Source: Coptis chinensis (lineage: Eukaryota; Streptophyta; Magnoliopsida; Ranunculales; Ranunculaceae). Taken from it: DNA of 64,000 bases. The translations under genes were made by a program, and so were the position numbers. The notes under the pieces are model-generated. The model saw only the letters and a list, made by a program, of their open reading frames with translations, had not been told where the DNA came from and ran no database searches. The DNA lies in assembly GCA_015680905.1 (NCBI GenBank), contig CM027384.1, positions 63,681,001 through 63,745,000 of the forward strand. The letters are read 5' to 3'. Below, piece by piece: positions 1-64,000 of this stretch; the first letter of the stretch is position 1, and every line of letters starts with the position of its first letter.

Positions 1-620
1 ACATTAACAAGACGTTTCTTTACTTGATGTGGATCCTACAGGAGCAAAAGGAAAATTTATGTATGGTGCAATTCCTCTGCAATATAATTACTCATGCCAC
101 AAACAGGTCAGCCCCTCTTTCTAGTAATACAAATCATGATATATTTGGGTTTCCAGTCTGATACTCCCTTATTTGCCACAAAGCCATTTGAAAACTTTGG
201 GATTTTTGAGACATGTGTCATGAATCACTGGGACCCTATAGAGCCATTAGCGGCAGAGCGAGATCATGTACCTACTCCTCTTCCATCCCCCCTCCATCCC
301 CTCCACACTTCTTCGATAAGGCTGCTATGCGAGAAATACGACACCCCATGGACGCTCTACGCTTGATCAACACTGGCATGCAAAACATGTTCACTCGCCA
401 AGTCAATATGGAGCATTCCATGGGCAAATTTCAGCAACAGATGTGTACTCGTCAAAATGAGTTCCAACGCATGTTAATGGCAAACCAGAACCAGTTTCAG
501 GGTCAAGTGATGCAGTCTTTGGAGGACCTCCAGGATCAGTTAACAACTTTGGGAGCTCGGCGTGCACCTCATTTTCGTAACCCAGGCTCATCTTCAGCAA
601 ACCCTGAAGATTCACAGTAG
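1..620 (+). pseudogene. E4 ORF A1, 3' part: plant-transposon-protein-like ORF
   Basis: Only the C-terminal part lies in the window, in two frames (about 94-255 and about 258-620), so one frameshift is present. The first piece (FLVIQIMIYLGFQSDTPLF) lines up with the region of E3 ORF A beginning VTRIMQHWGFEP. The last 100 residues are Gln/Met-rich with spaced hydrophobics (QNMFTRQ, QFQGQVMQSLEDL), which reads as a coiled coil, followed by a Ser/Asn-rich tail and TAG at 618-620. The same layout (globular N-terminus, coiled-coil C-terminus) recurs in the A-type ORFs of E2 and E3. The family occurs 3' of pol in Athila-like elements; its function is unknown to me. Confidence 0.5.
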
Positions 621-843
621 GAGCCTTAGTATTTCTAGTTTAGTCATGACTTCTGTCATCTGTTTTCCTTACGTAATTGCATTTTATTTTTCTATTAATG
701 TATGTGGTATGTTTATTAATTTCTCAAAAATTTATATCTTAAGACGAATTAAATGAGAAGTTATCTATGTTATAAGATTATTGTCTTCATTTAAAAAAAA
801 AAATTGTTGCATTAAGCATTGGGCCTAATGATCGAGTCTAACA

Positions 844-911
844 GACTGATCCACAACTATGCCCAACGACTCTGCCCAACGGACTGATCCACAACTAGGC
901 CCAACGGCTCT
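844..911 (+). repeat. Two tandem copies of a 38-bp unit upstream of the TATA box
   Basis: GACTGATCCACAACTA-GCCCAACG starts at 844 and again at 882, with two small differences. The unit also contains a shorter repeat, GCCCAACG. The pair sits 35-100 bp upstream of a good TATA box, where a repeated regulatory element would be expected. The regulatory role is inference from position only. Confidence 0.6.
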
Positions 912-944
912 ATCCAACTCACTCAAACGGTCATATTTATTCCC

Positions 945-952
945 TATAAATA
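945..952 (+). promoter_or_regulatory. TATA box (TATAAATA) of a putative internal E4 promoter
   Basis: CCTATAAATA matches the plant TATA consensus. It is followed by a C/T-rich leader of about 60 nt and then an ATG at 1037, so initiation about 30 bp downstream would give a normal short 5' UTR. With the upstream tandem repeats this is the most promoter-like site in the window. It lies inside the element, between ORF A1 and ORF A2, not in an LTR. Confidence 0.5.
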
Positions 953-1036
953 TCAACCTTCCTCGCCATACTTCACTCATCTCATTCTCTCCCTCTCCAC
1001 AATTTACTTTATCCAAATCTAATCTTCTTCCGCTTC

Positions 1037-1156
1037 ATGGATCCAATTGAAAAATTAGAGAAGCACCAATTTGACGATGCAATCAAGGTCTTCATGATAA
1101 CGGTGTTTATCATTGTCATGCTATTGATGTGGCATTTAGTCATACAAAATATCTAG
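1037..1156 (+). CDS. 39-residue single-pass membrane peptide ORF in E4
   Basis: ATG at 1037, TAG at 1154-1156, no internal stop. Residues 1-16 are charged (MDPIEKLEKHQFDDAI). Residues 17-37 are an almost unbroken hydrophobic stretch rich in Val, Ile, Met, Leu and Phe with one Trp, long enough to span a membrane. There are no Cys residues and no cleavable-signal pattern. Arrangement suggests an N-in or tail-anchored peptide. It sits 85 bp downstream of a TATA box behind a pyrimidine-rich leader. I do not recognise a family. It may be a real short protein of the element or a chance ORF; the promoter context favours the former. Confidence 0.4.
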   Translation: MDPIEKLEKHQFDDAIKVFMITVFIIVMLLMWHLVIQNI

Positions 1157-1516
1157 ATCTATGTAACTTGCATCTTTCCTTTTCTTTGTTATTTTTGTAC
1201 ATTAGCGTGGTGTGTTAAATAACTTCTCACAAATTTGTACATTTCACGTATTAAATTGAGAAATTCCTTATGATTATATTTGTGTGTATTATTTGTATGT
1301 TTACATCATCATAAACAGAAAAAAAAAAAAATCAAAAAACCCATAAAAAATTTAAAAAAAAAAATCAAAAACTCACAAAAGCATAACAAACAGAACTTAT
1401 TCTGTTCACATCAAGTCACGCGAGCTACCAAGGTGTGCCTAACTGTTGTCGCGCGCGCCACTCTGTAAGCTCTCACATGCTTCTACTATTGAGGTTTGCT
1501 ATATCAATTCAGAATA

Positions 1517-1738
1517 TACGTGTTGGTCTAACTACACTGCGAAACCTTCCTCCGTATGTTCTATCTCTTTGCACGCCTCGATCACAGTCTTAAAGATCTG
1601 ACTTTAAATGCCCTATTTGACAACTCAACGTAGAGAATACGTGTTGGTCTAACTGCCCTATGAAACCTTACTCCATATTGTCTAATATTTGTGAGAAACT
1701 CATTAATTGTCTTGGGAATCTGACGTTAAAAGACCCAC
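1517..1738 (+). other. Direct repeats and the ATCTGA/TTAAAAGACC motif before ORF A2
   Basis: TACGTGTTGGTCTAACT occurs at 1517-1533 and 1638-1654, each followed by a diverged copy of the next 30 bases. Each is then followed by a version of the ORF-A motif: AGATCTGACTTTAAA near 1595 and GAATCTGACGTTAAAAGACC near 1717-1736. The second version is the best-preserved copy in the window. This looks like a duplicated upstream region for the A-type ORF. From 1157 to 1516 I see AT-rich sequence with an A-rich tract near 1320-1370 and no gene. Confidence 0.55.
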
Positions 1739-1942
1739 CTTGGATACACTCACTCGCTATGTAACGACACATGAATGTGTTGCGACAACAACACATGTTT
1801 CACTTAATTGTGTCTTTTCCGCACATTAATTTTGGATCTAACCACTCATTCCATCATGATCCGTGAATCATTCTAAGGCTGAAATCTTTAGCACTCTTCA
1901 TTTCACTCAACCTTCTCCATTCTTCTCTCACTTCAAATTACA

Positions 1943-3051
1943 ATGAATCCACCAAGAGGTATAGTGCATGAGCAAAAAAAATATTTAATTCATGAAGGCA
2001 TGTTTCATCCATATTTTGACACAGAAATTTTACGGCGTGGATGGTTGCCTCTTTTACATCATTCGGAAGCCGTTTATTCCAGGGAATTGGTTATGAAGTT
2101 CTACAAATATAGTGATTTCGAAAATGGTAAATTCTTATTCCGAGCCAATGGATGGCTGTTTGAATTGACTCAGGAAATCAACTTCGAGATCCTTCAATTT
2201 CCAATGACGTACCCTAAGGTGCATCTTCAGATACCAGTATTTGACTCCGTCAAGCAACTAATGCTTGCAACTGTCTCTCATGGCGAACTCGGCCACAGAA
2301 ACCATGTTGTTCTCCAACTATCCTTGCAACAAAATCAACGAGTTGTACTCCATTAGTTAGCACACAATGTGGTCAGAACTTCAAAAACATTTGAAATCAC
2401 CAAACCCCTCCTCCACCTACTCTGGGTGATGCAGACCCAAAGGGAGGATTTTTGCATAATCCAATTTCTCTGGAACTTGATTGCCAAAGCCAGGAAAACG
2501 TCAGCCCCTTCGCTAACCATAGTGGCGTCATGTTATGTTGGGATTTTCAAGCTATTCACCCGACAATTCTTCTTAAAATGGTGAACCTTATTACACTCAA
2601 CGCAGAGTGTGTCCCATGTTTTTGGACTCCAGAGGCTCACATGAACTTGGTTTACGACCAAGACAACCAAGAACAAGTCCCTTCCTCTGAACACTTCTTT
2701 GATGAGGATGCCCTAGACAACATTTTCAATCCGATGGCAGGCCTCCGATTTCTTCACGCAGGCACTGCATGCATGTTAAGAAATCATCATCACAAGTCTT
2801 CTGGAATTCTAGGAACGTTAGTCGATGCACGACGTTGAATAGGAGGAAATCTTAAAAAACCACTCATAGTTCTTGGACAATCACGCTCTCTTATTGGAAA
2901 AACAAATCACGATTTCCATGAACCAGGGGAATTTCAGCAGCAGCTTGTCCAGCAGATTGATCAACTCAAAAGTCTTATGCAAGATCTACTTCCACCTAAT
3001 CATCCTCATTGTCAACTTGCCCCTGGACCATTTTCCTATTTTAAAAATTAG
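1943..3051 (+). pseudogene. E4 ORF A2: plant-transposon-protein-like ORF
   Basis: The ATG at 1943 follows a C/T-rich leader. The N-terminal 137 residues run in one frame to a TAG at 2354-2356. They carry the family signature: an RRGW motif (EILRRGWLPLL), then Tyr-Ser with a following FYKYSDF, then GWLFELTQEINFEILQFP. The rest continues in shifted frames: about 2369-2580, about 2575-2838 (DEDALDNIFNPMAGLRFLH), then a Gln-rich coiled-coil tail (GEFQQQLVQQIDQLKSLM) ending at a TAG near 3051. At least two frameshifts and two stops are present, so it is inactive. It is a second A-type copy in the same element, about 1.3 kb after A1. From 3052 to 3473 lies an AT-rich leader for ORF B. Confidence 0.55.
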
Positions 3052-3473
3052 GTTTTTAGTTTTTCTTAGGAAGTTTTCTCTTTTAGTCAAACTCTTTTGC
3101 CTTTTTGTGTCTTCTTTTATTAAGAATTAGTATGCCCATTAGGTTGTAATAATTCTAGTTGTTATTAATAAACCGTCATTTCAAACAAATTTTAAACTAT
3201 TATTTTAAATTTGTTTGTAGGAGGGGTCATCTATCTTCTTCCATACTCTTTCATCCATCCCGACAGACTTTATTGGATTCTTCTCCTTGTACCACTTTAT
3301 CCATCAAGTGTGGAAGACATACTTGATTCCCTTGTGGTGGGACAGCCTCGTTGCTTCACGCAACGTGACTATTTCTTTTTTGAACTTCTCATCACACTGA
3401 TTAATAGTATGTCAGGATTCCCTGCTATAAGTTATGCCTCTCTCTACTCTAACAGGAACCATCTTCATCAAGC

Positions 3474-4116
3474 ATGGCAACTCCAAAAATCATTCCTGAG
3501 CAATCTTTCCAAGCTATGATGGACTCCCCCACTTAAGGCCTTCACTTCCGTGACTACATCACTGACATCGGTTGGTCTTCCCTAGTTCTTCAACCTAAGC
3601 AAACTTATTCTCCAAGTTTGGCTGCATATTTTTATGCTAATATAGAAGACACACCTGCATTCAACCCTACACAATGTTTCTTCCTAGACGGGTTCACGAT
3701 CACTGTTGGTGGCACACAACATATCTTTTCTGAGCCAACATTTGCCCTAACTTTGGATCTTCCTTATAACGAGCCTGCGACAACATGGTCATACATCACC
3801 CAGAACTCTTATCGTTTCTTTTCATGGCCTAGTTTTCGCTGGACATATGGTGATGGTCTCACACGAAAAGAAAAAGGAGTTGCACCTGGTAGATGGCTAG
3901 ATACCACCATTCCCTTAGCAAGCATGACTATGAACGTGGGGAGTACGATGTTGTTTGTCCCTCTGAACATCAGAGGAGATTGGAATTTTTCTACTACCAA
4001 TGATTCTGCCTGTGTAGTCTTCAATGCTCTCGCTCAAGGTCATACAGTCTTTGATATCACACACTGTGTTATCACAAATCTAAAAAGAGCTCGCAATTTT
4101 CGACACCATTATTTAC
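3474..4116 (+). pseudogene. E4 ORF B, segment 1 (interrupted by the TRIM)
   Basis: ATG at 3474. The start MATPKIIPEQSF matches the E1 ORF B (MTSPTLIPEQSFEDLF) and E2 ORF B (MKSPQIILEMSLEDLF). A TAA at 3534-3536 replaces a Tyr codon conserved in the other copies. The frame then stays open to the TRIM boundary and includes GWSSLVLQPKQTYSPSL, AAYFYANI and NVGSTMLFVPLNIRG, the last equivalent to NVGNVTFFIMLNILGE of E2. The gene resumes at 5232 and, after E1, at 15230. The family is the putative plant transposon protein group; no biochemical role is known to me. Confidence 0.6.
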
Positions 4117-4517
4117 TGTATAGACCCCCACTTTGTGGCTCATTAAGCCCACGAATCCAACCCAATTCAATTAAGCCCGAGAGCTTAATCCTAGCTACAC
4201 CCAATAACTGGTCTATTTATAAATATGTCCAGGTTTATTATTGTAGAATATAAGGATAGAGGTTCAAAGAGATAAGAATTCTTTTGACAAAAACAAACAC
4301 AATCCTCGTAGGACTCAATCTCTTCATTCATATAAAAACTATTTGTTCTCATAATGTGAACTACGTTGAAACTTGATCCCTAGAGAGTAGATCTTGGGTA
4401 CATAGGCAGCCATTATCTTGATTCAGTTTCATCTCCCCCAACATCAATTTTCTCTGTTTCTTAGTGCATTCTTTATCATTTGCTCTCGTTGTGTTGAAGC
4501 AGGTTCTTGCCGAAACA
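4117..4517 (+). repeat. TRIM left (5') LTR
   Basis: Begins TGTATAGACCCCCACTTTG and ends GCCGAAACA. It is roughly 90 percent like the right copy by eye, with changes such as AAGCCCACGAATCC against AACCCACGAATCC. A TATTTATAAATATG stretch at about 4214 is a plausible TATA region. Confidence 0.88.
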
Positions 4518-4831
4518 TAATTGGCGCTGTCTGTGCGTTTTTAAGAATCCATTATCACGTGAAGCAATCAAGATGGTAAGCACAAGAAGCAGACCGAACT
4601 ATCAACATATTCCTCCTGCCAATAGGAATCACAACCCTCGAAATTCAACTCGGCCAATGCAAGAACCGTTGAACAATCAAGTTGCTCCTAGTGGTAGGAT
4701 TAATTTTCAACATCCAACTGCAGCAGCACTGCCGGCCCCACCACCCCTCTGCCGCCGCAAATGACAGTACAAACGCCCCCGCCACCACCCCTAACAGTCT
4801 TGCAATAAGAAAACCTACAAGTAAGGGTGGA

Positions 4832-5231
4832 TGTATAGACCCCACTTTGTGGCTCATTAACCCACGAATCCAGCCCAAATCAATGAAGCCCAAGGGCTTA
4901 ATCCTAGCTATACCCAATAACTGGTCTATTTATGAATATGTCCAGGTTCATTATTGTAGAATATAAGGATAAAGGTTCAAAGAGATAAGAATTTTTTTGA
5001 CACAAACAAACACAGTCATCGTAGGACTCAATCTCTTCATTCATAAAAAAAACATTCTCTCTCACAACAAGGAACTACGTTAAAACTTGATCCCTAGATA
5101 ATATATCTTGGGTACGTAGGTAGCCATTATCTTGGTTCGGTTTCATCTCCCCCAACATCAAATTCCTCTGTTTCTTAGTGCATTCTTTACAATTGCTCTC
5201 GTTGTGTTGAAGCAGGTTATTGCCAAAATAT
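4832..5231 (+). repeat. TRIM right (3') LTR
   Basis: Begins TGTATAGACCCCACTTTG directly after a purine-rich run and ends GCCAAAATA, followed by the TTTAC duplication. Divergence from the left copy implies an older insertion than E1. Confidence 0.88.
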
Positions 5232-5390
5232 TTACTTTTACCTGTAATCACCTGCCGAATTATGAAGACACATTTCCCACAGTTTTCAGCCACTTTTAAC
5301 GATTGGGTTAAGGTAGATTCCATATGTCCTGTGAACAAAATCATTCGTTCATTAAGGTTTTGGGCATGGTGTGGACGCGTGGACGCTCTT
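5232..5390 (+). pseudogene. E4 ORF B, segment 2 (between TRIM and E1)
   Basis: In the frame giving LPVITCRIMKTHFPQFSA and NDWVKVDSICPVNKIIRSL, this fragment lines up with LLMPILVCRIILCFFPVF and VGVDIVRPTNSIIRSF in E1 ORF B. The alignment shows that it is the same gene continued across the TRIM. E1 interrupts it at 5391. Confidence 0.6.
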
Positions 5391-6868
5391 TGATAACCCG
5401 AAAAAACTCAATTAGATTACTCTAACCTTATTCTTACGGTATCAATGATTTATTTCCTACTCTCACATATATATTCATGCAATATATAGAGTACGGAATC
5501 GTTCCACTCTTAACTCTCAAGACTTAAACAAATTCAACTAATCAAACCCAAAGAACAATGGTGAGAGTGATGTGTTATATGAAATATCTATTCTATGATT
5601 ATACTACGGATTCAATTTATACTAACAAGATATAATAATTAAACTACAGAAATACTAACTAGACTCTATGATAAGGAATTAGGGGGATTGAATCCGCTTT
5701 AACTCTACTTAATCTACTAACAAAGAACTGTCGCACTCAAATTGAAATGTTATCGCATAACAATTGGTAAATCTAATCCCTAACTATTCATGGCAATCTC
5801 TACCAAATAATAACTAGCATGTGAAGTATTAAACCCATTCTCATGGTGAACTAATTACTTCTAGAATTGAATAGATTATGAGGGCCTAATTCTACTAACA
5901 AAATCAAGTCTTCATCAAGGCTTCCTCAACCCTCTAATGGAGGGTTAGCCTAGAGTCATTAAACTATCATTTCTCATGAAATCTAAACAAGACATAATAT
6001 AAAGATTTGAACTTTACTTGTTTAAACTCAATTCAAACTACTCATGCAATAATTGAATTAAACTAATAATGACAAGTAATTGAATCTAAGGATTTAAGCT
6101 AATAAGTAAAGAAATTGAACAAGATTATCAAGAACACTAATTTATTTATCTAATGAAATCAATAACAATAATTTAATACTGAATTTAAGGCAAGAATAAA
6201 AACTAATTAATTAATCTAAAACTAGATCTAGAACTAAGGTTTAATGGCTACTTTTCTTATTCTAACCTAATTTATTTTCTAACCTAACTATCTACCATTA
6301 ACAAAGAGCTAAGCTTTTGTTTTATACATCCAGATCCAAAATCGTGCATGGGCTTGGAGCCATGTTTTGGGCCAGAGAATCAGGCCCAAAACCCAATTCT
6401 TTCAGTCCAAAAAGGCCTCTTCAGCTGCAGTTGACTTCGACAGACTTTTCGTCCACTTTTTCTCCTCTGATTGGGCCAAGGCTTAAACCATTAGAAAGCT
6501 CTTTCCGAGCCGGTCGTTTTGACGTAAGGTAGGCCCAATTCCGAGGTCTGAGTCCAAAGATATGGTCTTCGGAAGTTATGTTGACTTTGTGCACTGTTTC
6601 TGCCTGCGTGGACTTTGACTTTTCATCTTTTGACCGGGCTTTACAGAGGCTTTGTCTTCTTGAATCTTGGCCTTTAATCACAAAACTCCTTAGCATCCGA
6701 CCTTTGCTTCTTTATCTCGCTAAAGTGGCACATTTCTGCACATAATGGACTTTGAAGCCCTAATATATAAAACACGTAATCGGTATTAACTCTTACTTAT
6801 TATTCACATAATTGGTCTAAAAAATGCGATTGTTAAGGGGTTAAAACTACAGTTTTGGGCTCTTATCA
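5391..6868 (-). repeat. E1 3' LTR (left copy)
   Basis: Starts TGATAACCCGAAAAAACTC and ends GGGCTCTTATCA on the + strand, with 5-bp target duplication outside. It differs from the right copy mainly by single-base indels in short homopolymers. The short open frames inside (for example near 6317-6696) are LTR sequence, not genes. Confidence 0.92.
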
Positions 6869-6906
6869 AACCACCCCCAAACAGCATTTTGCTTGTCCTC
6901 AAGCAA
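6869..6906 (-). other. E1 terminal hairpin plus polypurine tract
   Basis: On the sense strand this reads CTTGAGGACAAG (4-bp stem, AGGA loop), a 9-base spacer and then TTTGGGGGTGGTT directly abutting the 3' LTR. The G-rich run is the expected plus-strand primer site. The hairpin is discussed in the findings because it recurs. Confidence 0.8.
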
Positions 6907-7559
6907 ATATGAGAAATTAGAATAAGTGACCAAAAATGGAGTTCTATCTACTCTCGTTTCGCTGAGTGCGATTGCATTGACCATATGCAACAAGGCCTTA
7001 AACCACTAGGAATTCCCTAGTGGGCGAGTTATAACCTCGTGAGAGTTTTTCGATGAAGGTACTCACAAACTTCATCTATACTACAACGACTAAGAAATAA
7101 AACTATTGTTTCCTCATTCATGTCTCAACTATCTATACATCTCACTAGCAAATGAATAAGAATAACCAAGTCAAAAACCTAAACTAATATATTCATAATA
7201 ATCAATCATCTATGATACAAATATAGATACTATGAGTAATACTATGAAATGCCTAGCGGGTTAAGTTTAGAAAACTTCGAATAAGCGTCTTTAAGTAGGT
7301 CCTCACATAAATGTCAAGACAAAAATCACTCGATTTTTCCGCTCAAGTTTTCGCTACTCCGGTGTCTTGGTGGGCACACTTTACCTTACAATCTCAAAGA
7401 CAAATAAGGGAAGCCGGAGTCGATCAAACACATCTGCCACTTACTATCACACTAACCTATTCCTAATTGAGCTAGAGGTCTTTTATTAGGTGTTGGGGGA
7501 TTAGGAGATGGTTTAAGAAGGAAGGAAATGGATATTCAAAAGGACAAGTCCGAGATAAT

Positions 7560-7870
7560 AGAGTCTTCATATTATGTAACTTAGAAAACCTTCTTATTTT
7601 CTTTTGCTTCTATACTTTGTTTCCATCCTTAGCCATATTTTTCTTTTTTTCTTTTCTTTGGCTTTTGACTCCCTTTTATTCTATTTTTGGAGTTTTATTT
7701 ATTTCTATTTTTTTTTCTTTTCCTTGGATGGAAACTTCTTTTCTTTTAAAGCATCTAACTAATTTTTTGTTTACACGGGTTTTCTCTTCTTCTTTCTTCA
7801 CTCATTCTATTCTCGGACTTATTCTAAATTGGGTAGGTTGATTTTTTTTTTTTTTATTTTGTTTTGTTTT
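7560..7870 (-). repeat. Low-complexity pyrimidine tract (purine-rich in element sense) in the E1 3' region
   Basis: A run dominated by T and C in motifs such as TTTTCTTTTCTTTGG, so the element RNA is A/G-rich here. A homologous tract occurs in E2 at about 22915-23210. The remaining sequence between 6907 and 8439 is non-coding and collinear with the equivalent 3' region of E2, E3 and E4. Confidence 0.6.
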
Positions 7871-8439
7871 TGTAACGAGGGTAAAGGAATTGTGGTTTAT
7901 GGAAGGCTAAAGAAAGGCTCGGAGGGGACTAGCGGAAAATAATTCATAGGTTTGAATTTACGGCTATATCGATCCAAAGAGGGCCTAAATTCTCGCTTAG
8001 GATATGGCATAGTGATCAAGCAAGTGGGGCGTGTGATTTCTCTATCCGGATTTTACTTCTCCCTTGTGTCATTTCTTAAATGTTTAATTTCATATAAGGC
8101 TTTAGGCTATATTCTCCACGAGGATTTGTAGAATAAGTACTCTAGCCTAGATTTTAGAAACTTACTTGCTAACAATCATAGATACTCATGTAATATATTT
8201 ATAGATAGATGCAAAGATTATTACCTACATATTAACCTAAGTTTCTAACAATTATTCTGATGCAAAAGCTATGTGAGACATCTAGATTGTTAAGAGCATA
8301 GAGAAAGAAAACAATACCAATATTCCTAAGTGTATAGCATAAACTTATTTATTTATATTTTTGAAATTTTTAACTTGAAAACAAATGCATATTATACATT
8401 TCTATATCCTAACAGATGCCTTAATTACACGTGTTTCTA

Positions 8440-8478
8440 TGCCCCCCAAACAAGAAGCATGCTTTGTCCTCAAAGCAT
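8440..8478 (-). other. E1 internal hairpin plus polypurine-like module
   Basis: In sense direction GCTTTGAGGACAAAGCATGC is followed by TTGTTTGGGGGGCA. The CTTTG/CAAAG stem with AGGA loop and the G run repeat the terminal module about 1.57 kb away, just 3' of ORF B. Confidence 0.65.
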
Positions 8479-8684
8479 TTAAATAAAGAGGGTAGAAAAA
8501 TACCATGGAAACGCGTGAAATTCTGGAACATCTGCAAAACAAGGTTAGAACATACTAATATAGGAAATACAAAAACTGACGCAACTCTATAAGAGTTACA
8601 CCCATTATGGGGTTAGCAGAATTAAATTGCTTGGGACATAAGCAGACACTAACTGAAATTAAAAACTTACCTCCACTCCAGCGT

Positions 8685-9476
8685 TTACTCGTCATCCTCC
8701 TCTTCTATAAAGAAGTGAGGTTCCTTCGCGTTCAGCCATGCCATGATAATTTGCCAAGCTTGCCGCCATTTATCATCTACGGATGCTAACCTGTTAAACG
8801 CCACTTGGTCGGATGGGGTGTAAGGTGCAACCTGATGAGGTTGTATCCTCCACCCTTGCCAAGTCATTGCACGGAAAGATCGAATAATAGAATTGGTGGG
8901 TCTCACAATGTCGACTCCAACCCAAATTGGTGAAACGGGCACAAAAACAGGGAAGAAACATAGTATAATACGGCAAACTAATATAGGCATAAGAAGATAC
9001 TTATGCCTCATGCTATGGGCTCGTGCTAAACTAGACATCAAGGTTCTGGGAAGGTCATGGCACATACGTCCGCGGGCTAAAAGCAAGGAAGACGCTGCAA
9101 GTGGCATCATTCACAGAAAAGAAAAAAAACAACATTCCCCTAAAATGTTTAGCATGATCCAAAACATAACAGTTCCAATGTTCATGGACAGGCTACCAAG
9201 GGCGACGTTATATTCCCCTTGGTCCTCGATACGGAAAATGCCTGCCCCATAAGCCTCATGCAAAAAGTCATAAGTGTAGATATGCATATTATCTACCCAA
9301 TAGCATCATGGGTAATGTATTTCAGCGGGCATGGCAAGTCCAAGAACAAATGCTAGCAAGAACCATAAAAGGTTCCCACCTACGTGTGTGATCACCTCGC
9401 GAAACCAAGCACCATAAGTAGTGCTTTGAAACAAATCTTCGAAAGACTGTTCCGGTATCAATGTAGGAGATGTCAT
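8685..9476 (-). pseudogene. E1 ORF B: plant-transposon-protein-like ORF
   Basis: ATG at 9476 (MTSPTLIPEQSFEDLF) and TAA at 8685-8687. Compared with E2 ORF B, about 55 residues are missing after the GW-equivalent position: E1 goes from THVGGNLLWFLLAFVLGL straight into the MPAEI region. A stop follows at HYP, and there is at least one frameshift before the C-terminal 140 residues. The C-terminal part has a hydrophobic stretch (LLMPILVCRIILCFFPVF), then a Trp-rich region (RAMTWQGWRIQPHQVAPY) and an acidic end (EEEDDE). The hydrophobic stretch could be a membrane segment. The family lies 3' of pol, where envelope-like ORFs are described in Athila elements, but I see no signal peptide. Confidence 0.55.
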
Positions 9477-9599
9477 CTCAAAATTACGCTCTGGAATAGC
9501 TATGAATGATCTGGAAACTACCCGTGAAAACTGGAATTTTTCTGGTCCAGGAAGTCGAGGCCTTGAAAGTCGCTCGATAGAAAAAGCGGCTCAAGTTTT

Positions 9600-9740
9600 T
9601 AAATTCCAGTGTTTGGCGGTCGCTTCGGCTTGGCGCGGGCGCTCTAGGTCCGATAGATGAGGGTCGGCGCTCGGCAAAACTTGAAGCTCTAGGTCCGATC
9701 CGATGATGAGGTCGGTCGGCTCGGTATGAGGGCGGGTCGC
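9600..9740 (-). promoter_or_regulatory. GC-rich leader block upstream of E1 ORF B
   Basis: An island of GC-rich sequence with repeated GCGCGGGCGCTC-type and TAGGTCCGAT motifs in otherwise AT-rich DNA, 120-260 bp upstream of the ORF B start. A similar block lies in the leader before gag at 12815-12915. No promoter consensus is obvious. An open - strand frame here (to 9966) is probably incidental. From 9750 to 11040 I see non-coding sequence with A-rich stretches and G-rich runs in sense direction near 10485-10505 and 10613-10620. Confidence 0.45.
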
Positions 9741-10542
9741 TAGATTCGACTAAATTTTCCGAAAATGTGAAGGGCGCAGCGGCGAATTTCGATGGATGCG
9801 AAGAGGCCCCCTTCTGAAGAATGAAACCGGAGTTTAGATGAAAAAGAAAGTAAAACTTGGAGTGCATGGTGCGGGATGATGGTGGAATGTATTGTGGTTT
9901 GTTAGTGTAGAAAGAAGGGAGTTTAAATAGGTTTTGAATTGTTAAAACGAATCGGTAGGTTACCAAAAAGCTTTAAGGCAATTTCCGGAAACAATAAAAT
10001 TTCCGAACCCGAAAACGGAAACAACTCATATTCTTGATTCTATAACAACCCTAATATCTTTCATATTGGATTTAGACTAGTAACTTCTAAACTCTCTTAG
10101 ATTTCATCCTACCACCACATCTAATCATAGGTATGCCAATTCACGACAATATTCTCAACCTTCACTCCAAAACAAACTCTAAAATGGAGGATCTTCTACA
10201 AATCATGATATAATAAATAATACCACCCCAAACAATTCGGGAAGGTGGGATTAACAATAAAATCCATGCACAATTTGAAAAGAACCACATTATATTAAAA
10301 TTAAAATTCAAACAACATTTAACTACCAAATTCAAAGTTAACTACTGAATTTAACAACGTAACATCCTATCTACTAAAAATAATAAAAACAACATCAAAA
10401 CAACAAACAAGAAGAAATCTAGCTACTCTTCAAGAGAGCGAGGTGGGGGTAAGAATAAAATTTGAGTGATCAAGCATGGAAAAACCAAACACCCCCCAAA
10501 CAAATTTTTGAAAACAGGTTTGTAAAAATTTGTTTTAAAACG

Positions 10543-10570
10543 TGGGTCTTTTAAAGACGATTCGAGACTT
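10543..10570 (-). other. ORF-A upstream motif, E1 copy
   Basis: In sense direction the bases read AGTCTCGAATCGTCTTTAAA followed by AGACCCACG. It matches the same motif in E2 (27541-27571), E3 and E4. In E1 the A-type ORF that should follow has been lost. Confidence 0.5.
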
Positions 10571-11039
10571 AATGTGGGGTCATTTTACGTCGATTCCCCT
10601 AGGCTGTGCACACCCCCAAACAAGCATGAAAACCGGGTGGCACAAAGTGGATGATCGTGGTCAACTATAAACAAATAGTCGGAAGAGTTGGGGGTCTAGC
10701 CATAAAAACATGATACTAAATGCACCCCAAACAATAATGTTGTATAATTGGAAGCAAACATGTAAGCGAAGGAATGAAAACTTATGCATCCTATCAAAGA
10801 ACATATGCAAACCATCATGTTGTAATTGTTTTAAATAGTTGGAATGACCAAAAAGATGAATTAAGCGATACTTTAGGGTGAGAAGGGAATGAAGTGTGGA
10901 TCATGATGTCTTTCATGAAGCTCGGATAAGGAAAAATAAGACAAACTAGGTTTCTCACTACACTCGGTCGAGCTTGTCTCTCAATTACGAATGGTGTACT
11001 CATGGCATTGTGTGCTAGGCAAACACTCTTCATTGTGAG

Positions 11040-12480
11040 GGTTGAAAAAATTATAGATGGTCTCTCGAGGCAATTGGCTCAAGGGGCAAAATCGAGGTTC
11101 CTTTTAAATGGTGGGTGAATGGATGGCTTAGTTGTTGTAGATGGTTGGATTATAGGAGGTGGTAACTTCAGTGGATGGTGGTTGGTTGGTGGTTCATTGG
11201 GTGGTGGATCCTCACATGCTCTTAAGAACTCTACATCTGGCTTAGGTGAATCCACAAGGTTATGGTTTGTGGCTTTATCTTTAAGATTTTCTCTATTTCT
11301 TCCATTGTTATTTCCTCACCGCCAAACCTGAATTGAGATTCACATTGCTCTAAAGATGTAACTTCCTCGTTTTTCTTGCACATTAACTTGTTCATGCCTT
11401 AGATTTGAATTGTTAATCTCCATGTCCTCACCCTTTTCCTCTAAAACACTACAAGTATCCTCAATGGCCTCATTCGAATGTGTCGAGACATCATCCGCCG
11501 AGTCGCGGTTTGCAAACTCAAAGGCCCGGACATGCCAACAACGGGAGGGTCCATATTACGGGAATGTCAATAGTTATCAAATTCTTCCTTCGTCACATCT
11601 TTATAAATATCTTCTAAAGTGTAATCATTATATTCATCGTCGAGGTGGATCGATGGGAAGTTCCTCGGAGACATCGCTCAAGTTTGAGTGGTCATCCGAA
11701 ACTAGTCCTAAAGAGTCGCTACAAGAATTTCCTCATCCAGTGGGGTGTGGAGTTAATATCATGGTTAATGGGAGGGTCTTTGGAAGGTAATGGTTCATGA
11801 AATGTAGGGTAGGTGTGAACTAGGTTGGTAGCTTAGTTATGGGAATAGTGTTGATCTCGGGATGGTAGAAATGTCCGGCGCAGTGAACCTAGTATCTTTA
11901 GGTTTTCGTTTATTTCTTGAATTATTAATTTGTTTTGGGCCATCATTTCATCGAATGTTGTTAGCTGAGGTGAAGCTTGGTGGTGTGGGTCTGTTGGTAT
12001 GGTGTTTGATAGTCATAGTTATTGGCGTTTGAGTGACTCGGTTGATGTCGTCTTGTGATGGGTTAGGTTGAAATTTGAATGGTGGTTGATTGTTATTGGT
12101 GGAATTACATGAATAGTTTGGATGACTAGGAAACTTTTGATTGTATGAGTCACTATAAAAATTTGAAAATTGAGGCTCATAATTATTATTATATCCTATA
12201 GTAGGCTCGGACTCTTGATATGATGGGCATTGAGAAGCCCAATGGTCGACTACCACAACATGAACATGGTGAAGGGTTCCCATAATAATTACAAGATTGC
12301 TCTTGATATGATGGGCATTGAGAAGTCCAATGATCGGGACTACCACAACATGAACATGGTGAAGGGTTCCCATAATAATTACAAGATTGCTCTTGATATG
12401 ATGGGCATTGAGAAGCCCAATGGTCGGGACTACCACAAGTATGAACATGGTGAAGGGTTTGCATAATTATCATATGATTG
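11040..12480 (-). pseudogene. E1 gag remnant, C-terminal half
   Basis: Reading leftwards there is an array of CCHC zinc knuckles (12215-12475), an Asn/Gln/Ser/Pro-rich segment (NNNYEPQFSN, NQPPFKFQPNPSQDD) to about 11948, then an acidic helix (GGEEITMEEIEKILK) and a Pro-rich tail (EDPPPNEPPTNHHP). Reading frame is broken several times. The knuckle and low-complexity order is that of an Athila/Tat-like gag C-terminus. The capsid-like N-terminal half seen in E2 and E3 gag is not recognisable. Confidence 0.5.
12215..12475 (-). repeat. Three tandem 90-bp units encoding CCHC zinc knuckles
   Basis: GGGCATTGAGAAG recurs at 12225, 12313 and 12403. The second interval is exactly 90 bp, or 30 codons. 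Each unit encodes a C-x2-C-x4-H-x4-C knuckle (CSCCGSPDHWTSQC) plus a PSYQEQSCNYYGNPSP linker. The unit nearest the C-terminus has lost 2 bp, which shifts the frame. Near-identity of the units implies recent duplication. Confidence 0.85.
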
Positions 12481-12599
12481 TTGGTCTACATATTGATATG
12501 CCATATTGGTTTTCAAATATATTATAGAGGCAATTAATATGCAACCACAATTCTAAGCATACATTTCTAGATAGGCGTGTGGTATTTCGTTTAAAGAAA

Positions 12600-12780
12600 A
12601 CAAGCCTGATTATACTAGAATTAAAACTCCTCCTACGAGAAGAAACAAGGAGTGAAAGAAGGAGTACTGAATGCCTCCTTGCTTCTTTACTTAATAGCGT
12701 CTTGTATCACGCGATTTCAGTGTATTTAACAAGTTAGAAACACTAAATAACTTTAAGGAATAAAAATATGCATTTACCTA
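12600..12780 (-). other. Conserved leader block 5' of gag (E1 copy)
   Basis: This stretch is clearly similar to 38041-38230 in E2: both contain CTAGAATTAAAA, GAAGGAGTAC, TGAATGCCTCCTTGC and AATAGCGTCTTGTAT at matching spacing. In sense direction it lies shortly before gag. No ORF of note is present. Conservation between elements with different LTRs suggests function, such as RNA packaging or translation control. Confidence 0.55.
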
Positions 12781-12814
12781 TGAAAATTGGGCTGTTCGGA
12801 TGAATTTTCCTTGT

Positions 12815-12915
12815 AGGGCGCGGGTTGGGCGCAGGCGCAAAGGTAAAAGTTGAAATTACAGTGAATAAGGGCGGGTCGCGCTTCAACATGGCGCGGGCGC
12901 GCTCCAGGGTTTTCA
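12815..12915 (-). other. GC-rich block in E1 5' leader
   Basis: Repeated GGCGCGGG and GGCGCAGGCGC motifs, similar to the block upstream of ORF B (9600-9740) and to E2 38250-38365. The rest of the leader, 12916-13723, has no gene I can support. Confidence 0.5.
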
Positions 12916-13723
12916 AGTTTTAGGCCTTTTATCGTACTCCAAAAAATCTGAAATTTTTACAGTAATTTGCTAAGACGTCTATCAAGTAGCCTGTAAAATT
13001 TCAGATCGATTGGAGCTGTGAAAGTCCCTCTACAGCCCTTCAAAGTTTGCGAAACGGTTTTTGGACACAATACAAACAACCGAATGGTTAACCCATCAAA
13101 ACAAATCCAAAAATTTCCAAATTTTTACTGGAGACTCCTGACAGATTCTAGTTGTTCTTGTAAAAACTTTAGAGCAATTGGATGTCTACAACCTCTCCTT
13201 ATTGGATGGTGTTCCAGATATTAAGTGTTTGCAACACTGCAGAAACACACTGGAAACACTCTACTATTTAGGAGGTCAAAACAAATCAAAAACTCATCAA
13301 ATTTTTACTACAAACTCCTGGATTAGGATAGATACTCCTGTAAAAATTATAGAATTTTTAGAACTCCCTAAGTAACCTTACTCGTCTGTTTTTCAAGAAC
13401 ATACGGTGTGAAAACTGAAATGCAGCACTGTAAAGATCGTATTTGTTTCACAAGGTAAACCAACTTTGAAAAATCTGAAAATATTCTAGTAAATCAACAA
13501 CACATTAAATATTATGTATGAATATTTTCAGAATTTTCGAAAATTTAGAAATACCTTCACCGCAGTATTTTTCTCTGTGAATCCGCAGCCCCTATGCCTG
13601 AAACAGTGAACAGTTCCGAAAATTCAAGGAATAAGAATGAAAAATTAAAAGGGTGGGTGGGTAGAGAATGGGGGATTGCCCCTTAGATTCAAGCAATTGA
13701 ATTCTTGTCTTGAACGAGATTAA

Positions 13724-13739
13724 CCCGGCAGCGGCGCCA
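13724..13739 (-). other. E1 primer-binding site (tRNA-Asp type)
   Basis: Two bases inside the 5' LTR, the sense strand reads TGGCGCCGCTGCCGGG. Plant tRNA-Asp 3' ends are complementary to a near-identical sequence, and Athila elements commonly use this primer. Confidence 0.8.
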
Positions 13740-13741
13740 TT

Positions 13742-15229
13742 TGATAACCCGAAAAAACTCAATTAGATTACTCTAACCTTATTCTTACGGTATCAATGAT
13801 TTATTTCCTACTCTCACATATATATTCATGCAATATATAGAGTACGGAATCGTTCCACTCTTAACTCTCAAGACTTAAACAAATTCAACTAATCAAACCC
13901 AAAGAACAATGGTGAGAGTGATGTGTTATATGAAATATCTATTCTATGATTATACTACGGATTCAATTTATACTAACAAGATATAATAATTAAACTACAA
14001 AAAATACTAACTAGACTCTATGATAAGGAATTAGGGGGGATTGAATCACTTTAACTCTACTTAATCTACTAACAAAGAACTGTCGCACTCCAAATTGAAA
14101 TGTTATCGCATAACAATTGGTAAATCTAATCCCTAACTATTCATGGCAATCTCTACCAAATAATAACTAGCATGTGAAGTATTAAACCCATTCTCATGGT
14201 GAACTAATTACTTCTAGAATTGAATAGATTATGAGGGGGCTAATTCTACGCTAACAAAATCAAGTCTTCATCAAGGCTTCCTCAACCCCTCTAATGGAGG
14301 GTTAGCCTAGAGTCATTAAACTATCATTTCTCATGAAATCTAAACAAGACATAATATAAAGATTTGAACTTTACTTGTTTAAACTCAATTCGAAACTACT
14401 CATGCAATAATTGAATTAAACTAATAATGACAAGTAATTGAATCTAAGGATTTAAGCTAATAAGTAAAGAAATTGAACAAGATTATCAAGAACACTAATT
14501 TATTTATCTAATGAAATCAATAACAATAATTTAATACTGAATTTAAGGCAAGAATAAAAACTAATTAATTAATCTAAAACTAGATCTAGAACTAAGGTTT
14601 AATGGCTACTTTTCTTATTCTAACCTAATTTATTTTCTAACCTAACTATCTACCATTAACAAAGAACTAAGCTTTTGTTTTTATACATCCAGATCCAAAA
14701 ATCGTGCATGGGCTTGGAGCCATGTTTTGGGCCAGAGAATCAGGCCCAAAACCCAATTCTTTCAGTCCAAAAAGGCCTCTTCAGCTGCAGTTGACTTCGA
14801 CAGACTTTTCGTCCACTTTTTCTCCTCTGATTGGGCCAAGGCTTGAACCATTAGAAAGCTCTTTCCGAGCTGGTCGTTTTGACGTAAGGTAGGCCCAATT
14901 CCGAGGTCTGAGTCCAAAGATATGGTCTTTGGAAGTTATGTTGACTTTGTGCACTGTTTCTGCCTGCGTGGACTTTGACTTTTCATCTTTTGACCGGGCT
15001 TTACAGAGGCTTTGTCTTCTTGAATCTTGGCCTTTAATCACAAAACTCCTTAGCAACCGACCTTTGCTTCTTTATCTCGCTAAAGTGGCACATTTCTGCA
15101 CATAATGGACTTTGAAGCCTGAAATGTATAAAAACACGTAATCAGTATTAACTCTTACTTATTATTCACATAATTGGTCTAAAAGTACGATTGTTAAGGG
15201 GTTAAAACTACAGTTTTGGGCTCTTATCA
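13742..15229 (-). repeat. E1 5' LTR (right copy)
   Basis: 1488 bp against 1478 bp for the left copy, same TG...CA ends. Differences are scattered one-base indels and few substitutions. Confidence 0.92.
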
Positions 15230-15416
15230 CTCTTCATGGTACTTGCAGAATGTTCATTACTTCCCAGACGATGATGATATGTTGGAAAATTTGAACGAAT
15301 CCAGAGCGACACAATGGAGCACCATTTGGCAAGTCATTATCTATTGGCGCAATGCTAAGGAAATACATTTCACCCTAGATGAAGATAGAATGTATGTGCC
15401 CTTTATTTTTAATTAG
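15230..15416 (+). pseudogene. E4 ORF B, segment 3 (C-terminus)
   Basis: Resumes after E1 with WYLQNVHYFPDDDDMLENL and ESRATQWSTIWQVIIYWRNA, which align with YTPSDQVAFNRLASVDDKW and RQAWQIIMAWLNAKEPHFF of E1 ORF B. It ends with TAG at 15414-15416 after DEDRMYVPFIFN. The CTCTT duplication joins segment 2 to this segment in the right order. Confidence 0.6.
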
Positions 15417-15582
15417 GGCACTGTGAATATGTATATAACTGTGTATAGTTGTATTGGTGTGCTCTCGTCATTTTCTTTTTGTATCATATATATATATTAT
15501 GTTAGAATAACTTTCTGTTGCAAATGTCCAACCCTATTTTTGCTCATGGCTCTCAGGTAACTTCTTTCTTCATTTTTTGATA

Positions 15583-15622
15583 CTTTGAGGACTAAGCATC
15601 ATTTGTTTTAGTGGTGCTTGGA
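15583..15622 (+). other. E4 internal hairpin plus decayed polypurine-like module
   Basis: ACTTTGAGGACTAAGCATC is followed by ATTTGTTTTAGTGGTG. The G run has decayed, but spacing and hairpin match the E1, E2 and E3 internal modules. From 15623 to 16054 the sequence is non-coding 3' region; it resumes after E3 at 48325. Confidence 0.5.
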
Positions 15623-16054
15623 ACTTGTAGCAAAAATTAGGCAATTTTTAGGCTGTCTATAGCTTTATTTTCTTTCTAAATAAATGTACTTAGTGACAAA
15701 GTCTTGTTTCCTTTTCTGTGATAAAAATTGTCTAGAAATCTCACATTAGCAATCGAATTAGGATTTGTTCTTAGAAACTTATGATAATATGTACGCAATA
15801 TTTTTACATCTTTTCATGAGCATTCATGCACTGAGTGTCATTGACTGTACATAACAGTAAGTTTCTGGAACCCATGGCTAGACTACTTAAATTACCAATC
15901 CTATAAGAATCTAACCAAAAAGCCTCGATATGTGTGATATATGAGTGATGACACAGAGGAGTATTTTTTCCGAATAGAGAAAATCATGCGTCTACTTACT
16001 TGATCACTATCCAAATCCTAGACGAGAATTTAGGCCTTCTTTGGATCGACATAG

Positions 16055-16873
16055 TGATCAGCTCCCAAATGTGTGTTTTATTACCATTATATTACTGTAT
16101 TACAACCCATCTTACGTTTAACAAAAAGACAACTCATAGCTTTTATTGTCTTTTTCAGGTTATGGAATATTTCATATCACTTATCATAAAAGCTACGTCT
16201 TAGCACTAAAAGGAGCCTTAATCCCTCTTATTATGAAGACCAGAAGCTGCTATGGAAAAGTGCTGAAAAAAGTCAAAGTCAACGGTCAAAGTCAAAGCCC
16301 TCAACTTAGAAGACCAGAGATGGAGGCCCTTATCTCAAAATATGACATTCTCCCAAAACCTACCTTGGTTAAGAAAAATCAAAAAACAAAAGAAAAAGCA
16401 AAAGTGAAGTGTGAGGTATCTAATTTGTAATGGAGAAGGGCAAATCTGTAAAAGGCAAAAGTAGGGGTATATAATCCAAAAGTTAGGGAAAGAGAAAGCA
16501 TCCATTGTTTTGGGATCCAAACCATTTGGTTTGTTTAATTTCTTGTCCATTTTTTCAATTCAATTCTTTACTTTATTGTTCTTCATTTCCTTTTAATTAA
16601 AACTTGTTATTTTCCTTTGTTCTTATTTCAATCTTCAATCTTATCTTGTTGTTCTTATTTCAATCTTCAATCAATATTTCTTTCAATGTTTTCATGTCAT
16701 TTCAATACCAACAACTAAAGCCTTTATGTTTTCATTAGCTTAAAACCAATCTAATCTATACCAAGAGTCTACCTTTCTTCTTCACAAGTCCCACACTCAA
16801 ACTCTAAACAATTAGGATGAACCTCACTTCTAAACAAACTCTTTTGAAGTTACCACCACTGATTACAACTTCA
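16055..16873 (+). repeat. E3 5' LTR
   Basis: 819 bp, near-collinear with 47485-48324. It contains GTCAAAGTCAACGGTCAAAG, which is expanded in the 3' copy. TGATCA start and TTCA end. Short open frames inside are not genes. Confidence 0.88.
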
Positions 16874-16875
16874 AA

Positions 16876-16893
16876 TGGCACCGCTGCTGGGGA
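16876..16893 (+). other. E3 primer-binding site
   Basis: TGGCACCGCTGCTGGGGA, two bases after the LTR, related to the tRNA-Asp-type sites of E1 and E2 but with changes. From 16894 to 18318 lies the 5' leader. It contains an open frame at 17017-17226 without recognisable similarity and a GC-rich patch near 17670-17720. Confidence 0.7.
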
Positions 16894-18318
16894 TTGAAGG
16901 AGCAAGAGTGCTTGGTTGAGAATCTAAGAAAGCATCATTCTCATCTTTCCATTTCTATTTTTTTTTTCAATTTTTTGTCATTTTATTTTGTTGTTTTTTA
17001 GTACTGATCTACTTTCTTGCAAATCAGGGTACGGGACCAACAAGCTAGAAAGGAGCTGAAGATACAGCCGAAGGACGACCCAACTTCACCGGTGATGGCG
17101 AGTGACCACGAGCTTGTTAGGGGCGACCGCCTAGTCACCTCCACACACGTGGGTTCCATTTTTTGGCAGCTCAGTTGGTTTTTGATGAATAGTTACACTT
17201 TGAGACCAGATTTTGTAATAGAATAGGATAAATCAGTGGAACTTAATTGTTTGTAATAGTTAGAGATAAAAACAAAAACAAAAAAAATTAGAAAAAATTG
17301 GTTTTTGATTGATTCCTTATGATAAACATAAGTTAAACTTGGTTTAAGTTATATACTTACAAAGGGATTAGAGTTTTAATTGCCTTGGGAAGTTCAAGTG
17401 TGTGAGGCAAGTTGTGAATCATAACTCACACACTTTGAATCAACTTAGTAATCAACACTCTAAGTCCATTTGACTCTAGTTAATCTAGAGTATCAATCTA
17501 AAACTAGTTAATCTATTAGATTAGTATAATATTAGTTTAGTTTTAAGTTTGGGCCCTTGAAGGCAAAGTTGTATAAATTATCAAAAACCCAACTTGTGGG
17601 CTTTTTAAGTGGGCCTTTATTGTAACTTAAAACAGGATAAAGCTCGAAAGGTTGGGCCTGATTCTCAGATCACGCGCCAACCGACGTCGCCTTCTCTTCA
17701 AGCAGCGTGTAGGCACGGCTTGAGAGGTAAATTATAAACCTCCTTGAAGCCCAAGTAAGAGGATACCTTCTGCGTTCAAGCATGCTTACGTAATTATTTG
17801 AAATTTAATTTCCGCACTGTAATTTACATTCGCGCATAAGGCTGAACCCGAGCCACATAACAACCATTGGGAAGTCATTCCCCAATATAGGTAAATTGGA
17901 CGTTGCTTGAAGCCTTAGACCAAAAAAAAATGAATTAAAATCAATCAACTAGAGCACAAAGTAGTCACACTCCTCCAGAAAATGACAAAAATATAGCCAT
18001 GAGGATTTAGAGTAATCAGTTACCAGATTCCGATGGACCAACTACCTTCCTCACTCTCCTCCCCCAGATTCATCGTGAGTGAGATTCTTGGTAGCACACC
18101 ACTTGGTGAAGTGACTGCCTACTTTTCTGAGACGTGTAGTAGAGTCATCCTAGTCTCGCGCCCAATTGTTCCTCTGAATAGGGCATAGTAAAATATATAC
18201 CAAAAGCAAAGTTTTCAAAAGTCCATACTTGCAAAAATGAATTTCGAATTCTTGAGCATACATTGCACCGTTTGCACATGTTATGATAGTTTTGTGGTCT
18301 TGCTAAAAGTGTATGATA

Positions 18319-19796
18319 ATGCGTTCAGGCACTTCTAGTATTAGCAAGAATAAAACTTACTCACGTAGGAGAGCTCGACGCCCTAAACAATCTCCTGTTT
18401 CTAGTCCTCCATCTCATAAGATGGCTAACGAAGTAGTGCAAGCTGAATAGCCTCTCTCCAACTTCTACACACCGTTGCAAGATGGGCGTCCATCTTGTAT
18501 ACGACTCACACCACTCACTAGTGATTTTCGCATTCCACTGAATGTATTCAATCTTCTGCCCATCTTCCACGGGTTAGAACACGAGTTACCATACAAGCAT
18601 CTACGCCAGATACATGAAGTATGTAATACTTTTCATCATTGGGGCGTCACCGATGATCAGGTTAAGCTATGAGTGTTTTCTTTCACTCTAGCTGGTAAGA
18701 CTCATGCTTGGCTTCTTTTATAGAAGGCTGACTCTTTCGATACATGGGAAAAGGTTGTGTTCTCCTTCATGAAGAAGTACTTTCCACTGAAGAAAACAAA
18801 AGAGATAAGAAGCAAGATACAGTTATTCAGACAGAGTCCGAGTGAGACATATTCCGAAGCATGGGATAGATTCTCTGACCTACTCCATTCATGTCCTCGC
18901 CATAAACTAGAAAAATCCACTCTTGTCCAATTATGTTTCTTCAAAGGCTTTCTCCTAGAACACAAAGTAACCCTCGACATCATGAGTAATGGTAATTTCT
19001 TGGATAGAGGTGCAACTAAAGTCTTAACCTTTCTTGAAAACCAAGCTGAAAAGAGTACCCATTGGGGCAACATAAACAATTCCAGAATAGCCCAACCCAG
19101 TACATCTAAGGCTAGTGGTATTTTTGAGGTGAAATTAGATCCACAAATCAAAACCTTAATTGAAACCCTCACAAGAAAGATAGATGCCCTCATAACCAAA
19201 TAAAAAGAACAAACCACTCATCATGTCATGAACATAAATACCTCACCATGCAATTTCTGTCTAAGCTTAAATGATATAGATGCCACTTGTCACTTGATCA
19301 CAAACCTATCATCATTTCAGCCAGAAGAAGTATGTGCTTTCAATGTACCAAATGTACCGTACGTGGAGACAACATCCAAACTTCGCATGGACCAACATTC
19401 CACAAAACCAAACACCACCAGGTTTCAACAAACCAACAAATATATTCAAGCAAGGACAAGGACAAGGTACTTATAACAATTAGAACATAGCATTGGTTTC
19501 ATCCCAGTTTAACCAGAACTATCAAAACCCACCTATCAATAACCAAAGAGACCTAGTTTCCGTTACACCATCAACTAGTGTCCAAATAGATATGCCTACC
19601 GAAATAATGCTATCTGTCATGCAATAGCAAACCCAAATCCTAGCATCCATGCAACAATCTTTGAACTTGTTAGCCCAAGATAAAACCCAGAAAAGTGTGT
19701 TTCCAGGTCAAGTTATTCCTAATCCTAAACCAACAAACACAGCCTTTGAAGCAACAAGTGACGTGAACGAAGCTAGAGCGCTAAAAACTCTTTCTT
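18319..19796 (+). pseudogene. E3 gag (Athila-type), broken
   Basis: ATG at 18319 opens a basic N-terminus (YSRRRARRPKQSP), followed in the same frame by DFRIPLNVFNLLPIFHGLEH, which matches DFRIPPNIFNLLPVFHGLDH of E2 gag, and by the retrotransposon-gag core (FRQSPSETYSEAWDRFSDLL, then CPRHKLEKSTLVQLCFFKGF). Structural role: capsid and nucleocapsid of the virus-like particle. In-frame stops occur near 18448, 18670, 18720 and at 19201. A degenerate knuckle (CNFCLSLNDIDATC) follows. Similarity ends abruptly at about 19796, within the tail segment EARALKTL; beyond it the sequence matches the region downstream of integrase in E2. Confidence 0.7.
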
Positions 19797-20760
19797 AAAT
19801 ATCCCATCTGCGAGGATTGACCCCTCTTTTTCGATGTATTCCTTTCCCATTCCATTCTATCTTTTGCTTTAATGGGATACATCAATAAGGTAACCGGACC
19901 TCTCCACTTGGAGGGTGTGGTTGTAACTTCCGGAGCCTTAGTCCATAGTATATCCTGCATATTCTTTGTAAAACATTTTGTACTCGTCGTTGGAGTAAGT
20001 GTGAACCTATGGAGCAAGTATACAAATTTTCTTTTCTTTATTTTACACTTCTTTTTCAAAAATGTTTGTTTTCTTTGTGATATTAATGATAGATTCTCAA
20101 TACATTAATAGTTAAGTAATTTTTCAAAATGGGCAATGGATTTTACATATACCAACCCCTAGAACAATGCAATCTAGGGGTGGTTTGAGATTAGCTTTGC
20201 TTACTAAGGATCGCCTATATCGCCAAGTTATTCACCCAGGTCAGGACATTCCATGTCTTAGGCAGTAAATCCTCCAACTCGCGTAGCTAAAGCTCTGTCT
20301 GTCTAGATTGGACTTGCCATAGAGCCGACACGAAAGTTGCCTAAGATTATCTGTTAAGATTTATTTTCAAGTAGTAGCATCTAGAATCACAGCTTTTGAG
20401 TACGAGTTTCTTCAAATATCTCTCCATAGTTTTCAAAACCGGAGGATATTAATGTATAATTTAATCTTCTTGGCAAAACCTCTATATGGATAGAGATATA
20501 TTTTGAGTGAGAAAACCAACTAAAAAAAAACAAGACGTCTCCAAACGAGAATTAAACAAATAGAGCAACCCAAAGTGATATTGTTCTCTGTTTAATTCTA
20601 TATTTTGTCTCCACCTCTCTATTTTGTCTCGAGAATCTGATGTTAAAAGACTAAAAAAAAATTCAAATTTTCAAAATTTTCCTTTCTTAAAAATCTTTCC
20701 CCTCTCGTTTAAATATTTTCTCCTTTTAAATCTCTCTCGTTTCTAAAAAGCTTTTCAAAA
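19797..20760 (+). other. E3 post-pol spacer fused directly to gag
   Basis: GGTAACCGGACCTCTCC and TGTGGTTGTAACTTCCGGA (about 19890-19940) match the sense strand of E2 just after the integrase C-terminus (about 27720-27800). Everything between gag and this point has been deleted in E3. The ORF-A motif copy GAGAATCTGATGTTAAAAGA lies at about 20631-20650. No gene is evident. Confidence 0.6.
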
Positions 20761-20880
20761 ATGTCGTATGTAGCAAAGAAACCCTCCACCTAGCAAGACT
20801 AGATGGATCAGTTTCAATGATCGTGTGCAAGCACTTCCTAGAGAGTTGCAACTTAAGATATGGACACATATACCGAAAAT
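20761..20880 (+). pseudogene. E3 small ORF split by E2 (continues at 39823)
   Basis: An ATG at 20761 follows a pyrimidine-rich leader. After a frameshift the sequence reads TRWISFNDRVQALPRELQLK, and across the E2 insertion it continues as IIPGLDKSSYARKIRAMREG to a TGA at about 39990. LPRELQLKIW is reminiscent of an F-box start, but it is too short to claim that. About 90 residues in total. It occupies the position between pol and ORF A, where E4 has its 39-residue ORF. Not recognised. Confidence 0.3.
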
Positions 20881-22210
20881 TGATAAATGTAAAAACAGTA
20901 GTTTTACCTACTCTTAACTAATTATTCTATGAATAAGTAAAACTAAAGCTATTTTACGCTATATGATCAAAGTTATCTACTCTCGATTATCATGCAATAT
21001 GTGGAGTAGATAATTCATTCCACTTTTAGTTTATTTAGAAGTAAGTTTCGCTAGTTTAATCGATTCTAACAAAATTAATGAGAGTAATGGATTGTGATTA
21101 TACTAATATGGTAATTGAACTAATTAAATTGTTCTAACTTATACTAAGGCAATTAAATACTAAGATGTGAATATGGAGAAGAGATTAGGGGGATCTGATT
21201 CCACTTTGATTGATTCCTAATATGCTAGTGTAAATTATTACAATCCTAACTAATAAAGATTAAGTAATTGATCCCTAATTATTCATGGCAATCTCTACCA
21301 ACTAATAATTAGCATGTGAGGAAATTCAACCCATTCTCATGGCGAATCAACTAACCTACTAGAGTAAAACTCTTAAAAAGCAATAATCCTAACTAATACA
21401 TCAAGTCTTCATCAAGCTTCATCAAACCCCTCTAATGGAGGTTTAGCTAGAAGTCATTAGACTATCATTATTAGAAGAATAAGAAGAAGACATAATGAAG
21501 AACAATAACTTGGCTTTTATTAATCTAATGGAAGAGAGTCTAAGACTTAAAACTATATTAAAGACTAAGTATTGAATAATCAACTAACTTAAAATTAATG
21601 AAAGAGTTATATGAATTAAATTCTAGGTAGCTAAGAGTTATGCCTTAGTCCTCTTTATATAAGAGAGGGCTCGGTTTACAATTTCGTACATGGGCTTTGG
21701 AGCCATATTTTGGGCCCTGAAATCAAGCCTAAAACCTAATTACTTAAGTCCAAAAAGGGTTTCTCTGCTGGAAATTACTAAAATAGCCTTTTTGTCCACT
21801 TTTTCTCCTCTGATTGGGTCAAGTCCTAGACCATTAGAAATCTATTTCCAAGCCAATTGTTTTTACATATAATAGGCCAATTCCAAGGTCTGAGTCCAAA
21901 GATACGACTTGCGGAAATTATATTGACTTTTATGCTCTATTTTTGCCCGCGTTGACTTTGACTTTTCAGCTTTGATCGGGCTTTAAAAAGGTTTTTTCTC
22001 CTTGAATCTTGGCCTTAGTCATAGAACTTCTTAGCAACCAACCTTTGCTCCTTTATCTCGCAAAAGTGACATATTTCTTCTCATATTCGACTCCAATACC
22101 TGAAATACACAAAAACACGTAAACAGTGATAACTCTTATTTATTATACACATAATTGGTCTAAATGTAATGATATTAAGGGGTTAAAACTACAATTTTGG
22201 GCTCTTATCA
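20881..22210 (-). repeat. E2 3' LTR (left copy)
   Basis: 1330 bp, starts TGATAAATGTAAAAACAGTAG and ends GGGCTCTTATCA. It shares blocks with the E1 LTR (GCATGGGCTTTGGAGCCAT and TTCCAAGGTCTGAGTCC), so the two are related subfamilies. Confidence 0.9.
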
Positions 22211-22250
22211 AACCACCCCCAAATAGCATTTTGCTTGTCCTCAAGGAAAT
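22211..22250 (-). other. E2 terminal hairpin plus polypurine tract
   Basis: Sense strand: TTTCCTTGAGGACAAGC, AAAATGCTATTTGGGGGTGG, TT, then the LTR. Same module as E1. From 22251 to 23770 lies non-coding 3' region collinear with E1, including a pyrimidine-rich tract at 22915-23210. Confidence 0.8.
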
Positions 22251-23777
22251 ATGAGAAATTAAACTAAGTGACCAAAAATTGTGTTCTAACTAATCTCGTT
22301 TCGCCGAGTGCGATTGCATTGACCATATACAATAAGGCCTTAAACCACTAAGAATTCCCTAGTGGACGAGTTATAGCCTCGTGAGAGTTTTCTAGAGAAG
22401 ATACTCACAAACTTCATCTATACTATAACGACTAAGAAATAAAATTACTGTTTCCTACTTTATTCTCAGATATCTATACATCTCACTAGCAATGAGTACA
22501 GAATAACCAATTGAAAATCTAAGCTAATACGTGCATAATAATCAATCATCTACTGATAAACATATATATAATGAACTATGCTATGAAATGCAATAACAGA
22601 TCCGTTTTTGAAACTTTGGAATATCGTCCTTAAGTAGGTCCTTACATATATGTCAAGACAAAAACACTCTGATTTTTTCACTCAAGTTTCGCTCACTCCA
22701 GTGCGCAGTGGGCACACTTTACCTTACAATCTCAATGACACACAAGGAAGTCGAAGTTGATCAAACATATCTGCCACTTACTATCACACTAACTTATTCC
22801 TACTTGAGCTAGAGGTGTTGCGGGGATTAGGTGATGGTTTAAGAAGGAAGGAAATGGATATTCAAAAAGGACAAATCTAAGATAATAGAGTCTTCATATT
22901 ATGTAACTAGAGAAAACCTTGTTCTTACTTTGCTTCTACACTTTGTTTCCATCCTTAGCCATTTTTTTCTTTTTCTTTTGGCTTTTGACTCCATTGATTA
23001 TGTTTTTGAAGTTTTAACTTTTTATTTTATTTAATTACTTTTTATTTTATTTTTTTCTTTGGATGGAAACTTTCTTTTCTTTTCTTATTTGAAGCAACTA
23101 ACAAATTCTTGGTTTCACAGGTCTTTCTCTTTTCTATTCTTCATTTCATCTCTATTCTCAGACTCATTCAAAAATGGGTAGGCTGATTTTTATTTTTATT
23201 TTGTTTTGTAAAAGGGTAAAAAATTTGCGGTATATAAAAGGCTAAAGAAAGGCTCAAAGGGGCGACTAACGGAAAATAATTTCATAAGGTTTGAATTTCT
23301 AGCTATATCGATCCAAAAAGGGCCTAAATTCTCGCTTAGGATATGGTATAGTGATCAAGCAAGTGGACGTGTGATTTCTCTATTCAGAATTTACTTCTCC
23401 CTTGTGTCATTTCTCAAATATTTCACTCATATAAGGCTTTATGCTATATTCTCACAGGATTTGTAGAATAAATACTTTAGCCTAGATTTCAGAAACTTAC
23501 TGCCAATACAAACATAGATGCTCATGCAATATATTTATGGAAAGATGCAATCATTATTACCTACATATTAACCTAAATTTCTAAAAACTATTCTAATTTA
23601 AAAGCTAACATGAAACTTCTAGATTAATATCATCATGGAGAAAGAAACAATACCAATATTCCTACGTTTATAGCATAAACTTTTTATTTATATTTTTGAA
23701 TTTTTTTACTAGAAAATAAGTGCATATTATACATGTATTATCCTAATATGTGCTTTAAATTACGCGTGTTTCTATGT

Positions 23778-23818
23778 CACCCCCAAACAAAAATATATTT
23801 TGTCCTCAAAGTATAGAA
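23778..23818 (-). other. E2 internal hairpin plus polypurine-like module
   Basis: Sense strand: ACTTTGAGGACAAAATATA then TTTTTGTTTGGGGGTGAC, just 3' of ORF B and about 1.57 kb upstream of the terminal module, as in E1. Confidence 0.6.
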
Positions 23819-24031
23819 ATAAGAAGGGTAGGAAATACCATGGAAACGCGTGAAAAGTTAAGAACACCTGCAAAACAAATTTAGAACATACTAATATAGA
23901 TAATAAAATCATATGCAACTCTATATGAGTTCCACCCGTTATAGGGATAACAAAAATTAAATTGCTTGGGACATAAGCAGACACTAACAAAAAATATAAA
24001 AATAAAATAAAACTGACCTTATATCTAGCAT

Positions 24032-24953
24032 TTACGCGTTGGCCTCCTCTTCTATGAAGAATTGAGATTCCTTGGCATCCTGCCACACCATGATAATTTG
24101 ACAGGCCTCACGCCATTTGTCATCTACAATTGCTAACTTGTTAAGCGCCACTTGGTCGGATGGGGTGTAAAGGGCAACCCAATTAGGTTGTAGCCTCCAC
24201 CCCTGCCAAGTCATTGCACGGAATGAGCGTATAATGTAGTTGGTGGGTCTCATAATGTCGACCCCAACCCAATCTGTGAAACGGGCACAAAACGTACCCA
24301 GGAAAGAAACATAGCATTATTCAACAAACTAAGATAGGCATAAGAAGATACTTATGCCTCATACTATGGGCTTGTGCTAAACTAGAAACTAAGGTTCGGG
24401 GAATGTCATAGAGTATACGTCCCGTAGGTAGAGCAAGGAAGATGTTACAAGTGGCGTCATTCGCAGAAGAAAAACGTCATTCCCCTAAGATATTTAGCAT
24501 TATAAAGAACGTAACATTGCCCACGTTAAGGGACAAACTACCAAGGGATACGTTATATTGCCCTTGGTCCTCGACACGAAAAATCTCTGCCTCATAGGTC
24601 TCATGCAAAAACTCATAGTTGTAGACATACATATTATCTACCCAATAGCCCCATGAGTTTTGGATTTCAGCAGGCATAGACAGTCCAAGAGCAAAAACCA
24701 ACAAGAACTTGGTTAAGTCCATTGTTTCATTGCCAATAGTGACAGAGAACACTTGTTCTCCATCCGGTCTTTCAAAGAACTTACAATGCTCATAAAAATA
24801 AGTTGTAAGTGTAGGAGAATATAGTTCATCAGAGCTTACCATTAGAGGCTGCCATCCTGCCTGTATAATCACGTCGCAGAACCAAGATCCATACGTGTCA
24901 CTCGCGAACAAATCTTCCAAGGACATCTCCAGTATGATCTGAGGAGACTTCAT
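24032..24953 (-). pseudogene. E2 ORF B: plant-transposon-protein-like ORF
   Basis: The best copy of ORF B. ATG at 24953 (MKSPQIILEMSLEDLF), although the frame is open from 25004. Landmarks: GWQPLMVSSDELYSP at about residues 30-45, TTYFYEHCKFFERPDG, TMDLTKFLLVFALGLSMP, NNMYVYNYEF-like Tyr-rich stretch, then NVGNVTFFIMLNILGE with a stop at 24477. The C-terminal third (RPTNYIIRSF, RAMTWQGWRLQPN, VDDKWREACQIIMVWQDAKE) is in another frame to 24032. GW, FYxH and the hydrophobic block define the family I know as putative plant transposon protein. Function unknown; placed where Athila elements have envelope-like ORFs. Confidence 0.6.
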
Positions 24954-25054
24954 ATCAAACAAACACACTCTAGAATTCCTGGAAGTAACTGCAGAAGATC
25001 CCACAAATCAGAACTTGCATTGTGATGAGGTGAAGGCATGGGTACACTTCAGAT

Positions 25055-25175
25055 AGCCTATACAAAGGCGCAGGCGCGCTCTAGTTTGGCAAGATTTCCA
25101 GTACTTTGGGGCGCTTTGAGTATAGGCACAATAAAGGCGCGCTCTGAGTATAGGCACAATAAGGGGTGTGCGTGC
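25055..25175 (-). promoter_or_regulatory. Leader block upstream of E2 ORF B, homologous to the gag leader
   Basis: Sense strand has TACTGGAAATCTTGCCAAAC and AGAGCGCGCCTGCGCCTTTG, matching TACTGGAATTCGTGTCAAGC and AGAGTGTGCCCGCGCCTTTG in the 5' leader of the same element (about 38268-38310). A 31-bp tandem duplication (TGAGTATAGGCACAATAA, twice) lies at about 25113-25168. It sits about 110-220 bp upstream of the ORF B start codon. From 25236 to 25775 the sequence is non-coding spacer with a G-rich run in sense direction near 25590-25600. Confidence 0.6.
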
Positions 25176-25775
25176 TTCATGTATGAGAAGTGCTATGAAG
25201 TGAAAGTGCAAGGAAAAATGAGAGGTGCAACGTGAGAGGTGTGATGTTAAGTTGAGAGTGAACCCTGTATTTATAGAGGACTATTTTCTAAGTTCCACAA
25301 GTTGCCCAAATAGTTAAGGCAACATGATGGAAAAAGAACTTTTCTAAATCCAAAATAGAAACAGACAAGATCCATACTCCAAAACCAAACCAATAGCTTT
25401 TTGGCTGGAATTAAAATAGCAATCATCTAATTACGACTCCTTGAGATTGCACCAAACAACACTAGCTAATTCTAGCTACACCAATTTAGCAACATACTCA
25501 CATAAACCGATCACTATCAAGTAGGCAATAATATTTCGAAAAAAAAAATACGTGGATATGATTAGAGGCATTTCTAAATAAATAAGTCCACCCCCAAACA
25601 AGTTGGAAGGGTGGGATTCACGATACAAAACATAGCATATGTCGGAATTTAAAACAACTTCAAATATAAAATAACAAATACAAAATTCAATATTAACTAC
25701 TTAACTAAACAATTTGGAATCAAAATCTACTAAAAATAGGGAAAATAATCTTAACACAACAATAATACAATAAAA

Positions 25776-26910
25776 CTAGCCATGAGACGAAGATGGGCCA
25801 GAGTTATCCGTCCTGCGCTGACGACAATCATGCCTCCCAGATTCATCAGAAGAAGAACCCTCGTGAGGTGGCAAGCGTCGTAGAACTTCTACTTGAAATC
25901 TTTGTTGTTGCTCCATAAATGTATTCATGGTTTCCCCGTGCTCATTATCACACTGGACGAGAATCTCCATGTTAGCGTAGAGATCCTTATAACCATCAGC
26001 TAGCAACTAAAACTTGGTCTGAAGCTCGACTTGGTTACGGATAATGTTACCCTGCCTCGTCTGAATCTCCTCATACTGAGTATGGATAGTTCGTAGTCCA
26101 CGATGTAGTAAGGAGACACGGGCTACATCCGTAGTAGCCCTTTCCCAAACTCCGGCATCAAAACATGACGTGTCATCCTCCTCCTCCTCATCTGATTCCC
26201 TCTCAGCAGCCAAAACATCAGGCACATTCCACCTTTTCTTAATACATTCCTTCTAAATACGTGCAGTCGCATGCACCTTCAATTTGATCCTATCAGTCTT
26301 CGGAACACAGCCCCATAGCATCATAATCTTAGTAATCAATGTAGGTAAAGGCGTGGTATATACACCAACTGATCTAATCTCACTTAGCAAAAAGTCGAGG
26401 ACACAAAAATCATACCTCTTCTTCTTAAGGATCCAGAGAACATGTAGGCAATTCGTATTAACGTCACTCACTTTCATGGAGCCAATAATATTCCTACCAA
26501 CTCACTGAGCGACAGCCAACTGGTTCTTTCTCAGAGACAACTATCGAACACAATGCGAGCCAGCATTGTACTGTCCTTCCAATACGGTCTCAGTCATCAA
26601 AGGACCAATCCCACCAAACTGAGATTCCTTCAGTGTGTGTACGAGTGGCCTTTGCCTAATGCCAAGAATCTCAGACAACACAGCTCTATCCAACTCTCTC
26701 CTACTATCACCCACCTTCATAAAAACCCGACGACTCTCAGTCTACTTCTTCTTATAAAAATTATATACAAAATTGGTGTGATAAAAATCATTTGTCGAAT
26801 ACCACAACTTTTGCCACTTCCGACTAATCATCTCATTACCGTAAAAGGGTGAGAATTTATTAAAATCAAAAACTTGTTATGGAAGAATCTTGGGTTATGT
26901 TGGAGCCATG
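25776..26910 (-). pseudogene. E2 ORF A: plant-transposon-protein-like ORF with coiled-coil tail
   Basis: ATG at 26910 (MAPT, then a stop, PKILP) aligns with MARVLKIVPKQNF of E3 ORF A. Same-gene landmarks are SRKWQKLWYSTNDFYHTNF, KKKRYDFCVLDFLL and LITKIMMLWGC, equivalent to VTRIMQHWG of E3. Next comes an acidic segment (ESDEEEEDDTSCFD), then a long Gln/Glu-rich coiled coil (TIHTQYEEIQTRQGNIIRNQ; MNTFMEQQQRFQVEVLRRL) and a hydrophilic Ser/Arg tail ending at 25776. At least five stops are present. The layout matches E4 A1/A2 and E3 A. Confidence 0.55.
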
Positions 26911-27540
26911 GTTTGGATTTCAAAAATTGGGGTTAATGTAAAGAGGGGTTTAGTGAAAGGATCACTCGATCGAGATTTGAGTGTAGGTTGTGTGGTGGTT
27001 AAGGTGTGCACGCTTCAGCTTGTCTTGGTTGATTTGTTCGTGAGTTTAGGTTTGATGGAGGCGTGGAGAAGAAAGAAGAAAATGCGTTGGGGTTTAAAAG
27101 GGTGTCACGTGCGGGGGACGTCACCACGTAGGGTTTAGTTTGTTGGGCCTAAGCCCAAAACAATACAGATAATACATATCTTGTCTCATGCCTTGAATAT
27201 CTTAAAACTGAAATACCCGATTCGTTAACGGCCCGATTTTTGCGAATGACCTATGAAAACGATCATCAAAGAGAGTATAATCAAATGATCTATAAAAAAA
27301 ACTCAAATCTAACCGTGGCTGATATATAAGAAAATGGAAACGCCTCGAAGTGCGTGAATGACATAAGTTATGTGATCAAAAGAAATCTAAATTCATAAAT
27401 AGTGTCAACCCGAATCAAAATATGACTAAACGGCATAAACAACAAGAATAGGAAGTTGAGTGATCAAGAATGGAAAGACCAAACACCCCACTTTCAAACA
27501 AATTTTTGAAAACAGGGTTTAGAAAATTTGTTTAAACACA

Positions 27541-27571
27541 TAGGTCTTTTAAAGTCAGATTACCGAGACTT
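27541..27571 (-). other. ORF-A upstream motif, E2 copy
   Basis: Sense strand: AAGTCTCGGTAATCTGACTT, then TAAAAGACCTA. It lies about 650 bp upstream of the ORF A ATG. A decayed G-rich run (GTGGGGTGTTTGG) is 50 bp further upstream. From 26911 to 27540 the sequence is ORF A leader and spacer without another gene. Confidence 0.55.
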
Positions 27572-27840
27572 GCTAGATTACTATTTTTATGGTTTTAATA
27601 TTTTTTTATTTTTTATGAATAAGTTTAATATAAAGGAAAACAATAAAGCAATAAAAACATAAAGCACTCCATAGAGAAACATGACTAAAAAACTGAGCAA
27701 ACATGCAAGAGTGGAAAGCATAAATTATGTTAAACGTGGACTTAGGATCCGGTACTTACAGCCACACACTCCAAAGGGAGGGCCCGGTTACCTGAATGGT
27801 GCACTCACCAATATATGAAAATAAAAGGAAGTACACCAAA

Positions 27841-28490
27841 TATCAAAGGTCAGTCCTCATACACAGGGTCCTGTAAAAGGACCTCCTCCACTACTGAGGA
27901 CATTAACTCGTGAAAATGTTTAAAATGTTAATCATTAACTTGAAAGATATTGTTGTCCTTGGGATTTACCAAGGTGATTGCCCCGTAAAAGGTGACTTCA
28001 GTAACCATAAAAAGACCAGACCAACGGGTTTTTAACTTCCCAGTGAAAATATGCAAATGGGAGTTGTAAAGCAAGATCTTTTGACCAACCACAAACTCTT
28101 TACGCAAAATTTGTTTATCATGAACACGTTTCATGTTAGCTTTATAATCCTTCGCGAGATCATAAGAATCGCTACGAATTTTTTCAAGCTCATTTAATTG
28201 TAATTTGCACTTGACACCTGCCTCATCCATATTGAAGTTAAGGCTCTTTATAGCCCACATAGCACGGTGCTCCAATTCAACGAGCAAGTGACAGGAAAAA
28301 GATAAATAAAACCGTAGGAAACAGGAAAAGGACCCATGAAATCAATGCCCCAGACATCAAAAATTTCTACCACCATAATGGGATGTAAATGCATCATATT
28401 ACGTTTAGTGATACGCCCAAGTTGTTGGCAGCGAACACACGTCTTGCAGTTAACCTGGGCATCTTTAAAAAGGGTAGGCCAATAAAAACC
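27841..28490 (-). pseudogene. E2 integrase with catalytic core deleted
   Basis: The N-terminal zinc domain is present: His residues in [13 protein letters not shown] (just upstream, 28520-28560) and Cys pair in CKTCVRCQQ. Next is GIDFMGPFPVSYGF, which carries the first catalytic Asp. At about 28290 the sequence jumps to the conserved C-terminal part: VELEHRAMWAIKSLNF, KLQLNELEKIRSDSY, ILRKEFVVGQKILLYNS, LKTRWSGLFMV. The second Asp and the Glu of the DDE triad are missing, roughly 150-180 residues by family comparison. TTTTCCTGT occurs twice around the junction. A TAA lies just before the zinc domain. Integrase inserts the cDNA; this copy cannot work. Confidence 0.75.
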
Positions 28491-28493
28491 ACA

Positions 28494-29072
28494 TTACAAA
28501 ACTTTAGCTGCCGTTTTCATACCACTAAAATGGCCACCACACTCTTTGTCATGGCAGAAGGATAAAACCTCATTATATTCCCACTGAGGGATACAACAAC
28601 AAATAATCTGATCCACACAATACTTAAAAAGGTAGGGCTCATCCCAATAGTATAGCTTAACTCTGGCCAAAAACTTCTTACGTTCATTTCTTGACCAAAC
28701 ATCAGGAATAATATCAGAAGCTAAATAATTCACAATGTCGGCATACCAAGGTGTAGAAAAAATATAATAAAGATGTTCATCAGGAAAAGAATCAGGTATC
28801 GACTCAGAATCACTATCACTGTCGTTTGTTAGTCTAGATAAGTGATTGGCAACTACATTTTCGACCCCTCGTTTATCCTTAATTTCTAGGGTAAACTCTT
28901 GTAGGAGAAGAATCCATCGGATCACTCTCTGTTTAGCATCCTTCTTGGCGAGAAGGTACCTAAGAGCTGCGTGGTCAGTGTAGACTAAGGTCTTAAAGCC
29001 AACCAAATAAGGTCGGAACTTATCTAAAGCATAAACCACAACTAAAAATTCATTTTCAATAGTAATGTAATT
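28494..29072 (-). pseudogene. E2 RNase H domain
   Basis: Continues from the RT after a TGA at 29073-29075 ([15 protein letters not shown]). Conserved segments: [67 protein letters not shown]. These are the RNase-H-like portion of Ty3/gypsy pol, which removes RNA from the RNA-DNA hybrid. Open over 181 codons except for the stop at its N-terminal edge. Confidence 0.8.
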
Positions 29073-30174
29073 TCATTGAGCATCGTTTAAAGTCTTACTA
29101 GCATAATAAATAACAATGGACTTATCATCTAGTTTCTGGCCTAACACAGCACCAACAGCATAATCGCTAGCGTCGCACATAAGCTTGAAAGGTTTAGACC
29201 AATCAGGAAGCTGTATAATCGGTGCAGATGTTAAAGCGGCTTTTAAAGTTTCAAAAGCATATTTGCAGTCATAATTAAAATCAAATATGGCATCTTTTAA
29301 AAGCAGATTAGTTAAAGGCCTAGCTAATTTTGAAAAATCCTTGATAAAACGCCTATGATACCATGCATGGCCTAAAAAGGCTCTAATGTCACAAACAGCC
29401 CGTGGTATGGGTAGAGACGCTATTTTATCTAATTTGGCCTTATCTACTTCTATGTCGTCACTAGATACAATATGACCTAGCAGGATTCCTTTTTTAACCA
29501 TAAAATGACATTTTTCCCAATTCAAAACTAGATTCTTCTCCTCACACCGTGTCAACACCTTAGAGAGGTTAGACAGGCAGTCACTGAAAGAGTCTCCATA
29601 GATAGAAAAATCATTCATGAAAACTTCCATAAAGCGCTCCACCATGTCACTAAATATATGAAGCATACACCGCTGGAAGGTACTAGGAGCATTATAAAGG
29701 CCGAAAGGCAATCGTTTATAGGCATATGTTCCAAAAGGACATGTGAAGGTAGTCTTGTCTTGGTCATCAAGATCGATAATGATCTGAAAATAGCCATAAT
29801 AGCTATCTAAAAAATAATAATAAGTATGACCAGCTAGACGTTCAAGCATCTGATCTATAAAAGGTAAAGGAAAGTGATCCTTTCGTGTCATGGTGTTAAA
29901 GCGTCTGTAATCAATACAAATCCTCCATTTCATAGGAACTCGTGTGGAAACATATTCACCCGCAGCATTACGAACAACGGTAATCCCCAATTTTTTAGGG
30001 ACTACGTGAATAAGACTAACCCATTCGCTATCGGAGATGGGATATATGATACCCGTATCGAGTAACCGTAAGACTTCTTCCCTTACCACTTCTTTCATGG
30101 CAGGGTTCAAGCGACGCTGAGGTTCGCGTGAAGTCTTTGCATTATCACCAAATGTATGTGATGCGTGCATACAC
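29073..30174 (-). pseudogene. E2 reverse transcriptase, N-terminus removed, FMND active site
   Basis: Starts at CMHASHTFGDNAKTSREPQ, then LNPAMKEVVREEVLRLLDTG, IIYPISDSEWV, RICIDYRRFNTMTRKDHFPL, LPFGLYNAPSTFQRCM, VFMNDFSIYGDSF and LGHAWYHRRFIKDFSKLARP. The order and wording are Athila-like. The YxDD-type motif reads FMND: the first catalytic Asp is Asn (AAT, 29613-29615), so the enzyme would be inactive even if expressed. Upstream, the LINE replaces the linker between protease and RT. About 365 codons are open. Confidence 0.85.
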
Positions 30175-31066
30175 CATGGCATTGACTTTTGGCAAGAAAT
30201 CCAATTGGGTAAGCTTCCAAAATTTTGCACTCATTGCATAATGGTTGGCCACCTAACTGCTGAATGTCGAAGACTCCAATTAGAAAAAGGGAAGGACCAA
30301 GTTCCAAGCCAAGAGAATGCAAATGCCCCAGCTGGCTCAGCACATGTACTCTCTAAAAGCCAGTAGCGCAGAATTAAAAGACGAAATCGTGTGGCCGAAT
30401 GAAGACCACGAGGAAATACAACAACACTAGAAGATGTTACGGAAACACCAGCAGCCACAGAAGTATTGGTGGAAATGCCCATTCCACAAAGTATATCTCG
30501 AACTCCAGGTGCCTGTGTAGTGGAAAGAAATACCCCAAGTTCACAAGGGACTGCCCTAGAGGAGACTATTCCTCCACTGACTGTAGCGGTTTTGGAAACT
30601 CTCCCAGACCCAATAACAGATATTGTAGCTATTCCAAGGCAGGCCGGCCCACATAGTGAATCCCCCTCAAACTTGCAATGCTTTGGTCCAATTTGTCTCC
30701 GACAACTCCACTGTATTGCACGAAGAATCGATCCAACTCCTAGAAATGGCAATGGAAACTAACTTTCCTATCGCTATAGGGGAAGAAATTCTTTATGCTA
30801 CGGATCATAATCGATTCTCTGCTCTTAAAGAGGATTCTCAAAGCGTTCTTGATTCAAGTGAAATGTCTGAAGAAGAAACAGAGCACTTTCAAGATGAAGT
30901 TTTATTGTTTTCAAACCTACTCCTCTCCCCTCCTCCAAGTACACCTTCGGGTGTTGTCACAAGGGCAGGCAAAAGGAATGGCCAAGTTCCCAAGTCCTTT
31001 GGTGCTATCCCCAATCAAAGGATAGCACCTGAGGATAGTATCTCAGCAAAGTATGAAGCTTGGTAG
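30175..31066 (+). pseudogene. LINE ORF1, C-terminal part with CCHC knuckle
   Basis: FWQEIQLGKLPKFCTHCIMV then GHLTAEC: a C-x2-C-x4-H-x4-C knuckle preceded by the LPKFC context typical of plant L1 ORF1 proteins. The RNA-binding domain normally in front (DUF4283) is missing. The downstream Pro/Thr/Glu-rich region has two stops before 30420 and a frameshift near 30660, then NRFSALKEDSQSV, a typical ORF1 tail, to a stop at 31064-31066. Confidence 0.7.
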
Positions 31067-31135
31067 TTCTTCCAAGCAGCCGAACAACATCAAACGAAGG
31101 GAACAGCTCAAGGGGTCGAAGAACAAACGTCACTG

Positions 31136-32206
31136 ATGACTACACCTATCTATGTGTGGAATGTGAGAGGAGCCAATGATGACCAAAAGGCAAAAGAAAT
31201 CAATAAAGTTATAATAGACAAGAAGCTGAGTGCGTATTGTTTGCTTGAAACGAAAGTTCGGCAACACCAGTACGAGCGCATTCACAATATGTGTTGCCCA
31301 CTCTGGGAACATATGAATAATTATAGCAAAGATCCCTCAGGGCGAATCTGGATATGTTAGGACCCATATAAAATGTATTTTGCTAAGCTTATGGAGTCTG
31401 ATCAATATATTCATTGTAAGGTTACTCATTTACCAAACAATGAAGTGTACTTTCTCACTGTAGTCTACACAAGAAATGCCAAAGTTGAAAGACTGAAGTT
31501 GTGGCAGGACATTAGATCTCTCCACAGCTCTATCAATCTGCCTTGGAATGTAGTCGGTGACTTTAATAACATTACTAATGCAGAGGAGAGAAGAGGGGGG
31601 GCGCCCATGCATCCGAGAGAAGCAAGTGACTTTATTGAATGTTTAGAAGCTTGTGGCCTGTCAGATTTATCTTTTAATGGCTTCTTTTTCGCATGGAGTA
31701 ATAAGGTGGATGGACCTGGCAGGATTATGACAAAAATAAACCGAAGCTTGGTAAATAGTCTATGGTTGGCTCAGTATCCATCATCTAAGGCAGAATTCCT
31801 CCCACACGGCATTTCTGATCATTCCCCTATTCTCATAGAGTGAAAAGTGCCAAGCAGGAAAACTGGCCCATTTAGATTCAAAAGTTACTAGGTGGAGCAA
31901 CCGGAATTTCATGCTATCCTAGAAAAGGTGTGGCAAATTCTTGTTTATTCCAATCCCATGTATATTCTTATGCAGAAGCTAAAGCTTTTGAAGGAAAGGC
32001 TCAAGCCTTGGGCACGGAAGAATTTTTCTGACCTCCATGGTAGAATTATAAGAGCTAGGGAGGAGCTATATGATATCCAGAAGCTTTTGCAAGATTCCCT
32101 TTTCAATTCACACCTTGGCCAAAGTGAAAAATCTGCTCTTAAAAAGTACCAGACTCTTGCTAGTGCGGAAGCTTTTGAGATTCAGCTTAAGGAAAAGGGT
32201 GACTAG
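31136..32206 (+). pseudogene. LINE ORF2: apurinic-type endonuclease domain and linker
   Basis: Conserved points are the Asn in WNVRGAND, Glu in LLETKV, NVVGDFNNI and SDHSPI near the end, as in L1 endonucleases that nick the target DNA. Stops interrupt it: TAG 31358-31360, TGA 31841-31843, TAG 31889-31891, TAG 32204-32206, all in one frame. The linker (LKPWARKNFSDLHGRI, ALKKYQTLASAEAFEIQLKE) is as expected upstream of RT. Confidence 0.75.
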
Positions 32207-33639
32207 ATGTTGGAAGGTGACAAGTGCACTGCCTATTTCTTCAATATCCTTAAAGAAAAAAGAGCTAGAAGTGGCATCTGATCTCTCCAAGATGATTAAG
32301 GAGACACAGTCCAAGGACAAGAAGACATTATTAAGATGATTGTCGAGTTCTATAAATGGATGCTTGGCACAAAAGGGGAGGAGATCTCTAGTCTAGTTTT
32401 CTTCCAAATCTTACCAGTCAAGACCACAGTCAATGCTTCATTTCCTTGGACTCTGAGGTGACAGAAGATGAAATAAAGCAAGCACTCTTTGAGATGGAGG
32501 ACAATAAAGCACCTGGCCCAGATGGATATACTCCTTTTTTCTTTAAGAAATGTTGGGCTACTATTGGTCTTGATTTTATTTTGGCAGCTCAAAATGCTTT
32601 TAGATTTTGTAAACTCCCCAGAGGGGTCAATGCAACCCTTCTTTGTCTAGTTCCCAAAATAATTAACCCATCCCAGACAGAAGATTTTATTGCCTTATGT
32701 AACACTATATATAAGTGCATGTCTAAAGTTCTTACAAATAGACTGAAATTGGTGATTAATGATTTGGTTTATCCTAATCAATCAGCTTTTATCCCTTGCA
32801 GGACCATACAGGATAACATCTTACTTTCTCATGAGCTTCTACGAGGGTATGATAGGAAACATGGCGCTCCGCGGTGCTCTATCAAAGTAGACATCCGGAA
32901 AGCTTTTGATATGGTTAGCTGGGATACTATACAAGTTATTTTGCATACCTTCAAGTTTCCCCCCCTTATGTGCAAATGGATCCAGATGTGTGTTTTCTCT
33001 CCTTCTTATTCAGTGATGATCAATGGAGCCGCGGAAGGATTCTTCCCTGGTGCCCGAGGCTTGAGACAAGGAGATCCTTTATCTCCGTATCTGTTTGTTT
33101 TGGTTATGGAAATTCTCAGCTGTATTCTCTTCAGAAGCATCAATGAGAAACAAATCCAGTTTCACCCTAAATGCAAGAGAGTGAAACTATCACACCTTAT
33201 CTTCGCAGACGATGTCCTTCTCTTTTGTAAAGGGGATAACAACTCTATACTTGCGGTTAAAGAATGCCTCCTGGAGTTTGGAAGGGCAACTGGACTACAC
33301 ATCAATACTCACAAGACCACCATACTTACTGGTACCCTTAACCATCAAGATGCTCAATCACTTGCTTCTATATTAGGAGTTGAATTGGTAAAACCCCCTG
33401 TCAAGTACTTGGGCCTTCCTCTGATCTCGGGAAGATTTGGCATAAGAGAATGCCAACCTTTAATTGAACGAGTCACCCAAAAGGTTACAAATTGGAAAGC
33501 CCAACAACTCTCTCATGCAGTAAAAGCCATGTTGATCACGTCAGTTCTTCTATCCTTCCATATATATTGGGCTAGAACGTTCATTCTGCCTAAAATGGTT
33601 CTGGATCAAGTTGAGAAAATTTGTGCACGTTTTCTATGA
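32207..33639 (+). pseudogene. LINE ORF2: reverse transcriptase domain
   Basis: Open for 397 codons from 32446 after a frameshift in 32207-32446. Motifs: KAPGPDGYTPFFFKKCW, NQSAFIPCRTIQDNILLSHE, KVDIRKAFDMVSWD, GLRQGDPLSPYLFVLVMEIL, and the catalytic FADDVLLF near 33205, intact. This is the enzyme used in target-primed reverse transcription. TGA at 33637-33639 truncates it. Confidence 0.85.
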
Positions 33640-35236
33640 TCCTCTATTGGATTGTAGAAAGCCTTTCATCATGCTAGCTGGTATACCATGAGTAAACCAA
33701 AATATGAAAGAGGACTTGGATTTGTAAATCTTCAAAGATAGAACCGGGGAGCCTACTACAAATTAGTCTTCAAAGTAGCAATCAAAGAGGAAACTATATG
33801 GGTGGATTGCACTTGGAAACACCACATAAAACAACAATTGTTCTGGACTATGACAACTCCGAAGGACTGTTCTTGGTCTTGGAGAAAAATCCTAGATGCC
33901 CGAAAGGATGCTAAGAAGCTCATCAAGTATATGATCGCTAATGGTGAGAATACGCTGCTCTGGCATGATATCTGGTGTGGCAGCTCTCCTTTCCTGTTTA
34001 ATGTCGATGCCTTGTCAGCGTGGCAGTTTCCTATGGATGCCAAGGTTAGTTATTTGTTAGATAATGGTAATTGGAATTACCTCCTCATGCTGTCTTCTAA
34101 TCTCAAGACTGAAATTCTCACTACCAGCATCTATAGAAATCTCCTACAAGACAAGATAGTGTGGACTCCCCACCAGAGTGGTCTCTATACCTCTAGTAGT
34201 GCCTACACCATTCTCAGCCCAGCTGGAAACAAAGTGAGGTAGTATAACTTTGTGTGGGGAAAATGGGTTCTACCAAGGCATTCCTTCACATGTTGGCAGC
34301 TCTTCTCTAACACTATACCTACCCAAGACCGTCTGGTGCGAAGAAAAGTCATTTCTCACTCTACATGCTGCTTATGTAATAGCAGTAGAGAACACTCTAA
34401 GCATCTTTTCTTTGAGTGCCCTTACTCCTAGCAGACCATATCCAAGATTAAAGAGCTACTCTGTATCTCTACTGATGCTAGATCTTCTAATCGAGAATGG
34501 TCATCCATCATCAGGCTTTGCAAAAGGCATGAATTAGGGGAAGTGTACAAAGTTTACTTATGCGCTGCTGGGGACGCCATCTGGAAAGAGAGAAACAGGC
34601 AACACTTTCAAGGCTCTAGCAGGAATGCATTGGAGCTGTTCTACAAACTGGAACGAGACCTCAAAAACTACCTAGTAGTCCTAAAACCACAGGTAAAGGA
34701 TTCTTTGGATGCCCGAGCTCTGGGTACCAGAATAGGGCTCAACCTGCAGTTCAAGTTCCCTGTGTCTACTGGCTGCTCTTGGGATCCACCACTCAAAAAT
34801 AGAGTTAAGCTCAATACTGATGGAAGCTTAAGCAGTAATGGTGCTGGACATGGAGGGGCAATACGAGACAGCCAAGGTCAAGTGGTTGCGGCTTTCACAG
34901 GAAAAGGCGGAATGCAATCAGTGCTATTCCCAGAACTTTTAGCTATTGACGTCGGGTTAAAAAGATGCATCCATGAGAGGATTCTAAAAGTGGAAGTTGC
35001 GTCAGATTTGCTGAGGGCAATAAATGCTATTAATAAGTAAGAGAAGCCCCCTTGGTACTGCCTGGACTTAGTCACTACCATCCAAAATATAAGTCTCCTC
35101 TTTGAGTACATCTCCTTCAGTCATGTGGTACGAGAGACGAATAGGGCAGCAGACTATTTGGCTATTATTAGCCCATCACAGGATGCACATAATGTAATTT
35201 CTTTTTTCTTTGTCCCCCGATCAGCCCCTTCATAGT
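33640..35236 (+). pseudogene. LINE ORF2: zinc-binding region and RNase H domain
   Basis: Fragments in several frames: SAWQFPMDAKVSYLLDNG, then a Cys/His region (SFTCWQLFSNTIPTQDRLVR followed by CCLCNSSREHSKHLFFEC), then RNase H (VKLNTDGSLSSNGAGHGGAI with the Asp, LFPELLAIDVGL with the Glu). A TAA at 35038-35040 precedes the last conserved piece FSHVVRETNRAADYLA. The RNase H makes this a plant L1 of the type that acquired a C-terminal RNase H. Confidence 0.75.
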
Positions 35237-35341
35237 ATTGTGGAGGAGGATTCCCAAGGAACAACCTATGTAAGAGTTTCTTAAGCAATACAACAGGTGA
35301 GGGCCTGCCAATCCCTAGCTTAACAAAAAAAAAAAAAAAAA

Positions 35342-36348
35342 CTTAAGCACAGGGGTGGGAGGAATGGATAAAAAGGATTTTGGAGGGTCCTCGTCTTGAG
35401 TAGTGAAGACTTGTTTAGGTAAGAGGTCTTCAAACTCGGAAGATAGATCAACATAAGGATCTAAGATAGGAGTAGACTCGAAAAGGGCGTTGACTTCCTC
35501 TAAGTAAGAGTCATCGTCGAAGTCGGAACTACCAAAGGAAAGGAATTGGTGCATCTGATTTTCTGGAAATATATTGTTGAAATAATCTTGAGCTAAGCTC
35601 TCAATCATGCTAACTTCCCCATCCATAGATGAATCGGGTAACTGTTTCATCATTTTGAAACATTTACCTCAACAGAAAGATGGCCAAAGGACATGGACAT
35701 CGAATCATCGCGACAGTTTATGAGTGCGTTGGCAGTAACCAAGAAGGGACGCCCTAAAATGATAGGAACATATTCATTAGTGACTTCTGTGTCTTGGATA
35801 ACGAAGTCTGCTGGGTAGTAAAAATCTTGAACTTTGACGAGCACGTTTTCAACAACACCCTTAGGATACTTAATAGAACGGTCAGCTAATTGCAACGTCA
35901 TTTTAGTTTGTTGCATCTCTTGGAGACCTATTTGTTTATATAGATAGTAAGGGAGTAAGTTAACACTCGCCCCCAGGTCTAATAGAGCAGTCATCGTGTG
36001 GGTATCTCCCAAGGTGCATTGTACAGTAGGACGACCAGGGTCCTTGTACTTAACGATTCCATTATGTTCAAATAGAGTTGGAAACTGTTTAGTTAAAAAG
36101 GCGTCTTTTGGTATATTTGTTTTCCGTCTAGTAGTGCACAACTCTTTCAGAAACTTAGCATGTTGTGGTAACTTTTTAATAGCGTCAAGAAAAGGTAGGT
36201 TTATAGTTAGATTTTTAAAAACTTCCCTAATCTCATCAAAATTGGTATCCTTGTGTAACATGGCTAGTCTCTGGGGAAACGGTGGGTTCTCTCTATATTT
36301 AGCATATAGATCAATAGGAGTTTTAACCCTGGCCGCTTTTCTCTTGGG
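35342..36348 (-). pseudogene. E2 protease region of pol
   Basis: Reading leftwards: IDLYAKYRENPPFPQRL, FKNLTINLPFLDAIKKLP, KFLKELCTTRRK, then the aspartic-protease segment TALLDLGASVNLLPYYLYKQ, with DLGA as in Athila proteases, and VPIILGRPFLVTANALINC. Protease matures the Gag-Pol polyprotein. The frame is open from 36261 to 35650; the following linker (SSEFEDLLPKQVFTTQDEDP) overlaps in another frame and ends at PPTPVLK against the LINE poly(A). Confidence 0.8.
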
Positions 36349-37987
36349 TTAAGGTTCGACTGGTACCTCTACAGGAGTAAGATCTTCAGTTACGACTTCG
36401 GTATCTAGTAAATTATTAGGTGTAATGACCACTGGTGGGGTAACAACTGGCATAGTTACGGCGTTATCAACCACTCTGCCATAACGGAGAGTGGTGATGG
36501 CATTTAACTCACCTATATTTATATTTTCATTACTAGTATTACCGGTTACTTCAAAGACTGTGTTTGGCATTTTAGGATTAGATATAGCTTGACCTGGAAA
36601 CACACATTTTGGTTGGGCTTTCTCTTGGGCTAACTGTTGTATGGAATGATTAATAGATTGTAAAATCTGTTGGTTAGCCTGCATGTAGGCTTCGAAACGA
36701 TCCGGTTGTGAAGGTGTAGTGGCCACAGGTGGTGTGACTGGAACTATCTCACGTTGATTATTAACGGGTGGGTTGTGATAGTTATTATTAACTGGAACGA
36801 TACCTCTATTAGCATTATAATTATTGTTATAATTATTATAATTACCTTGTCCTTGTCTTTGTGGAGCTTGGTTGTAATTGTTCGCTGGCCTAACATTTTG
36901 ATTATTAAACCCTGGAGGTGTAACTTGTTGATTATTTTTCCAACTGAAGTTGGGGTGTTGTCTCCAAGGTTGGTTAGGTTGGTTATTTATGAAACAAACA
37001 TTATCCGGCTATACTGGTGGTTGTTCATAGAGGAGAGGACAATAGGAGTCGGAATGCTCAAGGCTGTAACAGAAATTACATGGAAGAATGTTGACATTCA
37101 TGACTGGAGTAGGCTTATGTTGAATAGAAATGGCTTCTTCCTTTTTAGTGAGAGATTTGATTAGAATTCTAAGCTCGGGATCAAATTTAACCTCAAACAT
37201 ACTGGCAGCCTTGACTGTGGAAGAAGAATTACTGGACCGGGGGATGTCATTGACCCCCCAGTTATTTTGACGCTTAGATTGATCTTCTAAAAACCTATAA
37301 GCCTCTGAGGCACCTTTACTAAGGAAACTCATCCCAGTCATTATGTCAAGAACCTCTTTATGGTGATGTAAAAACCCTTTGAAAAAGGCACGAACAAGCA
37401 TGTCTTTCGCAAAGTTATGATGTGGACACTCGATAAGAAGATCAATGAAACGGTTCCACACCTCTAAAAAGGATTCATGAGGATTCTGGCGGAAGAAATG
37501 AAACTTTTGAAGCATTTCATGTCTTCAGAGGTGGGTAAAACTGTTCCATGAACAATTGAACGAGGTTGGCCTATGAGTCCACAGAATTAGGTGATTAGGC
37601 AGTTAACCAAGATGATGCCTTATCGGCTAGGGTGAAAGGAAACACCCTAAGTTTAATTTGTTCCGAACCTACGATAGGATGATGAAATATGGAAAGAACT
37701 TGTTCAATCCTACGCATATGCTGATAAGGCTTCTCGTGGTCTAAACCATGAAAAACCGGTAACAAATTAAATATATTCGGGGGAATTCGAAAATCCCCCA
37801 CTGGGTCTACAAGAACGATGCAAGACTTAGGGCTATTGTTAAGGACCTTATAAAAGTCAGAGAGAGGACTCTCTGTTTCTTCAGCCATTAATGCAGGTGT
37901 AGTGTGTGGTATTCTAGATAGGCATGTGCGTTGACGCTTATGATAAATAACAGAAGATGGTTTACTAGTACTAGACCTTAATCTCAT
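36349..37987 (-). pseudogene. E2 gag (Athila-type), broken
   Basis: ATG at 37987, basic N-terminus (YHKRQRTCLSR), GDFRIPPNIFNLLPVFHGLD, then stops near 37595-37540. The capsid core is FFRQNPHESFLEVWNRFIDL, then CPHHNFAKDMLVRAFFKGFL. One knuckle follows (CNFCYSLEHSDSYC). A long Asn/Gln/Tyr-rich low-complexity stretch (36760-36990) and PDRFEAYMQANQQILQSINH end before a stop at 36349-36351. Gag would build the particle and bind RNA. At least four stops and one frameshift. Confidence 0.8.
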
Positions 37988-38040
37988 GCAAGGCTAAGGC
38001 CAATATGAATATAAACCACTAACAGCAGTCAAAACAACCC

Positions 38041-38230
38041 TTATATGCTAGAATTAAAAACTCCTCTGACAGAATAGGCCATGAGTGGAAGAAGGAGTAC
38101 CTGAATGCCTCCTTGCTATGCATTTGAATAGCGTCTTGTATACGCAATCTTAGTGTATTTACGAAGTTGGAAACACTGAATAACTTGAACGAAGAGAGAT
38201 GGAACTAACCTGCGAAAAATTAGGCTTTCG
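38041..38230 (-). other. Conserved leader block 5' of gag (E2 copy)
   Basis: Collinear with 12600-12780 in E1, although the LTRs of the two elements differ. It includes GAAGGAGTACCTGAATGCC and AATAGCGTCTTGTATACGC. Confidence 0.55.
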
Positions 38231-38244
38231 TCAGAAGGGGTGCG

Positions 38245-38370
38245 GGTGGGCTTGGAAACAAGCTTACAAAGGCGCGGGCACACTCTTGCTTGACACGAAT
38301 TCCAGTAACTTGAGGGCGTGCGCGCTCACAAAATAGAGTACCTAGGGCGCGGGCGCACTCAAGGTAGAAT
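38245..38370 (-). other. GC-rich leader block 5' of gag (E2), partner of 25055-25175
   Basis: Three GCGCGGGC- or GCGTGCGCGC-type repeats spaced about 40 bp apart, with intervening TTCCAGTAACTTGAGGG (+ strand). It is the sequence re-used upstream of ORF B. Confidence 0.55.
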
Positions 38371-38489
38371 TTTGAAAAAAATTATATTCTGGACCAAATA
38401 AACACAGTTAGAACCAAACAAGGGTGGGTGGGTTTAATGGGGTTTTGGTAGGATCGAAAATACAAAGGGAAACGAATCTAAAATTAACT

Positions 38490-38507
38490 AAGATGGCAAC
38501 GACGCCA
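38490..38507 (-). other. E2 primer-binding site (degenerate tRNA-Asp type)
   Basis: Sense strand TGGCGTCGTTGCCATCTT, two bases inside the LTR. The first 12 bases fit a plant tRNA-Asp primer with one change. Confidence 0.7.
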
Positions 38508-38509
38508 TT

Positions 38510-39817
38510 TGATAAATGTAAAAACAATAGTTTTACCTACTCTTAACTAATTATGCTATGAATAAGTAAAACTAAAACTATTTTACCCTATATGATCAAA
38601 GTTATCTACTCTCGATTATCATGCAATATGTGGAGTAGAGAATTTGTTCCACTCTTAGTTTATTTAGACGTAAGTTTCCCTAGTTTAATCGATTCTAATA
38701 AAATTAATGAGAGTAATGGGTTGTGATTATACTAATATGGTAATTGAACTAATTAAATTGTTCTAACTTATACTAAGGCAATTAAATACTAAGATGTGAA
38801 TATGGAGAAGGGATTAGGGGGATTTGATTCCACTTTGATTGATTCCTAATATGCTAGTGTAGATTATTGCAATCCTAACCAATAAAAATTAAGTAATTGA
38901 TCTCTAATTATTCATGGCAATCTCTACCAACTAATAATTAGCATGTGAGGAAGTTTAACCCATTCTCATGGCAAATCAACTAACCTACTATAGTGAAACT
39001 CTTAAAAAGCAATAATCCTAACTAACACATCAAGTCTTCATCAAACCCCTCTAATGGAAGTTTCGCTAGAAGTCATTAGACTATCATTAATAGAAGAATA
39101 ATAAGAAGACATAATGAAGAACAATAACTTGGCTTTTATTAATCTAATGGAAGAGAGTCTAAGACTTAAAACTATGTTAAAGACTAAGTATTGAATAATC
39201 AACTAACTTAAAACTAATGAAAAAGTTATATGAATTAAATCCTATGTAGATAAGAGTTATGCCTTAGTCCTCTTTATATAAGAGAGTGCTAGGTTTACAA
39301 TTTCGTGCATGGGCTTTGGAGCCATATTTTGGGCCCTGAAATCAAGCTCAAAACTTAATTACTTAAGTCCAAAAAGGGTTTCTCTACTGGAAATTACTAC
39401 AACAGCCTTTTTGTCCACTTCTGCTCCTCTGATTAGGTCAAGGCTTAAACCATTAGAAATCTCTTTCTGAGCCAGTTGTTTTGACATATAATAGGCCCAA
39501 TTCCGAGGTCTAAGTCTCAAAGATACGGCCTGCGGAAATTTTGTTGACTTTTATGCTCTATTTCTGCTCACGTTGACTTTGACCAGGCTTTAAAAAGGCT
39601 TTTTCTCCTTGAATCTTAGCCTTTAGTGATAGAACTTCTTAGCAACTAACTTTTGCTCCTTTATCTCGCAAAAGTGACATATTTCTTCTCATATTCGACT
39701 CCAATACCTGAAATACACAAAAACACATAAACAGTACTAACTCTTTTTATTATACACATATTTGGTCTAAATATAATGATATTAAGGGGTTAAAACTACA
39801 GTTTTGGGCTCTTATCA
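38510..39817 (-). repeat. E2 5' LTR (right copy)
   Basis: 1308 bp against 1330 bp for the left copy, with several short deletions (for example GACTTTTCAGCTTTGATC is shortened). Ends TGATAAATG ... CTCTTATCA. Confidence 0.9.
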
Positions 39818-40613
39818 AAAATCATTCCTGGTTTAGATAAGAGTTCATACGCACGTAAGATACGAGCTATGAGAGAAGGCTGGTGCTCAAATTGTCAAAC
39901 ATCAACTTTCCCCTTTTTCAACCTCATAGTAAAAATTCAGTTTTTACGGTTTTCATGTGCCAGCCACCTACTCATCGAGCACAGCTGAGGAGAGTAATCC
40001 AGCCGTCTGGTTGGGATTGACTCAAGTTTTCAAAAACTTCTAAGTCTTGGGGATCTGATTTAAAATGACCCACCTTTTTAAAATTTCAGTCAAACTTATT
40101 CAAAACCCAAAAAAATTAATTAAAAGTTTTCCTTCTGCTATTTGTACATATTTCCCTATAATTCCTTTACAGTTCTTTCCATCATATGTTTTTCATCCAC
40201 CGTTAGATATAAGTGTACCCTATCCGTTACGTTGCATTTTTCATGCTGATCATTTTGGTACCTCACAGGTCAAGATCGGACCCGTAACAAAGCATAGATC
40301 GGCTCTTGAAGTTGGCAAGGCACTGAGGACAAGATCAGAATTTCCTGATTTCATTTGGGCTTGGCCCAAAATTTCAATTTCATTAAAGAGGCATGTGTCA
40401 TCCACCCATTTAACCCATCCGACTGCCCAACTTCCCTTCTTCTTCCTCATAAAATCCCCAACCCTAGCCGCCCCCACCAGCTCGTGATCGCCCCTATCCA
40501 ACTCGCGACCGTGACCTCACCACAACACACCACCATTCCAAATTTTTACAGTCTGCCCCATTTTCAACCCCCTTTCCAACTCAAAACCCCAACTTTATCA
40601 ATCCCTACTCTAA
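39818..40613 (+). other. E3 spacer and leader before ORF A, with ORF-A motif
   Basis: E3 resumes here. It first holds the end of the split small ORF (to about 39990). The motif copy GTCTTGGGGATCTGATTTAA, then AATGACCCACC, is at 40044-40074. A C-rich leader precedes the ORF A ATG. An open frame at 40065-40487 has no similarity I recognise. Confidence 0.5.
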
Positions 40614-41604
40614 ATGGCTCGAGTTCTTAAAATCGTGCCGAAGCAAAATTTTCAAAACCTCTTTAATTCCGATCTATTTGAAGTGCACTTCAAGGCTGAA
40701 ATTAGAAGAAGAGAATGGGAACTCTTGGTTTTGTTGGAAGGTGCGGCTTATTCTCCCTCTCTAACTCTTTCGTTTTATAACTGCATGCTTAGAAAGGAGG
40801 ATGACTGCATCACGGTTGTCAAGGATGGCCGCTCGCTGGAGCTCACCAAGGAGGTGGTGAGTGGAGTTCTAAGGATTCCTCTGAAGGCTTATATATGTTT
40901 AGATGGAACAATCCCCAGACGGTAAGACCATCAACGTGATGATGTTAGAGACACTTCTCGAGGCGGCGAAAAATCCCAAGTCTTACTACGCATTTCAGAG
41001 TCCGCTATGAAGGAACCAGTTGGCAGTATCTAATTGGACAGCCTACAACCTGCTAGGCTCAGCCAAGCCTTCAAATATAGGTAAGGTGATGCTTCATCTT
41101 TTATAGATTCTTCAAGAGCAGAAGAACAGCTTTTGCATTGTCTCTTTTATCCTTGAGCAACTCTACAAACCGAAGAAGTCAACTACCCCTCTATAAGTGC
41201 TGGTCACTAGGATCATGCAGCATTGGGGGTTCGAGCCCATAGACGCCCTAGTTGAGGTCAAGGACGCTACCACAGGTCCTATCTATGCCGACTGCATCCA
41301 GAAGTTACGGCTTCCACACTGGCCGAGCACGCCGCAAGCACGCCTCGACCGAAAGGTGGATTACTTCGCTGAAGATGCCACTCGACAGTTCACTCAACCC
41401 ATGGACGGAATTCACTTCCTCCATGGAGGTCAGAGGATTCTACATTCGTATCTCCACCAGCTCAGGGAAACTCAAAGGAACATTATAGCGGAACAGCGGA
41501 CCATCAGAGAGGAGCAGCGACGTTTTCAGAACAGTGTCACTAGAACACTGCAGAGCATCAGAGACGCGCTCTCACATAGTGATGATAGACATGCTAGGTC
41601 CTGA
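40614..41604 (+). pseudogene. E3 ORF A: plant-transposon-protein-like ORF with coiled-coil tail
   Basis: The clearest A-type copy. ATG at 40614. Signature: EIRRREWELLVLLEGAAYSP, SLTLSFYNCMLRKED, DGRSLELTKEVVSGVLRIPL. A TAA ends the frame at 40923-40925. The remainder is in other frames to 41197, then VTRIMQHWGFEPIDALVEVK, TQPMDGIHFLHGGQ and a Gln/Glu/Arg coiled coil (ETQRNIIAEQRTIREEQRRF) to TGA at 41602-41604. The GR-S-E-L plus leucine-rich block is characteristic of the plant transposon protein family. No membrane segment is visible in this type, unlike ORF B. Confidence 0.6.
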
Positions 41605-42081
41605 CGTCAGCAAGGAGAAGGATCTTCTAGACGTCGAGACGAGTCACGCACGGACTCTGACTAGGATTCTCCCTAGTGTTCATATAGTTGAATTTCTTTT
41701 TTTCTATTTCTTTTTTTACGTGTATGACGTAGTATAAGTTTAATTATATGCTTAATATTATTTGCTTGTTTTATTTTGCTTTTCTTGTGGAATTTGGTAT
41801 ATAAGTAGAAAGTAAAACAGATACATCATGCCAAAAAAATTCCATTTTTCTTTCATGCATTTCATATATGTTTTCAAAAAAATACAAAAATCCAAAAAGA
41901 TTTTATAGTAGATTGAATAAATATCCTTAGTATAATAAACCATGTATTTCTCGTTTTATATCAAACAACCTACGCCCCAAACTTATTTGGGGGTGGCGTA
42001 TTTTCATCATGAAGAACAGAATACAAGTGTATCACCATTTTTGCTCATGTGTCTATGGTAATCTCTTTCCTTATCTCTTCA

Positions 42082-42120
42082 TACTTTGAGGACAAAGCAT
42101 AGTTCAATTTGGGGGTGGTA
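42082..42120 (+). other. E3 internal hairpin plus polypurine-like module
   Basis: TACTTTGAGGACAAAGCATA then GTTCAATTTGGGGGTGGTAT. Best-preserved internal copy. Another G-rich run (CTTATTTGGGGGTGGCG) lies at about 41981-41997. The surrounding 41605-43229 is 3' non-coding sequence collinear with E1 and E2. Confidence 0.65.
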
Positions 42121-43287
42121 TAGTAACATTTTGCAAAAACTATGCATTTTCTATATATTAGATATAATAGTATATTTCTTCCTTTCTAAATTTTTTTTGA
42201 AAAAGACCAAAAATATTTTTCCGTTTAGTATTAAAAAGTCTTGTTTCCTTTTTCTATGATAAATAAAAAGTTTAGAAGTCTCACTATAGCAATAGAGTAA
42301 GGATTTGTTCTTCGTACTTAGACTAATAGACGTACAATAGTTTCTGTATGTTTTCATGAATGACATGCATCAACATTTGTTTGTATATAGTAGTGAGTTT
42401 CTGAAGCCAAGGTTAGAATAATTAAGTTCCATATCCTGTGAGAATCTAGCCAAAAGCCTCATCTGAATGATTATTGAGTGATAACACAAAGGATGTCCGG
42501 ATAGAAAGACCACACGTCCACTTGCTTGATCACTACACCATATCCTAATAGAGAATTTAGGCCCTTCTTGGATCAATATAGCCAAATAAACGTTCAAAAC
42601 CCAAAAATATAGTTTTTCCTCTAGTTACCCCTCTTGAGCATTCAACCTTTTCTAAAAGCCTTTTATTCTTCACTAAAAATTCCTAACCCATTACAACACA
42701 CAATAAAAAGCTTACCCAGCTGACAAGTTGAGAACTGGATGGATATCAGAAAAAGAGAAGAGAAGACCTTGTACAAAAACAGAACAGTTATTTGCTTCAA
42801 AAAGAAAATAACAGAAAGAGAAGAAAAGAAAGACCCATGAAAAACCAAAAATCCAAAATATTCAAATGAGTCAAAAAAATCGAATCTCTTAAAAGTTCAA
42901 AATCAAAAGGAGCCGATATCATAAACAAAAGGAAACAAAAGCAAAGTTAGAACTCCCAAAATTTAAAATCATATGGAGTCACAAAGCCAAAGGGCTAAAT
43001 GAATGTATCACAATTCGGAAGTAAAAGAACAAAACGAGGTTCTTCTCTAGTTACAAGTATCTTGAAGACCCAGTTTTTCAACTTATCAAATTTTGTTTTT
43101 CCCTTCCTTTTTCTTTCTAAATCATCACCCTAGCCCTGTAACTCTTAATAAAATACATCTAGCTCGATTAGGAATAAGATGGTGTGATAGTAAGTGGCAA
43201 GCGTGATCAATCGACCCCGATTTCTTTGGACGCACTACACCAAAAACAACATTTATTAATGGTTATATCTATTACTTATATTTTTAC

Positions 43288-43559
43288 TAACGGTTATATC
43301 CGTTAGTTCTAGGGCGTCACTGTCACTTAGGCCAAATTTAGTAACGGTTATATCCGTTACTAAAATTCTTTGTAACAGATAGCCAATTGTTGATAGACCC
43401 AATTAAATTTGTAATTACTAACGAATATAAGTGTTAGTCAAGTTTGCGCGCTTCAGCTTATAGCGGGAAAAGAATTTTGTATGTAACGGATATATCCGTT
43501 AGTAATGGATGTGTCACTTGCTATTTACTAACTATTGTTTGTAACGGAAATATCCGTTA
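43288..43559. repeat. Four palindromic subterminal repeats of the CACTA-like end
   Basis: TAACGG(A/T)TATATCCGTTA-type 18-mers at 43288-43305, 43342-43359, 43484-43501 and 43542-43559 (the last with an AAA variant). Each is close to a perfect palindrome. CACTA elements have clustered subterminal transposase-binding sites of this kind. Confidence 0.75.
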
Positions 43560-44329
43560 GTAATGTGTAACCACTTAAAAAAAAATCCTAGGTCAACTAA
43601 TGTCCACCCTGCATATCTAATTCTAGCAAATATGATATAAATATCACATTCCACAAACTTAATCAACAAATGAATAACAAAAAACAAAACCACCAATCAA
43701 TTAAATATTATTATAAAAATATAGTCATTAATCTAAATCCCAATTTACAAATCAAACTTACATAGAACAGATCGAATTCACCTAACCTAATTTTGGGATG
43801 TCTAATATCTTGTCATAGAAGATCACATTTATGACCCAACTCATATATGTGCATGCTCACGTCAAAGTTGGTCAGAACATTAATCCCACTATTCAATTGC
43901 TAAAATGTTGTAAACACGAGCAACAACCTTTTCTTGAGTACCTGCAACAAATAAGAAATCAATTAAGTCACATGCAATTAAAGGAATAGAGCTAAGCAAT
44001 TCACAAGTGATTAACAAGTAAATTACCAACTTCCATGCACTAATACAAACCTAACCCCCTAAGTAAGTCAACAAGTAAAAGGGATACTACAAAATTCTTG
44101 GGAGCTCCTTCGAGTCCAGGGTGCATTATGTGGTGACCTGTAATACCTATTTCCATGTCTCTCAAAGTCAAAGACATTGTTAAAATTTCCAATTCATTGA
44201 GTGAAATGACCCGTAACCATATTTATTACAAAAGTAGAAGCGGAACACCAAAAAATAACTAAATACTAATATTGGTGAATTCTTGGCATTTTTTTAACTA
44301 AAGATATTATGAATGGAAAAGCACAACAC

Positions 44330-45300
44330 CTCGTTGAATTCTCGGAACATCCATTTTGACAAGTTGGACCACCTTCTTGATGATGTTGTGCTCGGATGAT
44401 TATAGAATTGTTCGGCATGCCTTAGAAAGAGATATACCAGCACGAATATGAAAATAAACGATGATAGTAGGAGCATCCCCAGGCCTACTGCCATAAGCCT
44501 CTTCTTTAACAAAGAAGGATTAGAAATAAAGCTCGCCTTGACAAAAAAGTTTCTAAAATAAAAACATAAGCACACAAAATCAGAAACAGTAACAAGTCTT
44601 CACCTAAGAACTGAATACCCAGATAAATAACACACATTCAAGCCTATATTTCTAAGGACTGAAATTTAAGTATACCTGTCAAACATGTTTTGCAATATGC
44701 ACCAATTCAAAGTCCATTCAAGAGTCTTGTTTAGCAATAAATGATTTTTTCCCATTTCAACCAGAATTAACTGCAAGACCAGTACCCGGGACCCATTTAG
44801 AGATGGAAAAAGAAAGCACGCCCTTGTTAAGCATTCTGATCAAGTAATTCTCTTTGCGCATTATTCGCATGACTACATCATGTGCAGAGAGATCTTTCAC
44901 CACACAAAGTTGTTGTGACCTTTGTACCTGAACAACCTTTTCAAGAATGGATGCCCATGGGGTGGTTTGAACTTCACTATCCGTAACGTGAAGACTGCAG
45001 TAAAACAAAGGCAAATAATCATAAAATTGTCCAAATATTTTCTCAAGGATCAAGGAATTAGATCGAAAGTTCAAGATACCTGTTATAATAGAAATGACGA
45101 ATCTCCAAGGTGTCCTTCAATTGCACAAAAAACCTCAAAAAGCAGGAGACCCAATACACGGAAAATAATCCAAGATACCCAATAATGATACATTTAGCAG
45201 GTGTTAAAAGAGTGAATGGGTGAAGATGTAGTGCCTCCTTTGCCAGATCACATGGCTTAGTCCCTGACTCAACTGGTTCATGAATGATGAGAAACTGCAT
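44330..45300 (-). pseudogene. ATG9: ATG9 gene fragment (three exons with introns)
   Basis: Resembles plant ATG9, the membrane protein that supplies lipid for autophagosome growth. First exon (to 45080): CDLAKEALHLHPFTLLTPAK, then YLGLFSVYWVSCFLRFFVQL and KDTLEIRHFYYN. Second exon 44676-44994: SLHVTDSEVQTTPWASILEK, QQLCVVKDLSAHDVVMRIMR, KENYLIRMLNKGVL, with a TGA at 44757-44759 and a frameshift before KTLEWTLNWCILQNMFD. Third exon 44330-44536: FISNPSLLKKRLMAVGLGML, then VYLFLRHAEQFYNHPSTTSS and RWSNLSKWMFREFNEV. GT/AG sites are intact, so this is a DNA copy, not a retrocopy. N-terminal and C-terminal exons are absent. Confidence 0.8.
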
Positions 45301-45317
45301 GTTGAAGGGGAAGTAGC

Positions 45318-46288
45318 ATGAACATTATTGCTCAAGGTCTTATCCAGCCTTTGCTTTTTTCTCAGCTCCTTTTCCTCCTCATTGGAAGATCTTCTTTTCA
45401 ATTTATGTGTCGATTTTTCTGTTTTGTCATCTACAGCAGAATTTTCAAGCTTACTTCGGGATGGGGGACTATAACCTTCATCGTCATCGTAATCATCATC
45501 ATCATAGTATACCAATCTGCCAGGTATTGGTCTAAAAAGAGAGGTAAAAGCTTATGAATATTCCAAACGACCCATGAAGAGGAACACTGAATACGATTTT
45601 TTTTATGAAGTTATAATACCTTAAGCTGAATCTGGTTCCGTTAGATACGGGTTGAGCTTCATGCTTTCTGATGTGTGAGGACTGAGCAGACGTACTATCC
45701 TCTTCATCACTGACAAAATAACCAAGTTCAACACATCAGTGAGAGGTAAATGCTTTATCACAACACTCATCATGCATTTAGGTACAAACCTGTCCTCATT
45801 AAAGTAATCTTCCTCTTCTTTCTCAAGAGCACGTTCATCAATTCACTTTCTTGGGTCCATGGCATTGACAGAGCCTCTTACTTCGCTGTTTTCACGGTAC
45901 TGATGAAAGGAAAACTTGTCAGAACTTCTGGTATTAAAGAGTTTTCGAGAGAGAGAGAGACCTGCTCATATTTAGCTTTTAATGCATTAATACTTGTAAA
46001 GTTATCAAATTTAACTAATTGATTCCAAAACGTATCAATTAAAAATGCAACCAAGGTTTTGAGATTCTCCTGCAAAATAATAAAAAGAAAAATATTAAGT
46101 ATGCATCAAAAAATACTTGTACTAAAGGATAAGAATGGTATAAGCGAGATAAGCACCTTTCAGATATATTCAAAAAGTTCCAAGACTGCAGAATTGAGCA
46201 AATTGTATCTATTACCATTACGAACAAAAGCATCCACTAACAGTTTAAGAAGATTGTTCTTAACAATGTGAAGCAAAAGCTGCTCATC
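45318..46288 (-). pseudogene. PP4R3/SMEK gene fragment (five exons with introns)
   Basis: Resembles plant protein phosphatase 4 regulatory subunit 3 (SMEK/PSY2-like), which targets PP4. Exons: 46157-46288 (LLLHIVKNNLLKLLVDAFVR, AVLELFEYI), 45962-46069 (ENLKTLVAFLIDTFWNQLVK), 45790-45899 (DERALEKEEEDYFNED), 45620-45709 (SDEEDSTSAQSSHIRK), about 45318-45531 (LVYYDDDDYDDDEGYSPPSR, KKQRLDKTLS). All junctions have GT/AG and phases fit. Two Arg codons are TGA stops: 46160-46162 (EYI-stop-K) and 45843-45845 (PRK-stop-IDER). The fragment covers the end of the conserved helical region and the acidic C-terminus. It runs straight into the ATG9 fragment. Confidence 0.8.
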
Positions 46289-46782
46289 CTGAAAATCAAT
46301 AATGCAATTATTCTTCAATTAGACACTTGAAACCTATTCTAGTTCCATAAATAAAGAAAGGCAGAGTTAAATCAACATGTAATCTTTAATTGATATCACA
46401 ACAAACAAAATCATTACGAATAGCTAACATCCTATGAATAAATGGTAATCATCAATAGAATGATAGTGGGTCAGGATGATGCGGTAATAATGAGAAAGCA
46501 TGATGTGTCAGACCTACAAGCACCAGCAAGATTTACATCCACTTCTCAAATATGGAAAATTAGATATCAAGAAATACAGAGACTGTGATTGTCAGAAAAC
46601 AAATGGTTTTCGGATTCTTTAAGGTCAAAACAAAAACACTCACATGTTAAGAAAGCATAGCAGTTCACAGATAATAATAAAAAGAAAAACAGTTAGAATG
46701 ATAATAATAAAAACTTCAAATTAAAATAGCTAATGGAAATAAGAAGGGAAAAAAAAACTAACCAGGGGCTTACGCATCCCCC

Positions 46783-46836
46783 GGCTGACTACTAATTGCT
46801 CCAAGTATCTCGTCATCTCTATCCATGTTGCCATCT
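46783..46836 (-). other. Possible additional captured exon
   Basis: A short stretch with a good acceptor (GGTGCAG before it) and a GT donor after it reads MATWIEMTRYLEQLVVSRGM in one frame. It does not match the PP4R3 exon expected at this place. The source gene is not recognised. Confidence 0.2.
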
Positions 46837-47451
46837 GCACCAGAAACTTAAATACACGAAAGGCCTTGATTTTTTTACAACAAGGCAAGTCAAGACATAA
46901 AACCAATAAAAAGAATTAAGATTATAAGTCATGATAACACTAACAGTTCCAAGTCATGGTAACCACAACCACAACCACAAAAAAGTTTAACGTCATTTGA
47001 GTATGTAAGGAAATAAGTGCCCACTGCACTTGAGAGAACGAACCTTGAGTGAATCTATCAAAGAGTTGTGATTGTAACACACTCATGTGAGAACTCACCT
47101 TAAGAACGCTCTCCAAAAGCCTCGAAAACAACTCTGTTTTTGCATTTCATTGCTCATGTTTTGAACATTTATCTTTAGATGATTAAATAAGTATACATAT
47201 GTTATTCTAAGTTCAAAGGAGCTTGTCCTTATTCACCGCTAATGAGATGTATGAACTTATGAGAATAAATAAGGAAACAAGACCCATTTGTACTAAATAG
47301 AAGAAGTTTGTGAGTACCTTCACTGGAAAACTCTCACGAGACTTAAGCTCGTCCACTAGGGAATTCCTAGTGGTTTAAGGCTTTGTTGCATATGGTCAAT
47401 GCAATCGCACTCTGCGAAACAAAATTAGTATAACTTATAATAAATCACTCA

Positions 47452-47484
47452 TTTGAGAACAAGCAAGATGCTATTTAGGGGTGG
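47452..47484 (+). other. E3 terminal hairpin plus polypurine tract
   Basis: TTTGAGAACAAGCAAGATGC then TATTTAGGGGTGG directly before the LTR start at 47485. The stem is weaker than in E1 and E2 (one G-U pair, AGAA loop). From 46993 to 47451 the sequence is E3 3' non-coding region. Confidence 0.65.
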
Positions 47485-48324
47485 TGATCAGCTCCCAAAT
47501 GTGCATTTTATTACCCTTATATTACTGCATTACAGCCCATCTTACGCTTAACAAAAAGACAACTTATAGCTTTTATTGCATTTTTCAGGTTATGGAGTAT
47601 TTCAAACCACTTATCATAAAAGCCACATCTTAGCACCAAAGAGAGCCTTAATCACGCTTATTATGAAGACCAGAAGCTGCTATGGAAAAGTGTTGAAAAA
47701 GTCAAAGTCAACGGTCAAAGTCGAAGGTCAAGGTCAAAGGTCAAAGGTCAAAGCCCTCAACTTAGAAGACCAGAAATGGACGCCCTTATCTCAAAATATG
47801 ACATTCTCCCAAAACCTATATTGGACGAGAAGAAATCAAAAAGCAAAAGCAAAAGTGAAGTGTGAGGTGTCTACTTTGTAATGGAGAAGGGCAAATCTGT
47901 AAAAAGCAAAAGTATGGGTATATAATCCAAAAGTTAGGGAAAGAGAAAGCATCCATTGTTTTAGGATCCAAACTATTTGGTTTGTTTAATTTATTGTCTA
48001 GTTTTTCAATTCAAGTCTTTATTTTATTGTTCTTCATTTCCTTTTAATTAAAACTTGTTATTTTCCTTTGTTCTATTTCAATCTTCAATCTTATCTTATT
48101 GTTCTTATTTCAATCTTCAATTAATCTTTCTTTCAATGTTTTCATGTCATTTCAATACCAACAACTAAAGCTTTCATGTTTTCATTAGCTTAAAACCAAT
48201 CTAATCTATACTAAGAGTCTATATTTCTTCTTCATAACTCCCACACTAAAACTCTAAATAATTTAGGATGAACCTCACTTCTAAACAAACTCTTTTGAAG
48301 TTACCACCACTGATTACAACTTCA
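47485..48324 (+). repeat. E3 3' LTR
   Basis: 840 bp, paired with 16055-16873. It differs by a small expansion of a GGTCAAAG unit near 47715-47755 and scattered substitutions. Confidence 0.88.
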
Positions 48325-49404
48325 CATAACCAAAAATTCATACATGTTACAAATTTTTCCGCTAGTCGCCCCACTGAACCTTTCATCAAACCTTTCATTT
48401 TCACCAACAATTCCTTACTCATCTATTAACCCCAAATAAAATAAACTCACCTAAATGATGAGTATGAGAAATAGGATGAAATGTGGAAAAATGAAGCGAA
48501 AGACATGTCCCAAATCAAAATTAGTTACTTGCTTCAATTCAGAAAGAAAAAGAAAAGAAAAATATAAATATGTTTCCAAAAATCAAAAGAAAAATAAAAG
48601 TTAGAACTCCCCAAAATCACCAAAATCAAATCAAAAGGAATCCAAAAGCTTAAAAGAGCTAAGTATGGAAACTCGTCTTAGAAGCAGGAAAAGAAAATAA
48701 GGATTTCTCTCACGTCAATATCTCGAAGACTTTATTCTCTCATACTTATCATTTTTTTTATTTTCCATTCTATTTTCTTCTACACCACCACCTAAGCCCC
48801 GTAATACCTAATAAAAGACATTTAGCTCAACTAGGAGTAGGATGGTGTGATAATAAGTAGTATATGTGATTTCTCGACCTCAGCTCCTCTGACTGTCATT
48901 GAGATGTGATGAAATATATGTGTGTCACTACACACTGGAGTTAGCAAAACCTGAGTGGAAAAATTATAAGCGAATTTGTGTTTTGACACATACCTGTGAG
49001 AACCTATGTAGCGACGCTTTCCAAAGAATCCAGAAACGGCTCTGTTTGTACATACCATTGAAAACTTCATTGCATATATGTTCATATGTAGATGTTTTAA
49101 TTATTGCATGCATATTAACTTGAGTTTCAAAGGAATTAAACCTCGTTCCCCGCTAGTGAGATTTATAAATATCTTAGATTAATTAAGGGAACAAGCCTTT
49201 GTCACTGAGTCGTTGTAGTATAAATGAAGTTTGTGAGTATCTTCTCTGGAAAACTCTCACGAGGCTATAACTCGTCTACTAGAGAATTTCTAGCGGTTTA
49301 AGGCCTTGTTGCATACGGTCAATACGACCGCACTCTGCGAAACGAGAACTAGTGTAGGACTACACATTTTTTGCAACTTATCTGTTTTAATGTCTCTTAT
49401 TTAC

Positions 49405-49438
49405 TTAAGGACAAACAAAATGTTGTTTGAGAGTGGTG
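49405..49438 (+). other. E4 terminal hairpin plus polypurine tract
   Basis: ACTTAAGGACAAACAAAATG then TTGTTTGAGAGTGGTG before the LTR start at 49439. Decayed relative to E1. The region 48325-49404 is E4 3' non-coding sequence, collinear with the 3' regions of E1 and E2. Confidence 0.6.
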
Positions 49439-50560
49439 TGATAAACACCCAAAACTGTAATATAAAACCCCGTAGAGACATAACAATTTGGTTAATTATG
49501 TATTTAATAATCATAAATTAATTGTATTTTCGTGTTTTTACAGGTTTTCGCAATGAAAGTAAAAATAAGGATAAAACCAGTATTTAAGCACGGAATAGTG
49601 TGTCTACATAAAGTATTCCGATTTAGCCCATGCAGAGCTCCATGAAGCCTCACTAAAGCCCGAGACTCAAACAGGACATTTCCGGGTCAGAACAGGGTTA
49701 ACGTGCCAAAAAGCATCAAACTTCCGACAAGCATATCTTATGAACCTGGACTCTAATTCCGGCAAGTGAACCAGCATCAGAATTATTAGTGCGACAAACT
49801 CTATCTAATGTCAAATTTTGCAAAATATCAACTGTCGAACTCGCCACTTGACAGAGTACGTGGGCCCACTATGCGAACACATAGAAATTAGTTGCTCATG
49901 ACCAAGCCCACATGGCAAGCTATCATCATGTATGCCCTCGTGAAATAAACTCTCAAAATCAAACTCTCAAGTCAAAAAATTCATTATTGCACTTAAGACT
50001 TTTGTGCACACTTAAGTCTTGATTAGGTAAGAAGCAAAATTCTTGATTAGAACCAAAAAATCAAAACTATGCATTAATGATATGGTTGTGTTTTGAAAAT
50101 CAAATAGAGAATTGAATGAGATACTTGATTCACGTGGGTGAGGAGAAAAAGGAAGCATTCTCTTATGCTTGAAAAGGAAGAGCCTTCAAGGACTCACAAG
50201 TTTTTACTTTCAAGTTTTTTTTTTCTTTTTCCCTTTACTCCATTAGAGAAGTTTCAATTTCTTTCCAAGCTTTCATGTTTTTCTAGTTTGTTTTGTAAGT
50301 CTAAACCTGGTAAAAGTTTTCATTCCCAATTACTAATAATTTTCTTTTTTCTGTAAATTAGAATCTTCTCTCCTTTTTTTTTTTTTTTTTTTAATTCTTC
50401 AAATTAAATCTCTACAGATTCTATTGATCATGAGCTAAAACCCTCCCTGGTAGAGGGTTAATGATGCTCATGTAAAGATCAAACTTCGTGTAAGGAGACC
50501 TGGATCATTGCTTAGGAACATAGGTTGTATGTGACATCCTGTCACAAAATGACAGTGATC
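49439..50560 (+). repeat. E4 3' LTR (right end approximate)
   Basis: Begins TGATAAACACCCAAAACTG, matching the sense start of the E1 LTR. ACCCTCCCTGGTAGAGGGTT near 50442-50461 corresponds to ACCCTCCATTAGAGGGTT in E1, where about 750 bp of LTR still follow. The true end may therefore lie nearer 51.2 kb. Confidence 0.55.
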
Positions 50561-51721
50561 GACCAAATTTGGAGTCTTAAGCTCTAGATAAGGTCGCGTG
50601 CGCGACCTAGGTGACATTGGGTCTAGTTGCGCGCGCAACCTTCTTGTGAATCCAGGTTTTGAAACTTGAGCGACTGGTCTAGAATAGAACCAGGAATTGA
50701 AATGGTATTTCAGAGATGAAATATTAGTTTAATTTCTCATGCTAGCAAGATGGGCTTAGAGATGAGTGCGTGTTGTTAGGGATCGACGCTCTAATCCATT
50801 TTGGGTTTGTCTATGAACCCAAAACAGATTAGAGACAGCATAATGCGCAAGTCTTCTTAACTATGGAACTAGGTTTATTTGAGCTCTCCACCCTTCTTTC
50901 TCTCTCTCTTTTGTATTAAGTAAATCGGATTTTTGTAAGTTTTAGTAACTTGAACTTCAAGCAACATAGTAGGGTAGTGAAAATAATCACCAATCAAATC
51001 CTTCTCACAAGTTCCCTAGTGTAGTCATTCCAGTTAAGTATATCAAGTGTTATAGTCTTTAGGTTTGGGACGAAACCCTTGCTCAAAGTGTATTCCAACG
51101 TGCACATGAGCGAGGTACTTGAATAAATTTTGTTTGACTGTGTATGTGATTGGAATCATATATCTACGCAAAGGCCAAAGATCAATCATATGAAAGAAGG
51201 TAGTTTATAATTCAAGTTCCTCAAGTATTCTAGGGAAGATTGTGGCGATGTGACTTGGTTCTACTCTGACAAAAAAATAGACAACCAAGTATGTAATCTA
51301 TGCAAGGAAGAATTCCCAATCTGTGAAGGTTGTGGCTTATGCAAGGGCCGCCATCTTTCAACTATTTGTGAGAATAGTGAGAAAAGTGGTGAGAATAGTG
51401 AGAAGAGTGTGAGATGAGAGAAACTGTTGTTCTGTATGTGACAGGCGTGTGAGATGTGCCTAATTAGTGTTATTTTTATCAAATATTGTACGAAGAAATA
51501 ATAATTTAGTAAGTAGAACTGCATTACATAGCACCTGTCATAACAAGTATATTAGCACTGTCATTACATAATGTCAATACACAAAAACTAAGCATTCAAG
51601 CAGTTCAATACAATCATAGCACTAGCACTCCTAAACCATAGCACTGTCATCCAAAATGGCTCCCAAAAAAGCATGACTATCCACAAAATAACAAAAAAAA
51701 AAAAAGCACAAATGTATTCAC
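50561..51721. other. Unassigned sequence, partly possible E4 LTR
   Basis: Contains two CG-rich palindromes (50591-50608, 50626-50639). A short + frame near 51290-51415 has several cysteines (CNLCKEEFPICEGCGLCKG) and then ENSEKSGENSEKS, without known similarity. No gene supported. Confidence 0.4.
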
Positions 51722-52390
51722 TAGATCTGAGTCAAAGACTGACTTAAGCAAGGTGTACCTACTGAATTCGTTGGGGTGCTTGGTGTATCAACACCATCAT
51801 CGATATCAATTCCAAGCCAATATTGAAACCACTATTGTTCCTCCCTCCCCTTGGTGCACGTCCTCCTATTGCTCTCCTTGTTGCTCTTCCTCCTTTTCTA
51901 GCTAGTGGCACTTGGTGTTGCTCTGCATCATCCACATTGTTTAGACCTTGTTGCTGAGCATTGTTCTGTTGTTGTGGAGCATGGTTTTGCTGCTCTGGAC
52001 CATAGTGTTGTTGTGGAGTATGGTTCTGCTTAGGGCAGGGAATCGGGTCGGGTTTGACTCGAATCCAACCCGACCCAAATCCGAATAGTTCGGGTTTGGG
52101 TCGATTTTCATATTCATTTATTTATTTGGGTCGGGTTCGAATTCAGGTTCGGGTTCGGATATAATTTTTAGGTTTTTTTGAATTTTTAGTGTTATCCGGT
52201 CGGGTTCAGGTCGGGTTCGGATTGAAATTTTCGGTTTGATTCAGATTCGAGTTTGGGTTCGAATATTGTCAAACTATTCAGGTTGGGATTCGGATATAGC
52301 CATATCCGACCTGTTCCCTACCCTAGTTTTGCTATTGCTGAGGTTGATGCCATTGCTACTGACCATGGTTCTCTTGCTCCATTTCTTTGG
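51722..52390 (-). pseudogene. C-terminal exon of an unidentified Gln-rich protein, interrupted by a MITE
   Basis: Reading leftwards: AKEMEQENHGQ-stop-QWHQPQQQQN (52390-52326), the MITE, then QQHYGPEQQNHAPQQQNNAQ, VPLARKGGRATRRAIGGRAP (basic) and PSTPTNSVGTPCLSQSLTQI with a TAG near 51724. There is another stop in the basic region. A basic plus Gln-rich C-terminus is common in MULE-type transposases, but that is a weak argument and no catalytic domain is in view. Confidence 0.3.
52031..52325. mobile_element. hAT-type MITE
   Basis: Inverted ends TAGGGCAGGGAATCGGGTCGG and (reverse complement of the right end) TAGGGTAGGGAACAGGTCGG. Flanking 8-bp sequences GTTCTGCT (52023-52030) and GTTTTGCT (52326-52333) differ by one base; 8-bp duplications are the hAT hallmark. 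The 295-bp interior is repeated GGTCGGGTTCGG-type sequence without coding capacity. Confidence 0.8.
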
Positions 52391-53503
52391 CAAAGCAAAT
52401 ATAAAAATTTATAAACAAGTAAGTTGAAACATTTATATAATAAAGACATTTTTATTCATAGACAAAGACATGGACTCCAACATCTATCACACAAAAGGAA
52501 AACCCTAAACAAAGACAAACACAGAAGCATAGACCTTTAACAAAGACATCACCCAAGACCTAATAGAACACATTACACCATAATTTTTTCTTATATATTC
52601 TTATTTTTCTTTCCCTTATCCTTCGTCTTATTCTTCAGATTTCTTTCTCTTATCCTTCGTCTTATTCTTCAGAGAAATCTGCAAAGCCTTAAAGCTCTCA
52701 GCACACATTAATGCTTGCACTACCTCTCTAGTTTGTGCTTAAGTTTAACTGTTACTTCTCTCCCCAGTTTATGCTTAAGTTGAAATAAGCATGACTGGAA
52801 TCACAGTCCAAATATTTAATAAATGAGTTGAAAACATTTAGAATACAAATAAAATTGCACTTGGAATGTGCAGCATTATTGAATGCAAACAAAAGTCAAT
52901 GTATGTGCTTCAATCAATGTGCTCTAGTCAAAACACAACATAATTGAATACAAACAAAAAACAACACATGATTGTATGACTATAAGAGACGAGCCACAAG
53001 CTGAACTTCCATGAAAATGATCTCATAGTGGAGGTCATTGTCACAGAAGTGGCCTTCTCAGCACAAATCCTCTTCAGTTAATGTGATCTCCAAAATCCAA
53101 CTATGTTCTACATTTGTGAATAAGTACTCTCTACCCCTGACATATTTTCAAGTGGTTGCTTCATATTCTTTTCCTACACAACGATGTAATTAATAAGCAT
53201 CCCTGCTTGGTATATAGGAAAACATTTCAAAGTAAATCACTATTTGGTGGCATGCATAAAACAGCTATATATAACACAATGCATCAAATCTTTTTCTACA
53301 GCCTTTGATTTTAGTATTAACTTGGACTTGCACCATATATAACACTGCAAAGGCCAACATACCAAAACACCATGGCCTTCAAGAGCATCCGACAACACCA
53401 AAATGGAAAGTAAAGAACACACTGAAAGCATATGGCATTGTGGATTTTAATATTCCTGAACCCACTTCAATGTGGAGCTGCATTCAAAATGTCCAATAAG
53501 CTT
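52391..53503. other. Non-coding, AT-rich intergenic sequence
   Basis: A direct duplication of CCCTTATCCTTCGTCTTATTC units lies at about 52607-52676. No gene seen; the 3' part is presumably downstream sequence of the PPR gene. Confidence 0.4.
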
Positions 53504-53703
53504 GCCTATTAGGAAACAAAAAAACAATGATAGAGTACGGTGTACAAAATAGAAGTTACCGTTAAGATGTAGCAGAAACCCCTGCAGCCTCAGATATGAT
53601 TAGTCCTCGTTTGGTCATCATCTTGAAGCCCAATGAGTCAAAGCACACTAGGTGTTGCTCCTGGATGTTGACCCAAGAAAGCTTTATGTCTACAGCGTTT
53701 CTA

Positions 53704-56145
53704 TCAGTCTTCACCATACAAAATGGAATCATGTTTCTTCGTAAGAATGGTCAAATCTTTCAACAATGCATGGATTTCACCCGCACTAGGATGAAATTTG
53801 TCCCCTGCAACAAATGAATTAGTCTTCTCTCCCACTACAATCCAGTTGCAGCCAGGCAACTTAGTTACTCGATTTTCTCTCATTGACTTCCTAACCATGT
53901 TTACCCCGTCCCAGTTCTCCAATGCAACATATATATTAGAGAGTAATATATAGGGCGAAGAATTTTGAGGTTCCAACTGCATGAGCTTCTCAGTTGCATG
54001 TTGTCCCCGTATTTCGTCCCCATGTAATCATCTGCAAGATGATAGGAATGAAGCCCAAACCATGGCATCAGGTTCAAATGCTAGATCATCAATAAATTCT
54101 TCTGCTTCTTTGAGAAGCCCACCCCAACCAAGTAGATCAATCATGCAGGTATAATGATCGAATTTTAGCTGAATCCCATGATAATTTTTCATCTTATTGA
54201 AGTATTCAAGGCCTTTTGATACCATTCCTGCTTAACTGTAGGCTGTCATAACACCTAGGAATGTGACTTCATCAGGTTCTATGCAGGCATGCCTCATCTG
54301 GTCAAAGATCCTAAGAGAATCGTCAACATAGCCATTCTTTGCAAATCCAACAATCATTGAATTCCAGGAAATAACATCTTTTTTACAATCCATTTCTTCA
54401 AAAACTTGAACAGAACTTCCCACATCCCCACACTTTGAATACATGTCTACAAGAGCACTACATGTGTACTCATCCAAGTTAAAGCCAGTACAAACAACAA
54501 GACAATGCACCTGTCTTCCCTCTTTCAACACAGCCAAACCAACACAAGCACTAAGAACACTAACAAAAGTGGCTTGATCAGGCAGGGCGTAATCCATTGG
54601 CATTGATCTAAAGAAACATAAAGCTTCCCAAGTGTGACTATTCTGAGCAAGTCCTGAAATAAAAGCAGTCCACAACACCCTGCTCCTATGATTTTGATAC
54701 TCCATAAACAGGTTATTCGCATCTTCAATGCTATCGGAGGGAGCCGCCCAAAAATTCATCATCATCAGAACACCAGACTTCAGTGTATAACAGTGGACCT
54801 GCTTTCCCAAATTCATCTTTAAAGATCCACTACATGCAACCAAAATGCTTGCAAAGGTGAACTTTGATGGCTTCAATCCCTCTTCCAACAACTCTTGAAA
54901 CAGATTCATTGCTTCCTTGGTATTGTTGTTCTGAACATACCCTGCAATCAGAGCATTCCTAGATACCACAGTCTTTTCGGGCATCCTAGCAAGTACCTTA
55001 CACGCATTCTCCATGGACCCACACTTAGCATACATGTCAACCAGGGAACTTCTGGCATATACATTCACGTCAAAGCCGGATTTGACCGAGTAGCAATACA
55101 CCTCTTTTCCATGCTCAAGAGCATGAAGATTTGCACAAGCGCTGAGTATACTTGACAAAGATACTTCATCAGGTACAGTCTTAGTAATATTCATCCTTCT
55201 AAACATATTTAAAGCCTCATCCTCTTCTTCTTCATGCACATAACCAACTATAATAGCATTCCAAGAAATATTATCTCAATCTTGGATAAGTTCAAATAGA
55301 CGTCGCTCGCATCTTTTAGATCACCAGATTTAGCATACATGTCAACCATCGCATTTCCCACGTATAAGTTACATTCCAGATTGTTCTTTATTAGAAATGA
55401 GTGCAGTTGTTCCACAAAGATCTAAACATTCCAAGCAAGCACATGCACTGAGAATGCTAGTATATGTATACCCATCGGGTTGGAAGCCAAAAGCCCTCAT
55501 TTTAGAGAACATTTGCAATACTTGTACATGATGCCCATTCTGTGCACAACCTCCAAGCATCGCATTCCACAGCACGATATTCTTCTTGTCTAATGCATAG
55601 AAAACATTACTCGCAGATTCCATGATCTGACACTTGGAATACATATTTATCAATGAACTTCCCACGTAAACATTAGATTCTAATCCCAGCCTAATTGCTT
55701 TAGAATGAACCTGTTGTCCCTCATTGATGGTTTTTAGATTAGCAATGGCACTCAACACACTTCCCAACGTGGAACGCGTATGTTTCACAACTGATACTCG
55801 TATAAATCGATAACACTCAATAGCTTCCCCTACGTAGCCACTTTGAGCATGGCCAGAAATCATCACATTCCATGCAACAACATTGGGTTCAGGCATTTTA
55901 CTAAACAGAGAAGTGGCCTCATCTAGTCTTCCTAGACCAACACAAGCATTAATAACAGCAACAAATGCTACCTGATCAGGCGTATCGCCTACCTCCTGCA
56001 TATCACTAAACAATTTAACAGCTTCCTCAGGCAAACCAATCCGAACATATCTAGCAATCATAGATGTCCAGGAAGTATCAAGGTAATCAGCTCCATCAAA
56101 TACTCGCCTCGCATCATTTACACAGTCACATTTAAAATACATATC
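53704..56145 (-). pseudogene. PPR gene, main part (At3g09040-like, mitochondrial PLS class)
   Basis: Tandem 31-36-residue PPR motifs (VVAWNVMISGHAQSGYVGEA, VGSSLINMYSKC, KDVISWNSMIVGFAKNGYVD) ending in an E-type tail (PGCNWIVVGEKTNSFVAGDK). Wording and order recall Arabidopsis At3g09040, an organellar RNA-editing factor, from memory. There is no DYW domain, as in that protein. Lesions: one-base frameshift near 55407 (CLDLCGTT for a expected QLHS frame), another near 55277, a TAA at about 54236 (TAYS-stop-AG) and a TGA near 54025 (SSCR-stop-LHGDE). At 56145 the coding sequence stops at the retrotransposon and continues at 62260. Ends at TAG/TGA by 53704. Confidence 0.8.
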
Positions 56146-56908
56146 TGTGTGTGCATATTTTAGCAAATAGATATGTAACACGTGGCAGTATCTTCTTAAG
56201 GCTTGGATATAGTCTTGGTGTGGGTAGAAAGTACCATAACATACCTAAAGTCCAAATCCTCTTACTTCCTAGGTTCGGAAGTGAGACAAAAAGAAGAGGT
56301 TCGTGGGCTTTGAAACTAGTTGGAGTAGTGGGTTCGTATAACCAACTCCTAACTATGAACTCCAAATCCGAAACTCAACTACTAGGTTCGGAACAGGTTC
56401 GTAGGCTTTGGAACTAGTTGGAGTAGTAGGTTCGTATAACCCACTCCTAACTATGAACTCCAAATCCGGAGCTCAACTACTAGGCTCGGAGCTCTAACTA
56501 CTACTCCGAACCTAAACATGTTTTTCTGTTGTTTAAGTCAATAAAGGAGACCTATTTGACTTGGGAAACATGGGGCTTCTAGAAGAGTCAAGATGAGACT
56601 TAACAAGAAACGGTCTCCTAGTTAAACACTAATTGGGAAACCTCATCTATTCATCAAGATGATACTTAACAAGAGACGGTTTCCTAGTTAAACACTAATT
56701 GGGAAATCTCATCTATTCTTATAAATAGAATAGTTGAACTACGCTTTGAGTTTGATTCCTATACACAGGATACGTAGGCAGCCATTAAAGAACGTGGTTC
56801 AACTCATCATCTTCTACATCTCTTCTTCTTCTCGATTTAATACTTCTAGTTGTTCTTTGATCATCAACAAAATATTTGTGTTTCTAGATTAGGAAAAATC
56901 ATCACACA
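56146..56908 (+). repeat. E5 5' LTR
   Basis: 763 bp. Contains several TTCGGAAC-like motifs, a TATAAATAGAATAG TATA region near 56730 and ends at the primer site. Confidence 0.92.
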
Positions 56909-56910
56909 AT

Positions 56911-56928
56911 TGGCGCCGTCTGTGGGAA
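56911..56928 (+). other. E5 primer-binding site
   Basis: TGGCGCCGTCTGTGGGAA two bases after the LTR, the form common in plant Ty3/gypsy Tat-like elements. Confidence 0.8.
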
Positions 56929-57059
56929 AACCATACAGAATTGATTTGATTTCTTGGTCGAAATTTTTTCGGTTCTAGGTTCTCCTACCCACCAATTTTT
57001 CTTGGGTTTGTTGTTCTTTAAAAAAAAAATCTTATCTTCACTTTGATTCAAAATCATAG

Positions 57060-58736
57060 TTACTACAAGAGCCAATGTGAATCAAAGTAACGAGGGGAAT
57101 AACGAGATCAATAACCCACATGTTACTTCTCAAAGACAATATGAACGTAGAGGAGATCATCGTTTTGAATAGGGGCGTGAAGAAGATGAGCCTAACAATG
57201 ATACTCCCCAATCTGTCATAACCAACCAAGCCATCATGAATGCTGTGATGGCCGAACGTGGTCGACAAGAGGCTCGTTTGCGTTTTTTACAAGACTACTA
57301 CCACATACAGGAGGGTCGTTCACCCCCAAGAGTAGTGCTGCCTATTGATGGAAACTCGAGGGGGGCAGTTCCGGCCACCAAGTCTTGACCATAGTGAGGG
57401 TTACGTCCCTACGCCTTATATCCCTTACTTCGTTGGGTATCATAGTGACCAACCAAATTCGGATTATAATCTGAAATTGGATCCAACTCGACACTCGAGT
57501 TCACACGAAACTGACTTCTCTTGGTATTCAAGTTCTAAAGGTACGAAGGATGGACGTCCGAATGTGTTTTCCCGAAATCCACAACTATCAAGGTAACCCT
57601 CAGTACGAAGAAGACTTTCAGTTCTAAGGGAACCTTCATTGCCTCAGAATCCCTCAGTTCCCCGATCCAGTTTTGCAAACTCCTCCACTCGATCTTGGGA
57701 TCCGGAACCACGTTATCATCGAGATGAGAACTACGAGAGTCCAGGTCCGAGGTATAACAACGAGAGAACTCAAATTCATTAACCGACTACTCTTACATAG
57801 CTCAAGGCGCAAATACTGGAGGAATTGAAAGGTTCGAAACCAACTAAAATGGATGAGTCAGTTGTTCAGTCAGCAATCGAGGGAGACATTGGAACTCTTT
57901 TTTCACGACATGTTATGAGTGAATACATCCCCCATTATTATAAACCACCGAAGTTCTCTAAATTTAATGGCAAAGGAGATCCAGTCTCTCATGTGCTCAT
58001 TTATCGTCAAGCAATGGTGGGTCTTTCTAAGAAAGATCATTATTTGTGCCGGTATTTTGCTTCAAGTTTGACAGACTCGGCACTCACCTAGTACACGAAG
58101 CTGCCCAAGGGCAGCATTCACGAGTTTAAGGTGTTATCCATCAATTTCATTGTGAAATTCAGTTGCAACCAACCCTACATTAAAACCGCTGATGCACTAT
58201 TTGACATGAAAATCTGAAAGGACGAGCGTATTAGGGATTTCACCAAAAGATTTAACAAGGTGCAATTGCATATTGACAACGTCGATGAGACCCTCGCCAT
58301 TGTGGCCTTTAGAAAGGGGTTAGATCCCACTTCTGGTTTATACATGTCCTTGAAGAAAGAGGAGCCTACGAACATGACAGAGTTGTATGCTCGGATCGAT
58401 AAGTATGCAGAACTAGAATAAGACCAATTGGATAGGGAATCTTCTTATAAAAGAGTGATAACCAGTGTCACCTCCGTTCTTGTTGGTAGGAGCTCTGCTA
58501 GTCATTATAATGATAGGAAGTCCGAGGAACCACAGTCGGAGCACAAGTTAGTCGACAGGAATTCCTATCAAGATAAGTCCAAGAGACAGAAGACTAGTGA
58601 CACGTTCGGAAGTAATAAATTACCCCCACAGGATAGGGACTTTACCACTTTAACTTATCCTTATGAGGACATCTTTGAAGTTAACCAGGAACAAGATGTT
58701 CATGAAAGATCCTCCAGCGGTGAATCTCGATGCTAA
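57060..58736 (+). pseudogene. E5 gag (retrotransposon-gag family), broken
   Basis: N-terminal part near 57061-57360 (SQRQYERRGDHRFE-stop, IMNAVMAERGRQEARLRFLQ). Core from 57825: ESVVQSAIEGDIGTLFSRHV, PPKFSKFNGKGDPVSHV, HYLCRYFASSLTDSAL-stop, then EFKVLSINFIVKFSCN, RDFTKRFNKVQLHI, AFRKGLDPTSGLYMSL, MTELYARIDKYAEL. This is the gag capsid region of Tat-type elements. The TAG at 58089-58091, TGA near 58216 and TAA near 58419 share one frame, so few events separate it from an open gag. The tail (58428-58736) is Lys/Ser-rich. The region 58740-59395 is non-coding with a ~50-bp direct repeat (59131-59183, 59202-59255). Confidence 0.75.
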
Positions 58737-59395
58737 CATGTACTGTTTCCAAGTAATGTTATACTACTCTTAGCTTCTAAGAGACAAAATTTTCACAAAT
58801 TTGGATCTACTTCCACTATACTGGGGGCATGATCTATGCCAATCAATGCTCAATAAAAGTTATATTTATCTTTTCAAAGCATTATTTCTTTTATAATTTT
58901 TTGTTGGGATACTTTTTGGATGTTGGGTGAAAGATCCCATATGTTGGCCAAAGTTGTATCAGAACCTTTAAAAAGCTTTCTCGGGATAATGAGTGAAAGA
59001 TCTCATGTGTTGTTCCTCGTGTGATGGAGAAAGTTTAACTTAGCTTGGATTTTATCCTCCTAAGAGCAATTCTAATGCCTTATGATTATAAGTGTCGGTT
59101 TATGCATTAGATACCATATCATTTAAGGACTTTACAGGAAATAGTACAGGGGCACACCCTACGTTCCTACAAAGTCTTATTTCTTAACAAAACTAAAGGT
59201 ATTTACAGGAATTGACACAGGGGCAAACCCTATTTTCCTACAAAACCTTGTTTTTCTAAGATTTGAAATACGAATTTGTATAAAATATAATTCACACTTT
59301 TGTCATTTTTCCTCAACAGTCGAATGTGCAACCATCGTCTAAGAGAAAAATGGGGCATCTGTGTATACATATTTATGCAAATAAGGAGAAAATGA

Positions 59396-59816
59396 CACCA
59401 CTTCCTAGCTAGTCTGGAACTTCACGTTCGGAACTTGTCCAAGTTCGAAACTCCACTTCCTAGTTAGTTAGGAACTCCACGTTCGAAACTCTACTTCCTA
59501 GCAAGTCTGGAACTCCACGTTCGGAACTTGTCAAAGTTTGGAATTTCACTTCCTAGCTAGTCAGGAACTCCACGTTCAGAACTTGTCCAAGTTCAGAACT
59601 CCACTTCCTAGCTAGTCATCAACTCCATGTTCAGAACTTGTCCAAGTTCGGAACTCCACTTCCTAGCCAGTTAGGAACTCTACGTTCGGAACTCCACTTC
59701 CTAGCTAGTCTGGAACTTTACGTACGGAACTTGTCCAAGTTCGGAACACCACTTCCTAGCTTGCTTGGAACTCCATGTTCGGAACTTGCCTAAGTTCGGA
59801 ACTCCACTTCCTAGCT
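59396..59816 (+). repeat. Tandem repeat array in the E5 3' region
   Basis: Roughly eight units built from CACTTCCTAGCTAGTC, GGAACTCCACGTTCGG, AACTTGTCCAAGTTCGG. Full units are about 56 bp; at least two are short versions lacking the AACTTGTCCAAGTTCGG part. The last piece contains an inverted repeat (GAACTTG/CAAGTTC). Between 59817 and 61490 the sequence is non-coding with further dispersed AAGTCCGG motifs. Confidence 0.85.
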
Positions 59817-61490
59817 AATAAAGAACACAGAAAGTCCAAGTTCGGTACTGCTCTGTCGAGTAACAAACCCGACATTGTTTTGTGGACTGAAGAATCTGGA
59901 ACTGCATTGACCAATACTGAATCCGGAACTACCTCAACAATTTAGAACCCGAATCTGATTGGCGATGCAACCAAATTGGGAGGGCACAATCAATTGGTAC
60001 AACCAAAATTGGTAGACCTTGTGATTGCCCATGAAATCACGACTCGGTTTCCAACGTCGGACATGAGTGTTTAGATCTGGAAGATGATAAAATGACCACT
60101 TCCAATGGAAAAGGCTAACTTGCTTTGGGCCGGTAGCAACTTTAAAGGAATTGGAAAGGTAAAGTTCACTTTTAATCTAAGGTGAACAAACTTCTATCGT
60201 ATCCTAAAGAGTTGATTCATGCAAACAACAAGTAATGAAGTAAAAGAATTTCGTTACTTCACATCTCCTGACCAAGTATTTCCAATTCGGATAAGCTAGT
60301 TACTCGGCTTCACCTCCTATCTCATGACCAAGTATAATTAATTCGGATGAGTGATAATGGGCTTATGGCATGTCCTAATCTGCCCAGTCCGCTCATGGCT
60401 CAGTCCAGTCATATGACAAATTGATGGTGATTTACTCACTTCCTTTTGAATCCAATATGGTGGCTAAAAAAGGCTTCAGATGCTTGTCAATGGCGATCTT
60501 AAAGCTTTCAAGAAAATATTCAGTGCTTGTTTTCTTTTTTTCGACTGAATCGATGAACGACGTGGAAAAGAGATGATTTCACGAACACCTTGACGTTTAA
60601 GTGGTGGCTGCAAGCAAGAATGCTTGTAAAAGATGAAAAGTAAGGTTTACTTTTTTAAGATATTGTCAACGAAAAAGCAAATTGTAGATTTACGTTGGTA
60701 AAGGAGGCTATAACAGGAGATCTTTATTTTGTTTCCAATTAAACAATGACATACAAATAGAAAGAGAAAAGGAGTTCAGCAAGCAGGAAGCAAACAGACT
60801 ACTTGAACAAGTATAACTCAACTCCAGATGAGTGATACGGGGCTTGACATGGGCTGATTTGTCCAAGACTCCTAGTTTGATTCATGGCGAGACTTGTGAA
60901 CTCTGGGTTTCAAATTGTTTAGTTCCTGATGGAGTGAATCCAACTCCGGATGAATAATATTGGGCGTAAATATAAAAGAAGCCGAAGGGTATAAGGAAAA
61001 GGAAATAAGACCAAGTCCAGATGGATTAACAAGACATGTATTGGGCTTTGAGTGATTTCTCAACTCCGGGTCAAGTTCTAGTTTTGCAAGGCCCAGTTTC
61101 AGGTTGCACTTCCGAGTCACGGTGACTTAGTAAAATCTACCTAAGTCCGGGCCATGTGGCCATATTTGGTCCCTTAGATATTCCAGGTCCGGGTAAACGC
61201 GAGGCATGACAGGTCCGGCTTTCACGAAGTTTAGTTCCGAAATGTAATCCCAAGTCCGGATCATCACAAGGCATGGCATGACCGGTTTTCACCAAGTTCG
61301 GCCTAATATACAAGGTTCGGGGCATGGTCACGGCAGATCCGAATTTACAGTTCCTTGCGCAAAAGTAATGCAAAATTTTGCCAATATATTCCACAGAGAA
61401 AATCGAGGTGTAAGACGTCGCTTACATTTTTATCCAGCCTTTTTCCTTAAGGGTTTAATTCACAACCCATGAATAAAAAAGGGGGGCATC

Positions 61491-62255
61491 TGTGTGTGCA
61501 TATTTTAGCAAATAGATATGTAACACGTGGCAGTATCTTCTTAAGGCTTGGATATAGTCTTGGTGTGGGTAGAAAGTACCATAACATACCTAAAGTCCAA
61601 ATCCTCTTACTTCCTAGGTTCGGAAGTGAGACAAAAAGAAGAGGTTCGTGGGCTTTGAAACTAGTTGGAGTAGTGGGTTCGTATAACCAACTCCTAACTA
61701 TGAACTCCAAATCCGAAACTCAACTACTAGGTTCGGAACAGGTTAAAGAGGCTTTGGAACTAGTTGGAGTAGTAGGTTAAGATAATAACCCACTCCCTAA
61801 CTATGAACTCCAAATCCGAGCTCAACTACTAGGCTCGAGCTCTAACTACTACTCGAACCTAAACATGTTTTTCTGTTGTTTAAGTCAATAAAGGAGACCT
61901 ATTTGACTTGGGAAACATGGGGCTTCTAGAAGAGTCAAGATGAGACTTAACAAGAAACGGTCTCCTAGTTAAACACTAATTGGGAAACCTCATCTATTCA
62001 TCAAGATGATACTTAACAAGAGACGGTTTCCTAGTTAAACACTAATTGGGAAATCTCATCTATTCTTATAAATAGAATAGTTGAACTACGCTTTGAGTTT
62101 GATTCCTATACACAGGATACGTAGGCAGCCATTAAAGAACGTGGTTCAACTCATCATCTTCTACATCTCTTCTTCTTCTCGATTTAATACTTCTAGTTGT
62201 TCTTTGATCATCAACAAAATATTTGTGTTTCTAGATTAGGAAAAATCATCACACA
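61491..62255 (+). repeat. E5 3' LTR
   Basis: 765 bp. Identical to the left copy over long stretches, but with clustered differences at about 61742-61860 (AAAGAGG for CGTAGG; AAGATAA inserted; single G or C losses). Confidence 0.92.
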
Positions 62256-62260
62256 ATATC

Positions 62261-62767
62261 AATCAACGTACCTTCACAAAAAGAATCTGATACAAATCCC
62301 ATCTTCATAACACAACGATGAACCCCATCTATCAATCTCCCACAAGCAGACAAAACCGAAGCAAACGTAAACTGATTCGGCCTCACACTCTCCTTCCCCA
62401 TCAACCCAAAACTCCTTCTAATCTCTTCAACCAATCTACACCTCAAATACATGGAAAATATCGAGTTCCATGAGGTGATATTTCTATTATCAAGTCCATC
62501 AAAAGCTAGTAACGTGAAATGTGTATCACCACATTTAGCATATAAATCAACAATGGCATTGCCTAAATCCCCATTTAACCCAAACCCAAGTTTCACACTC
62601 TGCCCATGTATTATTTTACAGTGTTTTCTAGCTTGTGTTCTTCTTTGTGGAATTTCGTCGAGCAGTTTACGTGTTTGGAATAATTTACATTGTTGTAAAC
62701 AAGATTTCAATAGATGGGAATATACGTCATTTTCCAAATGAAGAGTGAATGTTGAGTACAGCCACAA
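62261..62767 (-). pseudogene. PPR gene, N-terminal part
   Basis: Reads LLKSCLQQCKLFQTRKLLDE, GLNGDLGNAIVDLYAKCGDT, ITSWNSIFSMYLRC, RPNQFTFASVLSACGRLIDG and KMGFVSDSFCEGTLID, then the E5 insertion; continuation at 56145. The frame opens at 62767 with TTG and no in-frame ATG is visible, so the transit-peptide-bearing N-terminus and start codon appear lost or diverged. Upstream, ACTCAACATTCAC-type repeats interrupt the expected coding sequence. Confidence 0.75.
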
Positions 62768-62770
62768 AAG

Positions 62771-62916
62771 TTAGTGTTAATATAGTGAATGTTGAGTTTC
62801 TATACTATAAAATAAAATCGATGTTGCGTTTGTTCTCCAAAATAAAATAAAATTGATGGTGTCGATATTGAACAGGATATATATAACTTAGTGTTAATAT
62901 AGTGAATGTTGAGTTT
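62771..62916. repeat. 29-bp direct repeat upstream of the PPR fragment
   Basis: TTAGTGTTAATATAGTGAAT plus GTTGAGTTT occurs at 62771-62799 and 62888-62916, with AAATAAAAT-rich DNA between. A third partial copy (GAATGTTGAGT) is at 62747-62757. It may mark a small insertion at the gene's 5' end. From 62917 to 63600 no gene is seen. Confidence 0.6.
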
Positions 62917-63603
62917 GGTTAAGGTTTTGAGGCGGTACTTGGAACACATTACTTCTGTTTGAGTATTAAAAAGAGAGGGAAAAGGTTTTTATGGGCCTCA
63001 AATCCGGTATGGGCCTAGTTGGGCCCATTGTTAAATAGATAGGCCCAATTGCCCCGAATTAGGGCCGTTAATATATTTTCACAATGGTATTACACTTCAC
63101 TAACAAATATAAATGGATCCAACTATTTCCAGGTCACTAAACATTAATTACTTCTTACTTGTGCCACCAAATGTGTTGTTGACAACAATTAGGAATTCCC
63201 AAACTCGTAACTCCACGTCTCCACAGTCCATACGTAACTACTTCACTATATTAACACTAGAAATATTGTTCTTCACTCATTAATTCGTTTACTTTCTTGG
63301 CATTGCACTCAGGGATGATCAACACATTGCTCCTTGATTTAGGTGGAGAACAATTGAAAACAACAAAAGAGAGCGTGGATTTCCTTATTTTATGACGAAT
63401 GATTGTTTTTACCTCAAAAAGTTGACGTGTCAAAATTTGAGAAAAAATGTCTCATTGAGAGCATTCTCAAGTGCTCAATATTAATGGTATTTGATAGCAG
63501 TCAGCCCAAGCATTAGGCAACCCCGCATACCAAATTTAATGCCCAACATTTCCTGAATAAGAATGGCAAGCAACATGGAAGGCCTTCCATAACTTCAGCA
63601 TTT

Positions 63604-63826
63604 TCAATGGCGGATTAACCAGCAAAACCACACATGTGGTTGGACTGAGCAACCAAAATTGAGTGTAGCAGCACTAGCCGGTGGTCTTACCCAGCTACAA
63701 GGGAGTGCTGGGACCGCAGCATGAACGACCAGAGGAATTTGAAGACCCAATCCGCCAAGAAGAGAGTGTACAACTGGAGTATCTTCAATAGTGCTGATTC
63801 TGGATTGAATGTAGTTCTTCATATCA
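63604..63826 (-). other. Possible exon of an unidentified gene
   Basis: A - strand frame preceded by a CATACAG acceptor-like site reads VDMKNYIQSRISTIEDTPVV, HSLLGGLGLQIPLVVHAAVP, then ASAATLNFGCSVQPHVWFCW and a stop. Composition looks like real protein, unlike most open frames nearby, but I do not recognise it. The gene would extend beyond the window. Confidence 0.3.
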
Positions 63827-64000
63827 ACAACTGTATGTCAGACATTTTAAAGAGAAATGACATTTGAAATTGAAGGGAACTTAGTGTAACACATATGTAA
63901 TGGGTTTGTTATATGTTCTAATTATCCTAGAGAATTCCAGCTAAAACTATTAGTCATTTTTATCGAATGGTTCACATTTACAGTTGTTGAAACCCTTCTC

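What the first reader, a model, noticed from the sequence alone, without database searches (positions are those of the whole stretch)
25055..38370. The gag leader module is duplicated in front of ORF B
Seen in sequence: in E2 the sense strand upstream of ORF B (25055-25175) repeats, in order, the segment of the 5' leader at 38245-38370 (TACTGGAA...CTTGCCAAAC/GTGTCAAGC, then AGAGyGyGCCyGCGCCTTTG). E1, with a different LTR, has the same GC-rich block in both places (12815-12915 and 9600-9740). Inference: the 3' ORF carries its own copy of the genomic leader, so a subgenomic ORF B mRNA would start with the same RNA element as the gag mRNA. That could serve as an internal promoter, an initiation enhancer, or a second packaging or template-switch site. 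I know of no description of this for Athila elements.
Basis: partly seen in the sequence, partly recalled or inferred. Interest (0 to 1): 0.75.

Follow-up and report, generated by a model that had tools for sequence, protein, structure and literature searches.

The report
Duplicated leader cassette before retrotransposon gene
A family of plant retrotransposons carries the same short GC-rich box sequence twice, ahead of its first gene and, behind a conserved TATA box, ahead of its last gene, which suggests that the last gene has its own promoter and shares a control element with the first.

Summary
In E2, 54 columns of the gag leader (38318-38265) recur upstream of ORF B (25113-25061) at 80% identity. 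The E1 pair is weaker, but its two arrays are each other's best match in the window. In the host genome, 13 further elements were read at both sites; in 13 of 13, and in E1 and E2, the leader and ORF B arrays align better than each of 1000 shuffles. The unit is a ~130-bp cassette with GC-rich boxes typically spaced 33-42-32 nt at both sites; 80 of 81 boxes face the sense way. About 98 nt upstream of the ORF B copy lies a TATA box, present in 17 of 19 other E2-type copies and in 6 of 6 E1-type copies read. Three more distant ORF B copies in the window lack the cassette, so it is clade-specific. Conserved RNA structure was not found, so packaging and template switching gain no support. Best reading: an internal promoter makes an ORF B mRNA, and the cassette is a cis-regulatory element common to both 5' leaders. 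Closest precedent: Sirevirus repeated motifs in LTR and 5' of ENV. No function was tested experimentally.

The parts
38240..38365 (-). E2 gag-leader cassette (GC-rich boxes starting near 38360, 38327, 38285, with a decayed one near 38253)
25025..25185 (-). E2 ORF B cassette (partly decayed; one box within 3 mismatches, 25081-25067)
12800..12910 (-). E1 gag-leader array
9540..9830 (-). E1 ORF B array, the most CpG-rich 100-bp stretches of the window
25268..25275 (-). TATA box of the candidate ORF B promoter in E2 (TATAAATA)
9922..9929 (-). TATA-like box of the candidate ORF B promoter in E1 (TATTTAAA), aligned with that of E2
25306..25780 (-). Region upstream of the ORF B TATA box, conserved with E1 9963-10423 (492 columns, 62.8%)
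38204..38212 (-). Splice-donor consensus 3' of the E2 leader cassette (CAG, then GTTAGT)
12772..12780 (-). Splice-donor consensus 3' of the E1 leader array (TAG, then GTAAAT)
24480..24953 (-). Open N-terminal piece of ORF B in E2 (158 aa; broken further on)
9309..9476 (-). Open N-terminal piece of ORF B in E1 (56 aa; broken)
5391..15229 (-). Element E1 (LTRs 98.1% identical, target duplication CTCTT; no match to E2 gag, protease or RT pieces)
20882..39817 (-). Element E2 (LTRs 92.3% identical, target duplication AAAAT; holds a + strand LINE-like insert)

Best explanation
ORF B is a transcription unit of its own inside the element. A TATA box about 98 nt upstream of the first ORF B box directs an ORF B mRNA, so that the cassette lies in its 5' leader, just as the first cassette lies in the leader of the genomic (gag-pol) RNA. 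The cassette, GC-rich boxes facing one way and typically spaced 33-42-32 nt, is a cis-regulatory element that acts on both leaders and couples expression of gag-pol and ORF B. I lean to action on DNA, as a downstream CpG-rich protein-binding array. Shown: the duplication, the spacing, the orientation, the TATA box and its retention, and purifying selection on ORF B. Inferred: promoter use, the transcript start, the level (DNA or RNA) and any regulation.
For: Leader and ORF B arrays align beyond each of 1000 array-only shuffles in 15 of 15 elements. Box spacing 33-42-32 recurs at both sites, 80 of 81 boxes in sense; a single 130-nt ungapped register at offset 150-160 in 11 of 13 other copies. 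TATAAA in place in 12 of 13 plus 5 of 6 other E2-type copies; CTATAAAT and TATAAATA are the two best retained of 161 8-mers in the block, 12 of 13 copies. In 6 of 6 E1-type copies the same place reads TATTTAAA, TATAAAAA or TATATAAA. ORF B dN/dS is 0.38, 0.25 and 0.24 in three parts between E1 and E2. CpG observed/expected is 0.75-1.40 in the four arrays against 0.54 and 0.69 for the elements. Box spacings are near whole helical turns (arithmetic). RNA structure is not supported as the cause.
Against: No transcript data. The leader cassette lies about 0.9 kb (E2) or 1.8 kb (E1) downstream of the LTR TATA-like box, far for a DNA element of that promoter. The constant orientation would also suit an RNA element or plain copying. 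Copies were found by likeness to E2 (and, for E1-type copies, with a probe that included the TATA-like box), so part of the agreement is inherited or ascertained. TATA is missing in 2 of 19 E2-type copies. Three more distant ORF B copies lack the cassette. The helical phasing is one inherited arrangement.
Confidence: 0.5

Rival explanations
1. RNA-level leader element: the cassette acts without stable conserved structure in both RNAs, for example in translation initiation past upstream AUGs, export, or Gag binding.
For: Both copies lie upstream of a start codon and nearly all boxes face the sense way. The ORF B leaders contain upstream AUGs (three in E2, one in E1). ORF B arrays lean towards more stable folds: 6 of 15 have z below -1.5.
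Against: Mean folding z is -0.30 for leaders and -0.90 for ORF B arrays; alignment folding energies are reached by 8 and 21 of 100 column shuffles; in the window z is -1.04, -1.24, -0.47 and -0.29. No specific RNA partner could be tested.
Confidence: 0.2
2. Splicing: ORF B is expressed from LTR-started RNA by splicing from the leader donor to an acceptor before ORF B; the TATA word and the cassettes are exon sequences without promoter role.
For: A donor consensus lies about 35 nt 3' of the leader array in E1 (12778) and E2 (38210), and in E5 (17891); such strict sites number 3, 4 and 1 in the sequences scanned; 9 of 13 other leaders have a looser one. Splice acceptors have been predicted for Athila and splicing reported for Bagy2 (passages in PMC2829016 and PMC7264820).
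Against: It does not explain the TATA box kept in 17 of 19 and 6 of 6 copies. Acceptor-like sites before ORF B are not clearly enriched: 1 in E1 against 1.04 expected, 3 in E2 against 1.93, by a crude rule. 4 of 13 leaders lack the donor.
Confidence: 0.15
3. Inert duplication: a CpG-rich tandem sequence was copied once in an ancestor by template switching and has been carried along without function.
For: E2-type copies can inherit one event: leader against ORF B similarity (mean score 51) is far below leader against leader (123) and ORF B against ORF B (159). Arrays gain and lose units.
Against: Box spacing is retained at both sites; E1-type elements keep a CpG-rich array behind a TATA box in the same place, 5 of 6 with a box within 4 mismatches; 55 of 58 boxes in 254,747 fetched bases lie at the two sites.
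Confidence: 0.12

Closest known systems
Sirevirus repeated motifs (RM boxes and CpG islands; PMC2829016; abstract, passages and section 9 seen)
   Same: An element-specific CG-rich repeated motif occurs at a promoter-related place and again 5' of the ENV gene, forms CpG-rich islands, and was taken there as support for an internal promoter of ENV.
   Different: Sireviruses are Ty1/copia; their motifs are palindromic (CGG-CCG core) and lie in the LTR upstream of TATA. Here the element is gypsy-like, the box is not palindromic, lies in the leader 3' of the primer binding site, and the ORF B copy lies downstream of a conserved TATA box.
Grande gene23 of maize (accessory gene with its own promoter; passages in PMC7264820)
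   Same: A plant gypsy element with an extra gene between pol and the 3' LTR transcribed from an internal promoter.
   Different: gene23 is antisense; no shared leader cassette is mentioned in the passages seen.
Foamy virus internal promoter (passages in PMC7390438)
   Same: Two promoters in one element, the internal one serving a 3' gene; a common factor acts on both.
   Different: The two foamy virus promoters show little sequence relatedness, and the internal one lies within env; here the shared DNA is a duplicated cassette, and no transactivator is known.
Athila, Calypso and Diaspora lineage (passages in PMC1142308; Wright and Voytas 2002 not held)
   Same: Plant gypsy elements, most with an ORF after pol in sense; Diaspora too has a long leader (873 bp).
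   Different: Diaspora lacks the extra ORF; no duplicated leader cassette or internal TATA box appears in the passages and listings seen.

Membership tests
Athila-type LTR retrotransposon | LTRs with target duplication; gag, protease, RT and RNase H | tested here: met
   LTRs, 5-bp duplications, Pfam gag below its cut-off, aspartyl protease, RVT_1 and RNase H in E2; E1 lacks matches to the E2 gag, protease and RT pieces
Athila-type LTR retrotransposon | Sense ORF between pol and 3' LTR | tested here: met
   ORF B pieces, dN/dS below 1; no Pfam family
Athila-type LTR retrotransposon | RT phylogeny placing it in the Athila lineage | not tested
Sirevirus RM system | Ty1/copia element | tested here: not met
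   The RT reading frame runs directly into gypsy-type RNase H domains, then 28497-29072; the place of integrase was not tested
Sirevirus RM system | Palindromic CGG-CCG box in the LTR upstream of TATA | tested here: not met
   Box not palindromic; no box in the LTRs of E1 and E2; 80 of 81 boxes in one orientation
Sirevirus RM system | Box cluster 5' of the ORF after pol | tested here: met
Internal promoter (Grande or foamy-virus like) | Core promoter element upstream of the 3' ORF | tested here: met
   TATA box, sequence evidence only
Internal promoter (Grande or foamy-virus like) | Transcripts starting there | not testable with these tools
   No RNA data
RNA packaging or dimerisation signal | Conserved RNA structure | tested here: not met
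   an unstructured signal is not excluded

The most novel reading that the evidence does not exclude
These elements run a two-promoter programme like foamy viruses: the internal promoter makes ORF B early, and the ORF B protein (or a host factor it recruits) binds the same box cassette in its own leader and in the gag leader, switching on genomic RNA and itself. The duplicated cassette would be the shared target, and E1-type copies without most of gag-pol would keep it because it is needed in cis.
Probability: 0.1. Interest if true: 0.85.

Novelty: new variant of a known kind. Interest (0 to 1): 0.58.

Why it matters
How plant gypsy elements express the ORF after pol is unsettled: splicing has been predicted for Athila, and for Sireviruses an internal promoter was proposed but not conclusively identified (passages in PMC2829016). 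A conserved TATA box followed by a duplicated leader cassette gives a precise, testable site in a family with many copies (39 other ORF B places and 39 other leader places matched E2 probes, both lists capped at 40 scored candidates). If the boxes are binding sites, they offer a way to find what activates these elements.

Tried and rejected
Homogenisation of the two copies within each element: suggested by E1 against E2, but among 15 elements the element's own ORF B copy ranks first for only 3 leaders; a permutation of the centred score matrix gives 371 of 20000, and leader-leader and ORF B-ORF B similarities among 14 elements correlate at r 0.35 (21 of 5000). At most a subfamily-level effect, not corrected for relatedness.

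Homology continuing 3' of the cassette (seen by eye): the four leader against ORF B flank comparisons are reached by 110 to 911 of 1000 shuffles. Shared coding by upstream ORFs: frames differ by eye, not tested further. Conserved RNA structure. ORF B homologues: none at E 0.001 in the protein collection for the 158-aa piece, no Pfam family; the structure model is useless (mean pLDDT 33.5). Relatives in viral and prokaryote collections: no match to an RT piece or to primer-binding-site patterns; the five 16-base matches (L001-L005) were taken as chance and not studied. The bacterial promoter scan does not apply to a plant. E5: its leader aligns with the E1 leader in one scheme (0 of 500) but not clearly in the other (44 of 500), and leader against ORF B upstream in E5 gives only an A-rich match. 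CpG content alone is not specific: other stretches of the window also reach 9 CpG per 100 bp, and the E2 ORF B cassette is not among the 60 richest windows. A literature search with 13 bases of the box found two unrelated papers (listing only).

Rows dropped: of 39 other E2-type ORF B places, a 4.5-kb stretch 6.5-11 kb upstream was fetched for 39; 13 held a same-strand leader and were used, 3 held only opposite-strand partial hits and were dropped, 23 held none. That the two sites of a pair belong to one element rests on contig, strand and distance. Five more have a same-strand leader 5.8-16.7 kb upstream by coordinates alone, giving 18 of 39. ORF B segments of 6 further copies were read without leader. 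Of 39 other E1-type ORF B places (40 scored of 2712 candidates), 6 were fetched; the E1 leader exceeds each of 500 shuffles in 3 of these 6, the others at 2, 5 and 8 of 500. The E1-leader genome search did not complete.
Full report
What was claimed and what is there. The window holds two minus-strand LTR elements, E1 (5391-15229, LTRs 98.1% identical, target duplication CTCTT) and E2 (20882-39817, LTRs 92.3%, AAAAT). In E2 a 54-column segment of the gag leader, 38318-38265, recurs at 25113-25061 upstream of ORF B at 79.6% identity. Apart from the LTRs it is the only same-strand self-match of E2 at E 0.01. With both arrays dinucleotide-shuffled, 0 of 2000 reach the score in each of 3 schemes; the same holds for the E1 pair, whose score is lower (35 against 51). 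With long flanks the E1 pair is not above 200 shuffles. Searching the whole window on both strands, each of the four arrays has its sister as best partner in 2 of 2 schemes. The box GAGCGCGCCCGCGCC occurs 6 times within 3 mismatches, only in these arrays (0.06 expected). 22 of 55 GCGC words of the window lie in the four arrays.

The pattern in the genome. The window lies in an assembly of 935.6 Mb. The E2 ORF B segment matches 39 other places and the E2 leader 39 others (40 scored in each search, out of 334 and 1122 candidates). For 13 of the 39 ORF B places a same-strand leader lay in the stretch fetched 6.5-11 kb upstream; five more pair up by coordinates alone. In 13 of 13, and in E1 and E2, the leader and ORF B arrays align better than each of 1000 array-only shuffles. 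These copies were found by likeness to E2, so this shows that the duplication is ancestral to the family, not that it arose repeatedly.

Anatomy of the cassette. With 15 elements the plan is clear. Leaders typically carry boxes at offsets 30, 63, 105 and 137, ORF B segments at 188, 221, 263 and 295: the same 33-42-32 spacing, though few copies keep all four boxes within 3 mismatches. 80 boxes face the sense way and 1 the other. In three copies (33, 36, 37) the ORF B array has further boxes about 74 nt on, the length of a two-box unit. A 130-nt ungapped comparison finds one best register at offset 150-160 in 11 of 13 other copies (identity 0.46-0.65 against a mean of about 0.25); in copies 36 and 37 the best register is about one unit later, with the usual one second; E2 itself (0.48 at 179) and especially E1 (0.40, next 0.37) are weaker. 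In 254,747 bases of fetched DNA, 55 of 58 boxes lie at the two sites. The spacings are close to whole turns of DNA (3.1, 4.0, 3.0 at 10.5 bp per turn, recalled), which is suggestive only, being one inherited arrangement.

An internal promoter candidate. About 98 nt upstream of the first ORF B box lies CTATAAATA. TATAAA is in place in 12 of 13 paired copies and in 5 of 6 further ones. In the block examined, CTATAAAT and TATAAATA are the two of 161 8-mers retained in most copies (12 of 13); this block lay just outside the search probe. In 6 of 6 E1-type copies the same place reads TATTTAAA, TATAAAAA or TATATAAA: the box is kept while letters change, although here the probe included it. E1 and E2 also share 492 columns upstream at 62.8%. 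ORF B itself shows purifying selection between E1 and E2 (dN/dS 0.38, 0.25, 0.24 in three parts), so it is a real gene, although its frame is broken in both.

What the cassette does. Folding gives little sign of conserved RNA structure: mean z -0.30 for 15 leaders and -0.90 for 15 ORF B arrays (6 of the latter below -1.5), alignment energies reached by 8 and 21 of 100 shuffles. That weakens packaging, dimerisation and structured translation signals; unstructured RNA functions remain open. A splice-donor consensus lies about 35 nt 3' of the leader array in E1 and E2 and in the leader of E5, and in a looser form in 9 of 13 copies, so a spliced ORF B RNA is a serious rival; acceptor-like sites before ORF B are not clearly enriched. 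My preferred reading is a second promoter for ORF B with a cis-regulatory cassette common to both leaders.

Limits against generality. The window holds three more ORF B copies on the + strand: in E5 (40614), into which E2 is inserted; in E6 (3474), into which E1 is inserted; and a fragment at 1943. Their best box has 5, 8 and 8 mismatches in the 350 bp before ORF B, although E5 and E6 have TATA-like words there. E5's leader shows a weak likeness to E1's. Among the elements seen, the second cassette therefore marks the E1/E2 clade, and the leader copy may be the older one (inference). For E1-type relatives only ORF B sites were read (6), and the E1 leader matches 3 of them beyond each of 500 shuffles.

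Comparison with what is known. The nearest precedent is the Sirevirus repeated motif (PMC2829016; abstract, passages and section 9 seen): element-specific CGG-CCG boxes forming CpG islands in the LTR and again 5' of the ENV gene, taken there as support for an internal promoter that the authors could not conclusively identify. The present case has the same logic in a gypsy-like element, with another box in another place and with a conserved TATA box. Grande gene23 has its own promoter but is antisense (PMC7264820, passages). Foamy viruses pair an LTR with an internal promoter (PMC7390438, passages). Searches of the open library listed no title or abstract describing a duplicated leader cassette in Athila elements, and the passages seen of PMC1142308 and PMC11963269 mention none; most subscription papers, including Wright and Voytas 2002, are not held, so this is no proof of absence.

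Verdict.

Noticed in passing
16054-48327 (+): A third element, E5: LTRs 89.6% identical, gag at 18310, ORF B near 40614; E2 is inserted in it.
   Followed up: partly
3474-5375 and 15246-16054 (+): A further ORF B copy (E6) and its downstream region, split by the insertion of E1; the LTR at 16054 follows directly, as if two elements shared an LTR.
   Followed up: partly
12212-12467 (-): In E1, a 90-bp unit repeated 2.9 times that by eye encodes CCHC zinc knuckles, as if a Gag nucleocapsid motif had been multiplied in an element without most of gag-pol.
   Followed up: no
9363 (E1) and 24708 (E2): Identity between E1 and E2 jumps from 65.6% before to 81.8% after this point: a likely recombination breakpoint inside ORF B.
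   Followed up: no
12597-12798 and 38031-38230 (-): Leader block 3' of the cassette, 78.6% identical between E1 and E2, better conserved than much of their LTRs; candidate cis signal kept in gag-less E1.
   Followed up: no
24480-24953 (-), 3474-4250 (+), 8688-9110 (-), 40614-40895 (+): ORF B is a conserved protein family without Pfam match, 27-47% identical between elements in the N-terminal part; function unknown.
   Followed up: partly
59395-59849; 56143-56910 and 61488-62257: A higher-order tandem array (periods 38, 55 and 93 bp), and a 770-bp 98% direct repeat with its own 98-bp and 66-bp tandem units, near two PPR reading frames (54.2-56.2 kb).
   Followed up: no
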